Made by a program: the position numbers and the translations under genes. Shown in pieces: positions 1 to 55,818 of a DNA stretch of 55,818 bases. The DNA comes from a virus, in IMG/VR virus record IMGVR_UViG_3300044678_003043, positions 1-55,818 of that record. One strand, written 5' to 3'. The notes beneath the pieces were generated by a model. It did not search any database and had not been told where the DNA came from. It was given only the letters and a program-made list of their open reading frames with translations. The first letter of the stretch is position 1, and every line of letters begins with the position of its first letter.

Positions 1-849
1 AGTCCATCCACCAGGTATAGCCCAGCCAAGATGATAGGAACCTGGTCCTCCACCGTTATACCACCATATTTCTACATCTAAAGTTTTGTCTTCACTAACA
101 TCATATACGGGAGAGTAATCGCTCCAATTTGTCCCTTGCTCTACCCAGTTATCAACAGCAAGTTGCCCGTCAACATACATTCTAAAACCATCATCCGTAT
201 ATCCTGCAAAGTAGGTTTGTGTAAACCATGAAGGGACTGTTATCTGTCCAGTAAATTTAACTATAAGGTTTTCATATCTATTTCCGCACACTGGAAGACT
301 CATATGGCTTGAGTTCCAGGTGCCAGAACAAAGAACAGATCCTGGGGTAGCAACATTACCCTGCCTAACAAGAGTATAAACAGTGTATGCCAAACCTGTT
401 CCTCCAGCACTCTGCATACTTGATTGAGTAGTTTGAACATTAATATTGGCTATGCTGAGTGCATCTTGAGCATCATTTTTTTCTTCAAGGGCGTTGTCTT
501 TATGTTCAAGGGACAAGGCTACCGTGACTGTCTGGCCATCTACATTTGACTGAGCAAGGTTTTTAGCTTCCAGTGCTGCGGATTCTGCATCTACTGCATC
601 ATCATAGGCATCATATGCATCTTCTTTAAGCTCCATCGCATTTTTTGCATATGTAAATTTATTTTCTGCTATGTCTATAAGGTCTATAAAATCATCTTGA
701 TAAACTAAATTAGATACTTTATTGTTAAGCTCTTGTATTTCTTGAGCGGCTAAGCTAAGTGGATCATCTCCGTGGGCAGGAGTAAGAAATACCCATCCAA
801 ACATTAAAATGGTGGCTAATGATAATCTCCATGCTTTAGTCCTAGTCAA
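1..849 (-). CDS. Secreted PA14-domain protein with coiled coil (3' end outside window)
   Basis: The frame is open from a TTG at 849 to the window edge (283 codons). The TTG sits 5 nt after AGGAGT (855-860), which decides the start. The first 26 or so residues look like a signal peptide: basic Arg/Lys residues, a hydrophobic stretch (LSLATILMFGWVFLTP) and an AHG cleavage site. A long Ala/Asp/Glu-rich coiled coil follows (about residues 30-140). The last visible part carries the PA14 signature GYTDDGFRMYVDGQLAVDNW. PA14 domains are known to bind carbohydrates in glycosidases, adhesins and toxins. The protein is therefore probably exported by the host or displayed on its surface, which is unusual for a phage product. 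A role in glycan binding or superinfection exclusion is inference. It is the last gene of the visible transcription direction and has its own promoter-like region upstream. Confidence 0.85.
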   Translation of the reverse strand, partial: MTRTKAWRLSLATILMFGWVFLTPAHGDDPLSLAAQEIQELNNKVSNLVYQDDFIDLIDIAENKFTYAKNAMELKEDAYDAYDDAVDAESAALEAKNLAQSNVDGQTVTVALSLEHKDNALEEKNDAQDALSIANINVQTTQSSMQSAGGTGLAYTVYTLVRQGNVATPGSVLCSGTWNSSHMSLPVCGNRYENLIVKFTGQITVPSWFTQTYFAGYTDDGFRMYVDGQLAVDNWVEQGTNWSDYSPVYDVSEDKTLDVEIWWYNGGGPGSYHLGWAIPGGWT

Positions 850-860
850 TTATAACTCCT

Positions 861-894
861 ATATAACATACCTTGTTATATAGTAATTATACCA
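861..894 (-). promoter_or_regulatory. Extended -10 promoter and inverted repeat before the PA14 gene
   Basis: TGGTATAAT lies at 894-886 with no convincing -35. It is followed by an 8-bp inverted repeat ATATAACA-TACCT-TGTTATAT (861-881, plus-strand reading) that would cover the start of the transcript and end next to the AGGAGT ribosome binding site. It may be an operator or a 5' hairpin that masks the ribosome binding site. Confidence 0.5.
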
Positions 895-900
895 CTTTAA

Positions 901-1089
901 CTATTTAGGATTATCTGTCTTATAAAAGCCATTACCTTTAAATTGTATGCCAAATGGGGTGAAGTGTCTTATCATATCTGATTCGCATTCAACACATGTA
1001 TAACCTGGATCATTTTCTGTAATTGATCTATTAACTGACATTAAAGCATGTGCTTCATCATATGAGCACTTGTATTCGTATACTGGCAT
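901..1089 (-). CDS. FmdB-like zinc-ribbon protein
   Basis: 62 aa. The start MPVYEYKC and the end GFYKTD match the FmdB/putative regulatory protein family (about 60-110 aa in bacteria), small zinc-ribbon proteins of uncertain regulatory function. The second cysteine pair CVEC is present at 32-35. The first knuckle has C8 but Asp at position 11, where a Cys is normal, so zinc binding may use H14 or may be altered. The ATG overlaps the stop of the upstream nuclease as TAATG, so translation is probably coupled. It is the last gene before the promoter region of the PA14 gene. Confidence 0.8.
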   Translation of the reverse strand: MPVYEYKCSYDEAHALMSVNRSITENDPGYTCVECESDMIRHFTPFGIQFKGNGFYKTDNPK

Positions 1090-1496
1090 TACTTTCCGCT
1101 TTTCTTCCTAGCTTTTGCTAATGCATCAAAGTCTTTAATCTTTGTTTCTCCCATATAACCCCAAGCATGTCCATCTTCGATCATCTTTTGATTAATAGAT
1201 TTATCTGATCCGTCCAAGAAAACCCAGCCTAAAATACGACCATACTTTTCAGATGAGTCCATCTTTTCTGTTTTAATTACAACAGTTTTAGCTGAATCAA
1301 TTGCATTCTTAAGGTAAGCTTTTGCTTCAAGACCTAATGCTTTTTCCATTTTATCTGCTGTGCGGCTTTCTGGAGTATCTATCCCAGCCAGTCTTACTCT
1401 TGAGCTAAATGATATATCAAATCCAAGATCAATGTCAACATCTATTGTATCTCCGTCTACAACCTTACTTACTTTCTTTACATAATATTCAAACAT
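1089..1496 (-). CDS. Thermonuclease-like (SNase) protein
   Basis: 135 aa from the ATG at 1496, chosen over an upstream in-frame Met because GGGGGAG precedes it with good spacing and because TAATG couples it to the upstream gene. Staphylococcal nuclease fold features are present in order: VVDGDTIDVDIDLG (metal-binding Asp), RVRLAGIDTPES (catalytic Arg and Asp), the KYGRILGWVF strand with a second Arg, and MIEDGHAW. The family cleaves DNA or RNA using calcium. No signal peptide is present, so it would act in the cytoplasm, for example in host nucleic-acid breakdown. That role is inference; the fold assignment is firm. Confidence 0.85.
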   Translation of the reverse strand: MFEYYVKKVSKVVDGDTIDVDIDLGFDISFSSRVRLAGIDTPESRTADKMEKALGLEAKAYLKNAIDSAKTVVIKTEKMDSSEKYGRILGWVFLDGSDKSINQKMIEDGHAWGYMGETKIKDFDALAKARKKSGK

Positions 1497-1699
1497 TATT
1501 TTCTCCCCCATTGTATATAGTTCCATCCACGCTCATGTGCGTAGTAAATAAATACCTTAACTACCGTTTCCCAAAATGCAATTGTAACAGATAGAGAAGC
1601 ATTTTTTGTAATAACATAAGCAACTGCTACAGAAGAAAGTGTTCCCCATATGCGATAGCTTAATGCTTTAACAAATGATCTGGCTTTAGTTACTTTCAT
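1496..1699 (-). CDS. DUF2061 small membrane protein
   Basis: 67 aa. It matches the DUF2061 pattern: KALSYRIWGT near the N-terminus, then a hydrophobic segment ending AYVITKN, and a second segment with FWETVVKVFIYYAHERGW. Two membrane helices are predicted by eye. Function in bacteria is unknown. In a phage it could be a membrane effector, and in principle a holin-like role is possible, but nothing in the sequence shows that. The start has GGA and purine-rich sequence just upstream. Confidence 0.75.
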   Translation of the reverse strand: MKVTKARSFVKALSYRIWGTLSSVAVAYVITKNASLSVTIAFWETVVKVFIYYAHERGWNYIQWGRK

Positions 1700-1808
1700 C
1701 TTCTTTTTTCCTATACATCTCTTCTATCATTCTTTCTTCTGCATCTGCAATACCTTTACCGATACTAGATGCCCAATTCACGACGTTTTTCAGTAGCTGA
1801 AATAGCAT
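1686..1808 (-). CDS. Small 40-aa protein, amphipathic N-terminus
   Basis: An ATG at 1808 opens 40 codons, overlapping the end of the kinase-nucleotidyltransferase gene by 44 nt and the start of the DUF2061 gene by 14 nt. GGGGGC lies about 8 nt upstream. The product begins MLFQLLKNVVNWASSIGKG, which could form an amphipathic helix, followed by a highly charged tail (EERMIEEMYRKKEDES). It fills the only non-coding gap between the neighbours, which is the main reason to believe it. I do not recognise a family. Confidence 0.5.
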   Translation of the reverse strand: MLFQLLKNVVNWASSIGKGIADAEERMIEEMYRKKEDESN

Positions 1809-2526
1809 GTATAGTTGCCCCCAAATCTACTTGCTCAATTTTATATCCTACATCACGACCATATACAATATTGGTAATGTTAGGTAATCTTAATACTAAT
1901 GCCCCATCCATAAATTCATCCTTGGCAATATATTCTTTTACCTGATCAAACTTAAGAGGATCTTTCTCGCTTGTATTGTATGTGTTACGTACTCCAAGAA
2001 GAACTTGATTTGTTCTCTTTCCCGCCTCTTTATAAAGAGCATGGTGTCCTTCATGCCATGGCTGGTATCTTCCAAGCATAAGGGTTGTTGGAGCTGACCA
2101 ATCATGCAAACTAAACTTTTCAATTATATGAGATGCCTTTGCTTCAGCATTGAGGTTGTGGCTAATAAAAGATACATCAAACTCTGTTGGTCTTTCAAAC
2201 ATTTTATTTGTGTCTTCAAAGCGACCCTCTGCAATTGTGTCCATGAATACCAAAATATCTGGCTTGCCAAAGGCTGCACGGGTTAGATCAGTTGGACATA
2301 CGAAGTCAACTATTACTGGAGCAACACCCTGCTTAGCAATAAGTCTTGCCATGTCGCCCATGCGACGAGCCTGCTCAATTCTGTCTTCAGGGCTAAACCC
2401 TAAATCTGAATTTACAGTTGCACGAACCTCATCTGCATTAAGATGTATAGCGTTAATACGTTCTTTAAGTGCTTTAGCTAATTCTGTTTTCCCAGAACCT
2501 GGTAGTCCAATAATTTGAATAATCAT
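1765..2526 (-). CDS. APS kinase-like P-loop kinase fused to nucleotidylyltransferase
   Basis: 253 aa with two domains. Residues 1-140 form a P-loop kinase: Walker A GLPGSGKT at 7-14, then LNADEVRATVNSDLGF and DRIEQARRMG, as in adenylylsulfate (APS) kinases. Residues 145-253 form a cytidylyltransferase-like fold: RYQPWHEGHH (the HxGH motif) near 155 and ISATEKR close to the end (the ISxTxxR motif). The fusion resembles bifunctional kinase-nucleotidylyltransferases such as NadR-type enzymes, but the domain order differs (NadR has the transferase first). The small-molecule substrate cannot be deduced; a nucleotide, NAD-related or phosphorylated polyol precursor is possible. Confidence 0.8.
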   Translation of the reverse strand: MIIQIIGLPGSGKTELAKALKERINAIHLNADEVRATVNSDLGFSPEDRIEQARRMGDMARLIAKQGVAPVIVDFVCPTDLTRAAFGKPDILVFMDTIAEGRFEDTNKMFERPTEFDVSFISHNLNAEAKASHIIEKFSLHDWSAPTTLMLGRYQPWHEGHHALYKEAGKRTNQVLLGVRNTYNTSEKDPLKFDQVKEYIAKDEFMDGALVLRLPNITNIVYGRDVGYKIEQVDLGATIHAISATEKRRELGI

Positions 2527-2576
2527 ATAAATCTTTCTGTTAGTGGGGCAGTTTTAGACATGCCCAGGTCTTACTT

Positions 2577-2993
2577 TTATTTAATTTTTATACTTTTTGG
2601 CTTTTTTTCTTCTGGAATAATTCGTACAACATGAACATGCAACATTCCATCTTTTAATTCTGCAGAAGTTACTTCCATGTACTCTCCTAGTGCAAAGGAT
2701 CTTACGAACTTTCTTCCTGCAATACCCTTATGTACTACCTCTGCGTTTGCAACTTCTAGAAGCTCACCTTTGATAATTAACGTTCCGTTGTCTACGGACA
2801 CATCAATATCTTCTTTTGAGAATCCAGCAATTGCAAGTGAAATTTTATAAGTATCATCGTCTAGCTTAAGAAGATCATACGGTGGGTACGACTGTGAATT
2901 TGTTTTATATGCAGTATTTAATCGGCCTAACTCTCTGTTAAAGCCAATAAAAAATGGATCATTAAATAGATCCATTGCTAATTTGTTTACCAT
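2577..2993 (-). CDS. Hsp20-type small heat shock protein
   Basis: 138 aa, the usual length of IbpA/Hsp20 proteins. An N-terminal arm (FNDPFFIGFNREL) precedes an alpha-crystallin domain from about residue 36, with the strands YDLLKLDDDTYKISLAIAGF, DIDVSVDNGTLIIKG and AELKDGMLHVHV, and a C-terminal IKIK-type tail. These ATP-independent holdases keep unfolding proteins soluble and occur in some large phages. The start follows AGGGGA by 6-7 nt. A candidate promoter and an inverted repeat lie directly upstream. It sits immediately downstream of the tRNA cluster. Confidence 0.92.
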   Translation of the reverse strand: MVNKLAMDLFNDPFFIGFNRELGRLNTAYKTNSQSYPPYDLLKLDDDTYKISLAIAGFSKEDIDVSVDNGTLIIKGELLEVANAEVVHKGIAGRKFVRSFALGEYMEVTSAELKDGMLHVHVVRIIPEEKKPKSIKIK

Positions 2994-3018
2994 TTTATTC
3001 CCCTTTCAAGCGAATAAG

Positions 3019-3059
3019 TTAATATAGGCCCCATTTGGCAACCTATGTTAATTATATCA
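3019..3059 (-). promoter_or_regulatory. Candidate hsp20 promoter with imperfect inverted repeat
   Basis: TGATATAAT (3059-3051) is an extended -10, with GGGACA 17 nt further upstream as a weak -35 inside the tRNA-Lys 3' end. An inverted repeat, TTAATATAGG / CCTATGTTAA (3019-3051, one mismatch, 13-nt centre), begins at the -10 and covers the likely start site. It could be an operator or a 5' hairpin. Confidence 0.45.
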
Positions 3060-3073
3060 TATTGCATATGACG

Positions 3074-3147
3074 TGTCCCCAGTAGGTATCGATCCTACGA
3101 CCCACAGATTAAAAGTCTGTTGCTCTACCAACTGAGCTATAGGGACC
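3074..3147 (-). tRNA. tRNA-Lys (anticodon TTT)
   Basis: Cloverleaf read on the minus strand: acceptor GTCCCTA pairs with TGGGGAC (one G-T), D-arm AGCTCAGTTGGTAGAGC, anticodon stem ACAGA/TCTGT with loop CTTTTAA, T-arm GTAGG/CCTAC. The T loop starts with A instead of T. No CCA is encoded. Confidence 0.95.
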
Positions 3148-3160
3148 AACATTATTGCGC

Positions 3161-3232
3161 TGGACCACCAGGGCTCGAACCTGGGACATCAGAGTTAACA
3201 GCTCTGCGCTCTGCCAACTGAGCTATGGTCCA
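3161..3232 (-). tRNA. tRNA-Asn (anticodon GTT)
   Basis: Acceptor TGGACCA pairs perfectly with TGGTCCA, discriminator G. Anticodon stem CAGAG/CTCTG holds the loop CTGTTAA. The T-arm CCAGG TTCGAGC CCTGG is canonical. No CCA is encoded. It lies between tRNA-Arg and tRNA-Lys and is probably co-transcribed with them. Confidence 0.95.
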
Positions 3233-3242
3233 AAATGCAATG

Positions 3243-3315
3243 CGCCCCTGAAAGGAATCGAACCTCTGACGCAGGCCTTAGAAGAGCCTCGCTCTATCCG
3301 CTGAGCTACAAGGGC
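3243..3315 (-). tRNA. tRNA-Arg (anticodon TCT)
   Basis: Acceptor GCCCTTG pairs with CAGGGGC. The anticodon arm AGGCT CTTCTAA GGCCT gives anticodon TCT for AGA, a codon an AT-rich phage uses more than a GC-richer host. T-arm AGAGG TTCGATT CCTTT includes a G-T pair. It is the first tRNA after the promoter at 3326-3354. Confidence 0.95.
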
Positions 3316-3325
3316 GTATTGCTTA

Positions 3326-3354
3326 ATTGTACTATAGCTATAAAAAATTGTCTA
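3326..3354 (-). promoter_or_regulatory. Promoter of the three-tRNA cluster
   Basis: TAGACA (3354-3349), a 17-nt spacer and TACAAT (3331-3326) give a near-consensus sigma70-type promoter. The mature tRNA-Arg begins at 3315, about 11 nt after the -10. Confidence 0.75.
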
Positions 3355-3361
3355 TAGGTAA

Positions 3362-4147
3362 TTAATCTCCGACACGATATCTAACTGATTTAATTCCTTG
3401 ATCTAGCTCATCTTGAAGCTTTTTAGATGGCTCCCAAACAAAGTTCTGTGGTGTAATCCATTCATTCCATCCATTTTTCCATCTATCTTCATTTTCTTTT
3501 GTTCCGTATGTAGGAAATGTACCAGGATTTTTTTGTACTGGTAAAACAAAATTAGAAAAAGCATATCTTGTTCCAGAGGTTATCTTTTTTACTCCATGAG
3601 TTTCACTTCCATAGGCGCCGTGTATTACCAAATCTCCAGCATTAGGCTTAACTCTAAGCTCAGAGTCACTATGATATGGTTCAAAATTTCCAATAAACTT
3701 TCCTTCGGAATTAATATTTGGATAATAAACTTCTCCGCCCTCCCATTCTCCAAAGTACGCTATGGCGCCATAATGAATTACACAGCATGTATTCCATATA
3801 TCTGAAGCAATTAATTCTTCTTCCATGTTTTCTCCAGGAGAATCTGCATGGTGATACATCTCTTCGCCCTCTTTGGTAACTATTAATGAAATCTGAGGGT
3901 GAATGCAGTATTCTGGCAAAAGAAACTCATTCATGTCGCACCACACGTCATAAAGTTCTGGAATTGCTGGAGAAAACTTATCAGCATACCAATCTATGTT
4001 ATGAGAATTTTCGTTTCTTTCTAAATTAGCATCCTCTAAATCTTTTATTATAGAGTGTATTTGGTCAAGCTTTTCTTTTTGAATAAAATTTCTGTATATA
4101 TAGATGTTATCAGAAATTTTCTCTACATTTGGGTTGTTATAAAACAT
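3362..4147 (-). CDS. 2OG-Fe(II) oxygenase, prolyl 4-hydroxylase type (A)
   Basis: 261 aa. The C-terminal double-stranded beta-helix core is readable: the iron ligands are His and Asp in YHHADSPGE and the distal His in ETHGVKKITSGTRYAF, with Arg of GTRY at the 2-oxoglutarate-binding position. GGEVYYP and KPNAGDLVIHG are further family landmarks. The family hydroxylates protein side chains or small molecules using O2 and 2-oxoglutarate. It directly follows the carbamoyltransferase gene (19-nt gap), so a shared pathway is plausible. It is one of three such enzymes here, and its substrate is unknown. Confidence 0.88.
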   Translation of the reverse strand: MFYNNPNVEKISDNIYIYRNFIQKEKLDQIHSIIKDLEDANLERNENSHNIDWYADKFSPAIPELYDVWCDMNEFLLPEYCIHPQISLIVTKEGEEMYHHADSPGENMEEELIASDIWNTCCVIHYGAIAYFGEWEGGEVYYPNINSEGKFIGNFEPYHSDSELRVKPNAGDLVIHGAYGSETHGVKKITSGTRYAFSNFVLPVQKNPGTFPTYGTKENEDRWKNGWNEWITPQNFVWEPSKKLQDELDQGIKSVRYRVGD

Positions 4148-4166
4148 TTTTCTCCTTTTATTTCAT

Positions 4167-5588
4167 CTAGTAAATTATTCTAGATTTATATTTTTCTTGC
4201 CATTCTTTTATATCATTTAAATCATTTAGCAAGGGCTGTCCCTTTATGTTAAGGCTAGTGTTTAGCAATACTGGTATACCAGTCAAATCGTACCACTTAT
4301 TTAATAATAAATAAAGCCCTGGATTTTGAACCTGATTCACTGTTTGGACTCTAGATGTTCCATCTTTATGAACTACAGATGGTATTAGTTCTGGCTTCAA
4401 GCACTTTGGAGTAAATTGCATATATGGAGATGAGTATTTCATATCAAACCATTCGGACGCATATTCTTCTAAAACTACTGGTGCAAACGGCCTAAATTTT
4501 TCTCTTTGCTTTATGGAGTTTACAATATCTTTAATGTTTGGGTCTCTGGGGTCTGCTAGGATACTCCTGTTTCCCAAAGCCCTCGGACCGTACTCAGATC
4601 TTCCTGTTGCAACTGCAGCAACTTTATTAACAATTAAGCTATTCAAAATTTTATCAACTGGATAATTTCCTCCGAGATCGTGACCTAGGTAAGGTCCTTG
4701 CCAGTTTAAATGCTTTCCATAAAGTGCAGCCGCAGCCCCTAATGAGCTTCCAGCATCCCCTGGGTTTGGCATAATCCATATATCTTTAAATATATTCCAC
4801 AAAATCGTATTTGCGGATGAGTTAAGTGCACAGCCTCCCATAAAAACTAAATTATTTTTACCAGTTAGTCTTTTTGCCATACGCATAAAATCATTTAATC
4901 TTTGCTCGTATACCATTTGAACTGCTGCTGCGATATCAAAACGATCTTGATCTGTAATAGCCATACCCCAGTCATTAATTCCTTTGTGAAAATTATACTT
5001 TTGTTGATCATATTGTGGGAAATACTCATCTACTTCCTTATAGTATCTTTTCCAATCTCCATAGGCTGCCATCCCCATCATGATATACTCTTCTTGATTT
5101 GGCATAAGACCAATTAGCTGTGTAAATGCAGAGTAAAATAATCCAAAACTTACTGGGTAGTTTTGCTTATACTTAAGATTGATTCTCTCTCCTTCTCCGA
5201 CCCATATTGTTGAGGTATTAAATTCACCAATTGCGTCAAGCACTACAATACAAGCATCGTTAAACGAACTTGTATAGTATCCTGCTGCTGCATGAGAGTA
5301 GTGGTGCTTAAAATAGTGTACTGGAACATCTATGGGAAATTTTGGCTTCCAGTCGCTTGCCCCTCCATGAAGAATCATCCTGGATTTTTTAAGCAATGGC
5401 TTTTCGTAGTATGCAATTGCATCTGGAGTTCCGTAGTTTAAAGCATCTAAAATTATTTCGCTATTGTTATACCAATCATTTTTATTCTTGCTGTATCTTT
5501 CTGCGTGTGCGGCAAATAGTATGTCGCCATTTTTTATTAATGAAACGGATGCGTCATGTGAAGTTTCATTAATTCCTAATATAATCAT
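4167..5588 (-). CDS. NodU/CmcH-family O-carbamoyltransferase
   Basis: 473 aa, shorter than many members (about 550-600). The N-terminal domain starts ILGINETSHDASVSL and includes HHYSHAAAGYY (near 93), LDAIGEF and GGCALNSSAN (near 246). The C-terminal YrdC-like adenylation part shows GRSEYGPRALGNRSI (near 327), FRPFAPVVLEE and GIPVLLNTSLNIKG. The family uses carbamoyl phosphate and ATP to carbamoylate hydroxyl groups (nodulation factors, cephamycin, TobZ). TGATG links the start to a short upstream gap after the SGNH gene. The acceptor is unknown; possibilities are a sugar, a modified nucleotide or a hydroxylated product of the adjacent oxygenase. Confidence 0.92.
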   Translation of the reverse strand: MIILGINETSHDASVSLIKNGDILFAAHAERYSKNKNDWYNNSEIILDALNYGTPDAIAYYEKPLLKKSRMILHGGASDWKPKFPIDVPVHYFKHHYSHAAAGYYTSSFNDACIVVLDAIGEFNTSTIWVGEGERINLKYKQNYPVSFGLFYSAFTQLIGLMPNQEEYIMMGMAAYGDWKRYYKEVDEYFPQYDQQKYNFHKGINDWGMAITDQDRFDIAAAVQMVYEQRLNDFMRMAKRLTGKNNLVFMGGCALNSSANTILWNIFKDIWIMPNPGDAGSSLGAAAALYGKHLNWQGPYLGHDLGGNYPVDKILNSLIVNKVAAVATGRSEYGPRALGNRSILADPRDPNIKDIVNSIKQREKFRPFAPVVLEEYASEWFDMKYSSPYMQFTPKCLKPELIPSVVHKDGTSRVQTVNQVQNPGLYLLLNKWYDLTGIPVLLNTSLNIKGQPLLNDLNDIKEWQEKYKSRIIY

Positions 5589-5633
5589 CAGTAGGTATAT
5601 CTTCTCTTCTTGATCATTTTTTTTATTTTTCTT

Positions 5634-6470
5634 TTAACTATTATTTTTTTTATTATTTTTATCATCTAAAAACCCCTTATAAAATTTTTCTGCCCATATC
5701 TTATGGTAGCCTCTACCGTAGTGATATCCATCCCTTGCTCTCATGTCTTCTATTTTCATTTCCCAATATTCTTTTGTAGGTGGGAATGTTGGAATATAAC
5801 CCTTAAACAAATCTTTTCCAACAATTTCTGGATCCGCACTTTGAGTATGCCATGTTGACCAAAAAAGTTTAATACCATTCATCTCACAAAACTGTACTAA
5901 GATTTTAAAAAGAAAGCTTGTGTATAAGATATTAACATTAATTACTTCTGGAACCCTGGTTTGGTTAAAAAAGCTTTTCCATTCTATTTCTCCAATATCA
6001 ATATCCCGTGATTCATAGGTTGGATAAAACCCTCTGTCTCCTGACCAAGTTATATGTCTTATCTGATCTGGTAAGTATAGAAAAATATAGTCTGGACAAC
6101 CATACTCATATATGTATTGAAAAACGTTCATAACTACCGTAGATGTTGTTAGACCAGCTTTACCCACATTATAGTAACCAGCAACATCATTTGACTCTTT
6201 GATCTTATTATATAAAACTTTTGCCCATGTATCTTCTAAAAGATTAGCTGCACCTTCAGTTTCTGAGCATCCTCCAAATAGCATGTGAATCCCATTTACA
6301 TCTTTGGTAAAATCGTCACACCTAAATCCTTTATTGTTATACTTATAGACTATCGCATCATCATCAATCTTTAATTGTTCTTCATAAAACATTATGTTTT
6401 CTTCAATATTTGGCTTTAAGTCGCCAAAATAGCTGTCTTTAAAAAAATTAACATTGAACTCAAATGACAT
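5634..6470 (-). CDS. SGNH/GDSL-like hydrolase-fold protein
   Basis: 278 aa. Block I is GGCSETEG (near 66, Ser in the nucleophile position), block II GKAGLTTST contains the Gly, block III DYIFLYLPD lacks the usual Asn, and block V has DGYHYG near 245 with the Asp/His pair. The fold removes acyl groups from sugars or lipids; loss of the block III Asn makes activity uncertain. The C-terminus is a poly-Asn/Lys tail. The gene overlaps the upstream oxidoreductase by 11 nt and precedes the carbamoyltransferase, suggesting a common polysaccharide- or modification-related task. Confidence 0.7.
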   Translation of the reverse strand: MSFEFNVNFFKDSYFGDLKPNIEENIMFYEEQLKIDDDAIVYKYNNKGFRCDDFTKDVNGIHMLFGGCSETEGAANLLEDTWAKVLYNKIKESNDVAGYYNVGKAGLTTSTVVMNVFQYIYEYGCPDYIFLYLPDQIRHITWSGDRGFYPTYESRDIDIGEIEWKSFFNQTRVPEVINVNILYTSFLFKILVQFCEMNGIKLFWSTWHTQSADPEIVGKDLFKGYIPTFPPTKEYWEMKIEDMRARDGYHYGRGYHKIWAEKFYKGFLDDKNNKKNNS

Positions 6471-7425
6471 TTTTAGCCTCCATGTTAAAATTATTTATTA
6501 AAATAAGCTTTCCAAAAGTTTCTCTACTTCTAATTTTTTCATGCATAGCCTTTGCATCTTCAAGGTTCATAACTTCTCCTGTAACAATCTTTATTTTTTT
6601 ATTTTTAATTAGATTAAACAGATAGTCAACTGCTTCATTTAATTTTATTTTGTCTTCAAAAATCTTAGTGCCCCAGAATCCAGAAACAATTTTTGAATCT
6701 TTTAATATATCCCTAATTTCAATATGTGGTAGACCATCTCTAGATGATGCACCGTATGAACATATCTGACCGCCTGTACTTAAAACTGAATAGTAACTCA
6801 TAAAATGCTTACCACCATACGACTCTATAATAAATTTTGGCTTTGATCCCGCCTCAGATATAACCTTTCTTACCTCAGACATATTGTCTAGGCAAACAAA
6901 ATCTGCACCTAAGCTTTTTACAAAGTCTATCTTTTTTTGACTTCCAGTAACAGCTATTACTGTGGCGCCATATAACTTACACATCTGAACTAAAATCATA
7001 CCAACTGCACTTGAAGCCCCATTTATTAAAACTAAATCCCCAGGCTTGACATCACAAAAATATTTTAATATACCATACGCTGTTGTGCCTTGGCATACAA
7101 CTGACAAGGCCTCTTCTTCTGAGACTCCATCTGGAACTTGAAATACCCTATCTAAATTAACAATAGCTTTTTCTGCATAAGAACCGCTTGCTGTATGACC
7201 TACAAAAAGATTACCATCTATTTCAAATGAGGCCTCGATTCCAGGAATAACTGGAGGCAATGACTGAACTAAGTAACTATTTTCAGTTTGATATGTATCA
7301 GCATAATTTACGCCAATCATTCTAGTGTTTACTAATATCTGATTATGTTTTGCAACTGGCTCCTTGAAATCAGATAGCTCCATTACTTCTGGACCTCCAA
7401 ATTTATTAACAACAATGGCTTTCAT
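6460..7425 (-). CDS. Quinone oxidoreductase-like MDR enzyme
   Basis: 321 aa, the normal length of zinc-free medium-chain dehydrogenase/reductases of the NADPH:quinone oxidoreductase type. N-terminal GroES-like domain with FGGPEVMEL, VNYADTYQ and IPGIEASFEI; Rossmann domain with the nucleotide-binding loop INGASSAVGMILVQ (near 134) and VIAVTGSQKK; C-terminal segment AKAMHEKIRSRETFGKLIL. Such enzymes reduce quinones or alpha,beta-unsaturated carbonyls with NADPH. They are rare in phages. Overlaps of 1 nt upstream (TAATG) and 11 nt downstream place it firmly in the same transcription unit. Confidence 0.9.
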   Translation of the reverse strand: MKAIVVNKFGGPEVMELSDFKEPVAKHNQILVNTRMIGVNYADTYQTENSYLVQSLPPVIPGIEASFEIDGNLFVGHTASGSYAEKAIVNLDRVFQVPDGVSEEEALSVVCQGTTAYGILKYFCDVKPGDLVLINGASSAVGMILVQMCKLYGATVIAVTGSQKKIDFVKSLGADFVCLDNMSEVRKVISEAGSKPKFIIESYGGKHFMSYYSVLSTGGQICSYGASSRDGLPHIEIRDILKDSKIVSGFWGTKIFEDKIKLNEAVDYLFNLIKNKKIKIVTGEVMNLEDAKAMHEKIRSRETFGKLILINNFNMEAKNVI

Positions 7426-7823
7426 TATACTCCAACTTCCTCTCTGTATTCAATAAGAATATCATATAATAATTCAGAGTAGTCTTTATTGACAATTAAA
7501 AACTGACTCACATTTGGACTACATAAATCGAGTAACTCATCATAAGATCTTTTATCTATTTCAAAAAACCATCTTATGTGCTGAATAAACAATATAAATA
7601 AATCATGGCCCTGCTCTGTTTTTGCCGATACCCCTAAATTTATTGCATTATCAAATTTATCCTGAAATAAGTATGCTTCTTTAACCATAGACAAATATTC
7701 TTCTTCTGAATAAGATTTCATTTTTTCAGTAGCTTTTATAACCCAGGGATTGTTAGGAAATATTTTAGCTATGTCTTGAAATAAAAACCTTCTATTTTCA
7801 AAATCTTTATACTGATTAACCAT
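7425..7823 (-). CDS. Hypothetical protein
   Basis: 132 aa, mostly helical and acidic, with no motif I recognise. Aromatic-rich helices (LFILFIQHIRWFFEIDKRSY) occupy the middle. It ends in TAATG shared with the oxidoreductase start and begins immediately after the 109-aa gene, so it is translated in the same operon. No signal peptide or clear membrane helix is seen. Confidence 0.75.
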   Translation of the reverse strand: MVNQYKDFENRRFLFQDIAKIFPNNPWVIKATEKMKSYSEEEYLSMVKEAYLFQDKFDNAINLGVSAKTEQGHDLFILFIQHIRWFFEIDKRSYDELLDLCSPNVSQFLIVNKDYSELLYDILIEYREEVGV

Positions 7824-8153
7824 TTACATATCAAGTTCGTCTTGGTCTATAGGAATTATTCCCTTTTGCTTAGCTATCTGATATCCTTCTTCTGTAAAAT
7901 TATATGTAGCCCGAAGATTTTCATCATACTCAACATTCATCAAATCATTATTAACTAGGTCTATAAGCTCTGATTCAACATACTCTTCATGCGCCTGCCA
8001 TAAATCTGGTGCTAAAACTGAAGTTATGTTTTCATTTAATTCAAATATCGCTTCACCATCTTGTGTAAATCCAGCAATTTTAATAGCACCGATGTCTATG
8101 TAGTGTTGTATTTTAAGCATAAGCTCTTCTTCATCATCATATTCGTTAAACAT
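7824..8153 (-). CDS. Hypothetical protein, winged-helix-like
   Basis: 109 aa, very acidic. The pattern GFTQDGEAIFELNE followed by an AHEEYVESELIDL helix and a beta-type VEYDENLRATYNF strand suggests a small winged-helix or two-part alpha/beta protein of a type often seen near phage terminase genes. I cannot assign a function. It lies between the tRNA-Met gene and the 132-aa gene, with no gap to the latter. Confidence 0.75.
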   Translation of the reverse strand: MFNEYDDEEELMLKIQHYIDIGAIKIAGFTQDGEAIFELNENITSVLAPDLWQAHEEYVESELIDLVNNDLMNVEYDENLRATYNFTEEGYQIAKQKGIIPIDQDELDM

Positions 8154-8164
8154 GCTACCTCCTG

Positions 8165-8238
8165 TGCAACAAGTAGGACTTGAACCTACGATTACCGAAT
8201 TATGAGTTCGGGGCTTTAACCAACTAAGCTATTGTTGC
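8165..8238 (-). tRNA. tRNA with CAT anticodon (Met elongator or Ile2)
   Basis: Acceptor GCAACAA pairs perfectly with TTGTTGC, discriminator A. The anticodon arm CCGAA CTCATAA TTCGG gives CAT. The three G-C pairs typical of initiator tRNA are absent, so it is an elongator Met tRNA or a lysidine-modified Ile2 tRNA; sequence alone does not separate these. T-arm GTAGG TTCAAGT CCTAC. No CCA is encoded. Confidence 0.93.
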
Positions 8239-8246
8239 CTAGTTGT

Positions 8247-8276
8247 ATTATAGTATTTAGCTTACAACTTTGTCAA
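8247..8276 (-). promoter_or_regulatory. Promoter of the CAT tRNA gene
   Basis: TTGACA (8276-8271), an 18-nt spacer and TATAAT (8252-8247) are both perfect consensus hexamers. The promoter overlaps the 3' end of the upstream 79-aa gene. The tRNA begins 9 nt after the -10. Confidence 0.8.
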
Positions 8277-8496
8277 TAGAGTCTTCTACTATTTTCTGTA
8301 CATACTCTGAAAAATGCTTCCTTATGCTTCCTGGGGGCCTCTTTCCAATATCAGACCATACCCTTTTGTATTCATGGATGTTGTCAAAGGTCGTAGGGCA
8401 AACTAGTGTTCCGTTATAGTCCTTCAACCTAGTTGGAAGAGGAACATGCTTACTGCAACATTTACATTCTTTAGCTTTTTCTTGATATATACTCAT
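8257..8496 (-). CDS. Small cysteine-rich protein next to TerL
   Basis: 79 aa. A probable metal site is formed by CKCCSKH at 11-17 and a later Cys/His group CPTTFDNIH. The rest is basic and helical. The ATG overlaps the terminase stop (ATGA), so it is translationally coupled to TerL and may be a packaging accessory protein. That role is inference. Confidence 0.8.
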   Translation of the reverse strand: MSIYQEKAKECKCCSKHVPLPTRLKDYNGTLVCPTTFDNIHEYKRVWSDIGKRPPGSIRKHFSEYVQKIVEDSIDKVVS

Positions 8497-10283
8497 ACTA
8501 TTTCCATTCCACTTAGTGCATCAGAAAGATCCCTTGGCATTGCTGAAGGTGCCTTAATTAAATTCGGGCTTTCTTGTGTTAAACTTTCTCTATATTGTTT
8601 TTTTACAGAAGCATAGTCATGAACCTCAATGTCTCCAAAAGCTTCTCTTGTTAAACTAATCGCATTATATATTGAACCACAAACAGCATCAGCTAAGTCT
8701 TTAGATCCTTTTCTTGGGTGGTCAACTTTATCACGCATAATTCTTAACTCTAATAATTCATCTACAAGCAATGGTATATGAGGTCCATTTAATCTTTCTT
8801 CTAAAACTACCATAGCCATGTCATCGTAATGTTTTTTTGCAACAGATAAAGTTTGAGTATTTATTCCATACTGCTTCAGCTGCTGCATCATGTCGTGAGA
8901 GTTCCATCTATCAAATGTGCATATCTTAATATTAAATCCCCTGGATCTAAGAGACAGAATATAATCTCTTACTTCAGCAAAATCCACTGACTTGTCTGAA
9001 GTAGGTGTCCAATACATCACAGCGTCTACCTTAACAATTGGTGCTGGCTGAGAATAAGTGTCAGTAACCTTTACACTAACAAACTTTTCGATGTGAGCCA
9101 TAGATACAGCACAATGGTCATGCTTTTGAGCTAAGTCAACGTGTATATAATAATCTTTGTCTTCTTCTGGCAAGAACCAGTCTTCAAATCTTCCAAACCC
9201 ATCGACTGCTATTGATAGATCTTTAAATGCCATCTCAATTTTTTCACGAGATTTAAAGAAGGCATCAATTGCTTCTGGTGGCATGCAAGCAAATCTTCCT
9301 AGAGCATCTGTTACATCTCTATAAAATGCAATTTTAAAATCCTCTATGCTTCTTGTTGGGTTAACTTCCCAGGTTGGTCTTCGTATAGCATATACTCTTG
9401 GATACTTGTAAGAAATAATTTGGTCCTCGTCCCAAAAAATATCAAACTCGTTGCCTACTGTATTTTCTGGAAGGTCTGGATCTAATTTGAATCTATGCGA
9501 TCTTGATATAACTTCTTTTTCTGAAATAATTTCATCGTATCTTTGCTGGATATAGTCGTTCTTGAAACGTGGAAAAGAAAGCAGAATTACTTTTCCGTAA
9601 TCTGGGAAACGAGAATCTACAGATGCCCTGTACATATCATAGATACCACTTGCAGTTTTTGCTTGATCGTGTCCACTTGTGCTGTCTAGAGCGAATCCAG
9701 AAATTTCATCAAGTACGGCAACTAAAACGTTATATCCTTCAAATGCTTCTCTTTCTGAGTGACCAGAGTAAACGGTAACATTCTTATCAAACTTTATTTC
9801 TGAAGCTTTCTCAAAGTACTTGCCTATAAACCATGGAGAATGAGTTACTCTATTTTTAAAACCCTTAAAGAACACGTTGTTTGCTTGTTGGGCGTTGATA
9901 GCAATATTTATAATATCAATTGAGTCTCCTGGTGGCTTACCATAATAAGATGCTGGGTCTTTAAGACATAATAGTAAATAAACTATATAAGCAACAGATA
10001 TGGTTGAGCAATAATCTTTTCCGCTACCTTTACCTAATTGAGCAACAACTTCATTACATGTTTGCTTATATCTTAATGAGCCTTCTTTTTCTCCAAAAAG
10101 CTTAATAAGGGTTGACTCTTTATAAATCTGAGAAGATTTTTCAATAAGAGTATATTGATTTTCTGATAACTCAGGTAGACCTAAATAGTTTTTGTCTGTT
10201 ACAAACGTTCTTAGATCGACAGGTCTTTCTTCGAACTCTTCTCCGTCAAGTATATCGATGAGGTCGTCAAAATTAAACTCCAC
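8493..10283 (-). CDS. terL: Terminase large subunit
   Basis: 596 aa, usual for TerL. ATPase half: P-loop variant GKGSGKDY near 84 and Walker B VLVAVLDE near 186 with catalytic Glu. Nuclease half: RNase H-like Asp in YYIHVDLAQKHDH near 378, the TFDRWNSHDM strand, and the terminal Asp in SKDLADAV near 528. The enzyme cuts concatemeric DNA and pumps it into proheads. It overlaps terS by 11 nt. It is separated from the capsid genes by the whole tail and replication regions, which is unusual for siphoviruses. Confidence 0.95.
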   Translation of the reverse strand: MEFNFDDLIDILDGEEFEERPVDLRTFVTDKNYLGLPELSENQYTLIEKSSQIYKESTLIKLFGEKEGSLRYKQTCNEVVAQLGKGSGKDYCSTISVAYIVYLLLCLKDPASYYGKPPGDSIDIINIAINAQQANNVFFKGFKNRVTHSPWFIGKYFEKASEIKFDKNVTVYSGHSEREAFEGYNVLVAVLDEISGFALDSTSGHDQAKTASGIYDMYRASVDSRFPDYGKVILLSFPRFKNDYIQQRYDEIISEKEVISRSHRFKLDPDLPENTVGNEFDIFWDEDQIISYKYPRVYAIRRPTWEVNPTRSIEDFKIAFYRDVTDALGRFACMPPEAIDAFFKSREKIEMAFKDLSIAVDGFGRFEDWFLPEEDKDYYIHVDLAQKHDHCAVSMAHIEKFVSVKVTDTYSQPAPIVKVDAVMYWTPTSDKSVDFAEVRDYILSLRSRGFNIKICTFDRWNSHDMMQQLKQYGINTQTLSVAKKHYDDMAMVVLEERLNGPHIPLLVDELLELRIMRDKVDHPRKGSKDLADAVCGSIYNAISLTREAFGDIEVHDYASVKKQYRESLTQESPNLIKAPSAMPRDLSDALSGMEIV

Positions 10284-10809
10284 TTACTTCCTCAATTATC
10301 TCTATCGGCTCAACAATTCCAGTTATTTGAGATAAGCGTTTAGCTACTTCCATCTTACACTTAGGGCATGTTGCAGTAACTTCTTTTAGAATCTTAACTA
10401 AAACTTCTTGCTTTCTTTCCGCCTCTGCTATTTGGCCTGCCATCTCTGCATTATCTAGCAAACCAACTTCTTGCAGCATGCCAATCCTTTTTCCTTCTAT
10501 GTCAGCAATTAGCTTAAGTGCTCCAGACTTAACGCTAAGCTGACCTGCTTGATCTGCATCCTCAACTGTTTTCCATGCTTCTTTTATTAGCATTGCGTAA
10601 TGTTGGTCAGCTCCAGAGATAGCCTCTTTGGCTCGTTCACGGGCTGATGTGTCGTTGTGCACAACACTCTTCCACTCGTCTATCAACTCAATAACTTCTG
10701 CCCTTTTAAGACCAGTCAAGGTAGCAATCTGGGTAGGGCTATTACCCCTAAGTAGCTCTTCAACTACCTTGTTCATTCGATCAAAGTGATCAGCTAATTC
10801 TATTTCCAT
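10273..10809 (-). CDS. terS: Terminase small subunit
   Basis: 178 aa immediately upstream of TerL and overlapping it. Residues 20-50 (SPTQIATLTGLKRAEVIELI) form a helix-turn-helix suited to recognising the packaging site; the central helices would oligomerise. A CPKC pair near the C-terminus is extra. Identification rests on the HTH, size and position. No Shine-Dalgarno sequence precedes the ATG; instead TATAAT ends 8 nt before it, which suggests a leaderless message. Confidence 0.85.
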   Translation of the reverse strand: MEIELADHFDRMNKVVEELLRGNSPTQIATLTGLKRAEVIELIDEWKSVVHNDTSARERAKEAISGADQHYAMLIKEAWKTVEDADQAGQLSVKSGALKLIADIEGKRIGMLQEVGLLDNAEMAGQIAEAERKQEVLVKILKEVTATCPKCKMEVAKRLSQITGIVEPIEIIEEVSGV

Positions 10810-10817
10810 ATAAATTT

Positions 10818-10826
10818 ATTATACCA
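10818..10826 (-). promoter_or_regulatory. Extended -10 promoter of terS, possibly leaderless
   Basis: TGGTATAAT (10826-10818) with no good -35. Only AAATTTAT separates the -10 from the terS ATG, so transcription would begin at or within 2 nt of the start codon. Confidence 0.55.
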
Positions 10827-10830
10827 CATC

Positions 10831-11430
10831 TTAGTTGACTAGGATTGGAACTTTGATTTCCCTGTATATCATAGAAGAGTAAACAACCCTTAAATCAGAA
10901 ATTAATTTATTAACACCGTGGGAGCAATGCTTTTCTGCGCTGTGGATTATCATGTCTCCTGGGCTGGGTGAGTAGACTACTCCTTGATTTTCATAAAATA
11001 GCTCTCCTCCATCCACCTTATTTAAATAAACAACTATTCCGTATACTGGCTCTTTTACAACCTCAAACTCATCGCCATCCTTATAATTCTTTGCAATCTC
11101 TATTTGCTTCTCTACTTTATTATTGTCGTAATGCACTGCCATTCCTTGTCCTGCATGATATTTCTGTAAATATACCGAGTCACTTAGTACAAGATCACCA
11201 CTTGATAATTGAAAATCTTTCATTGCTTCATAAATAAATTGAGCTTCTCCAAAATAATTAGTTACATAATGCTGTGGATTCATTTTTAAATCAAATTGTG
11301 GGTTCCAAATTTCTGGCGAGGAATTTTTTGCAATATTAAAAAGACGATCAGCGCTCTCAGGTGTAATAAAATTTTTATATAAATATATATCTTGACCTAG
11401 ACTGATAGAGCCATTTGTATTAAGCATCAT
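10831..11430 (-). CDS. 2OG-Fe(II) oxygenase, prolyl 4-hydroxylase type (B)
   Basis: 199 aa, close to a minimal catalytic domain. Iron ligands: His and Asp of AVHYDNN, distal His of KHCSHGVNKL; Arg of SDLRVVYS takes the 2-oxoglutarate position. GGELFYENQG and PSPGDMIIHS are family landmarks. It overlaps the Nmad1-like gene upstream by 11 nt. Two adjacent Met codons at the start leave a 1-codon uncertainty. The substrate is unknown. Confidence 0.88.
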   Translation of the reverse strand: MMLNTNGSISLGQDIYLYKNFITPESADRLFNIAKNSSPEIWNPQFDLKMNPQHYVTNYFGEAQFIYEAMKDFQLSSGDLVLSDSVYLQKYHAGQGMAVHYDNNKVEKQIEIAKNYKDGDEFEVVKEPVYGIVVYLNKVDGGELFYENQGVVYSPSPGDMIIHSAEKHCSHGVNKLISDLRVVYSSMIYREIKVPILVN

Positions 11431-11752
11431 CCATCCCTTTTGCTATCTTTAATAAAACTAAATATCCAATTAAATCGTCAATATCATTATCACCTGGATA
11501 CTCAGCACCCTTAATTAATCTATTAAGCTTATCATCAATTCTGACATAAAGCTGTTCTTTTGGTCCCGCCTTTGAGAATATTCTAACTGGCTCTAAAGCA
11601 GAGTTGCCATATGAAATATTCTTTTTAATTAACATGTGAGCAATTTCAAGGCAGGTGCTAAGAATATCTTTACCAGCTTCTGTTCCTACTGTAAGCAAAT
11701 ACAGATCGTCATACCTAAATTCTTTTGAGTCTTCAAAAACTGGAGTTAACAT
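11420..11752 (-). CDS. Nmad1/DUF1599-like protein
   Basis: 110 aa. The sequence YGNSALEPVRIF followed by RIDDKLNRLI and DDLIGYLVLLKIA matches the layout of the nucleotide-modification-associated domain 1 family (DUF1599), a MazG-like all-alpha fold found in phages. The family is linked to nucleotide metabolism by gene neighbourhoods rather than by a proven reaction. Its place between an SGNH protein and a 2OG oxygenase fits a modification theme. Confidence 0.65.
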   Translation of the reverse strand: MLTPVFEDSKEFRYDDLYLLTVGTEAGKDILSTCLEIAHMLIKKNISYGNSALEPVRIFSKAGPKEQLYVRIDDKLNRLIKGAEYPGDNDIDDLIGYLVLLKIAKGMDDA

Positions 11753-11754
11753 AT

Positions 11755-12339
11755 TTAAAATAATCCCTTAACTAATTCTAACGAGTATTCTAAAACTTTT
11801 TTAGAATCTTTTTTGCCCATATGGTTGTAAAAATCTTCTGACTTATAGTTATATTCTACTATATTATTGATAATTTTAATAGGGGGGTGAATACCTTTTT
11901 CTATACAGTAATCATGTAGATAGCTATTAAACTCGGTGTATTGCTCTAGGGCATTATTTGTATACCATGTCTCCATAAAAATAATTTTTGCCTTAGTCGA
12001 CTTAGCAAACTCTATGCAGGTATCTACATACTTTTTTACCACCTCTTGGCAATTATTATACTTTTTTAAATGAAACTGGGTATCCATACCTCCAAAACAA
12101 AATACTATAAAGGAGTTTTCATCTATCATTTCATAAAAAGGATCTATTAATTCTTTCAATAAGTGTGTGTCTAGGTGGTAAGCTGCCCTTGAATGCTGCC
12201 AGCCAAAGTAAACTTCTGCCCCATCCATTACAAATTGATAATTGCCAACATGGTACTCTCTTACATTATAAACATCTTTTGTAGATCCAGAAAAAAAGGC
12301 TGTATGCGAGTCACCAATAAAAAAAATCTTATTTGTCAT
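11755..12339 (-). CDS. SGNH hydrolase-like protein (second)
   Basis: 194 aa. Block I is FFIGDSHT near the start, with Ser as the nucleophile; FIVFCFGGMD resembles block III with Gly; and DFYNHMG near the C-terminus holds the Asp/His pair. This is a compact complete SGNH fold. It is clearly different in sequence from the SGNH-type gene at 5634-6470. It overlaps the 46-aa HTH gene upstream (ATGA). Likely activity is esterase or deacylase, substrate unknown. Confidence 0.72.
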   Translation of the reverse strand: MTNKIFFIGDSHTAFFSGSTKDVYNVREYHVGNYQFVMDGAEVYFGWQHSRAAYHLDTHLLKELIDPFYEMIDENSFIVFCFGGMDTQFHLKKYNNCQEVVKKYVDTCIEFAKSTKAKIIFMETWYTNNALEQYTEFNSYLHDYCIEKGIHPPIKIINNIVEYNYKSEDFYNHMGKKDSKKVLEYSLELVKGLF

Positions 12340-12476
12340 TTAATAATTCCCGCTTCCTTTAAAGATCTATATATAGTCATTGTAGTAACGCTACATTCTT
12401 TTGCAATCTCATCCATACTTTTCTTTTGAACAACATACCTCCTGTATAGCCAATCCTTATTCTTATAGAACTTCAT
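12336..12476 (-). CDS. Small helix-turn-helix protein
   Basis: 46 aa between two genes with ATGA overlaps at both ends, which strongly supports it. The core KSMDEIAKECSVTTMTIYR is a typical HTH in which the second helix starts at SVTTMTIYRSL, like the homeodomain-like domains near phage homing and regulatory genes. A single HTH of this size could be a DNA-binding regulator or the cofactor of a nuclease such as the RuvC-like neighbour. Confidence 0.85.
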   Translation of the reverse strand: MKFYKNKDWLYRRYVVQKKSMDEIAKECSVTTMTIYRSLKEAGIIK

Positions 12477-13039
12477 CTTTTAGTCAGCACCTCATTTGCA
12501 TAATAAGCAATACCGAATGAATCTGCTACATCAAAATCTTCTATCAGCACATTATATTTTTTGTTAAAATAATCAGCTGTCCTTTGCTTACGCATATTTC
12601 TTAATTGATTTTTATACCAGGAGTCTGCATATCCTGGGTTTTTAACCCTTATTGCTTCCTTCTCATCCTTTGTAGGGTTCTTATTTCCAATATGTGACTG
12701 CCATGCGCTTGGAGATATTGTAATTACAGATGCTCCAGTTGACATAAGCTCAGCGATAACAACTCCATATACGTATGATAATTTTATAGCAGCATCAGGT
12801 GATCTAACAAGTATGGCACCTTCAACAGCAATATAATCACTTTTTAATTCATCAAGCATTACAGACATTTTTATTTTAGCATTATATATCTTTTCATATA
12901 TATCATTTCCTACAAGATTAACCTTGCCCCACTTAATAGGTATATTGTTTTCCATTAAGCAAAAAGCTATTGAGCTGGTAGATGCGTCAATTCCTAAAAC
13001 TCTATGAGCTTTTGTCTTTATTAGTTTAGCTAATGTCAT
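12473..13039 (-). CDS. RuvC-like Holliday junction resolvase
   Basis: 188 aa. RNase H-like fold with VLGIDASTSSIAF (first catalytic Asp at about 18), YIAVEGAIL (Glu near 70) and the C-terminal DVADSFGIAYYA (Asp pair near 170). Such enzymes resolve branched recombination intermediates before packaging. It overlaps the zinc-finger gene upstream by 14 nt and the HTH gene downstream by 4 nt. Confidence 0.88.
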   Translation of the reverse strand: MTLAKLIKTKAHRVLGIDASTSSIAFCLMENNIPIKWGKVNLVGNDIYEKIYNAKIKMSVMLDELKSDYIAVEGAILVRSPDAAIKLSYVYGVVIAELMSTGASVITISPSAWQSHIGNKNPTKDEKEAIRVKNPGYADSWYKNQLRNMRKQRTADYFNKKYNVLIEDFDVADSFGIAYYANEVLTKR

Positions 13040-13304
13040 CTAACATTCCTAGTATCTTTAGTCTATTTTCTATAGCTGAATTTTTTTGACACATTGAGCA
13101 TATTGACTGATCATTATATCTACTTAGCTTAGCATTACATTTTTTGCACAATCTGCTTGATCCAGACCTTATAGCCTTTTTTTCATAATACTTCTGCATT
13201 ATTTTCTTATTAGTTGCTACCCTGCAGCACTCATCGGAATGATATTTTTGGTTATGTGTTTTAGGCTCAAAAGGAATTGCACACTCCTGGTTGGCACAAA
13301 TCAT
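13026..13304 (-). CDS. Zinc-finger protein
   Basis: 92 aa with three candidate metal sites: CANQEC at 3-8 followed by YHSDECC (a DUF2116-like treble-clef look), CKKC in the middle, and CSMC. Basic helices separate them. It is probably a nucleic-acid-binding protein and lies between the Cas4-like nuclease and the RuvC-like resolvase, overlapping both by a few bases. Confidence 0.8.
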   Translation of the reverse strand: MICANQECAIPFEPKTHNQKYHSDECCRVATNKKIMQKYYEKKAIRSGSSRLCKKCNAKLSRYNDQSICSMCQKNSAIENRLKILGMLDDIS

Positions 13305-14092
13305 AGCACTGGCACCTTAAATCTTTCTATCTGAACCGTTCCAACGGGTGTCTCTTTTGAATAACACTCTTTTTTAATTGGACAATATGTGCAAGGCATC
13401 TTTGTTTTTGAGGCACCTTCTGGTTTCATGGGCAGGTCCCCGTCTTTAAAATTATCCCACACCTCTCTCATCCACAAAAATGCATCCTCAATTATCTTTT
13501 TGTTTCTTTCATTCATTGATACTGGTATGACTAATATCTCTTGAGTGTTTTTATTTTCATAAAGAAAGAATCCTTCTTTAGCATCTTTAAGCTTCATGTA
13601 TGTCAAAAGTTGTAGCAAGTGGTTTGCAGATGGGCTCATCTCAGCCTGCCTTGCATCCCAAACTTCTTGTTTGGCAGTTTTGATTTCACCAATTACTGTT
13701 TCATTGTCATACTCCATAATAAGGTCAATGAACCCACGTATTGGTGGGTACTCATTTACTATTTCTTCTTCTTCTGCAACCCACTGCGGCATAGTTTTAA
13801 TTAAATTTTGAAGCCTCTCATGAGCTTGTGTGCCCTGAGCCATATTTGCAACTGCAACTGCATCATTGTTATCAATAAAAACAGCTCCAGAAAAAGCCAT
13901 ATACCAATATCTAGGACATGTTCCATGCCCATACCCAAGAGAGCTTGGGCTAAAAGACTTTTTAGTCATTTCACCATCTGCTCGTTTTGTATTTTTATAC
14001 GACTCATCTAGCATTGATGCAAAAAGCTCTGGGTCAAAGAACTTTCCTGTGTGCTTTTTAAACTTTAAATTTTTTACTATGTTTCTACCCAT
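13301..14092 (-). CDS. Cas4/RecB-like PD-(D/E)XK nuclease with Fe-S motif
   Basis: 263 aa. Active site: Asp of RGFIDLIMEYD near 121 and Glu-x-Lys of GEIKTAKQ near 133, plus an upstream His in GTQAHERLQ. Four cysteines, one in CPRYWYM near 57 and three in CTYCPIKKEC near 233, match the 4Fe-4S cluster of Cas4 and AddB-type exonucleases. The family resects DNA ends and helps recombination. No CRISPR repeats are present in the window, so a replication or recombination role is more likely. Confidence 0.88.
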   Translation of the reverse strand: MGRNIVKNLKFKKHTGKFFDPELFASMLDESYKNTKRADGEMTKKSFSPSSLGYGHGTCPRYWYMAFSGAVFIDNNDAVAVANMAQGTQAHERLQNLIKTMPQWVAEEEEIVNEYPPIRGFIDLIMEYDNETVIGEIKTAKQEVWDARQAEMSPSANHLLQLLTYMKLKDAKEGFFLYENKNTQEILVIPVSMNERNKKIIEDAFLWMREVWDNFKDGDLPMKPEGASKTKMPCTYCPIKKECYSKETPVGTVQIERFKVPVL

Positions 14093-14430
14093 TACAAATT
14101 ATACCTAACGACATACTTAAGTGCATCTACAAGTTTGTCTATGGACTCTTTGGCTGAATAATAAATATTTTTCTTGTTATTATTTGCTGTACCAGCTTTA
14201 TCTTTTGCTATTGTTGAATAATAAGATGCCATCATTGAAAATTTAGTTGACATTGCTTGCAACTCAATAATCAGCTGAGGTGCTTTAGCTGCTGGAACAT
14301 CTGGGTTAAGTAATAGCTTTACAACTATTGCAAGAGCTTTGTCTAGCTGATCATCTTTCATATAATCATGCAGATCGTTAAATTCAGTTATAGAGTTTAT
14401 AAGCTCTAGTGTATTTTGATCAGTTGTCAT
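14092..14430 (-). CDS. Hypothetical helical protein
   Basis: 112 aa, nearly all helix. An N-terminal acidic region is followed by LLLNPDVPAAKAPQLIIELQ and a Lys/Asn-rich C-terminal half (KAGTANNNKKNIYYSAKES). It is probably cytoplasmic. No family is recognised. It overlaps the oxygenase upstream (11 nt) and abuts the Cas4-like nuclease downstream, so it is translated with the recombination genes. Confidence 0.8.
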   Translation of the reverse strand: MTTDQNTLELINSITEFNDLHDYMKDDQLDKALAIVVKLLLNPDVPAAKAPQLIIELQAMSTKFSMMASYYSTIAKDKAGTANNNKKNIYYSAKESIDKLVDALKYVVRYNL

Positions 14431-15337
14431 TGTCCCACCTAACTAAAAAATTTTTCTTTGCTTCTTCTCTATTATATGGGAAGTAAATTCTTTCCCCATG
14501 AACATTTTGATTCTCCAAGTTTTCCTCCGTATCGTCTAAAAATACTGGTAGCCTAAACCACTTGCTAAGATTCCAGTCAGACTCGATTCTTTCTTTTTCC
14601 ATTTTTTCCCACAACTCAGCTCCGTAATTTTTTTTGTTACGATTCCATGACTCAGAGCCATCATATTTACAGGTAACAAACATCCTTAGTAAATATTTTT
14701 GCCCGCTAGATATGGATTCTACACCATGGAAGTAAGGAAGTCCACTCGGGAACACCGTAATATCTCCAGCTTTTGGTTTAAAATAACTTATCTCTTTGGT
14801 ATCCTCTTTAATAAAAGACAGCTCTCCACCTCCATAATCATCATTTAAATATATTGTCACTGTTATAAATAAATGGTCTTTAGGTGATTCAAAATCAAAT
14901 TGATGTTGATCTGTGTGATAGCTCATAGCTAGCCTATCTTGAGGGTTTGGGTTGTACATTAATAAAATTGGGTCTGTAGGCTTAAGGTCAATGAAGTCCT
15001 GTCCTCTTGTAAAGCTCCAATCAGTAACATATGGCCAATCTCCAACGCTCTTCCATTCTTTTATGTAATCCTCTACAACCTTCCAATATGCATCTTCTAT
15101 AGATAAAAATATATTACTCTCAGATCTTCCTATTGGACTATCCATAATTCTTTCAAAATCATTACCGTAAAGCGAAGCTGTTGATGAAAATCCATATTGA
15201 CCCCAAGGCTCCCATTTTTTAAAAACAAAATGAGTTTCTCTTTCTTTAGAGTCCAGGATGGAAGCAAGGGTCTCTTGTGGATTACTAAATACATCTCTGT
15301 ATACAACAACCTTCGGTGACAATATTTTTTTAATCAT
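14420..15337 (-). CDS. 2OG-Fe(II) oxygenase, prolyl 4-hydroxylase type (C)
   Basis: 305 aa from the ATG at 15337; a longer frame upstream overlaps another gene and was not chosen. Iron ligands: His and Asp of SYHTDQHQ and distal His of PYFHGVESISSGQKYLLR. Here Lys sits in the 2-oxoglutarate site, as in classic prolyl hydroxylases, while enzymes A and B of this phage have Arg. GGGELSFI and KPKAGDITVFPSG are also typical. The C-terminal 80 residues form an extra charged extension. The start overlaps the small membrane-protein gene by 8 nt. Confidence 0.88.
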   Translation of the reverse strand: MIKKILSPKVVVYRDVFSNPQETLASILDSKERETHFVFKKWEPWGQYGFSSTASLYGNDFERIMDSPIGRSESNIFLSIEDAYWKVVEDYIKEWKSVGDWPYVTDWSFTRGQDFIDLKPTDPILLMYNPNPQDRLAMSYHTDQHQFDFESPKDHLFITVTIYLNDDYGGGELSFIKEDTKEISYFKPKAGDITVFPSGLPYFHGVESISSGQKYLLRMFVTCKYDGSESWNRNKKNYGAELWEKMEKERIESDWNLSKWFRLPVFLDDTEENLENQNVHGERIYFPYNREEAKKNFLVRWDNDN

Positions 15338-15434
15338 TTTGCTTTTTACTCTTTTTATCCAGATTGTCTGCAAAAAGACCCATAGCATATCCAAAAACAA
15401 TTCCGATCATTATTCCAATCATAAATGATGTCAT
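15330..15434 (-). CDS. 34-aa single-pass membrane peptide
   Basis: 34 codons from an ATG coupled by ATGA to the XapX-like gene. Residues 2-22 are hydrophobic with Gly spacing (FMIGIMIGIVFGYAMGLF), then a charged tail DNLDKKSKKQND. One membrane helix with the tail probably inside the cell. It could be a small holin-like or regulatory peptide acting with the XapX-like partner; this is inference. Ends 8 nt into the oxygenase gene. Confidence 0.75.
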   Translation of the reverse strand: MTSFMIGIMIGIVFGYAMGLFADNLDKKSKKQND

Positions 15435-15589
15435 GAGATGATCCTTTCAACTAATCCATATCCAAGCCACAATCCAAATATACCCATTAATCCAGAAAAT
15501 ACTGGTGGGGCAGGTATAGGTAGTCTAAATAAACTAAATATACTGCCCACACCAATTCCTACTAATGTTGTAAGAACTATTTCTTTCAT
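15431..15589 (-). CDS. XapX-domain small membrane protein
   Basis: 52 aa. The pattern TTLVGIGVGSIFSLFRLP followed by IPAPPVFSGLMGIFGLWLGY matches the XapX (DUF1427) family: two hydrophobic segments with a central PAPP motif. Function of the family is unknown. TAATG joins it to the SSB stop and ATGA joins it to the 34-aa gene, so the two membrane peptides are made together with SSB. Confidence 0.85.
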   Translation of the reverse strand: MKEIVLTTLVGIGVGSIFSLFRLPIPAPPVFSGLMGIFGLWLGYGLVERIIS

Positions 15590-15981
15590 TAAAACGGAAC
15601 CTCTGCATATGTCTTGTATGAAGGAAAGTCGTTATTGCTTGGAGATTTATCTTTAGATAAAGTATATGCTGTTACAGAAATTGAGTCTGCATTAATCTCA
15701 TAAGAACTTTTCTTTACTCCATCTTTATCTGTCCACGTGTCTTCATAAATCTTTCCTACAATAATAACTTCCATGCCCTTTTTAATTACAGACTTTGATT
15801 GATCTGCAAGTGTTCGCCAGGCCTTTACTGTCCACCAAGAAGTGTTCTTGTCTTCCCACTCTCCAGTTACATCATTCTTAACACGATCATTAGTAGCAAC
15901 CCTAAAGCGAAGTCCATTTGATCCCACAGCTTCTGGTTCACTACCAACTCTTCCAACAATTGTAATAATTGGATTAGCCAT
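15589..15981 (-). CDS. ssb: Single-stranded DNA-binding protein (OB fold)
   Basis: 130 aa. The OB-fold pattern is clear: ITIVGRVGSEPEA, LRFRVATNDR, WWTVKAWRTLADQ, IKKGMEVIIVGKI and YEINADSISV. The C-terminal tip AEVPF resembles the protein-docking tail of bacterial SSB. It coats ssDNA during replication and recombination. It overlaps the PD-(D/E)XK-like gene upstream by 8 nt and is near recA. A second, gp32-like ssDNA-binding protein is encoded at 20986-21660. Confidence 0.93.
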   Translation of the reverse strand: MANPIITIVGRVGSEPEAVGSNGLRFRVATNDRVKNDVTGEWEDKNTSWWTVKAWRTLADQSKSVIKKGMEVIIVGKIYEDTWTDKDGVKKSSYEINADSISVTAYTLSKDKSPSNNDFPSYKTYAEVPF

Positions 15982-16282
15982 TTTTATTCTCCTCCCAAAA
16001 TGTAATCAGTTCTTCTAGTACTGACCACTCTATGATTCCAAGACGGACCTTGGAATCCTCACCAATAATAATTTTAAGGGCTGGATGCATGTCCCTGCTA
16101 ACCTTAAAAGTATCTGTACAGATTTTAGCCCATACATCTTTATTTAAATTAAATGAAGCCTTGGATTCTTTGTAATCTACTACAAAGCTTTTCCACTTAG
16201 CATCACCTTTTTGATATTCTCCACGGCCACTATTTTTTTGTGCTTTAGCTCCGTCTCTTTTTACTTCTGCTCTTTCTGACAT
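15974..16282 (-). CDS. Probable PD-(D/E)XK junction nuclease
   Basis: 102 aa. The arrangement NSGRGEYQKGDA, then FVVDYKES about 8 residues later, puts Asp and Asp-x-Lys in the order expected for archaeal-type Holliday junction resolvases or small PD-(D/E)XK nucleases; QKNSGRG is also typical of that group. C-terminal IIEWSVLEELITFWEE is helical. It sits between SSB and RecA-linked genes, as expected for a recombination nuclease. Activity is not proven. Confidence 0.6.
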   Translation of the reverse strand: MSERAEVKRDGAKAQKNSGRGEYQKGDAKWKSFVVDYKESKASFNLNKDVWAKICTDTFKVSRDMHPALKIIIGEDSKVRLGIIEWSVLEELITFWEENKNG

Positions 16283-16473
16283 CAGTTAAGCTTATGCTTT
16301 GTTTCATGACCAGATGGGCATTTCCAGTACATCTCTAAGGTAGCCTGATTAAAGCTATAGTATGGAGCATGCAACTCGCACTTGCTACATTGTCTTTGCT
16401 GATTTATTTTTTCAACTCTGCTATCTACAGGCTCTTCAGTTTTTGAACCAAAAAACTCATTAATATTTGGCAT
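16282..16473 (-). CDS. Small zinc-ribbon protein
   Basis: 63 aa. CSKC near 34 and CPSGH near 52 form a probable zinc ribbon with YYSFNQATLEMYWK between them. The N-terminus INEFFGSK is followed by an acidic linker. It overlaps the recA 3' end by 14 nt and abuts the nuclease gene, so it is likely a DNA-binding accessory in recombination. Confidence 0.8.
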   Translation of the reverse strand: MPNINEFFGSKTEEPVDSRVEKINQQRQCSKCELHAPYYSFNQATLEMYWKCPSGHETKHKLN

Positions 16474-17464
16474 TTATTTCTCCTATTAATTTGTCTACAA
16501 CATCTGGATTTTCCTTTAAATATGCTACAGCCTTTGCACGTCCTTGAAAACGTTCTCCATTTACTGTATACCATGCACCACCCTTTTCAATAATCCCGCA
16601 CATTTCTGCAACATCCAATGTCTCTCCAACATAATCTATACCAAGAGCTTGCCCTTGGTAGTAAAAGTCATATTGTCCTGATAAATTTGGGGGGCCGACC
16701 TTGTTGTAATCAACAATCCAATTAACTGGTCGCCCAACTCTTTGTTCAATAATCTTGTCACCAACTTTAATACCTGCTTTAATAGCATTAGCCTCAGCTT
16801 CAGAAGACCATAGCTTAATGACGGTTGAAGAGAAGAACTTAACTGCCATGCCACCTGTGGGGATGTGACTAGCATGCATAGATCCAAATTGATTTCGTTG
16901 CTGCGAGATGAGAACAAGTAATGTGTTTTTGTTTGCATAGTTTAACATCTTGACTGCGTGGGTCATATCCTTTGCTTCTGCGCCGATTTGCTTAGTGTCC
17001 TGCAAATCCTTCATTTCATTTCCGTCTTTTTCAAAGTAAATTGCTGGTAGCAATGCTGAAATAGAATCAACTACTATTAGATCAACGCCAGCTTCCATAA
17101 GCTTTGTTGCAACATCAACCATATCATTAACAGTTTTAGCTGGAGAGTATATTAATTCTTTTGAGTTTACGCCAAGCTTTTCTGCCCACTCGGGATCGTA
17201 AGAATGCTCAGCATCAATCCACGCACACGTCTTACCTTCTTTTTGAGCTAAAGCAATCATCTGCAAACAGAAAGAAGACTTTCCTGCAGACTTATTTCCC
17301 CAAACAAGTATCTGTCTTCCATAAGCAAAACCTCCGTTTAATGCGAAGTTCAAGCCTATGCTAGGTGTGGGCTGCTTTTCAATATGGATATCTACAGCAG
17401 ATTGAACCCTGGCTCTAGTCTTAGGGTCTAGCTTTGCTAAGATATCGTCTAGTTGCATTTCCAT
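16460..17464 (-). CDS. recA: RecA-like recombinase
   Basis: 334 aa. Walker A GNKSAGKSS near 54, the catalytic Glu in DAEHSYDP, Walker B LIVVDSISALLP near 131, loop motif LVLISQQRNQFG and GGMAVKFFSSTVIKLW. The P-loop is a slight variant of bacterial RecA (GPESSGKTT). It promotes strand exchange and recombination-dependent replication. It is grouped with DnaE, SSB and nucleases. The start follows the 74-aa gene by 5 nt. Confidence 0.95.
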   Translation of the reverse strand: MEMQLDDILAKLDPKTRARVQSAVDIHIEKQPTPSIGLNFALNGGFAYGRQILVWGNKSAGKSSFCLQMIALAQKEGKTCAWIDAEHSYDPEWAEKLGVNSKELIYSPAKTVNDMVDVATKLMEAGVDLIVVDSISALLPAIYFEKDGNEMKDLQDTKQIGAEAKDMTHAVKMLNYANKNTLLVLISQQRNQFGSMHASHIPTGGMAVKFFSSTVIKLWSSEAEANAIKAGIKVGDKIIEQRVGRPVNWIVDYNKVGPPNLSGQYDFYYQGQALGIDYVGETLDVAEMCGIIEKGGAWYTVNGERFQGRAKAVAYLKENPDVVDKLIGEINAKY

Positions 17465-17469
17465 AACAA

Positions 17470-17694
17470 TTAGCTATTCGGCAATTCTTCTTCAGATCCA
17501 GATGGTTTATCCTCTAATCTAAATTCAAACGACATAGTCTCGTCATTATATGTTACAGAAAGCTGTACATCTTGATTGTTAGAATTAATAAAATCTTCAG
17601 TAGGTATACTAATAGATTCAATTTTGTTTAGAATAGCAACCAAAACTCTTGTAGCGTTCATTGTTTTAAAAACATCTTCTGTATTACTTGTCAT
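17470..17694 (-). CDS. Hypothetical protein
   Basis: 74 aa, acidic. It has one likely helix (TRVLVAILNKIESIS) and two beta-like stretches (VQLSVTYND and MSFEFRLEDK), ending in a Ser/Glu tail. No family recognised. It overlaps the polymerase stop (ATGA) and lies 5 nt before recA. Confidence 0.75.
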   Translation of the reverse strand: MTSNTEDVFKTMNATRVLVAILNKIESISIPTEDFINSNNQDVQLSVTYNDETMSFEFRLEDKPSGSEEELPNS

Positions 17695-20600
17695 CTTACA
17701 TCCTTAACCATAAGTGTTCCATCTTCTAAGGTTTTTAGAGTTGGCTCGCAAATCATTCCTTCTCGCATTTTAGCCAATGAAATTGGATACATGCTAGAAA
17801 AAACAATAGCTCTATTTAAATTTTTATCTTTATCTGACATAACAAGGTGCGCCATAGTTTTGCCAGCTTTTGTTTTATATGGTGTATAGCTTATCACGAA
17901 CCTTTGATTTTCGTCAATAGGGTATGACTTTGCATATAAATATTTAACAAATGCATCGTCAGAATCCTTATTTATAGAATCAACATCTATGTACCTTGAT
18001 ATTCTATTATCGCCTACAAGAACAAAATACATTTTATTTGTTTCTATTTTTGTCTGCTCTATATCGAATAATCCTACAGATCCACTTTCATCGACAAGTT
18101 CAATTCTTGACCAGCCATTACCACGCTTGATGCTTTTGGCCATACCAAACATTACGAATGATCCCAGCTCTTCAAATTCATCAATAGGTCTTGCTTGTGC
18201 TTTAACCCTTGGCTCTAAGTTAGAAAGGTTAAAAGAAGGTATCCCTAAAAATTCGTAATAAGACTCTCCTTCTTTGCCGCTTCTAGGATTATCATCAAAA
18301 GCAGCGCCCCCAATAGCATTAAGAGAGTTAACGGCCCTAGAGTTAATACCGCTACCCTTCTTAGATGCCTTGTCGACAAAATCTTTGTAGTTTTCATACG
18401 GTCTCTTTTCAATAATTTTATTTGCAATACTGTCTGAAATAAATTTAACTTCAGCTAAACCAAATCTAATTGAATCTTTTTGTAGTGAAAAGTTTACATC
18501 TGATTCATTTACATGTGGAAGCTTAACTTTGATTCCAAGCCTTTTGGCTTCAATTAGATATCCTGTTCTGGCATCTTTGTCTCCTTCATTTTTAAGGATC
18601 GAGAATAAAAATTCCAAAGGATAATAGCACTTAAGCCAAGCGGTATAATAAGAAAGCATAGAATAAGCAACAGCGTGACTACGATTGAATGAGTATCCAG
18701 CGTGAGCTTCGAATGTTTTCCAGAGGTTCTCTGCTTCATCGGCGCTGATATGCTTTTTAGCGCCTTGAATAAACTTATCTTTAAACGGACCGAGTTCCTT
18801 TGCATCCTGCTTTTTACCAATAACCTTTCTAACCTTGTCAGCCTCTGACCAAGTCATTCCACCTAGGTGTACGCATGCTTGCATAACCTGTTCCTGATAA
18901 ATAATAACTCCGTATGTATTTTCTGTAAAAGGTTTCATGATGGGATGAATATAGTTAACTGCCTCATCCCCGTGCTTTCTTTTAATATATGAAGCACCTA
19001 CGGTATTCATTGCTCCTGGTCTAACAAGAGCATTTGATGCAGCCAAGTCTTCAAACTTATCTACCTGCATCTTTATAAGTAGATTTGTGTAAGGCGTTGC
19101 TTCTGCTTGGAAAACACCTTTAGTATATCCGTCGTTAAACATCTTGTAAACTTTTTGGTCGTCAAGTGGTATGCTGTAAAGATTAATTTCTTTACCGTGC
19201 CTATCCTTAACTGATTTTAAAGTATCTGAGATTACAGATAAAGTCTTAAGACCTAGGGCATCTAGCTTAATAAGACCTATATCTGCAACCGTATCCATAT
19301 CGTATGCCACGACTGGAATTCTTCCAGACACATCATCATTTGCATCTGCTCTGGACTCTATTGGTGCATACTTTCTCAAATCATCTTTTGCCACAACTAC
19401 ACCAGCAGCATGCACTCCAACGCTTCGAATCTTTCCACGAAGACGTTCTGCAAGCCAAGTTACTTCTGGGTACTTTGCTCTAAACTCTTTTGTATTTGGT
19501 GAATCCATAAAATCTTCAAAAGTATCAATAGACTTCATTGCACGATTAACATCAGAAAGAGGAACCATAAATACTCTTGCCGCATCTCTAATTACACCCT
19601 TATCTTTAAAGTAAGTAAATGTAGAAATAGATGCTACGTGCTTAAACTTCTTCTTCAAATAATCTTTAACCTCTTTACGACGACGGTCCTCGAAATCTGT
19701 ATCAATATCTGGAAAGTCATTACGTTCTGGATTAATAAATCTAAAGAAAAGCAAATCATATTTAATTGGATCTACATCTGTAATTCCAAGGGCGTAGCAA
19801 ACTAGTGAGCCTGCTGCAGAACCACGACCAGGGCCAACCATAATATTATTTGACTTAGCCCATGTAATCATATCTGCAACAACTAAGAAATATGAAGCAA
19901 ATGCTTTATCTTTAATTATAGATAACTCTTCTGCAATTCTATCCAAGTAGACCTGATCTTTGTCCAGAGATAGCCTTCTAAGGCCTTCTAAGGCCATATC
20001 AGCTAGTTTCTTGTCAGCATTGGTCTTTGGGATGGGTAGCAGATCTAATCCCTCATAGAAGTCATACTCTTCAATCTTGTCTGCAATCTCCATTGTATTA
20101 TCATATATATCTGCACGAGTAATGCCTGCTTTATTAAAGTCCGCCTCAATTTCAGACCTGCTTTGAATAAATAAATTATAGTCTTGGAATGATATTCTAC
20201 GGTCTGGATACAGGTAATTAAATCTATCCATCATATCTGGCATTTGTCTAGACATATCAAAGTCTGCATCTTTATCTGATTTAGGAGAGGTTGATAGAAT
20301 AAGCATTGCTTCTTCTAAGACTCTATCTTCTTCTTTAGCAAAGTGGGCATCTCCTGTTGCCACCGCCTTAATTCCTAACTCATCCGCTAATTTTAATAGG
20401 GTCGAGTTGATTTCATAGGGGTTATGTGATTGGACTTCCACGTAGAAATCTTCCATAAAGATCTGTTTAAAATCTTGAAGTATAAGCTTGGCTTCTGATA
20501 GTTCGCCCTTTTCGATGCATTTACTAATAAGTCCATTAAGACATCCACTAAGTACAATAATGCCTTCCGCATATTCTTTTAAAACCTCTCTGTCAATTCT

Positions 20601-20960
20601 TGGCTTGTGATAAAACCCTTCTGTCCAAGCAAGCTCTTGGAGAGTATTAATATTTTCTAATCCCTTTTTGTTTTTAGCAAGTAGAATGATATGGTTATAT
20701 GCCTGAATTGATTTATCAGTCTTAGAAGATCTATCAAATCTATCTGTTGGGGAAATGTATGCTTCTACTCCAAGAATTGGCTTTATGCCTTGATCCTTAC
20801 ATGCAATTTGCATGTCACGGTGTGAAGACAATGTTCCGTGGTCAGTAATAGCCAAGGAAGTCTGACCAGCTTCTTTTGCGGCCTTTACGAGTTCGGCAGG
20901 AGAATTAAGCCCATCCATTAATGAATAGAAAGAATGCACATGCAAATGTGTGAAGTTCAA
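17691..20960 (-). CDS. dnaE: DNA polymerase III alpha subunit (DnaE type) with PHP domain
   Basis: 1089 aa. N-terminal PHP domain with HLHVHSFYSLMDG, ITDHGTLS and TGDAHF, so the metal ligands appear intact. Polymerase palm: GPGRGSAAGSLV near 377 and PDIDTDFEDRRR near 417, giving the catalytic aspartates. Fingers region includes YQEQVM and FNRSHAVAYS. The C-terminal part includes an OB-fold-like stretch (GMAKSIKRGNGWSRIEL). Length is near bacterial DnaE (about 1160). This is the replicative polymerase of the phage. Most phages use family A or B enzymes, so a C-family polymerase is notable. Confidence 0.96.
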   Translation of the reverse strand: MNFTHLHVHSFYSLMDGLNSPAELVKAAKEAGQTSLAITDHGTLSSHRDMQIACKDQGIKPILGVEAYISPTDRFDRSSKTDKSIQAYNHIILLAKNKKGLENINTLQELAWTEGFYHKPRIDREVLKEYAEGIIVLSGCLNGLISKCIEKGELSEAKLILQDFKQIFMEDFYVEVQSHNPYEINSTLLKLADELGIKAVATGDAHFAKEEDRVLEEAMLILSTSPKSDKDADFDMSRQMPDMMDRFNYLYPDRRISFQDYNLFIQSRSEIEADFNKAGITRADIYDNTMEIADKIEEYDFYEGLDLLPIPKTNADKKLADMALEGLRRLSLDKDQVYLDRIAEELSIIKDKAFASYFLVVADMITWAKSNNIMVGPGRGSAAGSLVCYALGITDVDPIKYDLLFFRFINPERNDFPDIDTDFEDRRRKEVKDYLKKKFKHVASISTFTYFKDKGVIRDAARVFMVPLSDVNRAMKSIDTFEDFMDSPNTKEFRAKYPEVTWLAERLRGKIRSVGVHAAGVVVAKDDLRKYAPIESRADANDDVSGRIPVVAYDMDTVADIGLIKLDALGLKTLSVISDTLKSVKDRHGKEINLYSIPLDDQKVYKMFNDGYTKGVFQAEATPYTNLLIKMQVDKFEDLAASNALVRPGAMNTVGASYIKRKHGDEAVNYIHPIMKPFTENTYGVIIYQEQVMQACVHLGGMTWSEADKVRKVIGKKQDAKELGPFKDKFIQGAKKHISADEAENLWKTFEAHAGYSFNRSHAVAYSMLSYYTAWLKCYYPLEFLFSILKNEGDKDARTGYLIEAKRLGIKVKLPHVNESDVNFSLQKDSIRFGLAEVKFISDSIANKIIEKRPYENYKDFVDKASKKGSGINSRAVNSLNAIGGAAFDDNPRSGKEGESYYEFLGIPSFNLSNLEPRVKAQARPIDEFEELGSFVMFGMAKSIKRGNGWSRIELVDESGSVGLFDIEQTKIETNKMYFVLVGDNRISRYIDVDSINKDSDDAFVKYLYAKSYPIDENQRFVISYTPYKTKAGKTMAHLVMSDKDKNLNRAIVFSSMYPISLAKMREGMICEPTLKTLEDGTLMVKDVR

Positions 20961-20985
20961 CTTAATTCTCCGCCTATACTCTCTC

Positions 20986-21660
20986 TTACCAGTCTACGCT
21001 GCTGCTTGTTGAAGATGACTCTCGCTCTTCTGGAGCTGACTCACCAGTATAGAATGCTTCCTGCTCTGCGTATGGAACACTACGCACTGCTGTCTTTTCT
21101 AAATCAAACAGCTCAACAGCAGAAAAGTCAAATGGCTTTTCATCTTTAGCCAATGGGATAATTGTGTAGCTTGTGTCTGTCTTAAGACCACTACGCTTTA
21201 CACGCCACATTAGATTTGTGATGCTTCCCATTTCATTTGCGTATTCAATTAGTGTTGGTGTAATTGTTTTTCCACTTACACCCTGAGAAAGAATGGCAAC
21301 ATATGGCTCAGTCTTTCCATCATCAACTAATACGTTAATATAAAGACGCTTTCTTGCGCCCCAGCCAGCCTTTGGATCCTTACGGTGCTGTTCTTGAGCC
21401 CAGTCACGGCCTTCATCTTCCATTGTGTCTAATGCCTTACGGCGATAATCTTTAGGGTTTGTGTGTTCAATTGCAAAAAATCCGCAACCCATTTTTTCAT
21501 TATAATGTGGTGAATCTGGATCAAGCTCTTGCAAGAAGCGAATCTTTACTGCTTCTCCATCTTCAATCTTCAACCACTTTGCCTTGCTGTCTTCTGAACT
21601 GGTATATGTAACCTTGTCCATTGCCTTTGTCATTCCTGACAAACCTTTTACTATTCCCAT
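20986..21660 (-). CDS. gp32-like ssDNA-binding protein
   Basis: 224 aa. Central pattern KWLKIEDGEAVKIRFLQEL followed by GCGFFAIEHTNP and YINVLVDDGK matches the OB-type ssDNA-binding proteins of T4 gp32 style in actinophages. The Ser/Glu-rich C-terminal tail ends SSSVDW, a likely docking peptide for replication partners. It precedes the polymerase by 25 nt. The start has AAGGAGA in a good position. An inverted repeat lies just upstream. Confidence 0.8.
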   Translation of the reverse strand: MGIVKGLSGMTKAMDKVTYTSSEDSKAKWLKIEDGEAVKIRFLQELDPDSPHYNEKMGCGFFAIEHTNPKDYRRKALDTMEDEGRDWAQEQHRKDPKAGWGARKRLYINVLVDDGKTEPYVAILSQGVSGKTITPTLIEYANEMGSITNLMWRVKRSGLKTDTSYTIIPLAKDEKPFDFSAVELFDLEKTAVRSVPYAEQEAFYTGESAPEERESSSTSSSVDW

Positions 21661-21680
21661 TTTATTCTCCTTATGTATGT

Positions 21681-21697
21681 AACGGTATATATCCGTT
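21681..21697. repeat. Inverted repeat upstream of the ssDNA-binding gene
   Basis: AACGG-TATATAT-CCGTT, arms of 5 nt (17 nt total), in the 58-nt gap before the gp32-like gene. It may be an operator, but no good promoter hexamers were found around it. Confidence 0.4.
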
Positions 21698-21718
21698 TGT
21701 AATCACTTATATTATTGT

Positions 21719-22708
21719 TTAATTTTTATATTCGAAATTAGATATGGCATTTGTTATACAGGCTTTAATGTCTTCATCAGACATGTCACCTGCATCCTTT
21801 ACACCCTCTGGATATATTCTACCATAAGAATGCGATGCCCACAAGATGTTTTTATTACTTAACTTATATGCAATTGTTGAGCCTAAATCTCTTCCCGCCT
21901 TATCTGCATCAGTCATAATAATAACTGTGTTGAAGTATCTATTTAACAGGTTAAGGTTTTGCCCAGATATATGGCCACCAAGCGTGGCAACAACATTTGG
22001 AAAACCAGCCTGATGAACACGAATTGCATCAAAGCTGGACTCAACAACTATAACTCTATCTCCAATTTTTTTGGCACGGTGGATATTAAACATAGTTTTG
22101 CTTCTTGGCAAGTCTTTACTATTCTTAAATCTTTTATCAGAAATAGATCTACCAACAACCCCCACTGGCATGCCATCTGGACTGTGAACTGGGACAGTTA
22201 TCATATCCATGTTTTCAGAATAACCTAATGAAAAATGTGAAATTGATTGTAAATCAATACCACGTGATTTTAGATATTCTTTTGCTTTATCGCTATTCAT
22301 TAATCCATTATGCAAATTAACTAACGTGTCTTCTGGGAATTCAACAAAGTCTGGCTTGTCTTCTAGAATTTCCTTAAGAGATTCATCAAAATTTCCCAGG
22401 GCTTCATCTTGTTTGGATTCAATATATCTTAAAGACTGAAATTCATTTTTGTTTAAAATCTTTTTTACTAGATCGCTAAGTGTTCCAGATTCTCCGCAGG
22501 ATGGATTAAAGCAAATATAGGCACCCTTCGTTTTGCTTATGCTAAAGCTTGATGTATGTCTGTTTGAATGAAATGGACAATATGCAAGGAAATCGTTAGA
22601 TGTTTCCCCCACCATATCTATTCCTAGGCTTTGGACTATAGACTTTATGTGGGCAGAGGAGTATTCCGATGTATCAATTTTCCTTGTGTCATACCCTCTA
22701 ATTGCCAT
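21719..22708 (-). CDS. DNA primase (CHC2 zinc finger and Toprim)
   Basis: 329 aa from the Met at 22708, preferred because AAGAAGG precedes it and because the longer frame overlaps the 96-aa gene more. The zinc finger is CPFHSN, then CFNPSC, near residues 43-72. Toprim: VIVVESSFDA (catalytic Glu) near 226 and IIMTDADKAG (Asp-x-Asp) near 262. It makes RNA primers with the DnaB-like helicase upstream. It lacks a fused helicase, so the two work as separate proteins. Confidence 0.9.
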   Translation of the reverse strand: MAIRGYDTRKIDTSEYSSAHIKSIVQSLGIDMVGETSNDFLAYCPFHSNRHTSSFSISKTKGAYICFNPSCGESGTLSDLVKKILNKNEFQSLRYIESKQDEALGNFDESLKEILEDKPDFVEFPEDTLVNLHNGLMNSDKAKEYLKSRGIDLQSISHFSLGYSENMDMITVPVHSPDGMPVGVVGRSISDKRFKNSKDLPRSKTMFNIHRAKKIGDRVIVVESSFDAIRVHQAGFPNVVATLGGHISGQNLNLLNRYFNTVIIMTDADKAGRDLGSTIAYKLSNKNILWASHSYGRIYPEGVKDAGDMSDEDIKACITNAISNFEYKN

Positions 22709-22935
22709 GCCTTCTTCTTTCCTACATAAACTCCATGGAGAGTCATTAAGAACTCCCATGTTTGTCCGTCAAATTCTACCGAAAAGGCTGGGTCTATGTC
22801 AAGTACCCTTGCATATCCAGAATCTTTCATTTGTCCAACAAGCAGATCTTCGTATTGTTTTTTTATTCGAATCATGTCAGAATCATCTAAGAACTCAACT
22901 CTTATTTGAAACCTTTTAATGTTTTGATGGGTCAC
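22645..22935 (-). CDS. Hypothetical protein between helicase and primase
   Basis: 96 aa. Alternating strands and helices (FQIRVEFLDDSD, AFSVEFDGQTWEFLM) and a basic end. It starts inside the helicase stop (ATGA) and overlaps the primase start by 64 nt. No family recognised. Its position suggests a replisome accessory. Confidence 0.75.
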   Translation of the reverse strand: MTHQNIKRFQIRVEFLDDSDMIRIKKQYEDLLVGQMKDSGYARVLDIDPAFSVEFDGQTWEFLMTLHGVYVGKKKAWQLEGMTQGKLIHRNTPLPT

Positions 22936-24167
22936 TTGCTCAGCTCTGGCAGGTCTTCATAGATCGGAGTAATAACTCCCCTATTTATATCCCAGTCGAG
23001 AAAGAATCTAAAGTCGTGTCCATGCCTATTCTTTCTAGATACAACCTCAATTAAATCTGTATTAGCATGCTTATGAATAGCAATAGCCATATCAGCATCA
23101 TACTCAATTGCTTTTGACCATGCAACCTGACTCATCATTGGTGGTTCTTTTTGATCTGAAATATCATCTGCTGTAGCAGCAGTAATATCAATAATGGGAA
23201 TTCCATTTGTTACAGCCAACAACTTAAAGTCTCTTGAAATATTTCTATTTCTTTCAACTTCAGAATTGCTTCTCTTATTATCATTAAACAATTGATGGTA
23301 ATCAAGAATAACCAGGTCTGGTTTATGCTGATCAATCTTGCCCTGAATAGTTGCTGGAGTTACTTCCCCTGCCCCCTCATTTGAAACAAGAATGAAACTG
23401 TTCTTGCCTTCAGTCTTTTTCTTTCCCCATGTTTTAAAATCGTCAATATTAATGTCACCCTTGGATAGGTCGCTTGCTCTAAATAAACCAGAGCCGAGCA
23501 TGGTATAAATTCTATCTCGCATATTCTCTGGAGCCATTTCAAGGGACACAATCATAGGCTTAAACCCTTGCTCCCAAGCTTTGCATGCAAGGTATGATGT
23601 AAACCAAGTCTTACCACGTCCTGGCCAGCCAATTGCGACAATGAGGTGTCCTGGAGCCATTCCAGTTGGGTATGCTTTATCAATTGCATCAAAACCTGTT
23701 AGGATACCTGGACTTCCGCCCATAGCTAAAGATCTAGTTCTTACTGACTCGTAGTGTCTTTCTGCTGAATCTAAATCTGTTATGTCTAAGTCTTTAACAT
23801 TATTTGTGTACCTGCTCAAGTTTGCAAGTTGCGATTGCATTGTTCCAAGCACTCTAGATGGAGCATCTTCTTTTAAAGATGAACCAGCCTGCATAAGAAT
23901 TGTTTTTAACTTATTGCCTACAAATTCATTCTTTAGTTTATCTAGATAATATCCCGTCTCACCTTTTGTTTCAACTGGCTCAAAGTCTTTAAATTTATCT
24001 TGTAGGATTCCAGCCTCTGGTACTGCTCTAAACTTATAGTAGTATGACTTAAGGCCTTCCCAGATATCCTTATGGGATACAAACAGGTCGTCCGAATTGT
24101 CTGCAAGAATGGTGCTGATATCTTTGTTTTTACAAACTGCCGAAATGAGTTCTGCTTCTGTATTCAT
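22932..24167 (-). CDS. DnaB-like replicative helicase
   Basis: 411 aa. The N-terminal domain is helical (about 1-140). The RecA-like motor has Walker A GWPGRGKTWFTSY near 178, MIVSLEMAPENMRDRI, DLVILDYHQL (Walker B) and FKLLAVTNGIPI. This is the T4 gp41/DnaB layout. It unwinds the fork and partners with primase. It overlaps the upstream 104-aa gene by 1 nt. Confidence 0.93.
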   Translation of the reverse strand: MNTEAELISAVCKNKDISTILADNSDDLFVSHKDIWEGLKSYYYKFRAVPEAGILQDKFKDFEPVETKGETGYYLDKLKNEFVGNKLKTILMQAGSSLKEDAPSRVLGTMQSQLANLSRYTNNVKDLDITDLDSAERHYESVRTRSLAMGGSPGILTGFDAIDKAYPTGMAPGHLIVAIGWPGRGKTWFTSYLACKAWEQGFKPMIVSLEMAPENMRDRIYTMLGSGLFRASDLSKGDINIDDFKTWGKKKTEGKNSFILVSNEGAGEVTPATIQGKIDQHKPDLVILDYHQLFNDNKRSNSEVERNRNISRDFKLLAVTNGIPIIDITAATADDISDQKEPPMMSQVAWSKAIEYDADMAIAIHKHANTDLIEVVSRKNRHGHDFRFFLDWDINRGVITPIYEDLPELSK

Positions 24168-24481
24168 TAGTTATCCTCAACCATTCTTTTAGTCTCCTGC
24201 AACAGACGGCTTCTGTTAATTTTATCTTCTTTAATCTGAATCATCATGTCCTCTATTCGATCAAAGTTGTTGTAAAAGAAATTAAGCGGGTGCCTATTCT
24301 TTCCAGTTTTAAAGTAATACTCTAACACATCTTTAGATCGATCAAACCCTATGCTGTCTATTACATCTTGCATTGCCCACTTTTCCTTATACCTATTGAT
24401 AGTTGGCTTTGTTTTATAAGCCTCCTCATATAGATTAGAATACAAAGAAAGTAGGATGTAGGGTTCTTTATTTACTGCCAC
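24167..24481 (-). CDS. Hypothetical protein, possible helicase partner
   Basis: 104 aa, helical and basic, with aromatic clusters (FFYNNFDRIEDMM). Overlaps the helicase start by 1 nt (TAATG) and the 69-aa gene by 14 nt. By position it could be a helicase loader-type accessory. No motif supports that directly. Confidence 0.75.
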   Translation of the reverse strand: MAVNKEPYILLSLYSNLYEEAYKTKPTINRYKEKWAMQDVIDSIGFDRSKDVLEYYFKTGKNRHPLNFFYNNFDRIEDMMIQIKEDKINRSRLLQETKRMVEDN

Positions 24482-24677
24482 GCAATTCCTCTTCTACTTC
24501 TTGTGTCTTTTGAATTAGCTTATCTTCAACAAACTTATAGACTCTATCTGCTGCGGCATCAACTGTTTCGCCTTCTCTAACAAAATCGTCTACGCCAATA
24601 CCAATCTTGATGCTTTCAAAATTACCCAGATTGCGTGTAAAAGATAAGTCTACTCTAACTTGAGTTCCTTTTTCCAT
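24468..24677 (-). CDS. Hypothetical protein
   Basis: 69 aa. Beta-type N-terminus (VRVDLSFTRNLGNFESIKIG) and a helical acidic C-terminus (AADRVYKFVEDKLIQKTQEV). It is coupled upstream to the zinc-finger gene by TAATG. No family recognised. Confidence 0.75.
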   Translation of the reverse strand: MEKGTQVRVDLSFTRNLGNFESIKIGIGVDDFVREGETVDAAADRVYKFVEDKLIQKTQEVEEELRGSK

Positions 24678-24784
24678 TAGTGCTCAGCCTTTCTATGCCT
24701 GCTTAAACTGTCATGAGCAAAAATGCCCCAACGTAATTCTATTTCTTTTTTACATATATCACATACCACTACTCTGCTTGACAT
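24677..24784 (-). CDS. 35-aa C2H2-type zinc-finger protein
   Basis: The product has VCDICKKE near the N-terminus and SRHRKAEH at the end, giving Cys-x2-Cys and His-x4-His with spacing compatible with one C2H2 finger. TAATG overlaps on both sides (24784 and 24677) show tight translational coupling, which is the best evidence that it is real. Expected role is DNA or RNA binding. Confidence 0.85.
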   Translation of the reverse strand: MSSRVVVCDICKKEIELRWGIFAHDSLSRHRKAEH

Positions 24785-25266
24785 TATTCTGCTTTCCATA
24801 CTGGTACAAATTTTCCTTCAGTGGTCTTAGTATACAATATAGTGTTGTGTTTGAGAAGAGCTTTCATCTCATTTTTTGAAGGCATATTATTAGAGTATCC
24901 TGATTCTAATATAAACTCATGAATGTCCATAATGTCCGATTCGCTATACATAAACTTATACCATGTGCTATCTGGATTACCTATAGGATATACTTTTTGA
25001 GGGTATCTTATTTTCCCGTCCAAAATATAATCTTCTATAGTAACCTTGTGCTTGCCAAGCATCTGAGCTACCTGCGTAGTTGAGTATGCATTCTCCATAG
25101 TTTTTAAAACTTGTGAATAAGAATATAGCAATCTCTTTTTATCTGGATAGCACCATGCAACCATTTGGTCTTTAGATCTTGAATGACTTAATACTTTATG
25201 TATTTTATTATTTAAGAAGAAATACCGAATGCTTTTAGCTGGCTGTTTTCTCTTTTTTCTATCCAT
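24784..25266 (-). CDS. HTH DNA-binding protein
   Basis: 160 aa. The middle holds a MerR/excisionase-type winged helix-turn-helix: STTQVAQMLGKHKVTIEDYI followed by a basic strand, RYPQKVYPIG. The N-terminus is strongly basic, and the C-terminal part (DIMDIHEFILES) is helical. It could regulate the early operon or act at the origin. It overlaps the zinc-ribbon gene by 55 nt, so the true start might be a little further inside. Confidence 0.75.
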   Translation of the reverse strand: MDRKKRKQPAKSIRYFFLNNKIHKVLSHSRSKDQMVAWCYPDKKRLLYSYSQVLKTMENAYSTTQVAQMLGKHKVTIEDYILDGKIRYPQKVYPIGNPDSTWYKFMYSESDIMDIHEFILESGYSNNMPSKNEMKALLKHNTILYTKTTEGKFVPVWKAE

Positions 25267-25400
25267 TTACCTAGTGCACTCGTATCCTTATTAATCATCC
25301 ATCTTTTACCGCACATCATGCAGAAAAGCTCTACGTGTAATTTTTGTGAAAATACTCTATCTACAAAAACTCTTCCTTGGCATTTATTGCATTTCATCAT
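25212..25400 (-). CDS. Zinc-ribbon protein
   Basis: 62 aa with CNKC at the start and CMMC near 27: a simple four-Cys zinc ribbon separated by a VFVDRVFSQKLHVELF strand pair. The C-terminal tail is basic. It overlaps the phosphoesterase (ATGA) upstream. It is probably a nucleic-acid-binding accessory. Confidence 0.8.
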   Translation of the reverse strand: MMKCNKCQGRVFVDRVFSQKLHVELFCMMCGKRWMINKDTSALGKWIEKRENSQLKAFGISS

Positions 25401-26197
25401 AACGTAAATAGCTTCCCATCAACAACACATGAGTAATCTGGTGCCACATGGATCATTTGAATATGTGGGTAGTCGTTTACAATATGTGCAATGGCAAAGC
25501 CTTTTTGCCAATCGTGGTGCTGCATATACTTCATTCCGTCTGATTTTTCATCACACATGTGACCAAGCTCATAACCACGAAGAGTTTCTCCTTGCCCACC
25601 GTTTCTTAATTCATAAGTAACTAGGTGAGACGCTATTCTGTGCGAGTGTCCTCTCATAAGAGATATCTGTAAATCTTCCATATCTTTTCTTACTGAACCA
25701 GTTGAAGCAATTGAAAGTCCATGGTGAACGTGGATGTCTCCAAAACGGCGCTTTGGCAGTTCGTTATAATAAATATACTCATAGCCTAATGAGTCTAAGC
25801 TCCACATTGATTCTGGAGTTACTTCAGAAATGTACTCTGGCAACTTAGCATCTACATAATTAAAGATTCTAATATCGTGATTTCCTAGTGCTGAAAAAAG
25901 CTGAGCATCTGGGAGCATCTCTCTTGTCTTTGCATAAAAATCTCTTGCGCCTTTTGCTTCATGTCTCATCATTGGAACAATAAGATCTTTGCTATCATTT
26001 TTATGATAGTTTAAAAACTCTGCTGATTTGCCTTCAGTATACTTGCTATAACAAGCTTGATCATCTGTGTCGCCAAGGTAGTCAACGACATCTGGCTTGA
26101 ACCACTTCATAACCTTAAACCAAAGTGCGATCATCTTATCATCCTGATATGGGAACTGCTGGTCGGATGAAATCATCCACTTTAAATCGTTGCTCAT
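25397..26197 (-). CDS. Calcineurin-like metallophosphoesterase
   Basis: 266 aa. Motifs in order: SSDQQFPYQD (a DxH variant with Gln in place of His), DYLGDTDDQ (GDxxD), SALGNHDIR (GNHD), IHVHHGLS and RGHSHR (GHxH). These bind two metal ions and hydrolyse phosphodiester or phosphomonoester bonds. In phages such proteins occur near replication genes as nucleases, nucleotidases or Ser/Thr phosphatases. It is the first gene after the promoter-hairpin region at 26215-26279. AAGG precedes the ATG. Confidence 0.88.
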   Translation of the reverse strand: MSNDLKWMISSDQQFPYQDDKMIALWFKVMKWFKPDVVDYLGDTDDQACYSKYTEGKSAEFLNYHKNDSKDLIVPMMRHEAKGARDFYAKTREMLPDAQLFSALGNHDIRIFNYVDAKLPEYISEVTPESMWSLDSLGYEYIYYNELPKRRFGDIHVHHGLSIASTGSVRKDMEDLQISLMRGHSHRIASHLVTYELRNGGQGETLRGYELGHMCDEKSDGMKYMQHHDWQKGFAIAHIVNDYPHIQMIHVAPDYSCVVDGKLFTL

Positions 26198-26214
26198 TAT
26201 TTACCTTAATACGT

Positions 26215-26239
26215 AAAAAAGTCACGGGTACGTGACTTT
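26215..26239 (-). terminator. Rho-independent hairpin between tail and early genes
   Basis: On the minus strand GTCACG-TACC-CGTGAC is followed by six T. It lies downstream of the likely early promoter start, so it may act as an attenuator as well as ending the tail transcript. Confidence 0.8.
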
Positions 26240-26241
26240 GA

Positions 26242-26260
26242 TGTTACATTAATTGTAACA
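26242..26260. repeat. Operator-like palindrome over the early promoter -10
   Basis: TGTTACATTAATTGTAACA has 7-bp arms and a 5-nt centre, and contains the -10 box TACAAT. This position is expected for a repressor site. Confidence 0.6.
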
Positions 26261-26279
26261 TATTACTTTAGATTGTCAA
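26252..26279 (-). promoter_or_regulatory. Early-region promoter
   Basis: TTGACA (26279-26274), a 16-nt spacer and TACAAT (26257-26252) form a strong sigma70-type promoter placed just after the last structural gene and pointing into the replication block. Confidence 0.8.
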
Positions 26280-26285
26280 TAGGTG

Positions 26286-26705
26286 TTATGATGTTTTGCT
26301 TGGCTTTGTGCCAGCAGCAATAATATCAAACTTTACACCAGTTATTTTTTGCTTAGTGTTGTTAGTAACATGAAGAGTAAAGTTTCCTATAACTCCAGAA
26401 ACTGACCATGTTATATCATGTCTGTGTGTAGCACCACCCCTTGGTGAGGCTGTAATAAACACATCTGTGTATCCATTAAAGTCTACAATAATTTTTTCTT
26501 CGTTATAGCCTGGGTTTAATCCATTTTCAAAATCAATTCTAAGTGCTTTAATGTGAGTAATATTTAAAACATTTACATCTTTTGCTGTAGCTTTACTAAG
26601 GCTATAAGCATCATTTGCTGTAGACAAAAGATTAGATATGTCTACCTGCATTTTTCTTAATTTCTGTGGATCTACTGGCTCCCCGTCTGCAAACGTTTCT
26701 GACAT
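26286..26705 (-). CDS. Hypothetical structural protein
   Basis: 139 aa. The N-terminal 45 residues are helical; the rest is beta-rich (KIIVDFNGYTDVFITASP, GNFTLHVTNNTKQKI), like a small jelly-roll or immunoglobulin-type virion decoration. It is the last gene of the structural operon before the early promoter. No specific family recognised. Confidence 0.75.
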   Translation of the reverse strand: MSETFADGEPVDPQKLRKMQVDISNLLSTANDAYSLSKATAKDVNVLNITHIKALRIDFENGLNPGYNEEKIIVDFNGYTDVFITASPRGGATHRHDITWSVSGVIGNFTLHVTNNTKQKITGVKFDIIAAGTKPSKTS

Positions 26706-26706
26706 A

Positions 26707-26883
26707 TTAAACCTCTTCTAGTTTTGCATCAATTGATTTTGAATATTCATATTGTGCTTCTTGTTTATTTATTAACTCTGTTAAATCTGCTCGCAATACA
26801 GCAATTTGAGTTTCATAGTTTACAACTAACTCACCCATTCTTTGCTGCAATGCAGCTATAATTAGATCTGATCTATCTGCCAT
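26707..26883 (-). CDS. Small coiled-coil protein
   Basis: 58 aa with GGAA before the ATG at 26883. Nearly all residues form one long helix (LIIAALQQRMGELVVNYETQ and on) with heptad-like leucines and valines. It is the middle one of three adjacent small coiled-coil genes that follow the fibre proteins, so it may be a tail-fibre chaperone or a trimer foot. Inference only. Confidence 0.88.
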   Translation of the reverse strand: MADRSDLIIAALQQRMGELVVNYETQIAVLRADLTELINKQEAQYEYSKSIDAKLEEV

Positions 26884-26886
26884 GAT

Positions 26887-27111
26887 TTATTCCGATACTG
26901 TAAGTAATGCAAGCTCTGCTGTAAGAGCCGCCTTTTTTGCATTCAACTCTGTAATATCAGAATTAAGATTAGAAATCTTTGCAGAGTCTGGATTTGAAAC
27001 AGCCTCTTCTTCAATAACTGAAATCTCTAGGTTGTAAATTGAATACTCAATATTTTTAATATGTTGATTTACAATTGCAGACTTTTCTTCATTTGTTAAA
27101 TTTGTTGTCAT
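26887..27111 (-). CDS. Small coiled-coil protein
   Basis: 74 aa, largely one alpha helix with repeated Ala/Leu/Ile heptads and acidic residues (IEYSIYNLEISVIEEEAVSN; LNSDITELNAKKAALTAEL). AAGGAGGAATAAA precedes the ATG. It has its own promoter at 27129-27156. It may bundle into a trimer; possible fibre chaperone. Confidence 0.85.
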   Translation of the reverse strand: MTTNLTNEEKSAIVNQHIKNIEYSIYNLEISVIEEEAVSNPDSAKISNLNSDITELNAKKAALTAELALLTVSE

Positions 27112-27128
27112 TTTATTCCTCCTTTCAT

Positions 27129-27156
27129 ATTATAGCATATTAGCCTATTTGGTCAA
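27129..27156 (-). promoter_or_regulatory. Promoter of the small coiled-coil genes
   Basis: TTGACC (27156-27151), a 16-nt spacer and TATAAT (27134-27129) preceded by TGC, giving both a -35 and an extended -10. Confidence 0.7.
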
Positions 27157-27367
27157 TACCATTTTTTAGATCATTTAGGATACTATTAAACAGCTCAATT
27201 GCCTGAGTTTGTCTTATAACCTGCTCAATTATTTGCTCTCTAATTCCATTTAATATTTGGGCATCAATATCTTCTTCTGAAGGGTTGCGTGTATACCTTA
27301 TAACCCTTTCTGCTTCAAGAATTTTATCCTCTACTACTCTTATTTTTTCTTCTATTGTAAGTGTCAT
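27140..27367 (-). CDS. Small coiled-coil protein
   Basis: 75 aa, a single acidic helix (EEKIRVVEDKILEAERVIRY) followed by another (EQVIRQTQAIELFNSILNDL). It lies directly after the 1140-aa fibre protein (7 nt gap). It is similar in character to the next two genes, which suggests a tandem family of small fibre-associated proteins. Confidence 0.85.
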   Translation of the reverse strand: MTLTIEEKIRVVEDKILEAERVIRYTRNPSEEDIDAQILNGIREQIIEQVIRQTQAIELFNSILNDLKNGIDQIG

Positions 27368-27374
27368 TATTCTC

Positions 27375-30300
27375 CTATGGGTATAAAGCTCTGTTGCTTA
27401 TTGGCGTTACGGTATTTCTAAAAGATGCACTTGTTATTGGGGTACCCAAAGTAGTGCCGTTTATGCTTATCACTTGAGCTCGATAATAAAAGTTTGCAGA
27501 AGCCGATGTATTTCCTGTGGGCTGGTTAGTTGATTGTGTTGCCACATTTGAGGATATTGATAATGATTCTGTAGCACCGCTTGTCCAAGTTACGTTATCT
27601 GCAGATCTTTGTATTCTTGCAGTAGCAGATGTAGCATTTTGAAATGTATATCGCATAGTAGTTTTTGGATCATTCCAAAATGTGGTGCCAGTTCTTCCGC
27701 CAGTAGAACCTGTTATGGATGAAACAGAAGCAACTGGTGCTGCAGAAGTTGTTAAATCATAATCAGCAGATGCCGTATTCCCAGTAGAAGATGTTACAGT
27801 CACTGTTCCAGTATATCTTGTTGAAGGAGCAAGACCAGTTTTTGATATAGAACGTACGGTTGAACCACCAGATGATGCAAATGATCCGTTAGAACTAAAA
27901 CTATTTTGATTTGTTGATGTCCAGTTGATTGTTCCAGAAGATGAGGTAACATTGCTGTTTGCCCCCATTGTTATGGTTGGTATAACAGCGGGGTTATTAA
28001 CAGTAAAGTTTGCAGTTGCTTGTGCGCTTCCAGCAGAGTTTGTTGCAGTCAAAACAACTCTCCAATCCAGCGGGGTTGGTGAAATTACTGAAGGCGTAAA
28101 CGTTGATCCAGTTCCAACAGATACCCATTGAAAACTATTATTAAGGTACGACCAAACATAGCTGTATGTCGGAGTTGGGTTCCCACTCCAGCCAGATGGA
28201 GATGCTGTAAATGTTGTTGAGCCAGCAGTTCCACTTGTTGGATTAACGGAGACGCTACCTCCAGATGGAGGAGTTGCTGGTTGGGTATATGTAACACTGC
28301 CAGATTCAGAAGTATCTGTTGTTTTATTTGCTCCTGTTGCAGAGTTAGAATTTGATGGCGGAGATAATGTTACACCAATACCAGATTGATTCAATCCAGG
28401 GTAAACCGTAATGTTATATACAGTGACAAGTCTAGCTACTGAATCAGAAAATAACTGAACAACTGGATTAGAATCACTTGAATTTCCATTCAGTAGAGGT
28501 GCTGGTCCAGCTCCAGCTATAGCGTAATCTATTGTATAACTTTGTGCATTTGTTTGAGACCAAGTAACACTTACTCTTTTATTGTTATTAATTGCTCTAA
28601 TTGTTGCATTTGCTGTTCCTGTAGATATAACAGTAAAGCTTCCAGTAGTTGATAAAGATGTTGGGTCTGACTGTGTTGATAGTGATCCAGATCCAGTTAC
28701 CGATCTTAAATTAGCAAAGGATGTATTTGCACCATTTATCCATGAAACAGATCCAGAATTTGATGGAGCCGTATTGGATACGGATACACTACTTGCAGAT
28801 GAAGGAGATGGTGTTGAGTTAAAAACCGATATGTTAGATATAGTTGGCTGTATTAGTGTTGTAAATGAAGATGTTTGCATTGTTCCAGTCATTCCATTAT
28901 TAGATGGAGTAATCTCTAAATAGTATGTAGTTCCTTGTGGTAGTCCAGTTATTGATCTTGGAGAAGCGTTAGAACTAACTGGTAATGGGTATCCAGATAC
29001 TGTAACTTTTGCTGTACCTCCAGAAATATAGGAATCAGTTATATTGGCACTAACTGTAAATGATGTTGTAGTTGCTGATTGAATAGTTCTAACACCATTA
29101 TATACAGGTGGATTTACACCAGTTATTGTTACTTGCTGTCCAGACGTAAATGTATTTTGAGCAAAGTAGGTTACTGTAGTTGCTCCTCCAATTACATTGG
29201 TTATGGATGGCTGAGTATAAAGGTTTAATAAGTATCCAGAAATATAAGATGATGTAAAAGGCACTGACGCTGTTGTATATGATGGTGTTATTGATCCTAT
29301 AGATAAAATTGGCACTCCATATATAAATGCTTGCCCTAAATATTCAGATGGGGATAGCGTAGCCTGATTATAAGCCTTAACTCCAAAACTTAAAACTGCA
29401 CCCGATCCACTAGTTGTTGCTCCTCTTAAATCTATACCCTGTTTATAATCAAATGTTGTTATAGGTATTGGTATTGATGTACTACTTGAAACAGTACCCT
29501 CATAATAATTTGGGGCAGTTGTTGTTCCAGAAGCTGGTTCATCTGAAAAAGATTGTAGCGTCCAAAATGAAGTGTTGCTGGGCATTACACTTGTCCACAT
29601 TGAGTTTACTCCAGGGGCAAAGCTTCCTAAATTAGTCCAGTATGTTGTATTTGTAAAAGAGTTTCCTTGATTACCGCTAGTTTTTGACTGATATCTATTG
29701 TTGTTGGCATAAACTATTTGGCCAACAGAATAAAATGTTCCACCACTATATGCTGAAACACTAGATAGCGATGAGTTTGCACGGTATCTATTTGAATTAT
29801 AGTAAACGTTATCTCCAACAGAATATCCTGTACCAGCATCTGTCCATGCAGTTGAAGTGTCTAGGTTGGATATAGCTCTGTATGCATTTCCATTAAATGA
29901 ACGGAATGTTCCAGATACAACTGAACTTGTAATAGAAAATGCTGTTGGTGTCGGTAAAGTAAAAAATATTGTACTGTTTGTTCTAGCAGTTATAGTATGT
30001 GACCCATTAAATAAAGAGTCCATTCCAGAAACTACTACTGTATCATTTGTTTTATATCCATGGGCAGAAGATGTTACAAGTGCTGCTGAGAATCCTGATA
30101 AAAATTTACTTGAAACAGACTTAACTCCAGCATAAGTTAAAGGGTATACGCTTAATCCACTTGTATAAAAAACGTTATAGTCATAGGATGTTGGAGAGTT
30201 TGTCCATGTACCGATATTTGCAAATGCAGTATTTCCAACTACTGTGCTTCCAGTAATTGAAGGTGATTGTCCTATTGGTACAGGTGTTCCATAATATGAA

Positions 30301-30797
30301 ACTAATTTAGATAAGCTTTCAGAACTTGCACTTGTACCGTATGTAGAATTTGTTGCCCTGTATGAAAATCTAAAATACATGTCTGGGCCAGATGTAAAGT
30401 AAGATGGAGAAAGTGTTAATGCAAGTGAGGAAGATGAAGATCCAGATGCTGGGTTTGTTGTAGCTTGGGCTGTTCCAATATTTTCCCAATTTGAATTATC
30501 TGGAGATTTTTGCCAGACGTATGTGTATCCATTTGCGTCTTCCCAATGAAATCTTGTTGATGTTATTGTAACAGGATTGGAGTCATTCATTATATTACTA
30601 GAAGCATTTATCCCGCCGCTTAATGCAATAGTTACTCTTGTTTGAATTGATGGAGTTAATGCGCTACTAAATAAAAACTTCCAGGCTCCGCCGCTTCTTA
30701 AATAGGCGCTAGAAACATCTTTCCATAATCCTCCAACACGTAATTTAATTGAAGATACGTTTTTCCAAAGGCTGCCAGATCTTAACTGAATACTCAT
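27375..30797 (-). CDS. Tail fibre with immunoglobulin/FN3-like repeats and CBM-like motifs
   Basis: 1140 aa, Ser/Thr/Gly-rich and almost all beta. It begins with three 14-residue repeats (LRSGSLWKNVSS type). Several immunoglobulin or fibronectin-like modules follow (TYVWQKSPDNSNWENIG, PTPTYSYVWSYLNNSFQW). Between about residues 309 and 390 there are tandem YSVGDNVYYNSNRYR and YSVGQIVYANNNRYQ units resembling chitin/cellulose-binding family 5/12 modules. Such proteins sit at the tail tip or side fibres and bind host glycans. No enzymatic site is visible. It is one of two large fibre-type genes in tandem. Confidence 0.82.
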   Translation of the reverse strand: MSIQLRSGSLWKNVSSIKLRVGGLWKDVSSAYLRSGGAWKFLFSSALTPSIQTRVTIALSGGINASSNIMNDSNPVTITSTRFHWEDANGYTYVWQKSPDNSNWENIGTAQATTNPASGSSSSSLALTLSPSYFTSGPDMYFRFSYRATNSTYGTSASSESLSKLVSYYGTPVPIGQSPSITGSTVVGNTAFANIGTWTNSPTSYDYNVFYTSGLSVYPLTYAGVKSVSSKFLSGFSAALVTSSAHGYKTNDTVVVSGMDSLFNGSHTITARTNSTIFFTLPTPTAFSITSSVVSGTFRSFNGNAYRAISNLDTSTAWTDAGTGYSVGDNVYYNSNRYRANSSLSSVSAYSGGTFYSVGQIVYANNNRYQSKTSGNQGNSFTNTTYWTNLGSFAPGVNSMWTSVMPSNTSFWTLQSFSDEPASGTTTAPNYYEGTVSSSTSIPIPITTFDYKQGIDLRGATTSGSGAVLSFGVKAYNQATLSPSEYLGQAFIYGVPILSIGSITPSYTTASVPFTSSYISGYLLNLYTQPSITNVIGGATTVTYFAQNTFTSGQQVTITGVNPPVYNGVRTIQSATTTSFTVSANITDSYISGGTAKVTVSGYPLPVSSNASPRSITGLPQGTTYYLEITPSNNGMTGTMQTSSFTTLIQPTISNISVFNSTPSPSSASSVSVSNTAPSNSGSVSWINGANTSFANLRSVTGSGSLSTQSDPTSLSTTGSFTVISTGTANATIRAINNNKRVSVTWSQTNAQSYTIDYAIAGAGPAPLLNGNSSDSNPVVQLFSDSVARLVTVYNITVYPGLNQSGIGVTLSPPSNSNSATGANKTTDTSESGSVTYTQPATPPSGGSVSVNPTSGTAGSTTFTASPSGWSGNPTPTYSYVWSYLNNSFQWVSVGTGSTFTPSVISPTPLDWRVVLTATNSAGSAQATANFTVNNPAVIPTITMGANSNVTSSSGTINWTSTNQNSFSSNGSFASSGGSTVRSISKTGLAPSTRYTGTVTVTSSTGNTASADYDLTTSAAPVASVSSITGSTGGRTGTTFWNDPKTTMRYTFQNATSATARIQRSADNVTWTSGATESLSISSNVATQSTNQPTGNTSASANFYYRAQVISINGTTLGTPITSASFRNTVTPISNRALYP
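30666..30791 (-). repeat. Three tandem 14-residue repeats in the fibre N-terminus
   Basis: Residues 3-16, 17-30 and 31-44 share the pattern LR-x-G-(S/G)-x-W-K with a Ser-rich end. They may form the attachment part of the fibre. Confidence 0.75.
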
Positions 30798-30805
30798 TGA
30801 TTATC

Positions 30806-32890
30806 CTATGGCGTATAGACTAAAAGAACATCTCCGTTGAGAGCTCCGCTATAAATAGATCCAGCACCTACTGTATTGTAGAGAGTTGTTGTTGCTGTAA
30901 ACATATTTCTTAGTCCGCCAGAGTTAGCATTTTCTGTACCTCCAGCAACTTGTGCAGATTTTTTAACATACACAGATCTTCCGCCGACTCCTGCAATATA
31001 GTCTCCCAAGTATATCTTTCCTCCGTCAAAACTGTCAACACCAGATGTAGTAAGAATATCTCTATATGTTCCAGAAACATATTCGGATAAACTTAAATAA
31101 CCATTAAGTGCAGTTAAATAGTTATTTCCAACTCTGAACATTGCAAGTCCTCCAAAACCAGTTGACAGTTCCATGCTACCATCATAAGAACTTATTCCAT
31201 ATATGCCAGTTCCGCTAATATCTCCAATCGACCATCCATCAGTAGGATCACCAATATATCCAGTTGTTGCGGATATTTTTCCTTTTACTTCCAGCTCTAA
31301 CCCGTTCCATCTAAGATAAGCATTATCATTTCCTATGTCCATAACTGGAACGCTATTTGCTGAAGGCCCGCTCCAGCCTAAAAACCAACCTGGAAGGTTT
31401 GGTGCGCCATATGAACTTTTTACAGAATAAATTGATCCAGCTGAAGTTCCATTTGGAACTGGAATTTGAATAGCCCTAATTACATTTCCATTTGAATCAA
31501 ACCCTCCAGATTGAAGTAATGCTTTTGAGATATCTAAATCTTTTGCAACAACCCAGCCAGTAGCTGTTATTGAATTTGCTCCAACTGAGGTGGCAATATA
31601 AATTGTATTTCTTCCGATAGCACTGTCTTCTGTGTTTATCCAAAGGTCTCCCACCGCTACGGATGTTGGAACTGTTGCCTGCCTAAAAACCTGTGTCTTA
31701 GTTGTAACCTTTGATTGTATATCTGTGATATCTGATGGAGCAAGACCTCCAAAAAGAACTGTACCGCTTGTTGTGCTTGCTCTAAATATTGGGCTGTTGG
31801 CAGAATTATAAACTGTAAACCCGTCATAGACAGATCTTCCAGTTGTGCCGTCTGGGAATGTGCTTCCACCATTTAACTCTATTCTAGCCCCGCCTGTATC
31901 AGATCCTGCTCTTAGCCATGAAGTAAACTTTCCATTTCCAGCAACAAGATTCTCAATTGATATTATTCCGTTTTCTAAATCAATTAGATTAGCTTTAGTT
32001 GGAGACAGTGGTGTTGCGCTAATCCGTGTGTAGGTTGGAACTCCTGAAACTTTGTAAGGCTCGTTATTTTTATTATACGCTATGTAATAAAAATAAATGT
32101 TAGCAGCATAAACTAATTCTGATGTGGCTAGACCAAGTGCTTGCTTAAGATTATCAATTCCAACATTTTGTCTGTTTAAAGATTGTGTTACTGTTAGGTT
32201 TGCCACCAATGCTGAGCTTGCAAATGCTGTAGTTGTACTAGCGCCAAGACCAGCGTTTGTTGTTGCATAAACTTCAATTGTTTTAAATCCAGAAAAAGGA
32301 TCGTTTGCTTGGTATGCTCCTCCCCAATTTACGGAGATTCCAAACGGTGCTGGGGATACAGATAGACCAATTGGAAGCGTTGGTGGTTCAATAATTTCTG
32401 ATGGGTCAGATGTATTTACAGACCACTCATCACTAAAATCCGATGGTGTTCCAAGATTGCTCACAGCTCTTAACTTTACAGAATATGAACCTGATTGAGC
32501 AATAATTGTTTTTTTGCCAGCTTTAAAAAAGCTTGTTGCTAAAACATAATCATTTCCAAAAGTACCACCCTTTACAAAAACATCCACTCGTGCAAAGCTT
32601 TTTGGATAAGCAGATCCGAGATAATCTAATCCAGACCAATTTACAATAAGTGCATTTAATTGTGTAGTTAAATCTGATTGCAAAAATCTTGGCTTATTTA
32701 ATGGCTGCTCTCCAGCTGTTACAAATGTATAGCGGTCTGAGTACTCACTGAGTCCTAAAGTTTTGTCTGTATACACCCATGCTGCTTGAAGATTATACTC
32801 TGTACTTATATCTAAATTTGTAACAACAATGTCAAAGTAATCTCCATCTCTGGATTGAGTAATTCCTAAATCTTCATATCTGCCAGCCAT
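30806..32890 (-). CDS. Tail tip/fibre protein with FN3-like domains
   Basis: 694 aa. The first 300 residues hold FN3-like modules (TQLNALIVNWSGLDYLGS, SGSYSVKLRAVSNLGTPS, PFGISVNWGG). The section DLWINTEDSAIGRNTIYIA is common in phage tail-tip proteins, and the C-terminal 150 residues are a glycine-rich beta region typical of a fibre shaft or knob. Probably attached to the hub and involved in host recognition. A 2-nt gap separates it from the upstream gene. Confidence 0.8.
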   Translation of the reverse strand: MAGRYEDLGITQSRDGDYFDIVVTNLDISTEYNLQAAWVYTDKTLGLSEYSDRYTFVTAGEQPLNKPRFLQSDLTTQLNALIVNWSGLDYLGSAYPKSFARVDVFVKGGTFGNDYVLATSFFKAGKKTIIAQSGSYSVKLRAVSNLGTPSDFSDEWSVNTSDPSEIIEPPTLPIGLSVSPAPFGISVNWGGAYQANDPFSGFKTIEVYATTNAGLGASTTTAFASSALVANLTVTQSLNRQNVGIDNLKQALGLATSELVYAANIYFYYIAYNKNNEPYKVSGVPTYTRISATPLSPTKANLIDLENGIISIENLVAGNGKFTSWLRAGSDTGGARIELNGGSTFPDGTTGRSVYDGFTVYNSANSPIFRASTTSGTVLFGGLAPSDITDIQSKVTTKTQVFRQATVPTSVAVGDLWINTEDSAIGRNTIYIATSVGANSITATGWVVAKDLDISKALLQSGGFDSNGNVIRAIQIPVPNGTSAGSIYSVKSSYGAPNLPGWFLGWSGPSANSVPVMDIGNDNAYLRWNGLELEVKGKISATTGYIGDPTDGWSIGDISGTGIYGISSYDGSMELSTGFGGLAMFRVGNNYLTALNGYLSLSEYVSGTYRDILTTSGVDSFDGGKIYLGDYIAGVGGRSVYVKKSAQVAGGTENANSGGLRNMFTATTTLYNTVGAGSIYSGALNGDVLLVYTP

Positions 32891-32892
32891 TG

Positions 32893-33759
32893 CTAACTTC
32901 CAAACGACAAGTCTAGTTTAAACTCTATAGATGCTTCTCTTCCAAGCACCTTAACCATTTCTGATGTTAGTATAGATCTAGCAATTAATCCATATTGTGG
33001 ATCGAAGGTGTCTTCGTCATTTATTCTAAGAGCATCCATAGATACAGATGTTTGAGCCGAAGTTGGCGTAATTGTTATTCCTAACTTGTTAACGCTTTGA
33101 GAATTAAATGTTCCTGATGTTGTAGCATCAGACATATACAAAGATTTAATATTGTTTCCTACGACATGTCCAGAAAAAATAAATTGAATGTAGTCTGAAT
33201 CAGAACTGTATAGTCTAACTTTTATAGAAGATAGATTTGCATCGTTTACTTTGTATGAAAGACACATTGTATCTAATGGGTTGTATCCAGAAATATCTAA
33301 ACTTGTCAAAGGGTATGTGTATTCTCGTGGAGAAGTTGAGTTTGAAGTAAATATTAATGAGCTATCTAAAACTCTACTATTAATTTGATCTAGTGCTGGC
33401 TCTGGAGTCCACTCATATGGTAATTCAAAATTTGAAAGAAACTGGCTTGAATAAAGATTTTTTGAGTTAGATTGCCCAGAATATATTCCAATCTCATTAA
33501 TCTTACCTGCAATATTTGTAGGAAGTGTGGCCGAGTATATAACAGTATATTTTATTGGAGATACGGATGTGTCTATATCTATTCCGCCCTGCCTAATTGG
33601 AACTCTATAGAATTCAAAACCTAGTCTTGAGTTTGTATCAGATAATGGATACTCTAAAGCTGATCCATTTGCAATACCTATCGCCATTTCTTTTGAATCC
33701 AATGAGGAGGTTCCTGCAATATAGCTTGTTAAAAATCTTTTTCCGAACTTTGTTATCAT
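32893..33759 (-). CDS. Tail protein (baseplate/tip)
   Basis: 288 aa. N-terminus KFGKRFLTSYIAG followed by KEMAIGIANGSALEY and INEIGIYSG is the pattern of structural proteins at phage tail tips that carry an immunodominant N-terminal adaptor. The remainder is beta-rich. Exact role unknown. It overlaps the preceding gene by 4 nt (ATGA). Confidence 0.75.
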   Translation of the reverse strand: MITKFGKRFLTSYIAGTSSLDSKEMAIGIANGSALEYPLSDTNSRLGFEFYRVPIRQGGIDIDTSVSPIKYTVIYSATLPTNIAGKINEIGIYSGQSNSKNLYSSQFLSNFELPYEWTPEPALDQINSRVLDSSLIFTSNSTSPREYTYPLTSLDISGYNPLDTMCLSYKVNDANLSSIKVRLYSSDSDYIQFIFSGHVVGNNIKSLYMSDATTSGTFNSQSVNKLGITITPTSAQTSVSMDALRINDEDTFDPQYGLIARSILTSEMVKVLGREASIEFKLDLSFGS

Positions 33760-34076
33760 GGTCTTCCTCCCTGTGCGTCTGGCTTAGTTAAAGCAAATGA
33801 GAATCCGTCAATCTTTTCTGTTGATGAATTATAGATTCTAAACCTTGCTTTTGCTTTTTTAATTCCAAAGTCGTCGTCGTAGGTTTCAGAACCTTTAAAA
33901 ACGATATCACTACGTTGTGGTCTATCTGCCTGCCTTGGATCTTCTCCACCGCCATCACCGCCGCCAAAACGTGCGTCTTCTATTTCTGTGGTTTCTTGAG
34001 GCTTGCCTTTCCATACGGCGGCAAGGCGAGGGTCGTCGTCGTATATTACTGATATTTTTCCTGATTGAATTCCCAT
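33756..34076 (-). CDS. Hypothetical tail-region protein
   Basis: 106 aa. A disordered Gly/Asp-rich linker (RFGGGDGGGEDPRQADRPQR) lies in the middle, with beta-like strands on both sides. It starts 6 nt after a TATAAT and has no Shine-Dalgarno sequence, so it may be leaderless. It is probably a small tail component. Confidence 0.75.
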   Translation of the reverse strand: MGIQSGKISVIYDDDPRLAAVWKGKPQETTEIEDARFGGGDGGGEDPRQADRPQRSDIVFKGSETYDDDFGIKKAKARFRIYNSSTEKIDGFSFALTKPDAQGGRP

Positions 34077-34082
34077 TTATTT

Positions 34083-34091
34083 ATTATACCA
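34083..34091 (-). promoter_or_regulatory. Extended -10 promoter, possibly leaderless
   Basis: TGGTATAAT (34091-34083) ends 6 nt before the ATG at 34076, in the short gap after the hub gene. No -35 is obvious. Confidence 0.5.
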
Positions 34092-34099
34092 TTTCACTG

Positions 34100-37000
34100 T
34101 TAGATTGCTCTACACAAAATTGAGGTGGTAAGTCCTTCCCTATATTCTAACGTGCATCTTGATACTATATATTTATCGCCTAACTCTGTAATTCCTAATA
34201 TTGGATAGTTAACTCTAACTATATCACCTGCCGATATTAATGGGTTACCAAAAATAGTTATATCAACAAACCTTCCCTTGTTGAGTATACTTGACTTTAT
34301 CCAATCAGCAAGCTCTTTTGCGTCCTCCCCCGATTGAATCCAGGTTGATTCGAACACCACAAATTCTTTGTTTGCAGAGTCTTCTGACTGGTCTGTATCG
34401 TAATCAATAACGCCAGAGCGCCGAATCGAATTTCCCAAAACATAAAAGCTTTTACTGTTGTTATCATCTAGAGATATTGTATTTGAGCTATTGTTTAATA
34501 CATATGATTCTGCTCCAAATGGCTGGAGCTTTTGATCTAAAAGAGTTACATATTTATTTAAAGCAGTTCTAAATGTAAGTGGCTTTGCTGGCCTATCATC
34601 ATATGAAACTTTTGTTTTTCTAATTTCTCTAGCTGTAGTTCCAAATTCAAAAACTGGTCCAGTGTTATCTGCACGTGCAGATGTATTGCTATCTTTATAA
34701 AAAATTTCTCCATACAACATTGAAACTGTGTCATCTGAATATACTCCGTTATGCTCATAAGATGAACGATCTTTATTTTTTAAATAAAGCTCTTCAGAAA
34801 TTGTATCTGCATAAACATACTCAAAATAGGCAACACCCTGACCGCAATGCAGTCCAACATTTTTACTAAATGGTACTGGAGGTATGTATGTATTGAAAGA
34901 GTCTGATCCAGAATCAGTTGCCTCTATTCTAAATCCGTTTATAAAAACTGTTATTTCAGTTTTAAGAACGCCAGTTTTTTTAACGAATATGTCAATTCCG
35001 TACTCTTCTCCAGCTTCTATTCCAGCTATTGTTCTTGTAGAGACTTGTTGGCTATCTTTTAAAACTGTAAGCTTGTTATTATTAATTTTAACGAGCATAA
35101 TATCTTTTTGTAACCCAGCAAATGCTGTTGTTCTTACCAAAAGGTAGTATCCGTTTTTACCACTAGAATCCAAAGAAAATCCTATCCCACCCACCTGTTC
35201 TTGAGTATTTAAACGACTGTCGAAAAACATTCTTGTGCCAAAAGAAAAGTGTTGCTTAGATGTATCTATTGAATTAAATTCCTTAACAGCAATATCAAAA
35301 CTTTTTTTATCTTTGTCTAGGTTAGAGATTGCTAAAAATCCTGTTTTGATTGTTTCACCATCAAAACTATTTTCAATATAATAGTTTCCAGATCCAGATT
35401 TAGATTGTGCAGTATCTGGTGTTGCCAATGTAAGCTTAAACATGTTAAACTTGTTTGGATTGTTTTCACTTTTATTTTTATCATTTATGTATGAGCTTGG
35501 TGCGACTGAGTGTGAAGTCGGTGCTGTATTAAGGGCTCCTCTTTTTTTAATATTATATTTATTTAATGGCTTAAAATACTTATACCCTGGCTTAGCTAAA
35601 GTTGAGTATCTCCAAATATCTGATTGGCTTTTAATTAAAACTTGCTCAAAGTCATCAGTTGCTGGGTCCGCCTCTTTTGGAAGATACTCATACCACACAC
35701 CATCGTATTCGATAACCTCTCCATTAATTAAAACATATCCGTTAAATTGATCCATAATTCTATCAACTCTTGCCGTATTTACAGTATTTGGATTAAGCTC
35801 GAAGTCTGTACTGGAAAGTGTTATTGGTTTTGCTAATGCTCCAGCTCCTAAAAATGAAGTTTCAGACTTCCAAAGCGGTGAGGAAGATTCGCTATTTAAA
35901 GACTCAAATGCTGTGGAGTACCTAACCCTAACCTGATTTGCAGAAAAAAGCTCTTTTGTTGTTAAAGATTGTATATTGGGTGCGTATACTAAATCTGCAC
36001 CATTTTTTATATCTTCGCTAGTAAATGTCCACACTGCATCTTTTGTTTTATCATACATGAACTCTCTGCTGTAAAAGTTTAAAATATTATTTTCATTAAC
36101 AACAGCGTTCATTTGTATATCTCTACAGAGCTCTTGAAGAACTTCCCAAACTGTTTTGTCCCCATCTGTCCACCAGTATGATAGTGTGGGTATTGATCTA
36201 TCTTGATTATTAATTTCTTTTATATTAATCTTATATGTAGAAAATCCAACAGAATCTAACACTCTTTTAATTATTGAGGTTACTGGAGAATCTTCAACCA
36301 ATATCTGAGGACACATTGTATCCTGCAATATTTTTGCTGCATCTGTAGCGTCTATTGCAGCTTCTCCAAATTCTGATAGTGACCATGAACTTACATAAAA
36401 AAATCCTTGAACAATTTTTTCAGAAGATGATCCGTCTCCGATAAATACATATGGCTTAATAACTGAATTTTTAACTAAATAAATTTTAGTATTATCAATT
36501 GTAGAGGATGATCTGTCATACTCAACAATTAATTTCCCAGATTCAGAATGAGGTTTATTTATAGATAAGCTTAAATAGTTTGCAGTTATTATTCCTACTG
36601 GAACAATAGAGGAATCGTCTGATGTTGTTTCTTTGTTAATTAAAAATGAAACTACATCTGAATCAAGTGGAAGTACCCATCTAGGACTAAACTCGATTAC
36701 CCCTATAAACTTTCCAGTATTTGAATTTATTGCAGATAAAGATATCTTTTTAAAATATTGAGTTGTTGTATAAGTACTAGGTTCTGTTGTTGACCATGTA
36801 GTACCATTGTAGTATATTGATGCTTCTCCGTTAACAAGTGTGGTTCCAGTATCAGATATGGTTGTATTATCTTGCTTAACTGCGGTTATTGTCCATGAAG
36901 TTGGAGTGTCGTGACTTGTTTCAAATCTTGCAATTATTTTGTTTGCTGGTATTAGCTTGGGTGTAGTTTTTTCCTGATTAGAAAAATATTCTAATGAAAT

Positions 37001-37372
37001 ATTAATATTTTTATTTTTAGGTGCAAGCCAATACTTATAAACCATATCTGGTCCAGGATAGTATAGTCTTGGTTTTGTTCCCATAGAATATCCTCTAGGA
37101 TCTTCAAAGGATTGGTTTGGTGTATCTGTATTTCCAGTTGTATGAACTAAGTACTTAATTCCTGGAGACAGTGGCCTAAATGGTTTATAAATAGTATCTA
37201 TTGGAAATAATTTTTGGAAGGCAACAGGGTGTGGATTTTCCATTGCATCGGATGTAGCAGATATATACTCTACCATTGAGTTTAGGTTATACTCAATTGT
37301 TGCTCCTGCTGAAGTTGTTATCGAGTAACCCTTTTTAAGTAAATTAGTTGTTGTGGCGTTTGCCGATATCAT
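34100..37372 (-). CDS. Tail hub/baseplate protein with LamG-like insert
   Basis: 1090 aa. The middle holds the tail-hub signature YWWTDGDKTVWEVLQELCRD followed by MNAVVNENNILNFYSRE, found in baseplate hub (gp27-like) proteins of Gram-positive phages. Around 650-830 there is a concanavalin/LamG-like segment (FGTRMFFDSRLNTQEQVGG; GYYLLVRTTAF) that may bind glycans. The C-terminal part ends IVSRCTLEYREGLTTSI, typical of hub proteins. It probably forms the centre of the tail tip. Confidence 0.78.
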   Translation of the reverse strand: MISANATTTNLLKKGYSITTSAGATIEYNLNSMVEYISATSDAMENPHPVAFQKLFPIDTIYKPFRPLSPGIKYLVHTTGNTDTPNQSFEDPRGYSMGTKPRLYYPGPDMVYKYWLAPKNKNINISLEYFSNQEKTTPKLIPANKIIARFETSHDTPTSWTITAVKQDNTTISDTGTTLVNGEASIYYNGTTWSTTEPSTYTTTQYFKKISLSAINSNTGKFIGVIEFSPRWVLPLDSDVVSFLINKETTSDDSSIVPVGIITANYLSLSINKPHSESGKLIVEYDRSSSTIDNTKIYLVKNSVIKPYVFIGDGSSSEKIVQGFFYVSSWSLSEFGEAAIDATDAAKILQDTMCPQILVEDSPVTSIIKRVLDSVGFSTYKINIKEINNQDRSIPTLSYWWTDGDKTVWEVLQELCRDIQMNAVVNENNILNFYSREFMYDKTKDAVWTFTSEDIKNGADLVYAPNIQSLTTKELFSANQVRVRYSTAFESLNSESSSPLWKSETSFLGAGALAKPITLSSTDFELNPNTVNTARVDRIMDQFNGYVLINGEVIEYDGVWYEYLPKEADPATDDFEQVLIKSQSDIWRYSTLAKPGYKYFKPLNKYNIKKRGALNTAPTSHSVAPSSYINDKNKSENNPNKFNMFKLTLATPDTAQSKSGSGNYYIENSFDGETIKTGFLAISNLDKDKKSFDIAVKEFNSIDTSKQHFSFGTRMFFDSRLNTQEQVGGIGFSLDSSGKNGYYLLVRTTAFAGLQKDIMLVKINNNKLTVLKDSQQVSTRTIAGIEAGEEYGIDIFVKKTGVLKTEITVFINGFRIEATDSGSDSFNTYIPPVPFSKNVGLHCGQGVAYFEYVYADTISEELYLKNKDRSSYEHNGVYSDDTVSMLYGEIFYKDSNTSARADNTGPVFEFGTTAREIRKTKVSYDDRPAKPLTFRTALNKYVTLLDQKLQPFGAESYVLNNSSNTISLDDNNSKSFYVLGNSIRRSGVIDYDTDQSEDSANKEFVVFESTWIQSGEDAKELADWIKSSILNKGRFVDITIFGNPLISAGDIVRVNYPILGITELGDKYIVSRCTLEYREGLTTSILCRAI

Positions 37373-37956
37373 ACTTGCTCCAAAGATATATTAACGCTCC
37401 AAAACGGCTGGATGCCTCTTTTGATAACAGCAAAATCACACGATGTAAAAGACATGGTGTAAGTATAATCGTCTGAAAGTGCGGCTGTGCCTTCAACTAA
37501 AGAAGGAGAAAAAACTGTTGGGTTAATTTTAACTCTAAACGTTCCTCGTCCTGCCGAGCTTTCATAAAAATTTTTTATATCTTCTGCTCCCCATGCACCA
37601 TCAACTGTTTCATTTCTAAATGAAGGAACCATTTCCCAAGAAACACTAAGATTTAGCTTGTCTGCAATAAAATATTTTCTAAGTGTTCCATTTGCCATTC
37701 TTTGGCTAGACTCACGTCTTTCTGTATTTATTGAAAGAGGATCTCTATTGTGCTCTGTTAGTCTTCTAAATGCTAATGATCCTGCATTTGCAAATGCTAA
37801 TCCATTTGTATTTGCAGCTGATTCCGTATATGTATTACCAGGAGCAGAAACATTGGCCCCCTTATAATTAAATTGATTTGTTGCTGTATTAATCGCAAAT
37901 GGATCTAGAGCTTCTATATATAAAATTGAACCCTTGCTTAGATTTTGAAAACTCAT
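37369..37956 (-). CDS. Distal tail-type/minor tail protein
   Basis: 195 aa, beta-rich. Its position right after the tape measure and the closing strands (YTYTMSFTSCDFAVIK, QPFWSVNISLEQV) suggest a distal tail protein that links tube to tip. It overlaps both neighbours by 4 nt (ATGA). The family assignment is by position more than sequence. Confidence 0.65.
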   Translation of the reverse strand: MSFQNLSKGSILYIEALDPFAINTATNQFNYKGANVSAPGNTYTESAANTNGLAFANAGSLAFRRLTEHNRDPLSINTERRESSQRMANGTLRKYFIADKLNLSVSWEMVPSFRNETVDGAWGAEDIKNFYESSAGRGTFRVKINPTVFSPSLVEGTAALSDDYTYTMSFTSCDFAVIKRGIQPFWSVNISLEQV

Positions 37957-40900
37957 TGCTTGCCTACCATTCTATTTACTCCAGCTGCCATTTCTTTTAA
38001 TCTCATTTCATTACGTATTTCTAGTGCAACATCTTTTGCTGTCACGTTTGTTCCATTTAATTCTACATTAATATTATATACTGATCCTGATGCTGCCGCC
38101 GTAGCATTTGGATTAAATGGATTCATGTTAGCTGGAATAACAGCTTCATCTTTATGAAGCATTGCCAACATATTTGCAGGAACCATATTGATTCCATTTT
38201 CAAACATTGGTAAACCTAGATTTTTTAATGAAGAATTTGAGAAGTTTTGTACAAGCCCGCCATTTGCCCATCCGTCGCCGCGGATGATACCCCAACTGCC
38301 ACGGCTAGCCTCCGACTGTCTAGCAAGTTTTTCTGCTTCAATAATTCTTTGTAGCTCTGGTAAAGCTGCTGGCTCTATATATCCGCCTGGACCATATGGG
38401 AAGTTTGCTGATGTACGGTATGTGCTTCCAAACCACCGTATAGTTTCTGGGCGAAGTGCTGCACTTAGAGCTGAATCAAGGTCAGCAGTTCTATCAAACT
38501 GCCAGCCAATTATGCTGTTTCGATCATTAAATTCGTCAATGGGGTAGCGAGGAGTTGCTGGTGCAGAGGATACGGTTTCAGTTATATGATTATTTTCCCA
38601 AGATCCGATACCTTTCCTTGGCTCTCCAGTTGATGGCTTTGCTTTCTTAGACTTTTTAAGTTTCATTAGTGTATCTAGATAGCTCTTTATGCCAGTAATT
38701 GAAGTTGCACCATAGTAAGGATCATCTGCCATAAACCCACCGATACGAAGAGCTGATGGCCTTCCCATGTCAGTTAAAGTAGGTGAATGTTTTATTCTAG
38801 TAATTGAAACTGCTTTATTGTATAAAGCTTCTGAAAGATGAAGCCATCTATATTCTGGATGTGTTCCACGATAGCTAATGTGTCCAGTAACTGGATCATA
38901 GTTTATCCAGGACATTTGTTTTTTAGTAACAGGATCTAGAATCTCTGCTTGGTGCATTCCACCTGCGCCAAAGCCTTCTGAAGTTACTCTTCCTTCTTTT
39001 AAACCTTCAATAAATTTGTCTATGTATTTTGCATCAGTAGGTAAAATATCTGCTTTTTCAAACCTAAAAATATAATCTTTTCCGTTTACCTTAATAGACT
39101 CTTCTATAATTTTTGGCAAATTCTTATTTTCTTCAATAAGATTAGCGGCAGTGGTATTTTTTAAATCTGGTAGTGAAGTAAAATTATTTCTCCTTGCTGC
39201 TCTTATTGCATCAGATAGCGCAAGTTCATATCTTGCTTTTGCAAACTCTGGTGTGTCAACTTTATCTGCTTTTTTAAGAGCCACAAAATTACTTCTAAGT
39301 GTAGCGTTTGGAATAAGGCTAACTCTAGCTTCTGTTGGTAAATCTAGAGTTGCTTTATTTATTAAATTATATGCTGCAGAACGTGCACGAAGTGTATTAA
39401 CTCCTTTTAGAGCACCCACTCCTGGAACAAAATTTAATCCTGCATTAGCCCAATCACCTTTAGTTGCGCTTCCCTTTGCAATTTCTCCGAAAGGATGAAT
39501 CATAGCTTTCATCAAGCTAGAAACATCTGATTCATAAGATGTTGGATTTAAAGCTTTTCCAATTCCATCTTTTGCAAATGTTGGAGTTTTACCTTGAAAG
39601 TAAACACCCAAAAGATCTGAAGCTAATGATGTAAGTGGCGCAAGAAGTCCGAATGGGGAACGAGTGAATACTTTACCAAATCCCTCTGAGTAGTTATTTA
39701 TAGGATCATCTATTTTAGATTCATAATATGAAAGATTTTTGTTCTTTCTTGCTTTTTGTTTTTGGTTTTCAGACTTAAGTGGAGTAAGCTGAAGTCTCAT
39801 CTTCTCAGCTTCGGTTTGCTTTCTGCTTAAACCAAACGATCTCATACCTAGGTCATGAGGTGCGCTTGAATGAGTGTGCCCTACTGGACCGCCAGCATGG
39901 AACATTAATGGGCCAAGTCCGTATGCTCCATTGCCAATGCCGCCCATAGAGGCGCCAGAGCCTGCATATCGCATTGGATCTCTATCTATACCCATTCCTG
40001 GGCTTGCAAACGGCTTACGTGGCTGCTCAAGCATCTGATGCATGTAGTCTGAATGCTGTGGAACCTTTCCAGTAAACTTAAGCCCTGGTATTTCTGTTCC
40101 GCCCCAAATATCCATTCCTGGGCTACGTGGGCCAATAAATCTAGAAAGCTCTCCCCAATATTGACCAAAAGGGTTTCCTATTGGTTTTCCAGATCTTGAA
40201 TATGGAACCCCTGGCTTCTTTTGTCTTGGTACTGTTATAGGCCCACTAATCCAATTTCCAGAATTAGTTAATGAGTTTACGACTTTTCCACCTTCTGCAA
40301 ACTTCTTTATGCTTACCTTTGTACCTGCAAAAATTCTTGACCCACCCATATACTTTGGATCCTTTAGCTGAGGATTCATTTCCATTAATTTGTTAACAGT
40401 AATTCCGTACTTTGAAGCAATACTAGATAATGTGTCTCCTCTATTTACTGTGTATCTTTCATTTTCATAATCTGATTTAGCATCATCTGCGCTGTAGTAT
40501 TCTTGTGTGCCGTATCCATATTTAATGTTATCTACTGGCTTATATGAAGGTCTTCCAAATCCTACAACTGGAGCATTCTTTAAATTGTATTGTCTTACTT
40601 TTCTAAGCACGGCTCCGCCGCTTCTTTGGCTTCCAGATCCTGATGTATTTCCTTCTATAGTTGAAACTGAATTCTTTCCTAAAACATTGCTTACAAGACC
40701 AACGTGAGAAATTCTATTTACGCCGTCTCCTGGGAAATCCATAAAGGCTAAATCTCCCCGACGTGGATTCATAGTTGTCCACTTGCCGCTCTTCATAAAT
40801 GATTGAGCTCCTCCAGGAGTCCAAATCATACTTGCTAAATCTACTCCAGATTTTTTTGCTGCCCAGTTTATAAAAGCACCGCACCATGCGATATATCTGG

Positions 40901-43900
40901 TTTGCAGATCATAAGCTTTTTGTGCAAACTTTCCAAATATAGTATCGTTGCCTCTTCCTTCCTGATACCCTATCATGGACTCTGCTGCTTTAATCATTGA
41001 GTCTGCTGTGCCCATCTTGCTTACCTTGCCGCCATTTGCAAATCTGCCAGCATTTAAATCACTAAAGAATGAAGGCCCAAATTCTTTTTCAGCTTTCTTA
41101 ACTGAATCTGCTTTAATTACCCACTCACCGTCAGAAAGCATTGCAGGAATTGAGTCAGATGTTGAAGTTCCTGGACCGCTTACATTTCCACCTGGATTAA
41201 AATGTTTAACTGATCCTCCAGTGGCCATCTTTTTTCTATCTTTAACGGGAGCCCCTAGTATGTCTAAGCTTGAATCAAAATTGTAGACTGTGCCGCTAAT
41301 TGGATCTACAGCATACGTTTTTGAATTATATGTAAATACTGAATATTTTCTAGTAGGATCACTTGGTAAAGTAAACTTTTTTGTTTGAGAGTCTGTCATT
41401 CTCATTGCTTGGTTCGCTGCTGCATTTCCATCCTTTGCAACAATGTTTGCGGCCTTAATTGAAGTTGCAGTTCCTGAACCTGGGATATTATTTTCTCTTG
41501 TTTTATAGTAGTGAAGACTTGTAGCAATAGATTTTGCAAGCTCTTTTATATTCATTCCACCAGTGATGTCTTCGGCTAATGTAACTACAGACTTAAGGTC
41601 TTTAGCAAACTGAGCTAGTGAGTCTAAGTTTGGTATTGTAATCTTTGGGAATATTGGCTTGCCCTTGCTATCAAATCCTGTTGGAGATCCACCAGTTGTT
41701 GTGCCAGGTGATAAAGGCTTTCCATCTTTATCAAAGTAACCTGGGAAAGACTCTCTTACTGTTTTGGCAAGCAAGGTGGATCCAGTACCAGCTTTTTGCA
41801 TTTCTTTTAGAAAAGCTATCAGCTCTGATTGAATTTGTGCTTCTTCAGCTACTCTTTGTTTTTCTGGAAGGAATGTTGCGGTAATTGCTCTGGATGTAAG
41901 ATCATTATATGTTGTCTGTAATTTTTGAATTGCTGCAGTTATTTCACCTGCAAGTGCGGCATTATCCTGGTTGTTAGCCATAGCTATTTGTTTTTTATCA
42001 GACTTATCTTGAATTGCTTGTGCTTGTTTTTCTAAAGGTTCCTTTGCTTTTTTTGCCGCATCTTCAATTGCTTTTTGAGCAAGGTCTGATTGTCTATTCA
42101 TTGTTAGCTGATCTATGTCAAGTTTTGCTTGATTTGCCGCAGCCATGTCTCCACGAGAAACAGCATCTGCGTATTGAATCTGAAGCTTTTGCAACTCTAA
42201 TGCATAATTTGATGCATCTTGAGTTGCTCTTAAGGAATCAAGCTTTGCATTTTTTTCATCCTCGATTAGCTTAATTTTTTTAGAAATAATTTTTAGCTGT
42301 TCTTGAGAAGATCTTTGTTCGGCTGCAGCAGCTCTTTGAGATGCTGCAGAATTTGCAGAAATTATTCCCTGCATCTTTTTTAATGCTGCGCCTGTTGCAC
42401 CATATGTAGTTGAATTATCTGCAGCAGCCGTTAAGTCAGAAATTCCTGTAGCAATTGCTTCACTAAAACCAGCTAACTTTATTGCAAGTGTGGAGTCTAT
42501 GTTTTTTAAATCTAGATTTATTCCAGAAGTAAACAGTTTCCATTTAGCTAATATACTCTTTATGCTGTCTGCCTCGTTTGAAATTCCAGCTAATAGGGAT
42601 TGAGATTCTTTTAACTTATCATACGCATCTGAACCTATTTCTTCATTAAATCCAGGGAATTGTTCTTCCGCACTAGACATAACCAACTTATAAGCTTCAT
42701 AATCATCTATAGCATTTCCAAGTGCATCTTTTGTTCCAACAAGGCTCTTTGTTGCTTCATCAAATGTATTTATTAGTCCTTCGAATCCGCTTCCGACAAG
42801 GGTACTTGAAGCGTCTGTGCTATTTAATACACTTACCAAGTTTCCTACTGCAAATGATGCTGCGGAAGCTTTATCTACAATTGATCCAAATTGTACGTCT
42901 GCTAATAGCTGGTAGGATTGGGAAGCCTTGTTGCTATTTGCTAAAGCTCCATAAATCTTTTTATTTGCTTCTTCAATGCTCATTCCAGCTGCAACCATTT
43001 GCGCCTTTTGATTATTAATTATTCTTTGAGCTTCTTGCTTTCCATCTGCTCTATTTAATGATTCTATTAAATCCTTTAGAGCCTTGCCCTCTTCCTTAGC
43101 CTTCTTTAAATCTTCTATGGATCTAGGGAGACCAGGCATTCCGATTGAATTAAATTCTGAAGACTTTGCTGCTGCTGCAGCAACCTTTTGTTTATCAATA
43201 TAACCCTGCATGGTTTCTTTAAGGTTAAAATATTTTACTCCAGCTTCTTCTGCTGCTCTTGCGGTCATAGAAAGACCCATTGTTGCATCTTGCTGAGCAT
43301 CCTTATAGTTTTGATACATTTTAAATATACCAAATGCTGCTGTTGCAACTACTCCTACAAGGCTAAATGCTTTTGCAAATCTTGCTATCTGTGCAACAAC
43401 TTGTGCTGCCTTTGCCCCTGCACCAGTAACTCCCATAATAGCAGCTTTAGCCGAAGATGCTCCAGATTTAAGTGCTGTAAGTGCTTTAACGTATGGAAGC
43501 ATTGGAAGTATGGAAGTTGCTCCCATTAACATCATTCCAGCATTCATTCCAGAAGTTTCTTTACCGAAAATATTTACTTTTTCTTTGCCCATCAATGCCA
43601 TTCCACCCATTGATCCAGCCATACCAATTCCCATTTGAGCACCTACGCTCATTCCGTTTGCTCTTTGAGGTATAGATACTCCAGCTTGTCGTGCCTGCTT
43701 AGCACTCATGGTTACACCATCAACTAGATATTCTGTTCTTCTTGCTCCTAATACACCAACTTTTCTAGACTGTATTCCATCTCCAAGGTCTTTATACCTT
43801 CCAATCATTCCTGGACCAAAGAATCCTTGTGCTGGTGCTTGTCCTACTGGATAATTATTAGCAGCAAATGCATTTTGTGCTCTAACAATTGCATTTATTT

Positions 43901-46900
43901 TACTTGCTCCAAAGTTTGTTACGCTGTTTGCTATTGATGATATAGAAGCTTGCGCTTTATTTGCAAAAGTTGTTACAATAGATGACGCTCTATTATAAAC
44001 ATTTGCAGTTTTATTAGCTGCCGCTAATAACTCAAGATTTAATCGAACAGATCCTTTTATAACTGAATTTGACATATAAGATAACGATGCTCTTATCTGA
44101 GCCCCAATTTGAGGAAATATTAATGAGCCTGGATTGTAAAAACTTGTTGTTCCAGTTCTTGCTGCCTCTCTGCCAAGTCCTGTTGTAAGTGCTTGCTGAC
44201 CTTGAATCTGATGAGATGCCGCTCTAGATCTTTCTGCAGCCAAGTCTCTTTCTCTTTGCTCACGTTGCTTTGCATCCCAAGCAGCTGCTTTTGCTGGGTT
44301 ACCTGGTCTGCGTGATCCATCTTTTTTAGGACCGTAAGCATATCTTCCTCGTCTGATTGGACCGCCACCAACTGGTCCTCCAGCATTAAGATACTTTGGA
44401 TTAGCATGCACGGCATGATATTGACTCCAATCAACCTCTATACCATCATCCAATCTTTTAAGCATTGCTTGATAAGGAGGTCTAAGATCTTCAGGTAAAC
44501 CATTTATTATTTTTACTAACTTTGGACGAGCATCTTCTAATATTTTCTTCATTCGTCGACCATATTTTTTCGGGCTCATCTTAGCAATTATTGGGGCAGT
44601 GTCACGTGCAAAATCTTTTCTTGCTCCACCTTTAACGGCAAGTAGATTAATCAGTGCTTGCTTTTCCATAGAGTTCATTTCATCAGCTGTTGCCAGACGT
44701 GTATTACCAGATGCTTTAGGTAATACTCCAGCTTGTCCGACATCTGGATTAAAATTACCATACACGTTTGCTCTAGATAAATCTTTGTTGTTTAAAAGAA
44801 GAGAATTAGCAAGCTGTCTAAGAATTGTATCTTCATCCCATGGCACATTAGTGTTTGCAAATCTTGGATCATAATCTGATTCTAAAGCAAGGAGCTTGGT
44901 TTTTTTTGATGGATCTACTGGATTTGCAACTGTTCTAGCTGTTTGTACTGGAGAATGTATTCCAAAAAGATCTCTTGTAATTTGAGTGCCAATTGGCTCA
45001 TGGACGGCAGTTAATTCATTAGGAACACCTTTAACAAAAACTTTTTTGTTACCGACCTTATACAATCCAGATACACCAGGTACTGGATAACTCATTCCTG
45101 TGCTTGCAGAAATTTGATGCCCATATTCAGTTACTGGCATATCAGCAAATTTACCTAGCGATCCTCTTGAGCTTAATTCTCTTGCCTTTGCTAAAATCTT
45201 TAATTGTTTATCTGGTGCAAGCAATCTTAAGGCAGGAGCAATATTTCCATAATTTGATCTACCTCTAGATATAGATCCGCCTGGAATCATACCGCCTTTA
45301 TTAAATGATCCAGCAAGCGGGCCTAGTGCTGGTTTTGCAAACGAGATGTGGCGCAACCTTCCAGCAACTGTTGTAATCATTTTAGAGTTAAATCCCGATG
45401 CAGATTTTATTCTCTGCAGGGTCAGCTGTCTAATAATTTCCTCCATTGTTGCGGGTCCTTTAATTCCCAACTTATCTTTAAGTTTTTTAATTCCTGATAT
45501 AAAATTGCTCTTTGCTTCGTCTTGAAATGGTGAAACTTCATCTATAAAAGTACCATCTGTACGTCGCTGTAACCAGTTGCCCATCGAGTTAAATGATTTT
45601 GCAAGCCCAGTAGATTGACCAACAAAATTATTTGATCTAACCCCAGTAACATCGGCAAATTTTGCTGCTTCGGCTTTTGACATTCCTCCTTCAACAAGTA
45701 GGTCCTGAAGTTCCCCTGCATTAAATATTGAAGCAGTTCTTTTTGCAGTTATAGTGTGAGATTTAGAAATTGGATCGTAAAAATCTGTTGCGTCTCCTAA
45801 AATTCCAAAAACTTTATTTGCTTGGCGTTGAGTTAAAACTCCATCTTTTATTAAATCATTAATTACAGCTTTCATTGTTCCTGCGTATGTCTCAGGAGAT
45901 ATAGCTTTCATACGAGATGCTTTTGCCTTTTGATTGTACTTATTTTTACTTGAATATTCATCTAAAATTAAATTTGCACCTGGAAACTCTTTGCTTAATC
46001 TAATAAGCTGAGCTGTTCTTGCTTTTACAAACTCGTCTGTTTTCCTTGTTCCATTTTGATTTGCTGCTTTTTTAGCATACTCTATTGCTTCATCATAATC
46101 TGAAGAAACTCTTTTTGTGGCATCTTTAATATCCATGCCAGTAAGCTGTGATAATATGGCAGCATCAGAAGCAACTGTTGCTGCTTTAATTACAGTTGGA
46201 TAATCTTTAGAGTTAACTAGTTTTGCCCATATTGATAGAACGCTGTCTCTTCCATATCCATATGTGCCCCTCATGATCTGCCCGCCAAAACTATATCCAC
46301 TATTTGCAGCATCTACTGCTGCATATAGCTCAGGCATTCTTTGAATTTGAGGACCAAAAACTACTTCCCGTGGAGTAAGAGCTGCTGTAATATTTCCACC
46401 GTCATTTAAATATGTGCTTGGAGCCATTGCAACTAATGGGGCATTTGCTGGATCCATTGCAGCTTGCTGGTTCAAAACATATCCACCTAGTGGAACACTT
46501 CCCAATCTATCATCATAGTTTACTGAAGATGGTCCTGAAACCACTGTTTTGTTTGGACCAAATGATTCAACCTCTCCACCTATATTAAATTTAGGCATTC
46601 TTGTTGTTTGAATACTGTAAGGTGCGCCAAATGTTCTTACACCACGGACTCTTCCAAACTCTTCCATGACGGCAGCATTTGTCTTTTTCTTATACAAATC
46701 TCTAAGTGTAAACTGTCCATTAGCATCAACAACTGGTTGATCCATCATTGGAGCTCTTGTTAAATCAATTGTTCTTCCTCGTCCAGCAGCATACATACTT
46801 ACTGCTGATCCCATGTCTGCTTCTATTTGTGCATTAAGCGCAAGTATTCTTGCCTTTGCCTGATCAACAGTTATTTCTGCATTTCTCATTTGCTGAACAA

Positions 46901-49289
46901 TTAGTGCAGATTGAGTTGCTGCGCTATCTGCAAATCTTTGAGTTATTGGAAGAATGTCGTCGAATGTATCTAAAAGCTCTCTACTTACTGTTCCACCCAT
47001 TGCAATAGTTTTCTTTAGTGCTGCAATTTCCTGTTCTGTTTGCATTCCAAGTGTGGCCATGAGCGCATGAAACTTAGCGGCCTCTGGTGCAACAATTCCT
47101 GTAGATATTCCCTTTACACTTGTTAGGCCTTCAACATTTGGAAGTCTATCATGCATATAAATTTGAGGAGTTCTAGATATTCCCCTGTTTACTGGTATAG
47201 CTCCTGGCACACCACCAAACAAGGTGGCTGGATTATTTGGATCTCTCGGTCTAATGTGAGACATTGCTCTAGTATTAGGATCTCCAACGTATGGATCATC
47301 AGGATCTACAACTCTTCTTCCATGAGCAGGAGCAACAATTGTATTTCCAGCAACTGTAGAGACTCCTGCGTTTACTGGAACTGCGTTCTTCATTGATGCT
47401 GCTTGAAGGTTTTGATAATCTAAAACAAGTTTTTGTAATGCATTATGAAGAACTTGAGCTGCAGCGGCATCTGAATAAAATGCATTCTCAACCATTTCTG
47501 CTGCTTTTTGAGCAGCAATAATTTCTGGAGTAAGCATCTTCCATCCATTTGCTTTCATAAAGAAAGATCTGAGCTGGACTATTCCCTTTGTTATATAACC
47601 AAAGAAGTTGGCAAGTACACCAGTTAACATAATTAGTGGGCCAACTAATGCTGTAAATCCTGCCATAAAAGTAAGAGCTTTTTTAATCGGTGATGGCAAA
47701 TTAGTGAAGAATTCTAAAATCTTTGACGCAGCATTTATAAGTTTAGTTGCAACCCCAAGAAACTCATCTCCTACATCTGCAAGCTGTGCTTTTAAAGACT
47801 CCATAGCTCTTCTATACTTACCAGATGCAGACTCTGTAATCATTCCTAATTCTCGCTCTGCAATTCCCGCCAAATCTGAGGTACTTGCCTTCATTAAATC
47901 CATAACCTGAAGCGTCTGGCTTCCTTCTTTTCCAAGGTTGTTTAGGAGTGCGCTCATTCTTGCAAACTGGAACTTACCAAACATTTGCTCAAGTGCTCTA
48001 GCTTTACTTAGAGGATCTAAAGTGTTTAAAGCTTTTTGCAAATCTAGCAACATTCCAGTTGTATCACCAGTATTTTTTGCAACCATTCCCATTACATCTA
48101 TGCCAAAATCTGACATTATACCGACTGTTTGTTTTGTTGGATTAATTAAAGAAGCTAGACCTGACTTTAATGCGTTTGCACCTTCAGATGCATTAATTCC
48201 ACCTTCTCTCATTGCAGTCATATAAAGAGCTAAGTCTTCTATGCTGCCTCCGAGTTGCTGTATAACTGGACCAGCTTTTGGAATTGCTTCTACTAAATCG
48301 TTAAGTGTTGTAGATGTCTGGTTTTCAACTGCGTTAAGAAAGTTAATTGATTCTGTAAGTTGCTGTGTGTTTTGCTTAAAAGCTGTTTGAATTGAAAGAG
48401 TAGCTTTCATTGCATCTTGTCTATCTACTTCTCCAAGGATTGCAAGTCTGGTTGTTTCTTCTATAGAACCTAAAAGTTCGTTGCCCATCTTTCCAGTTGC
48501 CGCAATATCAGCACCTAGCGCAATTGTATCTTTAAAAGAAGCTCCCATTGTTTGAGATAAAGATTTTGCTGTTTGCACAACTTCTTCTCTAATTGCTTTT
48601 AAGTCTGCTGCAGAAGTTGCAGCTAGTCCACCGTAAACCTTTGTAAGTCTTACAAGCTCTTGATCTGCTTCTCTAAATGCTTTTCCTGCTGCAGCACCAA
48701 ACATTGTTAATGGAACTGTAAGTCCAACTGTAAGCTGACGACCTGCCCACTGAGTATTTTTACCCCAGTTAATTAAAGATCCTGCTCCTTCAGATAGTGC
48801 ACGATTCATTATCTGAAGTTCCATGCGAGCTAGTTGTGCGCTATTTTTTACGGCATCCAAACCTCTTGGAATCATAACGTTGTACTGCATTAGGCCTTGA
48901 GCATTTCTACCTAAAGGTTGTAGCACTGAGTTTTGAAGCATTACCTGCTCTTTGGCAAGCTCCCTTATCATTCCCTTTTGAGTTGTAGCATGCTCTCTAA
49001 ATGTCTGGAAATAGTTCTTAAGCTTTAATCTTCCAGAGTCTAGGTTTTTACCAAACTTATCTACATCCGAATTAAGGTTTACAAAGTGACTAGAAAACTG
49101 TCCGCTTCCAGTTAGTGTATCTCTAAATAAGTTATTTGCTAATTTTGTTGAAGCAGATATTGCTCTATTCGATGCAAGAAGTTCTCTTTGTAATTGTTGG
49201 AGACTAGAACTAGCCCTGTGTACTTCAGACACAAGGCTAGATAAGTCGGCTTTGGCGACTATACTGGTTACAATTTGTTCGTCAGCCAC
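37953..49289 (-). CDS. Giant tape-measure protein with embedded enzyme-like domains
   Basis: 3778 aa, among the largest tape measures. Residues about 150-480 match the phage minor tail/TP901 core (ALGADIAATGKMGNELLG; NALKSGLASLINPT), then hydrophobic stretches near 545 and 1880-1990 that could cross a membrane. A coiled coil lies at 2320-2430. A CHAP amidase/endopeptidase (YIAWCGAFINWAAKK near 2800, SHVGLV and EGN) and a LysM domain (GDTLSSIASKYGI near 2950) would cut and bind peptidoglycan during DNA entry. A GNAT-like segment may lie near 3470. A possible kinase-like domain is at 1390-1560. Gly-Gly junctions separate the modules. TAATG couples it to the chaperone. Confidence 0.93.
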   Translation of the reverse strand: MADEQIVTSIVAKADLSSLVSEVHRASSSLQQLQRELLASNRAISASTKLANNLFRDTLTGSGQFSSHFVNLNSDVDKFGKNLDSGRLKLKNYFQTFREHATTQKGMIRELAKEQVMLQNSVLQPLGRNAQGLMQYNVMIPRGLDAVKNSAQLARMELQIMNRALSEGAGSLINWGKNTQWAGRQLTVGLTVPLTMFGAAAGKAFREADQELVRLTKVYGGLAATSAADLKAIREEVVQTAKSLSQTMGASFKDTIALGADIAATGKMGNELLGSIEETTRLAILGEVDRQDAMKATLSIQTAFKQNTQQLTESINFLNAVENQTSTTLNDLVEAIPKAGPVIQQLGGSIEDLALYMTAMREGGINASEGANALKSGLASLINPTKQTVGIMSDFGIDVMGMVAKNTGDTTGMLLDLQKALNTLDPLSKARALEQMFGKFQFARMSALLNNLGKEGSQTLQVMDLMKASTSDLAGIAERELGMITESASGKYRRAMESLKAQLADVGDEFLGVATKLINAASKILEFFTNLPSPIKKALTFMAGFTALVGPLIMLTGVLANFFGYITKGIVQLRSFFMKANGWKMLTPEIIAAQKAAEMVENAFYSDAAAAQVLHNALQKLVLDYQNLQAASMKNAVPVNAGVSTVAGNTIVAPAHGRRVVDPDDPYVGDPNTRAMSHIRPRDPNNPATLFGGVPGAIPVNRGISRTPQIYMHDRLPNVEGLTSVKGISTGIVAPEAAKFHALMATLGMQTEQEIAALKKTIAMGGTVSRELLDTFDDILPITQRFADSAATQSALIVQQMRNAEITVDQAKARILALNAQIEADMGSAVSMYAAGRGRTIDLTRAPMMDQPVVDANGQFTLRDLYKKKTNAAVMEEFGRVRGVRTFGAPYSIQTTRMPKFNIGGEVESFGPNKTVVSGPSSVNYDDRLGSVPLGGYVLNQQAAMDPANAPLVAMAPSTYLNDGGNITAALTPREVVFGPQIQRMPELYAAVDAANSGYSFGGQIMRGTYGYGRDSVLSIWAKLVNSKDYPTVIKAATVASDAAILSQLTGMDIKDATKRVSSDYDEAIEYAKKAANQNGTRKTDEFVKARTAQLIRLSKEFPGANLILDEYSSKNKYNQKAKASRMKAISPETYAGTMKAVINDLIKDGVLTQRQANKVFGILGDATDFYDPISKSHTITAKRTASIFNAGELQDLLVEGGMSKAEAAKFADVTGVRSNNFVGQSTGLAKSFNSMGNWLQRRTDGTFIDEVSPFQDEAKSNFISGIKKLKDKLGIKGPATMEEIIRQLTLQRIKSASGFNSKMITTVAGRLRHISFAKPALGPLAGSFNKGGMIPGGSISRGRSNYGNIAPALRLLAPDKQLKILAKARELSSRGSLGKFADMPVTEYGHQISASTGMSYPVPGVSGLYKVGNKKVFVKGVPNELTAVHEPIGTQITRDLFGIHSPVQTARTVANPVDPSKKTKLLALESDYDPRFANTNVPWDEDTILRQLANSLLLNNKDLSRANVYGNFNPDVGQAGVLPKASGNTRLATADEMNSMEKQALINLLAVKGGARKDFARDTAPIIAKMSPKKYGRRMKKILEDARPKLVKIINGLPEDLRPPYQAMLKRLDDGIEVDWSQYHAVHANPKYLNAGGPVGGGPIRRGRYAYGPKKDGSRRPGNPAKAAAWDAKQREQRERDLAAERSRAASHQIQGQQALTTGLGREAARTGTTSFYNPGSLIFPQIGAQIRASLSYMSNSVIKGSVRLNLELLAAANKTANVYNRASSIVTTFANKAQASISSIANSVTNFGASKINAIVRAQNAFAANNYPVGQAPAQGFFGPGMIGRYKDLGDGIQSRKVGVLGARRTEYLVDGVTMSAKQARQAGVSIPQRANGMSVGAQMGIGMAGSMGGMALMGKEKVNIFGKETSGMNAGMMLMGATSILPMLPYVKALTALKSGASSAKAAIMGVTGAGAKAAQVVAQIARFAKAFSLVGVVATAAFGIFKMYQNYKDAQQDATMGLSMTARAAEEAGVKYFNLKETMQGYIDKQKVAAAAAKSSEFNSIGMPGLPRSIEDLKKAKEEGKALKDLIESLNRADGKQEAQRIINNQKAQMVAAGMSIEEANKKIYGALANSNKASQSYQLLADVQFGSIVDKASAASFAVGNLVSVLNSTDASSTLVGSGFEGLINTFDEATKSLVGTKDALGNAIDDYEAYKLVMSSAEEQFPGFNEEIGSDAYDKLKESQSLLAGISNEADSIKSILAKWKLFTSGINLDLKNIDSTLAIKLAGFSEAIATGISDLTAAADNSTTYGATGAALKKMQGIISANSAASQRAAAAEQRSSQEQLKIISKKIKLIEDEKNAKLDSLRATQDASNYALELQKLQIQYADAVSRGDMAAANQAKLDIDQLTMNRQSDLAQKAIEDAAKKAKEPLEKQAQAIQDKSDKKQIAMANNQDNAALAGEITAAIQKLQTTYNDLTSRAITATFLPEKQRVAEEAQIQSELIAFLKEMQKAGTGSTLLAKTVRESFPGYFDKDGKPLSPGTTTGGSPTGFDSKGKPIFPKITIPNLDSLAQFAKDLKSVVTLAEDITGGMNIKELAKSIATSLHYYKTRENNIPGSGTATSIKAANIVAKDGNAAANQAMRMTDSQTKKFTLPSDPTRKYSVFTYNSKTYAVDPISGTVYNFDSSLDILGAPVKDRKKMATGGSVKHFNPGGNVSGPGTSTSDSIPAMLSDGEWVIKADSVKKAEKEFGPSFFSDLNAGRFANGGKVSKMGTADSMIKAAESMIGYQEGRGNDTIFGKFAQKAYDLQTRYIAWCGAFINWAAKKSGVDLASMIWTPGGAQSFMKSGKWTTMNPRRGDLAFMDFPGDGVNRISHVGLVSNVLGKNSVSTIEGNTSGSGSQRSGGAVLRKVRQYNLKNAPVVGFGRPSYKPVDNIKYGYGTQEYYSADDAKSDYENERYTVNRGDTLSSIASKYGITVNKLMEMNPQLKDPKYMGGSRIFAGTKVSIKKFAEGGKVVNSLTNSGNWISGPITVPRQKKPGVPYSRSGKPIGNPFGQYWGELSRFIGPRSPGMDIWGGTEIPGLKFTGKVPQHSDYMHQMLEQPRKPFASPGMGIDRDPMRYAGSGASMGGIGNGAYGLGPLMFHAGGPVGHTHSSAPHDLGMRSFGLSRKQTEAEKMRLQLTPLKSENQKQKARKNKNLSYYESKIDDPINNYSEGFGKVFTRSPFGLLAPLTSLASDLLGVYFQGKTPTFAKDGIGKALNPTSYESDVSSLMKAMIHPFGEIAKGSATKGDWANAGLNFVPGVGALKGVNTLRARSAAYNLINKATLDLPTEARVSLIPNATLRSNFVALKKADKVDTPEFAKARYELALSDAIRAARRNNFTSLPDLKNTTAANLIEENKNLPKIIEESIKVNGKDYIFRFEKADILPTDAKYIDKFIEGLKEGRVTSEGFGAGGMHQAEILDPVTKKQMSWINYDPVTGHISYRGTHPEYRWLHLSEALYNKAVSITRIKHSPTLTDMGRPSALRIGGFMADDPYYGATSITGIKSYLDTLMKLKKSKKAKPSTGEPRKGIGSWENNHITETVSSAPATPRYPIDEFNDRNSIIGWQFDRTADLDSALSAALRPETIRWFGSTYRTSANFPYGPGGYIEPAALPELQRIIEAEKLARQSEASRGSWGIIRGDGWANGGLVQNFSNSSLKNLGLPMFENGINMVPANMLAMLHKDEAVIPANMNPFNPNATAAASGSVYNINVELNGTNVTAKDVALEIRNEMRLKEMAAGVNRMVGKQ

Positions 49290-49956
49290 TAATTACTCCT
49301 AGAGTATCCTAACCCTGCGCCAATTCCAAATCCAGCTTTCGCTGCAAAGGGCCCTTGTAAACCAACAACATCATCTGCTGATGCATTTATTCCAAGTGCT
49401 CTTCTTTGGATATCTTCAAAGGTAGAACCTTTTTCTTTTTCTTCTGCACCATCATCTAATTGTATTCCTTTTAGTGACGCTGCAAATTTTCTTTGGTTAT
49501 GCTCTTTTTCATTTATCGCTGTTATGGTTTGAACCAATTCTGGCATTGATAAATTTTCTTCTAATTCCTCGTAATTCTTCCAGTGACCCAGAAGAAAAAC
49601 TTGTCCTTCTAAAGCGGCTAAATCTAGTTCTGACCAGCCAGTACCGCTGCCGCTATTAGGTTTGGGTCGTCCATCTTAATTCCTCCGCAAACTTCAAGGA
49701 TTCTATTAATTGTTGGAACATCCAATGCGTCTTCTAGCTTGTCAAGATCAGCAACTAGGTCTGGAAGCTGTGTTTCTAGTGCTACTCCGCATGCTTCAAC
49801 CAAAATTCCAAGTGTTGCTGTTTCATCTTCTGCATCTTGAACTTTCTTAATTACTTCCATAAACTTTCGTAGCTGCTTGATTGATAGTGGCTTGAGCTTT
49901 ACTTTAGCTCCGCTTTGTAGTTCAATCTCTTCTACATCATATACTGTTGTTGCCAA
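49289..49956 (-). CDS. Tail assembly chaperone GT (made by -1 frameshift)
   Basis: The downstream frame is open from 49660 to 49289 and continues the upstream one if ribosomes slip back one base at C CCA AAC (49660-49666). The fusion would be 222 aa: 99 residues of the G frame, then 123 of the T frame, passing through SGTGWSELDLAALEGQ and GHWKNYEELEE. An internal Met at 49546 lacks evidence as a separate start. This is the classic G/GT organisation that chaperones tape-measure folding, and it lies directly upstream of that gene. Confidence 0.85.
49624..49956 (-). CDS. Tail assembly chaperone G (short form)
   Basis: 110 aa when no frameshift occurs. AAGGAGG precedes the ATG at a normal distance. 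N-terminal strands (VEEIELQSGAKVKLKPLSIK) are followed by helices with LRKFMEVIKKVQ and TINRILEVCGG. It ends 36 nt after the slippery site, so both products share the first 99 residues. The family binds the tape measure and recruits tail tube subunits. Confidence 0.9.
   Translation of the reverse strand: MATTVYDVEEIELQSGAKVKLKPLSIKQLRKFMEVIKKVQDAEDETATLGILVEACGVALETQLPDLVADLDKLEDALDVPTINRILEVCGGIKMDDPNLIAAAVLAGQN
49660..49666 (-). other. Programmed -1 frameshift site C CCA AAC
   Basis: The heptamer CCCAAAC is in the right phase (X XXY YYZ) of the G frame: last base of GAC, then CCA and AAC. After slipping, the reading continues with CCT AAT AGC and stays open to 49289. Confidence 0.88.
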
Positions 49957-49984
49957 TTTATCCTCCTTAAGGATCGTCTAAATT

Positions 49985-49993
49985 ATTATAGCA
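49985..49993 (-). promoter_or_regulatory. Extended -10 promoter of the chaperone/tape-measure genes
   Basis: TGCTATAAT (49993-49985) lies between the tail-tube terminator and the chaperone gene. A weak TTGTAC is 17 nt further upstream. Confidence 0.5.
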
Positions 49994-50017
49994 TAACCAT
50001 TATAAGGGTACAACAGC

Positions 50018-50044
50018 AAAGCCCCCAATTTCTTGGGGGCTTTG
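50018..50044 (-). terminator. Terminator after the tail tube gene
   Basis: A stem AAAGCCCCCAA/TTGGGGGCTTT with a 4-5 nt loop, about 20 nt after the tail tube stop codon. The symmetric A/T flanks make it able to work on either strand. It would limit tail tube transcription. Confidence 0.85.
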
Positions 50045-50063
50045 ATATTAATTATTAATATAA

Positions 50064-50825
50064 TTAAACTGTTAGTACACGGTCAATAATCTTACCGTAT
50101 TCTGAACCAACGTGAGCTGAGTCACCTGATGGTAGAAGACGGAATGTTACTGGGAATGTTGTTGCTGCTGTACGAGCCAAAGAGAACTGTGACTGTTCAA
50201 CAGACAAAACACGACGTGCATAATATACACGCTCAGTTGCTGATGCTTCTGAAGTTGGAGCCTGTCCAACTGCAATTAGCTGACGCTCTGTTGGAGCTGC
50301 ACCTAGTGCACCTGCTTCCAAACCTAGTGTGTCAACTGCTGATGTACCTGTTCCATCTGATGTAAGTGTTGATCCCTTTTGACCAAATACTGCAAGAACG
50401 TTCTCTAGAGTACCTTCTGCCATTTCTGTTGAGATCTGAACCATCATCGCAGACTTGAACAGCTTAGCTGTATCTAGCAACTGGTCAACAGTTACTGAGT
50501 CAAATGTTGGTTGGTAGCTGATCTGAAGACCGTTATTTGTGTAACCTACGTTGCGGTAAGCTCCACCAAGTGCTGGTGTTGACTCTGACGGTGTTGCTGT
50601 CTGAGTAGCACCTTTTGTTGTTAAAACTTTATTTAGTGTTGTAGTATAAGACTCTCCTGTTGAGAATGCTGGTACAAAACGATTTTTGTTTGCAACGAAA
50701 GCGTTTGCTTCGCCTGCATCCATGCTTGAGTCGTAACCAGATACTGTTGAATCTTCTACTGACAAGAATAGTGGTGATGCTCCAACAAGAATGTTGCGGG
50801 CGTCTCCTGTATTTTGATATGCCAT
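50064..50825 (-). CDS. Major tail tube protein
   Basis: 253 aa from the ATG at 50825, chosen because AGGAGG lies about 10 nt upstream; a longer start reads through that site. The sequence MAYQNTGDARNILVGASPLF and the beta-rich, Ala/Thr/Ser-rich body (FDSVTVDQLLDTAKLFKSAM) fit the tail tube fold. Position after tail terminator and before G/GT is standard. It has its own terminator downstream and a possible promoter upstream, as expected for an abundant virion protein. A palindrome ATTTCATATGAAAT is in its leader. Confidence 0.85.
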   Translation of the reverse strand: MAYQNTGDARNILVGASPLFLSVEDSTVSGYDSSMDAGEANAFVANKNRFVPAFSTGESYTTTLNKVLTTKGATQTATPSESTPALGGAYRNVGYTNNGLQISYQPTFDSVTVDQLLDTAKLFKSAMMVQISTEMAEGTLENVLAVFGQKGSTLTSDGTGTSAVDTLGLEAGALGAAPTERQLIAVGQAPTSEASATERVYYARRVLSVEQSQFSLARTAATTFPVTFRLLPSGDSAHVGSEYGKIIDRVLTV

Positions 50826-50899
50826 AATTGTATTGCCTCCTGATTTCATATGAAATTAATATATATATTTTGGCTGGCTAGGCCCTTTCCTCTGTTCTA

Positions 50900-50928
50900 A
50901 TTTTACTCTACTAACTTATAAAAGGCAA
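50900..50928 (-). promoter_or_regulatory. Candidate tail-tube promoter (weak)
   Basis: TTGCCT (50928-50923), 17-nt spacer, TAAAAT (50905-50900), in the 104-nt gap before the tail tube start. Hexamers match the consensus only in part. Confidence 0.35.
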
Positions 50929-50929
50929 A

Positions 50930-51439
50930 CTAGGCAAATCTGCCCTTGCCATCTAGTATTCTTGAGTATTTTATCTCTAATACTACATCTGCTGCATAGA
51001 ATCCTTGGATTTCTTCTGATGGGGCTGTAGATGATATATCTGCTACTTGAATGCTATGGAACTTGAATTTATCTGATAACCCAGCCCATTTATTAACATC
51101 TCTTGCAGACTCATCCATTCTTCTAAACTCATCAGTTAGGAAGTTTCTCATCTCAACAATGTCTAGGATCTCTGGTGAATATAGAGTTAATAAGATTTGC
51201 TCGCAGCATATCATCCAGTTATTCTCATATGACATACCTACCTTGTCATAGACTATATGCTTCTTGCCGCTCAAGAATTGATTCATTTCTGGCTGTTGCT
51301 GAACTGGGACTATTGGCACAAGTGCCTCGCCTAGGTTATCTGAATAATAATCATTCTCATCAAATATGCCTAGCCATGTAAGTCTGTTCCATAAGAACTT
51401 TCTTATTTCAAACATTGAATCTAATTTATAATTAGCCAT
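50930..51439 (-). CDS. Tail terminator-type protein
   Basis: 169 aa, alpha/beta. It starts with a helix (FEIRKFLWNRLTWLGIF), then strands (EQILLTLYSPEILDI) and ends with a clear beta hairpin (GFYAADVVLEIKYSRIL). Size and place just before the tail tube gene fit the tail terminator or tail completion protein. Assignment rests mostly on position. Overlaps the preceding gene by 8 nt. Confidence 0.65.
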   Translation of the reverse strand: MANYKLDSMFEIRKFLWNRLTWLGIFDENDYYSDNLGEALVPIVPVQQQPEMNQFLSGKKHIVYDKVGMSYENNWMICCEQILLTLYSPEILDIVEMRNFLTDEFRRMDESARDVNKWAGLSDKFKFHSIQVADISSTAPSEEIQGFYAADVVLEIKYSRILDGKGRFA

Positions 51440-52223
51440 TTACGAACCTCGCAAATGCTGCTGATGTAGCAGCCTCTGCTTCATTTGCCAGCTGATTTGG
51501 CGAGAAGCTATATTTAACTGTTTTAACTTGTGCTGGAACACCTAATGCTCTAGACAATGATGAATTAAATAGTCTTTGGAATCCCGATTTTTTTATTGAC
51601 ATGTTAACTAGATTACCAGTAAAGAAGTATCTATATTGTGCAAAGAATGCATTTTTAGTTGCCGCTCCGCCTGGCTTTCTAACAGTAACCGATTGTCCTT
51701 TTGGCATGAATATAGTATATCCATCTATATCAAAAACAAGCCTTTCTGAAAATCTTGGAGCAATAACTACAGTCTTTCCCTGCTCCATTATTTCAGCCTT
51801 TTTTACAAAGACATGTTTATTCTTAGAATTTTCAGAAGGTACAAAAGATTTGGAATCGATCAATTCATAATTAAGTTTTAATGATAAGCCATCTGCTGGA
51901 AGTTGTTTTAATTTAAACAATCTTGCCTCGTCTTGACCTACCCTATCCCACTCATAAACGTGGTGAAAAGATTTTGGAGAAGTTCTTGATTTTGCATCAA
52001 TATAATCTCCGAAGTCAACTTGCAATTGATCAAAGATTACATTTCTAAATGCTGATTGAAATTGAGCATTTGATGCTAGCTTTGCCATTACATTTGTTTT
52101 GTAGAATAGTGCTGCAGATATCTGTGCTACTGTGCTGTCTTTTAGCGCACCGCTGACAGGCTTATTGGCCATAAGATTTACCAATCCGCTTGCTGCTTTA
52201 ATAGCTAAAATTTCAGATGCCAA
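51432..52223 (-). CDS. Minor head/tail joining protein (gp10-like position)
   Basis: 263 aa from a TTG at 52223, preferred because GGAG is about 10 nt upstream and the overlap with the stopper gene falls to 11 nt; the longest frame would start at 52277. N-terminal helices with LASEILAIKAASGLVNLMAN, followed by a beta-rich part (IMEQGKTVVIAPRFSERLVF). It has the place of HK97 gp10-like proteins. Specific function is inferred from synteny. Confidence 0.65.
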   Translation of the reverse strand: MASEILAIKAASGLVNLMANKPVSGALKDSTVAQISAALFYKTNVMAKLASNAQFQSAFRNVIFDQLQVDFGDYIDAKSRTSPKSFHHVYEWDRVGQDEARLFKLKQLPADGLSLKLNYELIDSKSFVPSENSKNKHVFVKKAEIMEQGKTVVIAPRFSERLVFDIDGYTIFMPKGQSVTVRKPGGAATKNAFFAQYRYFFTGNLVNMSIKKSGFQRLFNSSLSRALGVPAQVKTVKYSFSPNQLANEAEAATSAAFARFVNG

Positions 52224-52638
52224 TTTGCTGGTTCTCCGCTCTTTGCAATGATGCGTTATATCCGACAACATTTCCAAAAGGATCTGATATAGGAGTTGTT
52301 CCTATTACATCAAATACTGTTGGAGTATCACTTGGATAGTTTAGCTCGTACCATATAGGCTTTCCGCTAGCATCTCTAATATTTTTTATCTTGTCTCTAG
52401 GGGTTAGCCGCTCTGCAGTTCTTGTTTCTACATATTGATTATTTGAATATTTATTTGAAAAATTTTGATTATCATTTGTTCTGTTTCGGCTTTCTGTAAT
52501 AATTCCTCTAGCGTAGCAGTCTAATGTTTTTATGTATGAGAACTCTCTAATAATTGCACCAGTATCTTTATCCTGCTGCTCTTGTTGTCTGTATACATCC
52601 ATTTTCATGGTCATTAAACCATCTACTGCTTCAAACAT
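52213..52638 (-). CDS. Head closure/stopper protein
   Basis: 141 aa. Beta-rich with a central basic, Asn-rich loop (RNRTNDNQNFSNKYSNNQY), and a C-terminal FDVIGTTPISDPFGN strand. Its order, second after the capsid-associated proteins, matches the stopper that seals the portal channel. TAATG overlap with the connector gene. Assignment mostly positional. Confidence 0.65.
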   Translation of the reverse strand: MFEAVDGLMTMKMDVYRQQEQQDKDTGAIIREFSYIKTLDCYARGIITESRNRTNDNQNFSNKYSNNQYVETRTAERLTPRDKIKNIRDASGKPIWYELNYPSDTPTVFDVIGTTPISDPFGNVVGYNASLQRAENQQIGI

Positions 52639-53621
52639 TACAATAAGACCATTTGAGTTATGACGTAGTCTGCAAGAAGCTTGTCTGCGTAAGATGATCC
52701 TGTTCCGTTAAATGCTTCAGATGAATATTCAAAATCCCAGTCTGTAGTAGATATCTTTTTAATATATCTTTCTCTCCAGATTCTATCTTTAGCAAAGTAC
52801 ATCTTCATTAGCTCTACTGTTGCGTCTCGGACCTCATTTGGAACGTAGGCCCAACCAAATCTAGCATAAACCTTATAAGATTGAGTTCTTCTAAATATAT
52901 TTGGAGATGAATCATTTATTGATGGAGGAACCATTCCGTTTGCAATATATACATCATTATCAAGTATTGCAGACTGGTTTACTCTTATTCCAAAACCGCT
53001 CAACGTGTTTTCTATTACCATGCCTAATGCATTTACATTATTGATTCTATCTATTAATAGCTGATCATTTGCATGCAACGTGTGTAACTGGTTTATCTTA
53101 ATTGGAAAAGAAAGAGTGTCTGAATCGTTTCCTATTGTGTAAAAGTTTGAATCGTATAAATAAAACTTTTGACCAGTATGTCCTTCAATTATATTTCTAG
53201 CATATCTTTCTGCTAGCTTTAGTTCTTGATAAGTTTTGTGATTAGGATCATTTGCATCCGACCCAAAACCTAGCTCCTGTGCAGCTTCCTGTATGTCTAC
53301 ATACGGGGTTACAACATCAAGGTACGTGGTATTTGAGTACGAATCTGAGTTATATTGCCAGTCCCAAACTAATTTAAACTTTCTATTTCTTGTTGTATAC
53401 TGAGTCGGAAGGTAAACACTAAAAGAGCCCTGATCAACTTCGCTTGCTTCCGCTGTAAGGGTTGCAAGGATTGTTGATGGGCTAATTAGTGGAGAGATAA
53501 CGGGATCTCCAGTTATGTCGTAAACTTTTACAGTAACTGTAGAGCTAGGCGTAATTGCTTCACCTTTTACGTAAAGCTTTGTTGTTGCCGCCGTGCTTGT
53601 GTTCTGGTATATCTCTGCCAT
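52638..53621 (-). CDS. Head-tail connector protein
   Basis: 327 aa. An N-terminal beta domain of about 110 residues (TTKLYVKGEAITPSSTVTVK; FKLVWDWQYNSDSY) is fused to a helical connector core: IQEAAQELGFG, LKLAERYARNIIEGHTGQKF, VRDATVELMKMYFAKDRIW. The helical part is typical of gp6/YqbG-like adaptors that join portal and tail. The extra N-terminal Ig-like domain is less usual and may decorate the connector. Confidence 0.78.
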   Translation of the reverse strand: MAEIYQNTSTAATTKLYVKGEAITPSSTVTVKVYDITGDPVISPLISPSTILATLTAEASEVDQGSFSVYLPTQYTTRNRKFKLVWDWQYNSDSYSNTTYLDVVTPYVDIQEAAQELGFGSDANDPNHKTYQELKLAERYARNIIEGHTGQKFYLYDSNFYTIGNDSDTLSFPIKINQLHTLHANDQLLIDRINNVNALGMVIENTLSGFGIRVNQSAILDNDVYIANGMVPPSINDSSPNIFRRTQSYKVYARFGWAYVPNEVRDATVELMKMYFAKDRIWRERYIKKISTTDWDFEYSSEAFNGTGSSYADKLLADYVITQMVLL

Positions 53622-53630
53622 GTGTTAGGC

Positions 53631-54029
53631 TTAGTTGTAGTACTCCTGTACTTCTCTAGGTGTAGCCAATCTAAACCCTTCCTCCTTATCAAAAATTTCT
53701 TGAGCCACATCTGGCTTCATTGCTACGAATGGGTGCTCTAAGGTAAATGTAAAACCAAGTGCATCATATCTGTAGTTTGGTCGATCCATCTTTACAAGAA
53801 CCATATCTTCATCAAGCTTTTGATTTGGATCTAGTCTAGGAAGAATTTCATCTGCATCTTCTTTTGCGTTCTCTATGTTTTTAAGTGTACCTTGGTAAAC
53901 TGACCAAGTTACTCCTTCTTCTGTTAGGGCTGCAATAACATCTGCTTTATTTTTTAGGCCATCAACATCAACTGCGAAGTCCGCTGCTAATGTCTTTAGT
54001 TCTTTGACCTTAAGTGTGTCAAATGACAT
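53631..54029 (-). CDS. SAP/HeH-domain head protein
   Basis: 132 aa. The first 40 residues LKVKELKTLAADFAVDVDGL and NKADVIAAL form a helix-extension-helix (SAP-like) DNA- or protein-binding motif often seen in phage head genes. The rest has YDALGFTFTLEHPFVAMK and an acidic C-terminus. It comes right after the capsid gene terminator and has a promoter of its own. Likely virion-associated. Confidence 0.72.
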   Translation of the reverse strand: MSFDTLKVKELKTLAADFAVDVDGLKNKADVIAALTEEGVTWSVYQGTLKNIENAKEDADEILPRLDPNQKLDEDMVLVKMDRPNYRYDALGFTFTLEHPFVAMKPDVAQEIFDKEEGFRLATPREVQEYYN

Positions 54030-54056
54030 ATATATACTCCTTTGGTATGTACATAA

Positions 54057-54065
54057 ATTATAGCA
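54057..54065 (-). promoter_or_regulatory. Extended -10 promoter after the capsid terminator
   Basis: TGCTATAAT (54065-54057), about 16 nt past the terminator hairpin, and 28 nt before the SAP-like gene, which has AGGAG in its leader. Confidence 0.5.
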
Positions 54066-54080
54066 CTATAAAATTAAAAT

Positions 54081-54108
54081 GAAAAGCCCCCAAAATTAAT
54101 TGGGGGCC
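54081..54108 (-). terminator. Terminator after the major capsid gene
   Basis: GGCCCCCAA-TTAATT-TTGGGGGC, then TTTTC on the minus strand: a strong GC-rich stem 25 nt after the capsid stop codon. Confidence 0.88.
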
Positions 54109-54132
54109 TTTCGGTAGTTATTTCTTATTTAA

Positions 54133-55182
54133 TTAAGAAGCAACCTTAACGTCTTTTACGACTACCCATGCATCTGCCTGCTCAATTTGGGTACCAACAC
54201 GAGTATACATTGTATATTCGATTGAGTCCTTCTTTGGCCAGAAGAAGCGGTAAACAGTTACATCACGCTTGATACCAATAACAACGTTATTTGGGAATGT
54301 CAAGTGGACGTCTCCGTGCTCTCCTGTTGGTGTTGCATATGAACCTGTCTGTGTTTCCTTAAGTAGTGGAACTTCAACAATTGGAATACCAAATGCGAAT
54401 GGTGCCACATATCCTGCTGGACCACCTAGACCACCCTGGTCTCCACGGATAATGCTTGAAGCGATATCTTGTGGGTTAACGTTTTGGATGTTCTGTGATG
54501 TTGAGTACAAGTAGTCTTGAATTAGGTTTGAGCCTGCAAGGAAGCGTAGGTCTGGACGACGCTGCTTGTACTTACGTGGCATAGCCTTTAGTGCCTTGTT
54601 GAAGATGTCACGAGATACTACTGCACCCGCTCCAGCTACTACACGACCATTTGTCTTTGCAATCTTGACAATACCATCAAATGCCTTGTATAGGTTATCT
54701 GAAGATAGAGCTGTGTTACCGTTAAGGACTACGTCCTCTAGGTCATTACCAGCCTGTGTTGCCATAAGTCTTGCAATGTGATCTTCTAGATCAGCACCTT
54801 CAATGTTGTCTTCTAGAGACTCAGTTGAAAGCTCCCAATCTAGGCGAAGCTTCTTTGTTGTGAGAGAAATCTTTGAGAACTGTACTGCTGAGTTTGTGCC
54901 AGTGTTCTCTGCTTCAGATGCAAGCTTCATAAGCTTTTCTCCGACGCCGATACGATCAATCTCTGTAGTGTCAGCTCTCATTCGAACTGTACGTGCTACT
55001 TTACCGATTACTGTTGCATCGAACATGTAATCGAGGAATCTTGCGGATTGCTCAGGATTGAGCAAGCCTCCCTTACCCTCGGAACCTACGTGAATTCCGT
55101 CGGTAGGGTTTGCTGCGCCAGTCATTCCACCTGTTAGTGTTGTGCCTGCTTCAGCTGCTTTTGCTAATAGTTCATTACTCAT
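54133..55182 (-). CDS. Major capsid protein (HK97-like)
   Basis: 349 aa. Features of the HK97 fold family of Gram-positive phages: an N-terminal arm with GLLNPEQSARFLDYMFDAT, long spine helix region LEDHIARLMATQAGNDLED, and a C-terminal P-domain with YRFFWPKKDSIEYTMYTRVG. Size is typical. It is flanked by a strong terminator and preceded by a coiled-coil scaffold-like gene. GGTGA lies before the ATG. The codon pattern looks more GC-rich than the neighbouring genes, consistent with high expression. Confidence 0.92.
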   Translation of the reverse strand: MSNELLAKAAEAGTTLTGGMTGAANPTDGIHVGSEGKGGLLNPEQSARFLDYMFDATVIGKVARTVRMRADTTEIDRIGVGEKLMKLASEAENTGTNSAVQFSKISLTTKKLRLDWELSTESLEDNIEGADLEDHIARLMATQAGNDLEDVVLNGNTALSSDNLYKAFDGIVKIAKTNGRVVAGAGAVVSRDIFNKALKAMPRKYKQRRPDLRFLAGSNLIQDYLYSTSQNIQNVNPQDIASSIIRGDQGGLGGPAGYVAPFAFGIPIVEVPLLKETQTGSYATPTGEHGDVHLTFPNNVVIGIKRDVTVYRFFWPKKDSIEYTMYTRVGTQIEQADAWVVVKDVKVAS

Positions 55183-55200
55183 TAGTTTTTCACCATACCC

Positions 55201-55818
55201 TTATTTTGTTAATTCGCTAACGGAACCGAGGAAAGTGCCGTTCCATTTTGATTTTTTGATTGTTACTCCAGCTGACCCGCCAAGGTCAGAGGACTTCTTG
55301 ATTGCAGTGTCTGATTCTACTGCGTCTACTCTTTTTTCAACTGTGTCCATGATGGACTTAATTGAATCAACTGCTGTTGAGAGTTCTGTGTGCTTTTCTG
55401 CTAATTCTGAAATTCTCAAATCGACATTCTTGCTAAAAGCTTCGACTGTCTCCTTGATTGTTGAAACCTGAGCAGCGTTTGCCTCAGAGGCCTTTTCCAA
55501 AGTCTCTGAGAAGAAACCCTTAAGGTCGCCTAGCATTTTAACAAAGTCAGGTGATTCCTGAACTGTTAGTTCTGCTGATTTTTCCAGAACTTCGGCAGAA
55601 GTTTCTTCAGCTACAACTTCAGCAGACTCTTGTTCTACTGGGGCAACTTCTTCAATAATTTCTGCAGGTGCTTCTGGAGCTACTGCTTCTTCTACTACTG
55701 GAGTTGCTTCTGTTACATTAAGCTTTTCCACTTCATTTCCTCCTTCTGCAATTGCCATATTTATATTTGTGTTGTCAGGCAATGTTTGCAATCTTGATCT
55801 ACGTGAATCAAGAATCTT
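55201..55818 (-). CDS. Scaffold-like protein, 5' end outside window
   Basis: The frame is open to the window edge with no stop, reading KILDSRRSRL before the first possible Met codon, and no ribosome binding site precedes any internal start. So the gene probably starts outside. Visible part: an Ala/Glu/Val-rich acidic segment (VEEAVAPEAPAEIIEEVAPV) and a coiled coil (STIKETVEAFSKNVDLRISE), then a basic tail KKSKWNGTFLG. Scaffolding proteins have this composition and place before the capsid gene, often fused to a prohead protease. Confidence 0.7.
   Translation of the reverse strand, partial: KILDSRRSRLQTLPDNTNINMAIAEGGNEVEKLNVTEATPVVEEAVAPEAPAEIIEEVAPVEQESAEVVAEETSAEVLEKSAELTVQESPDFVKMLGDLKGFFSETLEKASEANAAQVSTIKETVEAFSKNVDLRISELAEKHTELSTAVDSIKSIMDTVEKRVDAVESDTAIKKSSDLGGSAGVTIKKSKWNGTFLGSVSELTK

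What the first reader, a model, noticed from the sequence alone, without database searches (positions are those of the whole stretch)
3362..7425. Phage cassette: oxidoreductase, SGNH protein, O-carbamoyltransferase, 2OG oxygenase
Four enzyme-like genes lie in one tight operon: MDR oxidoreductase (6460), SGNH (5634), NodU/CmcH carbamoyltransferase (4167) and prolyl-hydroxylase-type oxygenase (3362). Known carbamoyltransferases add carbamoyl to a hydroxyl, and a hydroxylase can make such a hydroxyl. NodU-like enzymes have been predicted in phage DNA-hypermodification clusters. The set may make or decorate a modified base, virion protein or host glycan. This is the best candidate in the window for an undescribed system.
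Basis: partly seen in the sequence, partly recalled or inferred. Interest (0 to 1): 0.8.

Follow-up and report, generated by a model that had tools for sequence, protein, structure and literature searches.

The report
Phage carbamoyltransferase–SGNH enzyme pair
A freshwater bacterial virus carries a swappable gene block whose stable core is two enzymes, one that attaches a small carbamoyl tag and a partner that looks like an ester-cutting enzyme; in the longer sequences of related viruses the two came and went together, which points to an undescribed chemical modification whose target is still unknown.

Summary
The four ORFs are real, on one strand and tightly packed, at the stated coordinates, and the enzyme classes are right: NodU/CmcH-type O-carbamoyltransferase (CmT), SGNH-fold hydrolase, QOR-like MDR, 2OG oxygenase. 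A fifth small gene (7425-7823) belongs with them.

The conserved unit is CmT plus SGNH. In 28 relatives chosen by terminase, 10 have both, 18 neither, none one; in 35 longer records 28 have both, 7 neither. In 20 short fragments chosen for lacking a nearby SGNH, 5 hold one elsewhere, 15 none. Adjacency recurs in 34 of 80 distant phage loci. CmT is near-constant (median 81% identity), its neighbour SGNH hypervariable (28%). Both are under purifying selection. The block sits in a tRNA-flanked slot that holds AhpC/AhpD/SDR in a close relative.

DNA modification is disfavoured: no thymidylate synthase, ThyX or dCMP deaminase in records searched, and the residue signature differs from the known 5hmC enzyme. 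The 2OG-then-carbamoylation chain is unsupported.

Most likely the pair tailors a hydroxyl on a soluble glycan precursor or metabolite; the substrate is unknown.

The parts
4167..5588 (-). NodU/CmcH-type O-carbamoyltransferase (CmT), core of the module
   Evidence: PF02543 + PF16861 over cut-off; phrog_1601; model vs GdmN Z 30.7, NovN 29.4, TobZ 28.9; HHYSHA at 95 and GRSEYGPRALGNRS at 329
5634..6470 (-). SGNH-fold hydrolase (SGNH-A family), partner of CmT
   Evidence: G67, S69, H250 invariant and D247, N101, G106 nearly so in 42 relatives; AlphaFold pTM 0.84; PDB match to a GDSL-like lipase E 3.4e-5, CgnD Z 15.0
6460..7425 (-). QOR-type medium-chain oxidoreductase (MDR), optional member
   Evidence: PF00107 72.5 bits; best solved relative quinone oxidoreductase 1iyz E 2.6e-31
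7425..7823 (-). small 132-aa protein of unknown function that precedes MDR in five of six MDR lineages
   Evidence: order g7425-MDR in the window's phage, L003, L020, L046/L047, L039; not in L151-L154/L163
3362..4147 (-). 2OG-Fe(II) oxygenase, prolyl-hydroxylase type, optional cargo
   Evidence: PF13640 below cut-off; HAD at 100 and H184...R194
8164..8238 (-). tRNA-Met on the upstream side of the cargo slot
   Evidence: at the same place in 10 of 12 relatives scanned, after CmT in L018 and L020
3073..3315 (-). tRNA-Lys, tRNA-Asn, tRNA-Arg on the downstream side of the cargo slot
   Evidence: nucleotide identity to L007 breaks inside tRNA-Asn at 3226
7824..8153 (-). conserved small gene at the upstream edge of the slot
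   Evidence: identity to L007 resumes at 7851
2577..2993 (-). Hsp20-like gene that follows the slot (name from sequence reading, not from a family search)
   Evidence: homologues in 72 of 163 loci

Best explanation
The cassette is swappable cargo of a freshwater siphovirus related to Stanwilliamsviridae. Its functional core is an apparently obligate two-enzyme pair. Step 1 (inferred from the family): CmT joins carbamoyl phosphate and ATP to carbamoyl-adenylate and transfers the carbamoyl group to a hydroxyl of a soluble acceptor, most likely a sugar in a glycan precursor or another tailored metabolite in the infected cell. Step 2 (inferred): the SGNH enzyme works on the same ester chemistry, by removing an acyl group to free the hydroxyl, by trimming the carbamate, or by passing the acyl group on to a variable acceptor. 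Because CmT is nearly constant while its SGNH partner varies widely (and some phages carry two or three), the CmT substrate is probably common to these phages and the SGNH step sets the variable outcome. MDR plus the 132-aa protein form an optional sub-module; the 2OG enzyme is further optional cargo. Shown: pairing in the longer sequences, constancy versus diversity, fold, catalytic residues, selection, slot swapping. Not shown: substrate, order of steps, benefit to the phage.
For: Co-occurrence: 10 both / 0 single / 18 neither in 28 terminase-selected loci, and no other cluster associates as strongly; 28 both / 0 single / 7 neither in 35 records. On the terminase tree the CmT state changes 6 times (4 forced by supported branches) and SGNH goes the same way in 4 of 4 supported pairs. 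Adjacency: 66 of 100 near loci and 34 of 80 distant loci directly adjacent, 76 and 47 within four called genes; 2 SGNH hits in 64 CmT-less loci (708 kb), both in contigs where the SGNH gene is the last called. Marine virus AG-345-D19 has a profile-supported SGNH gene, then a second gene that looks SGNH-like by eye but matched neither profile nor Pfam, then CmT. In Bacteroidota, 5 of 5 tested large proteins near CmT carry GDSL domains. CmT median identity 80.7% vs adjacent SGNH 27.9%. CmT fold matches GdmN, NovN, TobZ, natural-product O-carbamoyltransferases. Neither CmT nor SGNH has a segment over 1.6 on the Kyte-Doolittle scan, so both look soluble. In cyanophage S-SCSM1 a CmT lies among GDP-mannose/GDP-fucose genes and in pelagiphage HTVC008M two genes before UDP-glucose dehydrogenase, as annotated.
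Against: Of 20 short records chosen because no SGNH lay within four genes of CmT, 15 show none at all; all are fragments of 4-31 kb, several ending just after CmT, so they neither refute nor support. In 33 of 80 distant loci no SGNH was found within four genes, so the pairing is not universal outside this group. The phylogenetically corrected test has only 4 supported pairs and p 0.125. No sugar-nucleotide gene was identified in the window, and a PF11397 glycosyltransferase occurs in only 7 of 35 records, so a glycan target is not directly backed. Neighbours in distant phages include radical-SAM/SPASM enzymes, which point to metabolites or peptides as much as to glycans.
Confidence: 0.5

Rival explanations
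1. Crocagin-like tailoring: the enzymes modify a peptide or small metabolite (possibly a signal or antibiotic-like compound), with SGNH acting as a hydrolase on the scaffold and CmT adding the carbamoyl cap.
For: The closest structural match of the SGNH model by the second-look aligner is CgnD, the hydrolase that releases the crocagin core (Z 15.0 over 210 residues against 13.1 for the next; paper passages). The crocagin cluster also holds a carbamoyltransferase (CgnI) and a dioxygenase that needs 2-oxoglutarate and iron (CgnC). CgnD's triad Ser79/Asp325/His328 has the same D-x-x-H spacing as D247/H250. Distant phage CmTs neighbour Radical_SAM proteins (22 of 112 and 5 of 34 neighbours scanned) and SPASM (8 of 112).
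Against: No sequence-level match of the SGNH profile to CgnD; Foldseek ranks CgnD only 36th, E 0.008. No precursor peptide or CgnB/CgnE-like protein was looked for. Radical-SAM-like proteins are nearly absent from the window's own group (2 of 2971 ORFs by motif, L003 and L004, same position).
Confidence: 0.2
2. DNA hypermodification: CmT carbamoylates a hydroxymethylated base in phage DNA, as in 5-carbamoyloxymethylcytosine.
For: A phage-associated CmT with exactly this activity has been characterised (PMC8670742, abstract, passages and one methods section). CmT, SGNH and the 2OG enzyme look soluble.
Against: No thymidylate synthase homologue in 22 records, no ThyX and no dCMP deaminase in 35, no TET/JBP over cut-off in 22 (sub-cut-off matches in 7). 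25% identity to the characterised enzyme. At the three positions the paper marks (TobZ W408, G421, R423) the window has V, G, R and the DNA enzyme I, C, T (register by motif spacing). SGNH has no role in that pathway.
Confidence: 0.08
3. Virion protein or virion-glycan decoration: the enzymes modify tail or head proteins in the cytoplasm before assembly.
For: Soluble enzymes; some relatives have a PF11397 GlcNAc-transferase-type gene in or near the same slot, and 7 of 35 records carry the family, all seven with CmT.
Against: 21 of the 28 CmT-bearing records lack that transferase. No collagen-like repeat in the window's proteins.
Confidence: 0.12
4. Unlinked cargo: four independent auxiliary genes that happen to share a recombination slot.
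For: The slot holds unrelated cargo in sister phages (AhpC, AhpD-like, SDR, IMPDH/GMP reductase, Trp halogenase by Pfam; catalase-peroxidase by eye; order); the 2OG gene does not track CmT.
Against: CmT and SGNH co-occur without exception in two samples and are neighbours in many distant phages and some bacteria.
Confidence: 0.1

Closest known systems
Nol-like carbamoyltransferases of T4-like cyanophages and pelagiphages (phrog_1601)
   Same: Same family; some beside 2OG oxygenases and sugar genes, e.g. S-SSM7 CmT-2OG-Nol-endonuclease V-Trp halogenase, S-SCSM1; 141 phage records match
   Different: All 141 under 60% identity, 40.6% for the first listed. The A1-type SGNH was detected near CmT in only 2 of the 8 phage regions fetched from that list (L168, L175). 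Function there is also unproven; one paper assigns it to pyrimidine synthesis (PMC9146016, passages), which does not fit PF02543/PF16861
5-hydroxymethylcytosine carbamoyltransferase (MetaGPA, PMC8670742)
   Same: Same two-domain family, phage-associated
   Different: 25% identity; no thymidylate synthase found in 22 records of this group; residues match TobZ, not the DNA enzyme, at two of three marked positions
TobZ, GdmN, NovN, VtdB antibiotic O-carbamoyltransferases
   Same: Fold over the whole length (Z 26.9-30.7); C-terminal motif
   Different: 473 aa against 576-702 in the PDB chains; acceptors of those enzymes are antibiotic scaffolds, that of the phage enzyme is unknown
Crocagin cluster (CgnD hydrolase, CgnI carbamoyltransferase, CgnC dioxygenase)
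   Same: Three of the four enzyme classes; first fold match for SGNH by VIA-align
   Different: No sequence match; no precursor peptide known here; no MDR in the passages read
Bacterial CmT operons with SxtJ-family and GDSL proteins
   Same: CmT near a GDSL hydrolase; an SxtJ-family gene next to CmT in L295; a published cluster table lists O-carbamoyltransferase, two hypothetical proteins and a GDSL-lipase as sxtI, J, K, L (PMC2684587, passages)
   Different: The five cell proteins tested are 637-676 aa GDSL-TPR proteins (650 aa in L294), some with hydrophobic N-termini by eye; phage SGNH-A proteins have a median of 314 aa and the window's looks soluble; no SxtJ match in 35 phage records, without a positive control

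Membership tests
NodU/CmcH-type O-carbamoyltransferase | Carbam_trans_N and Carbam_trans_C domains | tested here: met
   124.9 and 180.8 bits, both over cut-off
NodU/CmcH-type O-carbamoyltransferase | Whole-chain fold of TobZ/GdmN/NovN | tested here: met
   Z 28.8-30.7 over 459-469 residues, rmsd 3.2-3.5; next group (TsaD/Kae1) at 17.1; model pLDDT 74.0
NodU/CmcH-type O-carbamoyltransferase | Transfer of carbamoyl from carbamoyl phosphate/ATP to a hydroxyl | not testable with these tools
   needs enzyme assay
5-hydroxymethylcytosine carbamoyltransferase | Thymidylate-synthase homologue (dCMP hydroxymethylase) in the same phage | tested here: not met
   0 of 22 records; records may be incomplete, eight are 109 kb or longer
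5-hydroxymethylcytosine carbamoyltransferase | Residues of the DNA enzyme at TobZ 408/421/423 | tested here: not met
   V/G/R against I/C/T
SGNH/GDSL hydrolase superfamily | SGNH fold | tested here: met
   18 PDB chains at E <= 0.001, 16 of them GDSL lipases, TesA or esterases and 2 a designed scaffold; TM by query length only about 0.4, by target 0.5-0.66; Z 11.3-15.0 in the 50 rows
SGNH/GDSL hydrolase superfamily | Catalytic Ser in block I and D-x-x-H in block V | tested here: met
   S69 and H250 invariant, D247 in at least 90% of 42 sequences
SGNH/GDSL hydrolase superfamily | Pfam GDSL/SGNH profile match | tested here: not met
   0 families for the window protein
SGNH/GDSL hydrolase superfamily | Block III Gly-x-Asn-(Asp) | not tested
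   no such column stood out by eye; not examined further
QOR-type MDR | Sequence relation to quinone oxidoreductases | tested here: met
   1iyz E 2.6e-31
2OG-Fe(II) oxygenase (P4H type) | Pfam profile over cut-off | tested here: not met
   16.1 bits vs 27
2OG-Fe(II) oxygenase (P4H type) | HxD...H iron triad and distal Arg | tested here: met
   HAD at 100, H184, R194; motif knowledge recalled
Crocagin-type cluster | CmT, SGNH-fold hydrolase and 2OG dioxygenase together | tested here: met
Crocagin-type cluster | Precursor peptide and CgnB/CgnE-like peptide-binding proteins | not tested
   no search made
Bacterial CmT operon with SxtJ and GDSL | SxtJ-family small protein beside CmT | tested here: inconclusive
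   0 of 35 phage records, but the control rang nowhere

The most novel reading that the evidence does not exclude
A previously undescribed modular carbamoylation system of phages: one conserved carbamoyltransferase supplies a common carbamoylated product and a fast-diversifying set of SGNH enzymes acts as interchangeable specificity units that place, pass on or remove the group on different host-specific acceptors; in distant phages the same pair is joined by radical-SAM/SPASM and other tailoring enzymes into virus-borne biosynthetic clusters.
Probability: 0.25. Interest if true: 0.8.

Novelty: new variant of a known kind. Interest (0 to 1): 0.58.

Why it matters
Carbamoyltransferase genes recur in aquatic phages (141 records in one phage collection match) without a settled function; published assignments range from nucleotide synthesis to DNA modification. 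A partnership with an SGNH hydrolase, all-or-none in the longer freshwater sequences and echoed in marine phages and bacteria, turns an orphan gene into a two-part system that can be expressed and assayed. It also suggests that many such phage genes are not the DNA-modifying kind.

Tried and rejected
DNA hypermodification was tested first and set aside on gene content and signature residues. TET/JBP gave only sub-cut-off matches in 7 of 22 records, read as other 2OG enzymes. A collagen-like substrate for the prolyl-hydroxylase-type enzyme: no Gly-X-Y run of six or more in the window proteins listed. A four-enzyme pathway: 2OG does not track CmT. An SGNH-alignment scan of viral contigs was impossible because no stretch was conserved enough. 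Single-protein scans with MDR and 2OG found only the near-identical phage contig, because the patterns are strict, so their rarity is not shown by those scans. The one scan of cellular genome contigs returned a single relative, so the family in cells was probed only in Bacteroidota; the actinobacterial host of this phage is inferred from terminase and capsid relatives and was not tested. The A1 profile found no SGNH in 35 of 80 distant loci at first pass. A motif search for GDSL proteins in 20 Bacteroidota loci printed nothing; the Pfam search then tested 5 chosen large proteins from 5 of the 20 loci and all 5 hit; the other 15 loci were not tested that way, and in L290 the GDSL gene is one gene away from CmT. 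The 2OG protein had no PDB relative at E <= 1. The phylogenetic sign test lacked power. PF11397 is in 7 of 28 CmT records and 0 of 7 without, too few to mean anything. In the near loci, 19 with CmT show no SGNH anywhere in the stretch held; their records, with one exception (L159, same type as L016), were searched whole. With closed ORFs only, three loci showed SGNH without CmT (L046, L048, L075), in each the last gene called; with open-ended ORFs two (L046, L075). One error I corrected: my first cluster table mis-split the 2OG gene of L003, so I first took the four-gene set as unique to the window's phage; one search showed it in L003 as well.

Limits of the counts: the 163 viral loci include the window's own locus (L001) and a near-identical phage (L002/L085); up to 80 loci each were chosen by terminase and by CmT (both lists capped), so co-occurrence is quoted from the terminase-chosen set (28 of 81 stretches, the others had under 6 kb downstream or no full terminase) and from 35 records picked by me mostly for length, which hold near-duplicates. 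The SGNH profile was built from these phages, so a very divergent SGNH would be missed.
Full report
Observation. The four ORFs stand at the stated coordinates on the minus strand, tightly spaced, with a fifth small ORF (7425-7823) overlapping MDR by one base. Pfam confirms the carbamoyltransferase (CmT) and MDR; the SGNH protein has no Pfam match and the 2OG enzyme is below its cut-off. PHROGs calls CmT 'Nol-like carbamoyltransferase'. The window is a 55.8-kb virus record.

What the phage is. Terminase and major capsid are at best 61-63% identical to Streptomyces phages such as Gilson (terminase), which is in Stanwilliamsviridae. The 3778-aa tape-measure protein implies a siphovirus with a very long tail. 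An actinobacterial host is inferred from this. Terminase relatives are abundant in viral contigs (at least 596 stretches encode one; the best 80 were kept), and 557 stretches encode a CmT relative (best 80 kept: the near-identical phage, the rest 76-84% identical).

The cassette is swappable. Comparing gene order over these loci shows a slot between the conserved genes after terminase and the Hsp20-like gene. In L007, whose terminase is 99% identical, the slot holds AhpC, an AhpD-like protein and a short-chain dehydrogenase instead; DNA identity breaks at window 3226, inside tRNA-Asn, and resumes at 7851. Each of the twelve loci scanned has two to seven tRNA genes in or beside the slot. Other occupants named by Pfam on representatives are a tryptophan halogenase, IMPDH/GMP reductase and a PF11397 glycosyltransferase, with a weak, sub-cut-off sulfotransferase; a catalase-peroxidase-like protein is a reading of sequence only.

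The conserved unit is CmT plus SGNH. In the 28 terminase-selected stretches with at least 6 kb downstream, 10 have both, 18 neither and none only one; SGNH is the only cluster that stands out (Fisher p 7.6e-8, rows not independent; next best p 0.025 and negative). In 35 records, 28 have both and the same 7 lack both. As a test against this reading I searched whole a further 20 records, chosen because no SGNH lay within four genes of CmT: 5 carry one elsewhere and 15 none; those 15 are fragments of 4-31 kb, several cut shortly after CmT, so they leave the question open for them. On the terminase tree the state changes 6 times (4 forced by supported branches) and SGNH follows in 4 of 4 supported independent pairs; the sign test cannot go below 0.125 with four pairs. 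MDR, with the 132-aa protein before it in five of six lineages, sits beside SGNH-CmT in the window's phage, L003, L020 and L047, directly before CmT in L151-L154 and L163, and without CmT in L039. The four-gene order is shared only with L003 among the loci held; a 2OG gene like the window's is within 300 bases of CmT in 6 loci, three lineages, of 99 with CmT.

Constant enzyme, variable partner. Over 561 pairs of non-redundant loci with both genes adjacent, CmT has a median identity of 80.7%; SGNH could be aligned in 485 of them with a median of 27.9%. CmT identity does not follow terminase identity (L012: terminase 97%, CmT 76%; L147: 56% and 82%), so the CmT module moves between phages. Several phages carry two or three SGNHs. 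Both proteins are under purifying selection.

Structure. The SGNH model (pLDDT 80.6, pTM 0.84) matches GDSL lipases and thioesterase TesA in Foldseek (best E 3.4e-5, TM by query 0.44 and by target 0.58, rmsd 6.7); the second-look aligner puts CgnD of crocagin biosynthesis first, Z 15.0, rmsd 3.5, 210 residues, against 13.1 for the next, while Foldseek itself has CgnD at rank 36. The family profile has only weak PDB sequence hits, the best to GDSL/TesA block I, none to CgnD. The CmT model (pLDDT 74.0) matches GdmN, NovN and TobZ over nearly its whole length (Z 28.8-30.7).

Beyond this phage group. Among 80 distant CmT loci (45-73% identity to the AG-345-D19 enzyme, a capped list), 34 have an SGNH directly adjacent and 47 within four called genes; non-redundant, 30 and 40 of 69. 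In 64 CmT-less loci (708 kb) there were 2 hits, both in contigs where the SGNH gene is the last gene called. The profile was built partly from these same loci, so this compares neighbourhoods and is not an independent detection test. Many distant loci also carry radical-SAM-type genes: a C-x3-C-x2-C protein in 49 of 80 loci, Radical_SAM in 22 of 112 and 5 of 34 neighbours scanned (146 of the 174 neighbours listed), SPASM in 8 of 112. In Bacteroidota, 127 of 296 genomes have a CmT relative at E <= 1e-40; five large proteins near it, from 5 of 20 loci fetched, were tested and all carry GDSL domains, and one locus has an SxtJ-family gene beside CmT. In L164 the gene just upstream of CmT has a weak SGNH-domain match, below cut-off.

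What it does. Family knowledge says CmT transfers carbamoyl from carbamoyl phosphate via carbamoyl-adenylate to a hydroxyl. The DNA route known for one phage-associated CmT (PMC8670742: abstract, passages and section 31 read) pairs it with a thymidylate-synthase homologue and has marked residues; neither fits here. The register of those residues was set by the spacing of the W-x2-G-R-x-E-x-G-P-R-A-L-G-x-R motif, not by reading TobZ letters. I therefore favour a soluble sugar or metabolite acceptor, with SGNH acting on the same ester chemistry. The evidence for glycan over metabolite or peptide is thin: cyanophage and pelagiphage neighbourhoods speak for sugars, crocagin and radical-SAM neighbourhoods for metabolites.

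Literature. A full-text search for carbamoyltransferase, SGNH and 'phage genome' together returned no paper; looser searches showed no description of this pair in the titles and abstract openings listed (15 of 81, 20 of 50 and 12 of 13 papers). The library lacks most subscription journals, so this is not proof of absence. Sullivan et al. 2010 (PMC3037559, passages) list carbamoyltransferase and 2OG oxygenases in cyanophages without linking them in the passages seen.

Verdict. Real, functional by selection, and a new variant of a known kind: phage Nol-like CmT cargo with an apparently obligate, hypervariable SGNH partner. Substrate unknown.

Noticed in passing
window 10831-11430 and 14420-15400: Two further 2OG-Fe(II) oxygenases with HxD motifs; the second is over the Pfam cut-off (41.8 bits), so the phage carries at least three.
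   Followed up: partly
window 11755-12339: A second SGNH-like small protein with GDS at residue 9, beyond the terminase genes; relatives in L003 and L020. No Pfam GDSL match.
   Followed up: partly
window 37953-49289: A 3778-aa tape-measure protein with internal endolysin-like and transglycosylase-like stretches around residues 2759-3012.
   Followed up: no
L189-L255: Marine and giant-phage CmT loci with radical-SAM/SPASM genes, and by sequence reading amidinotransferase-like (L237, L168) and sulfotransferase-like (L189, L191) genes; the two sent to Pfam (L237:6685-7725, L189:1817-2851) gave no match.
   Followed up: partly
L003, L039, L047: A PF11397 GlcNAc-transferase-like gene (L039 product scanned) in or near the same cargo slot; 7 of 35 records have the family.
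   Followed up: partly
window 7425-7823 and L039 13825-14274: The 132-aa protein before MDR has a distant relative (27%) before the 2OG enzyme in L039; it may be an adaptor. Weak sub-cut-off TipAS match.
   Followed up: no
window 3073-3315 and 8164-8238: tRNA genes border the cargo slot and one break point to L007 falls in a tRNA gene, a likely recombination anchor.
   Followed up: partly
literature, PMC9146016: Cyanophage CmT is assigned there to pyrimidine synthesis; the record's CmT matches our PF02543/PF16861 family (S-SZBM1), so this looks like an annotation mix-up.
   Followed up: no
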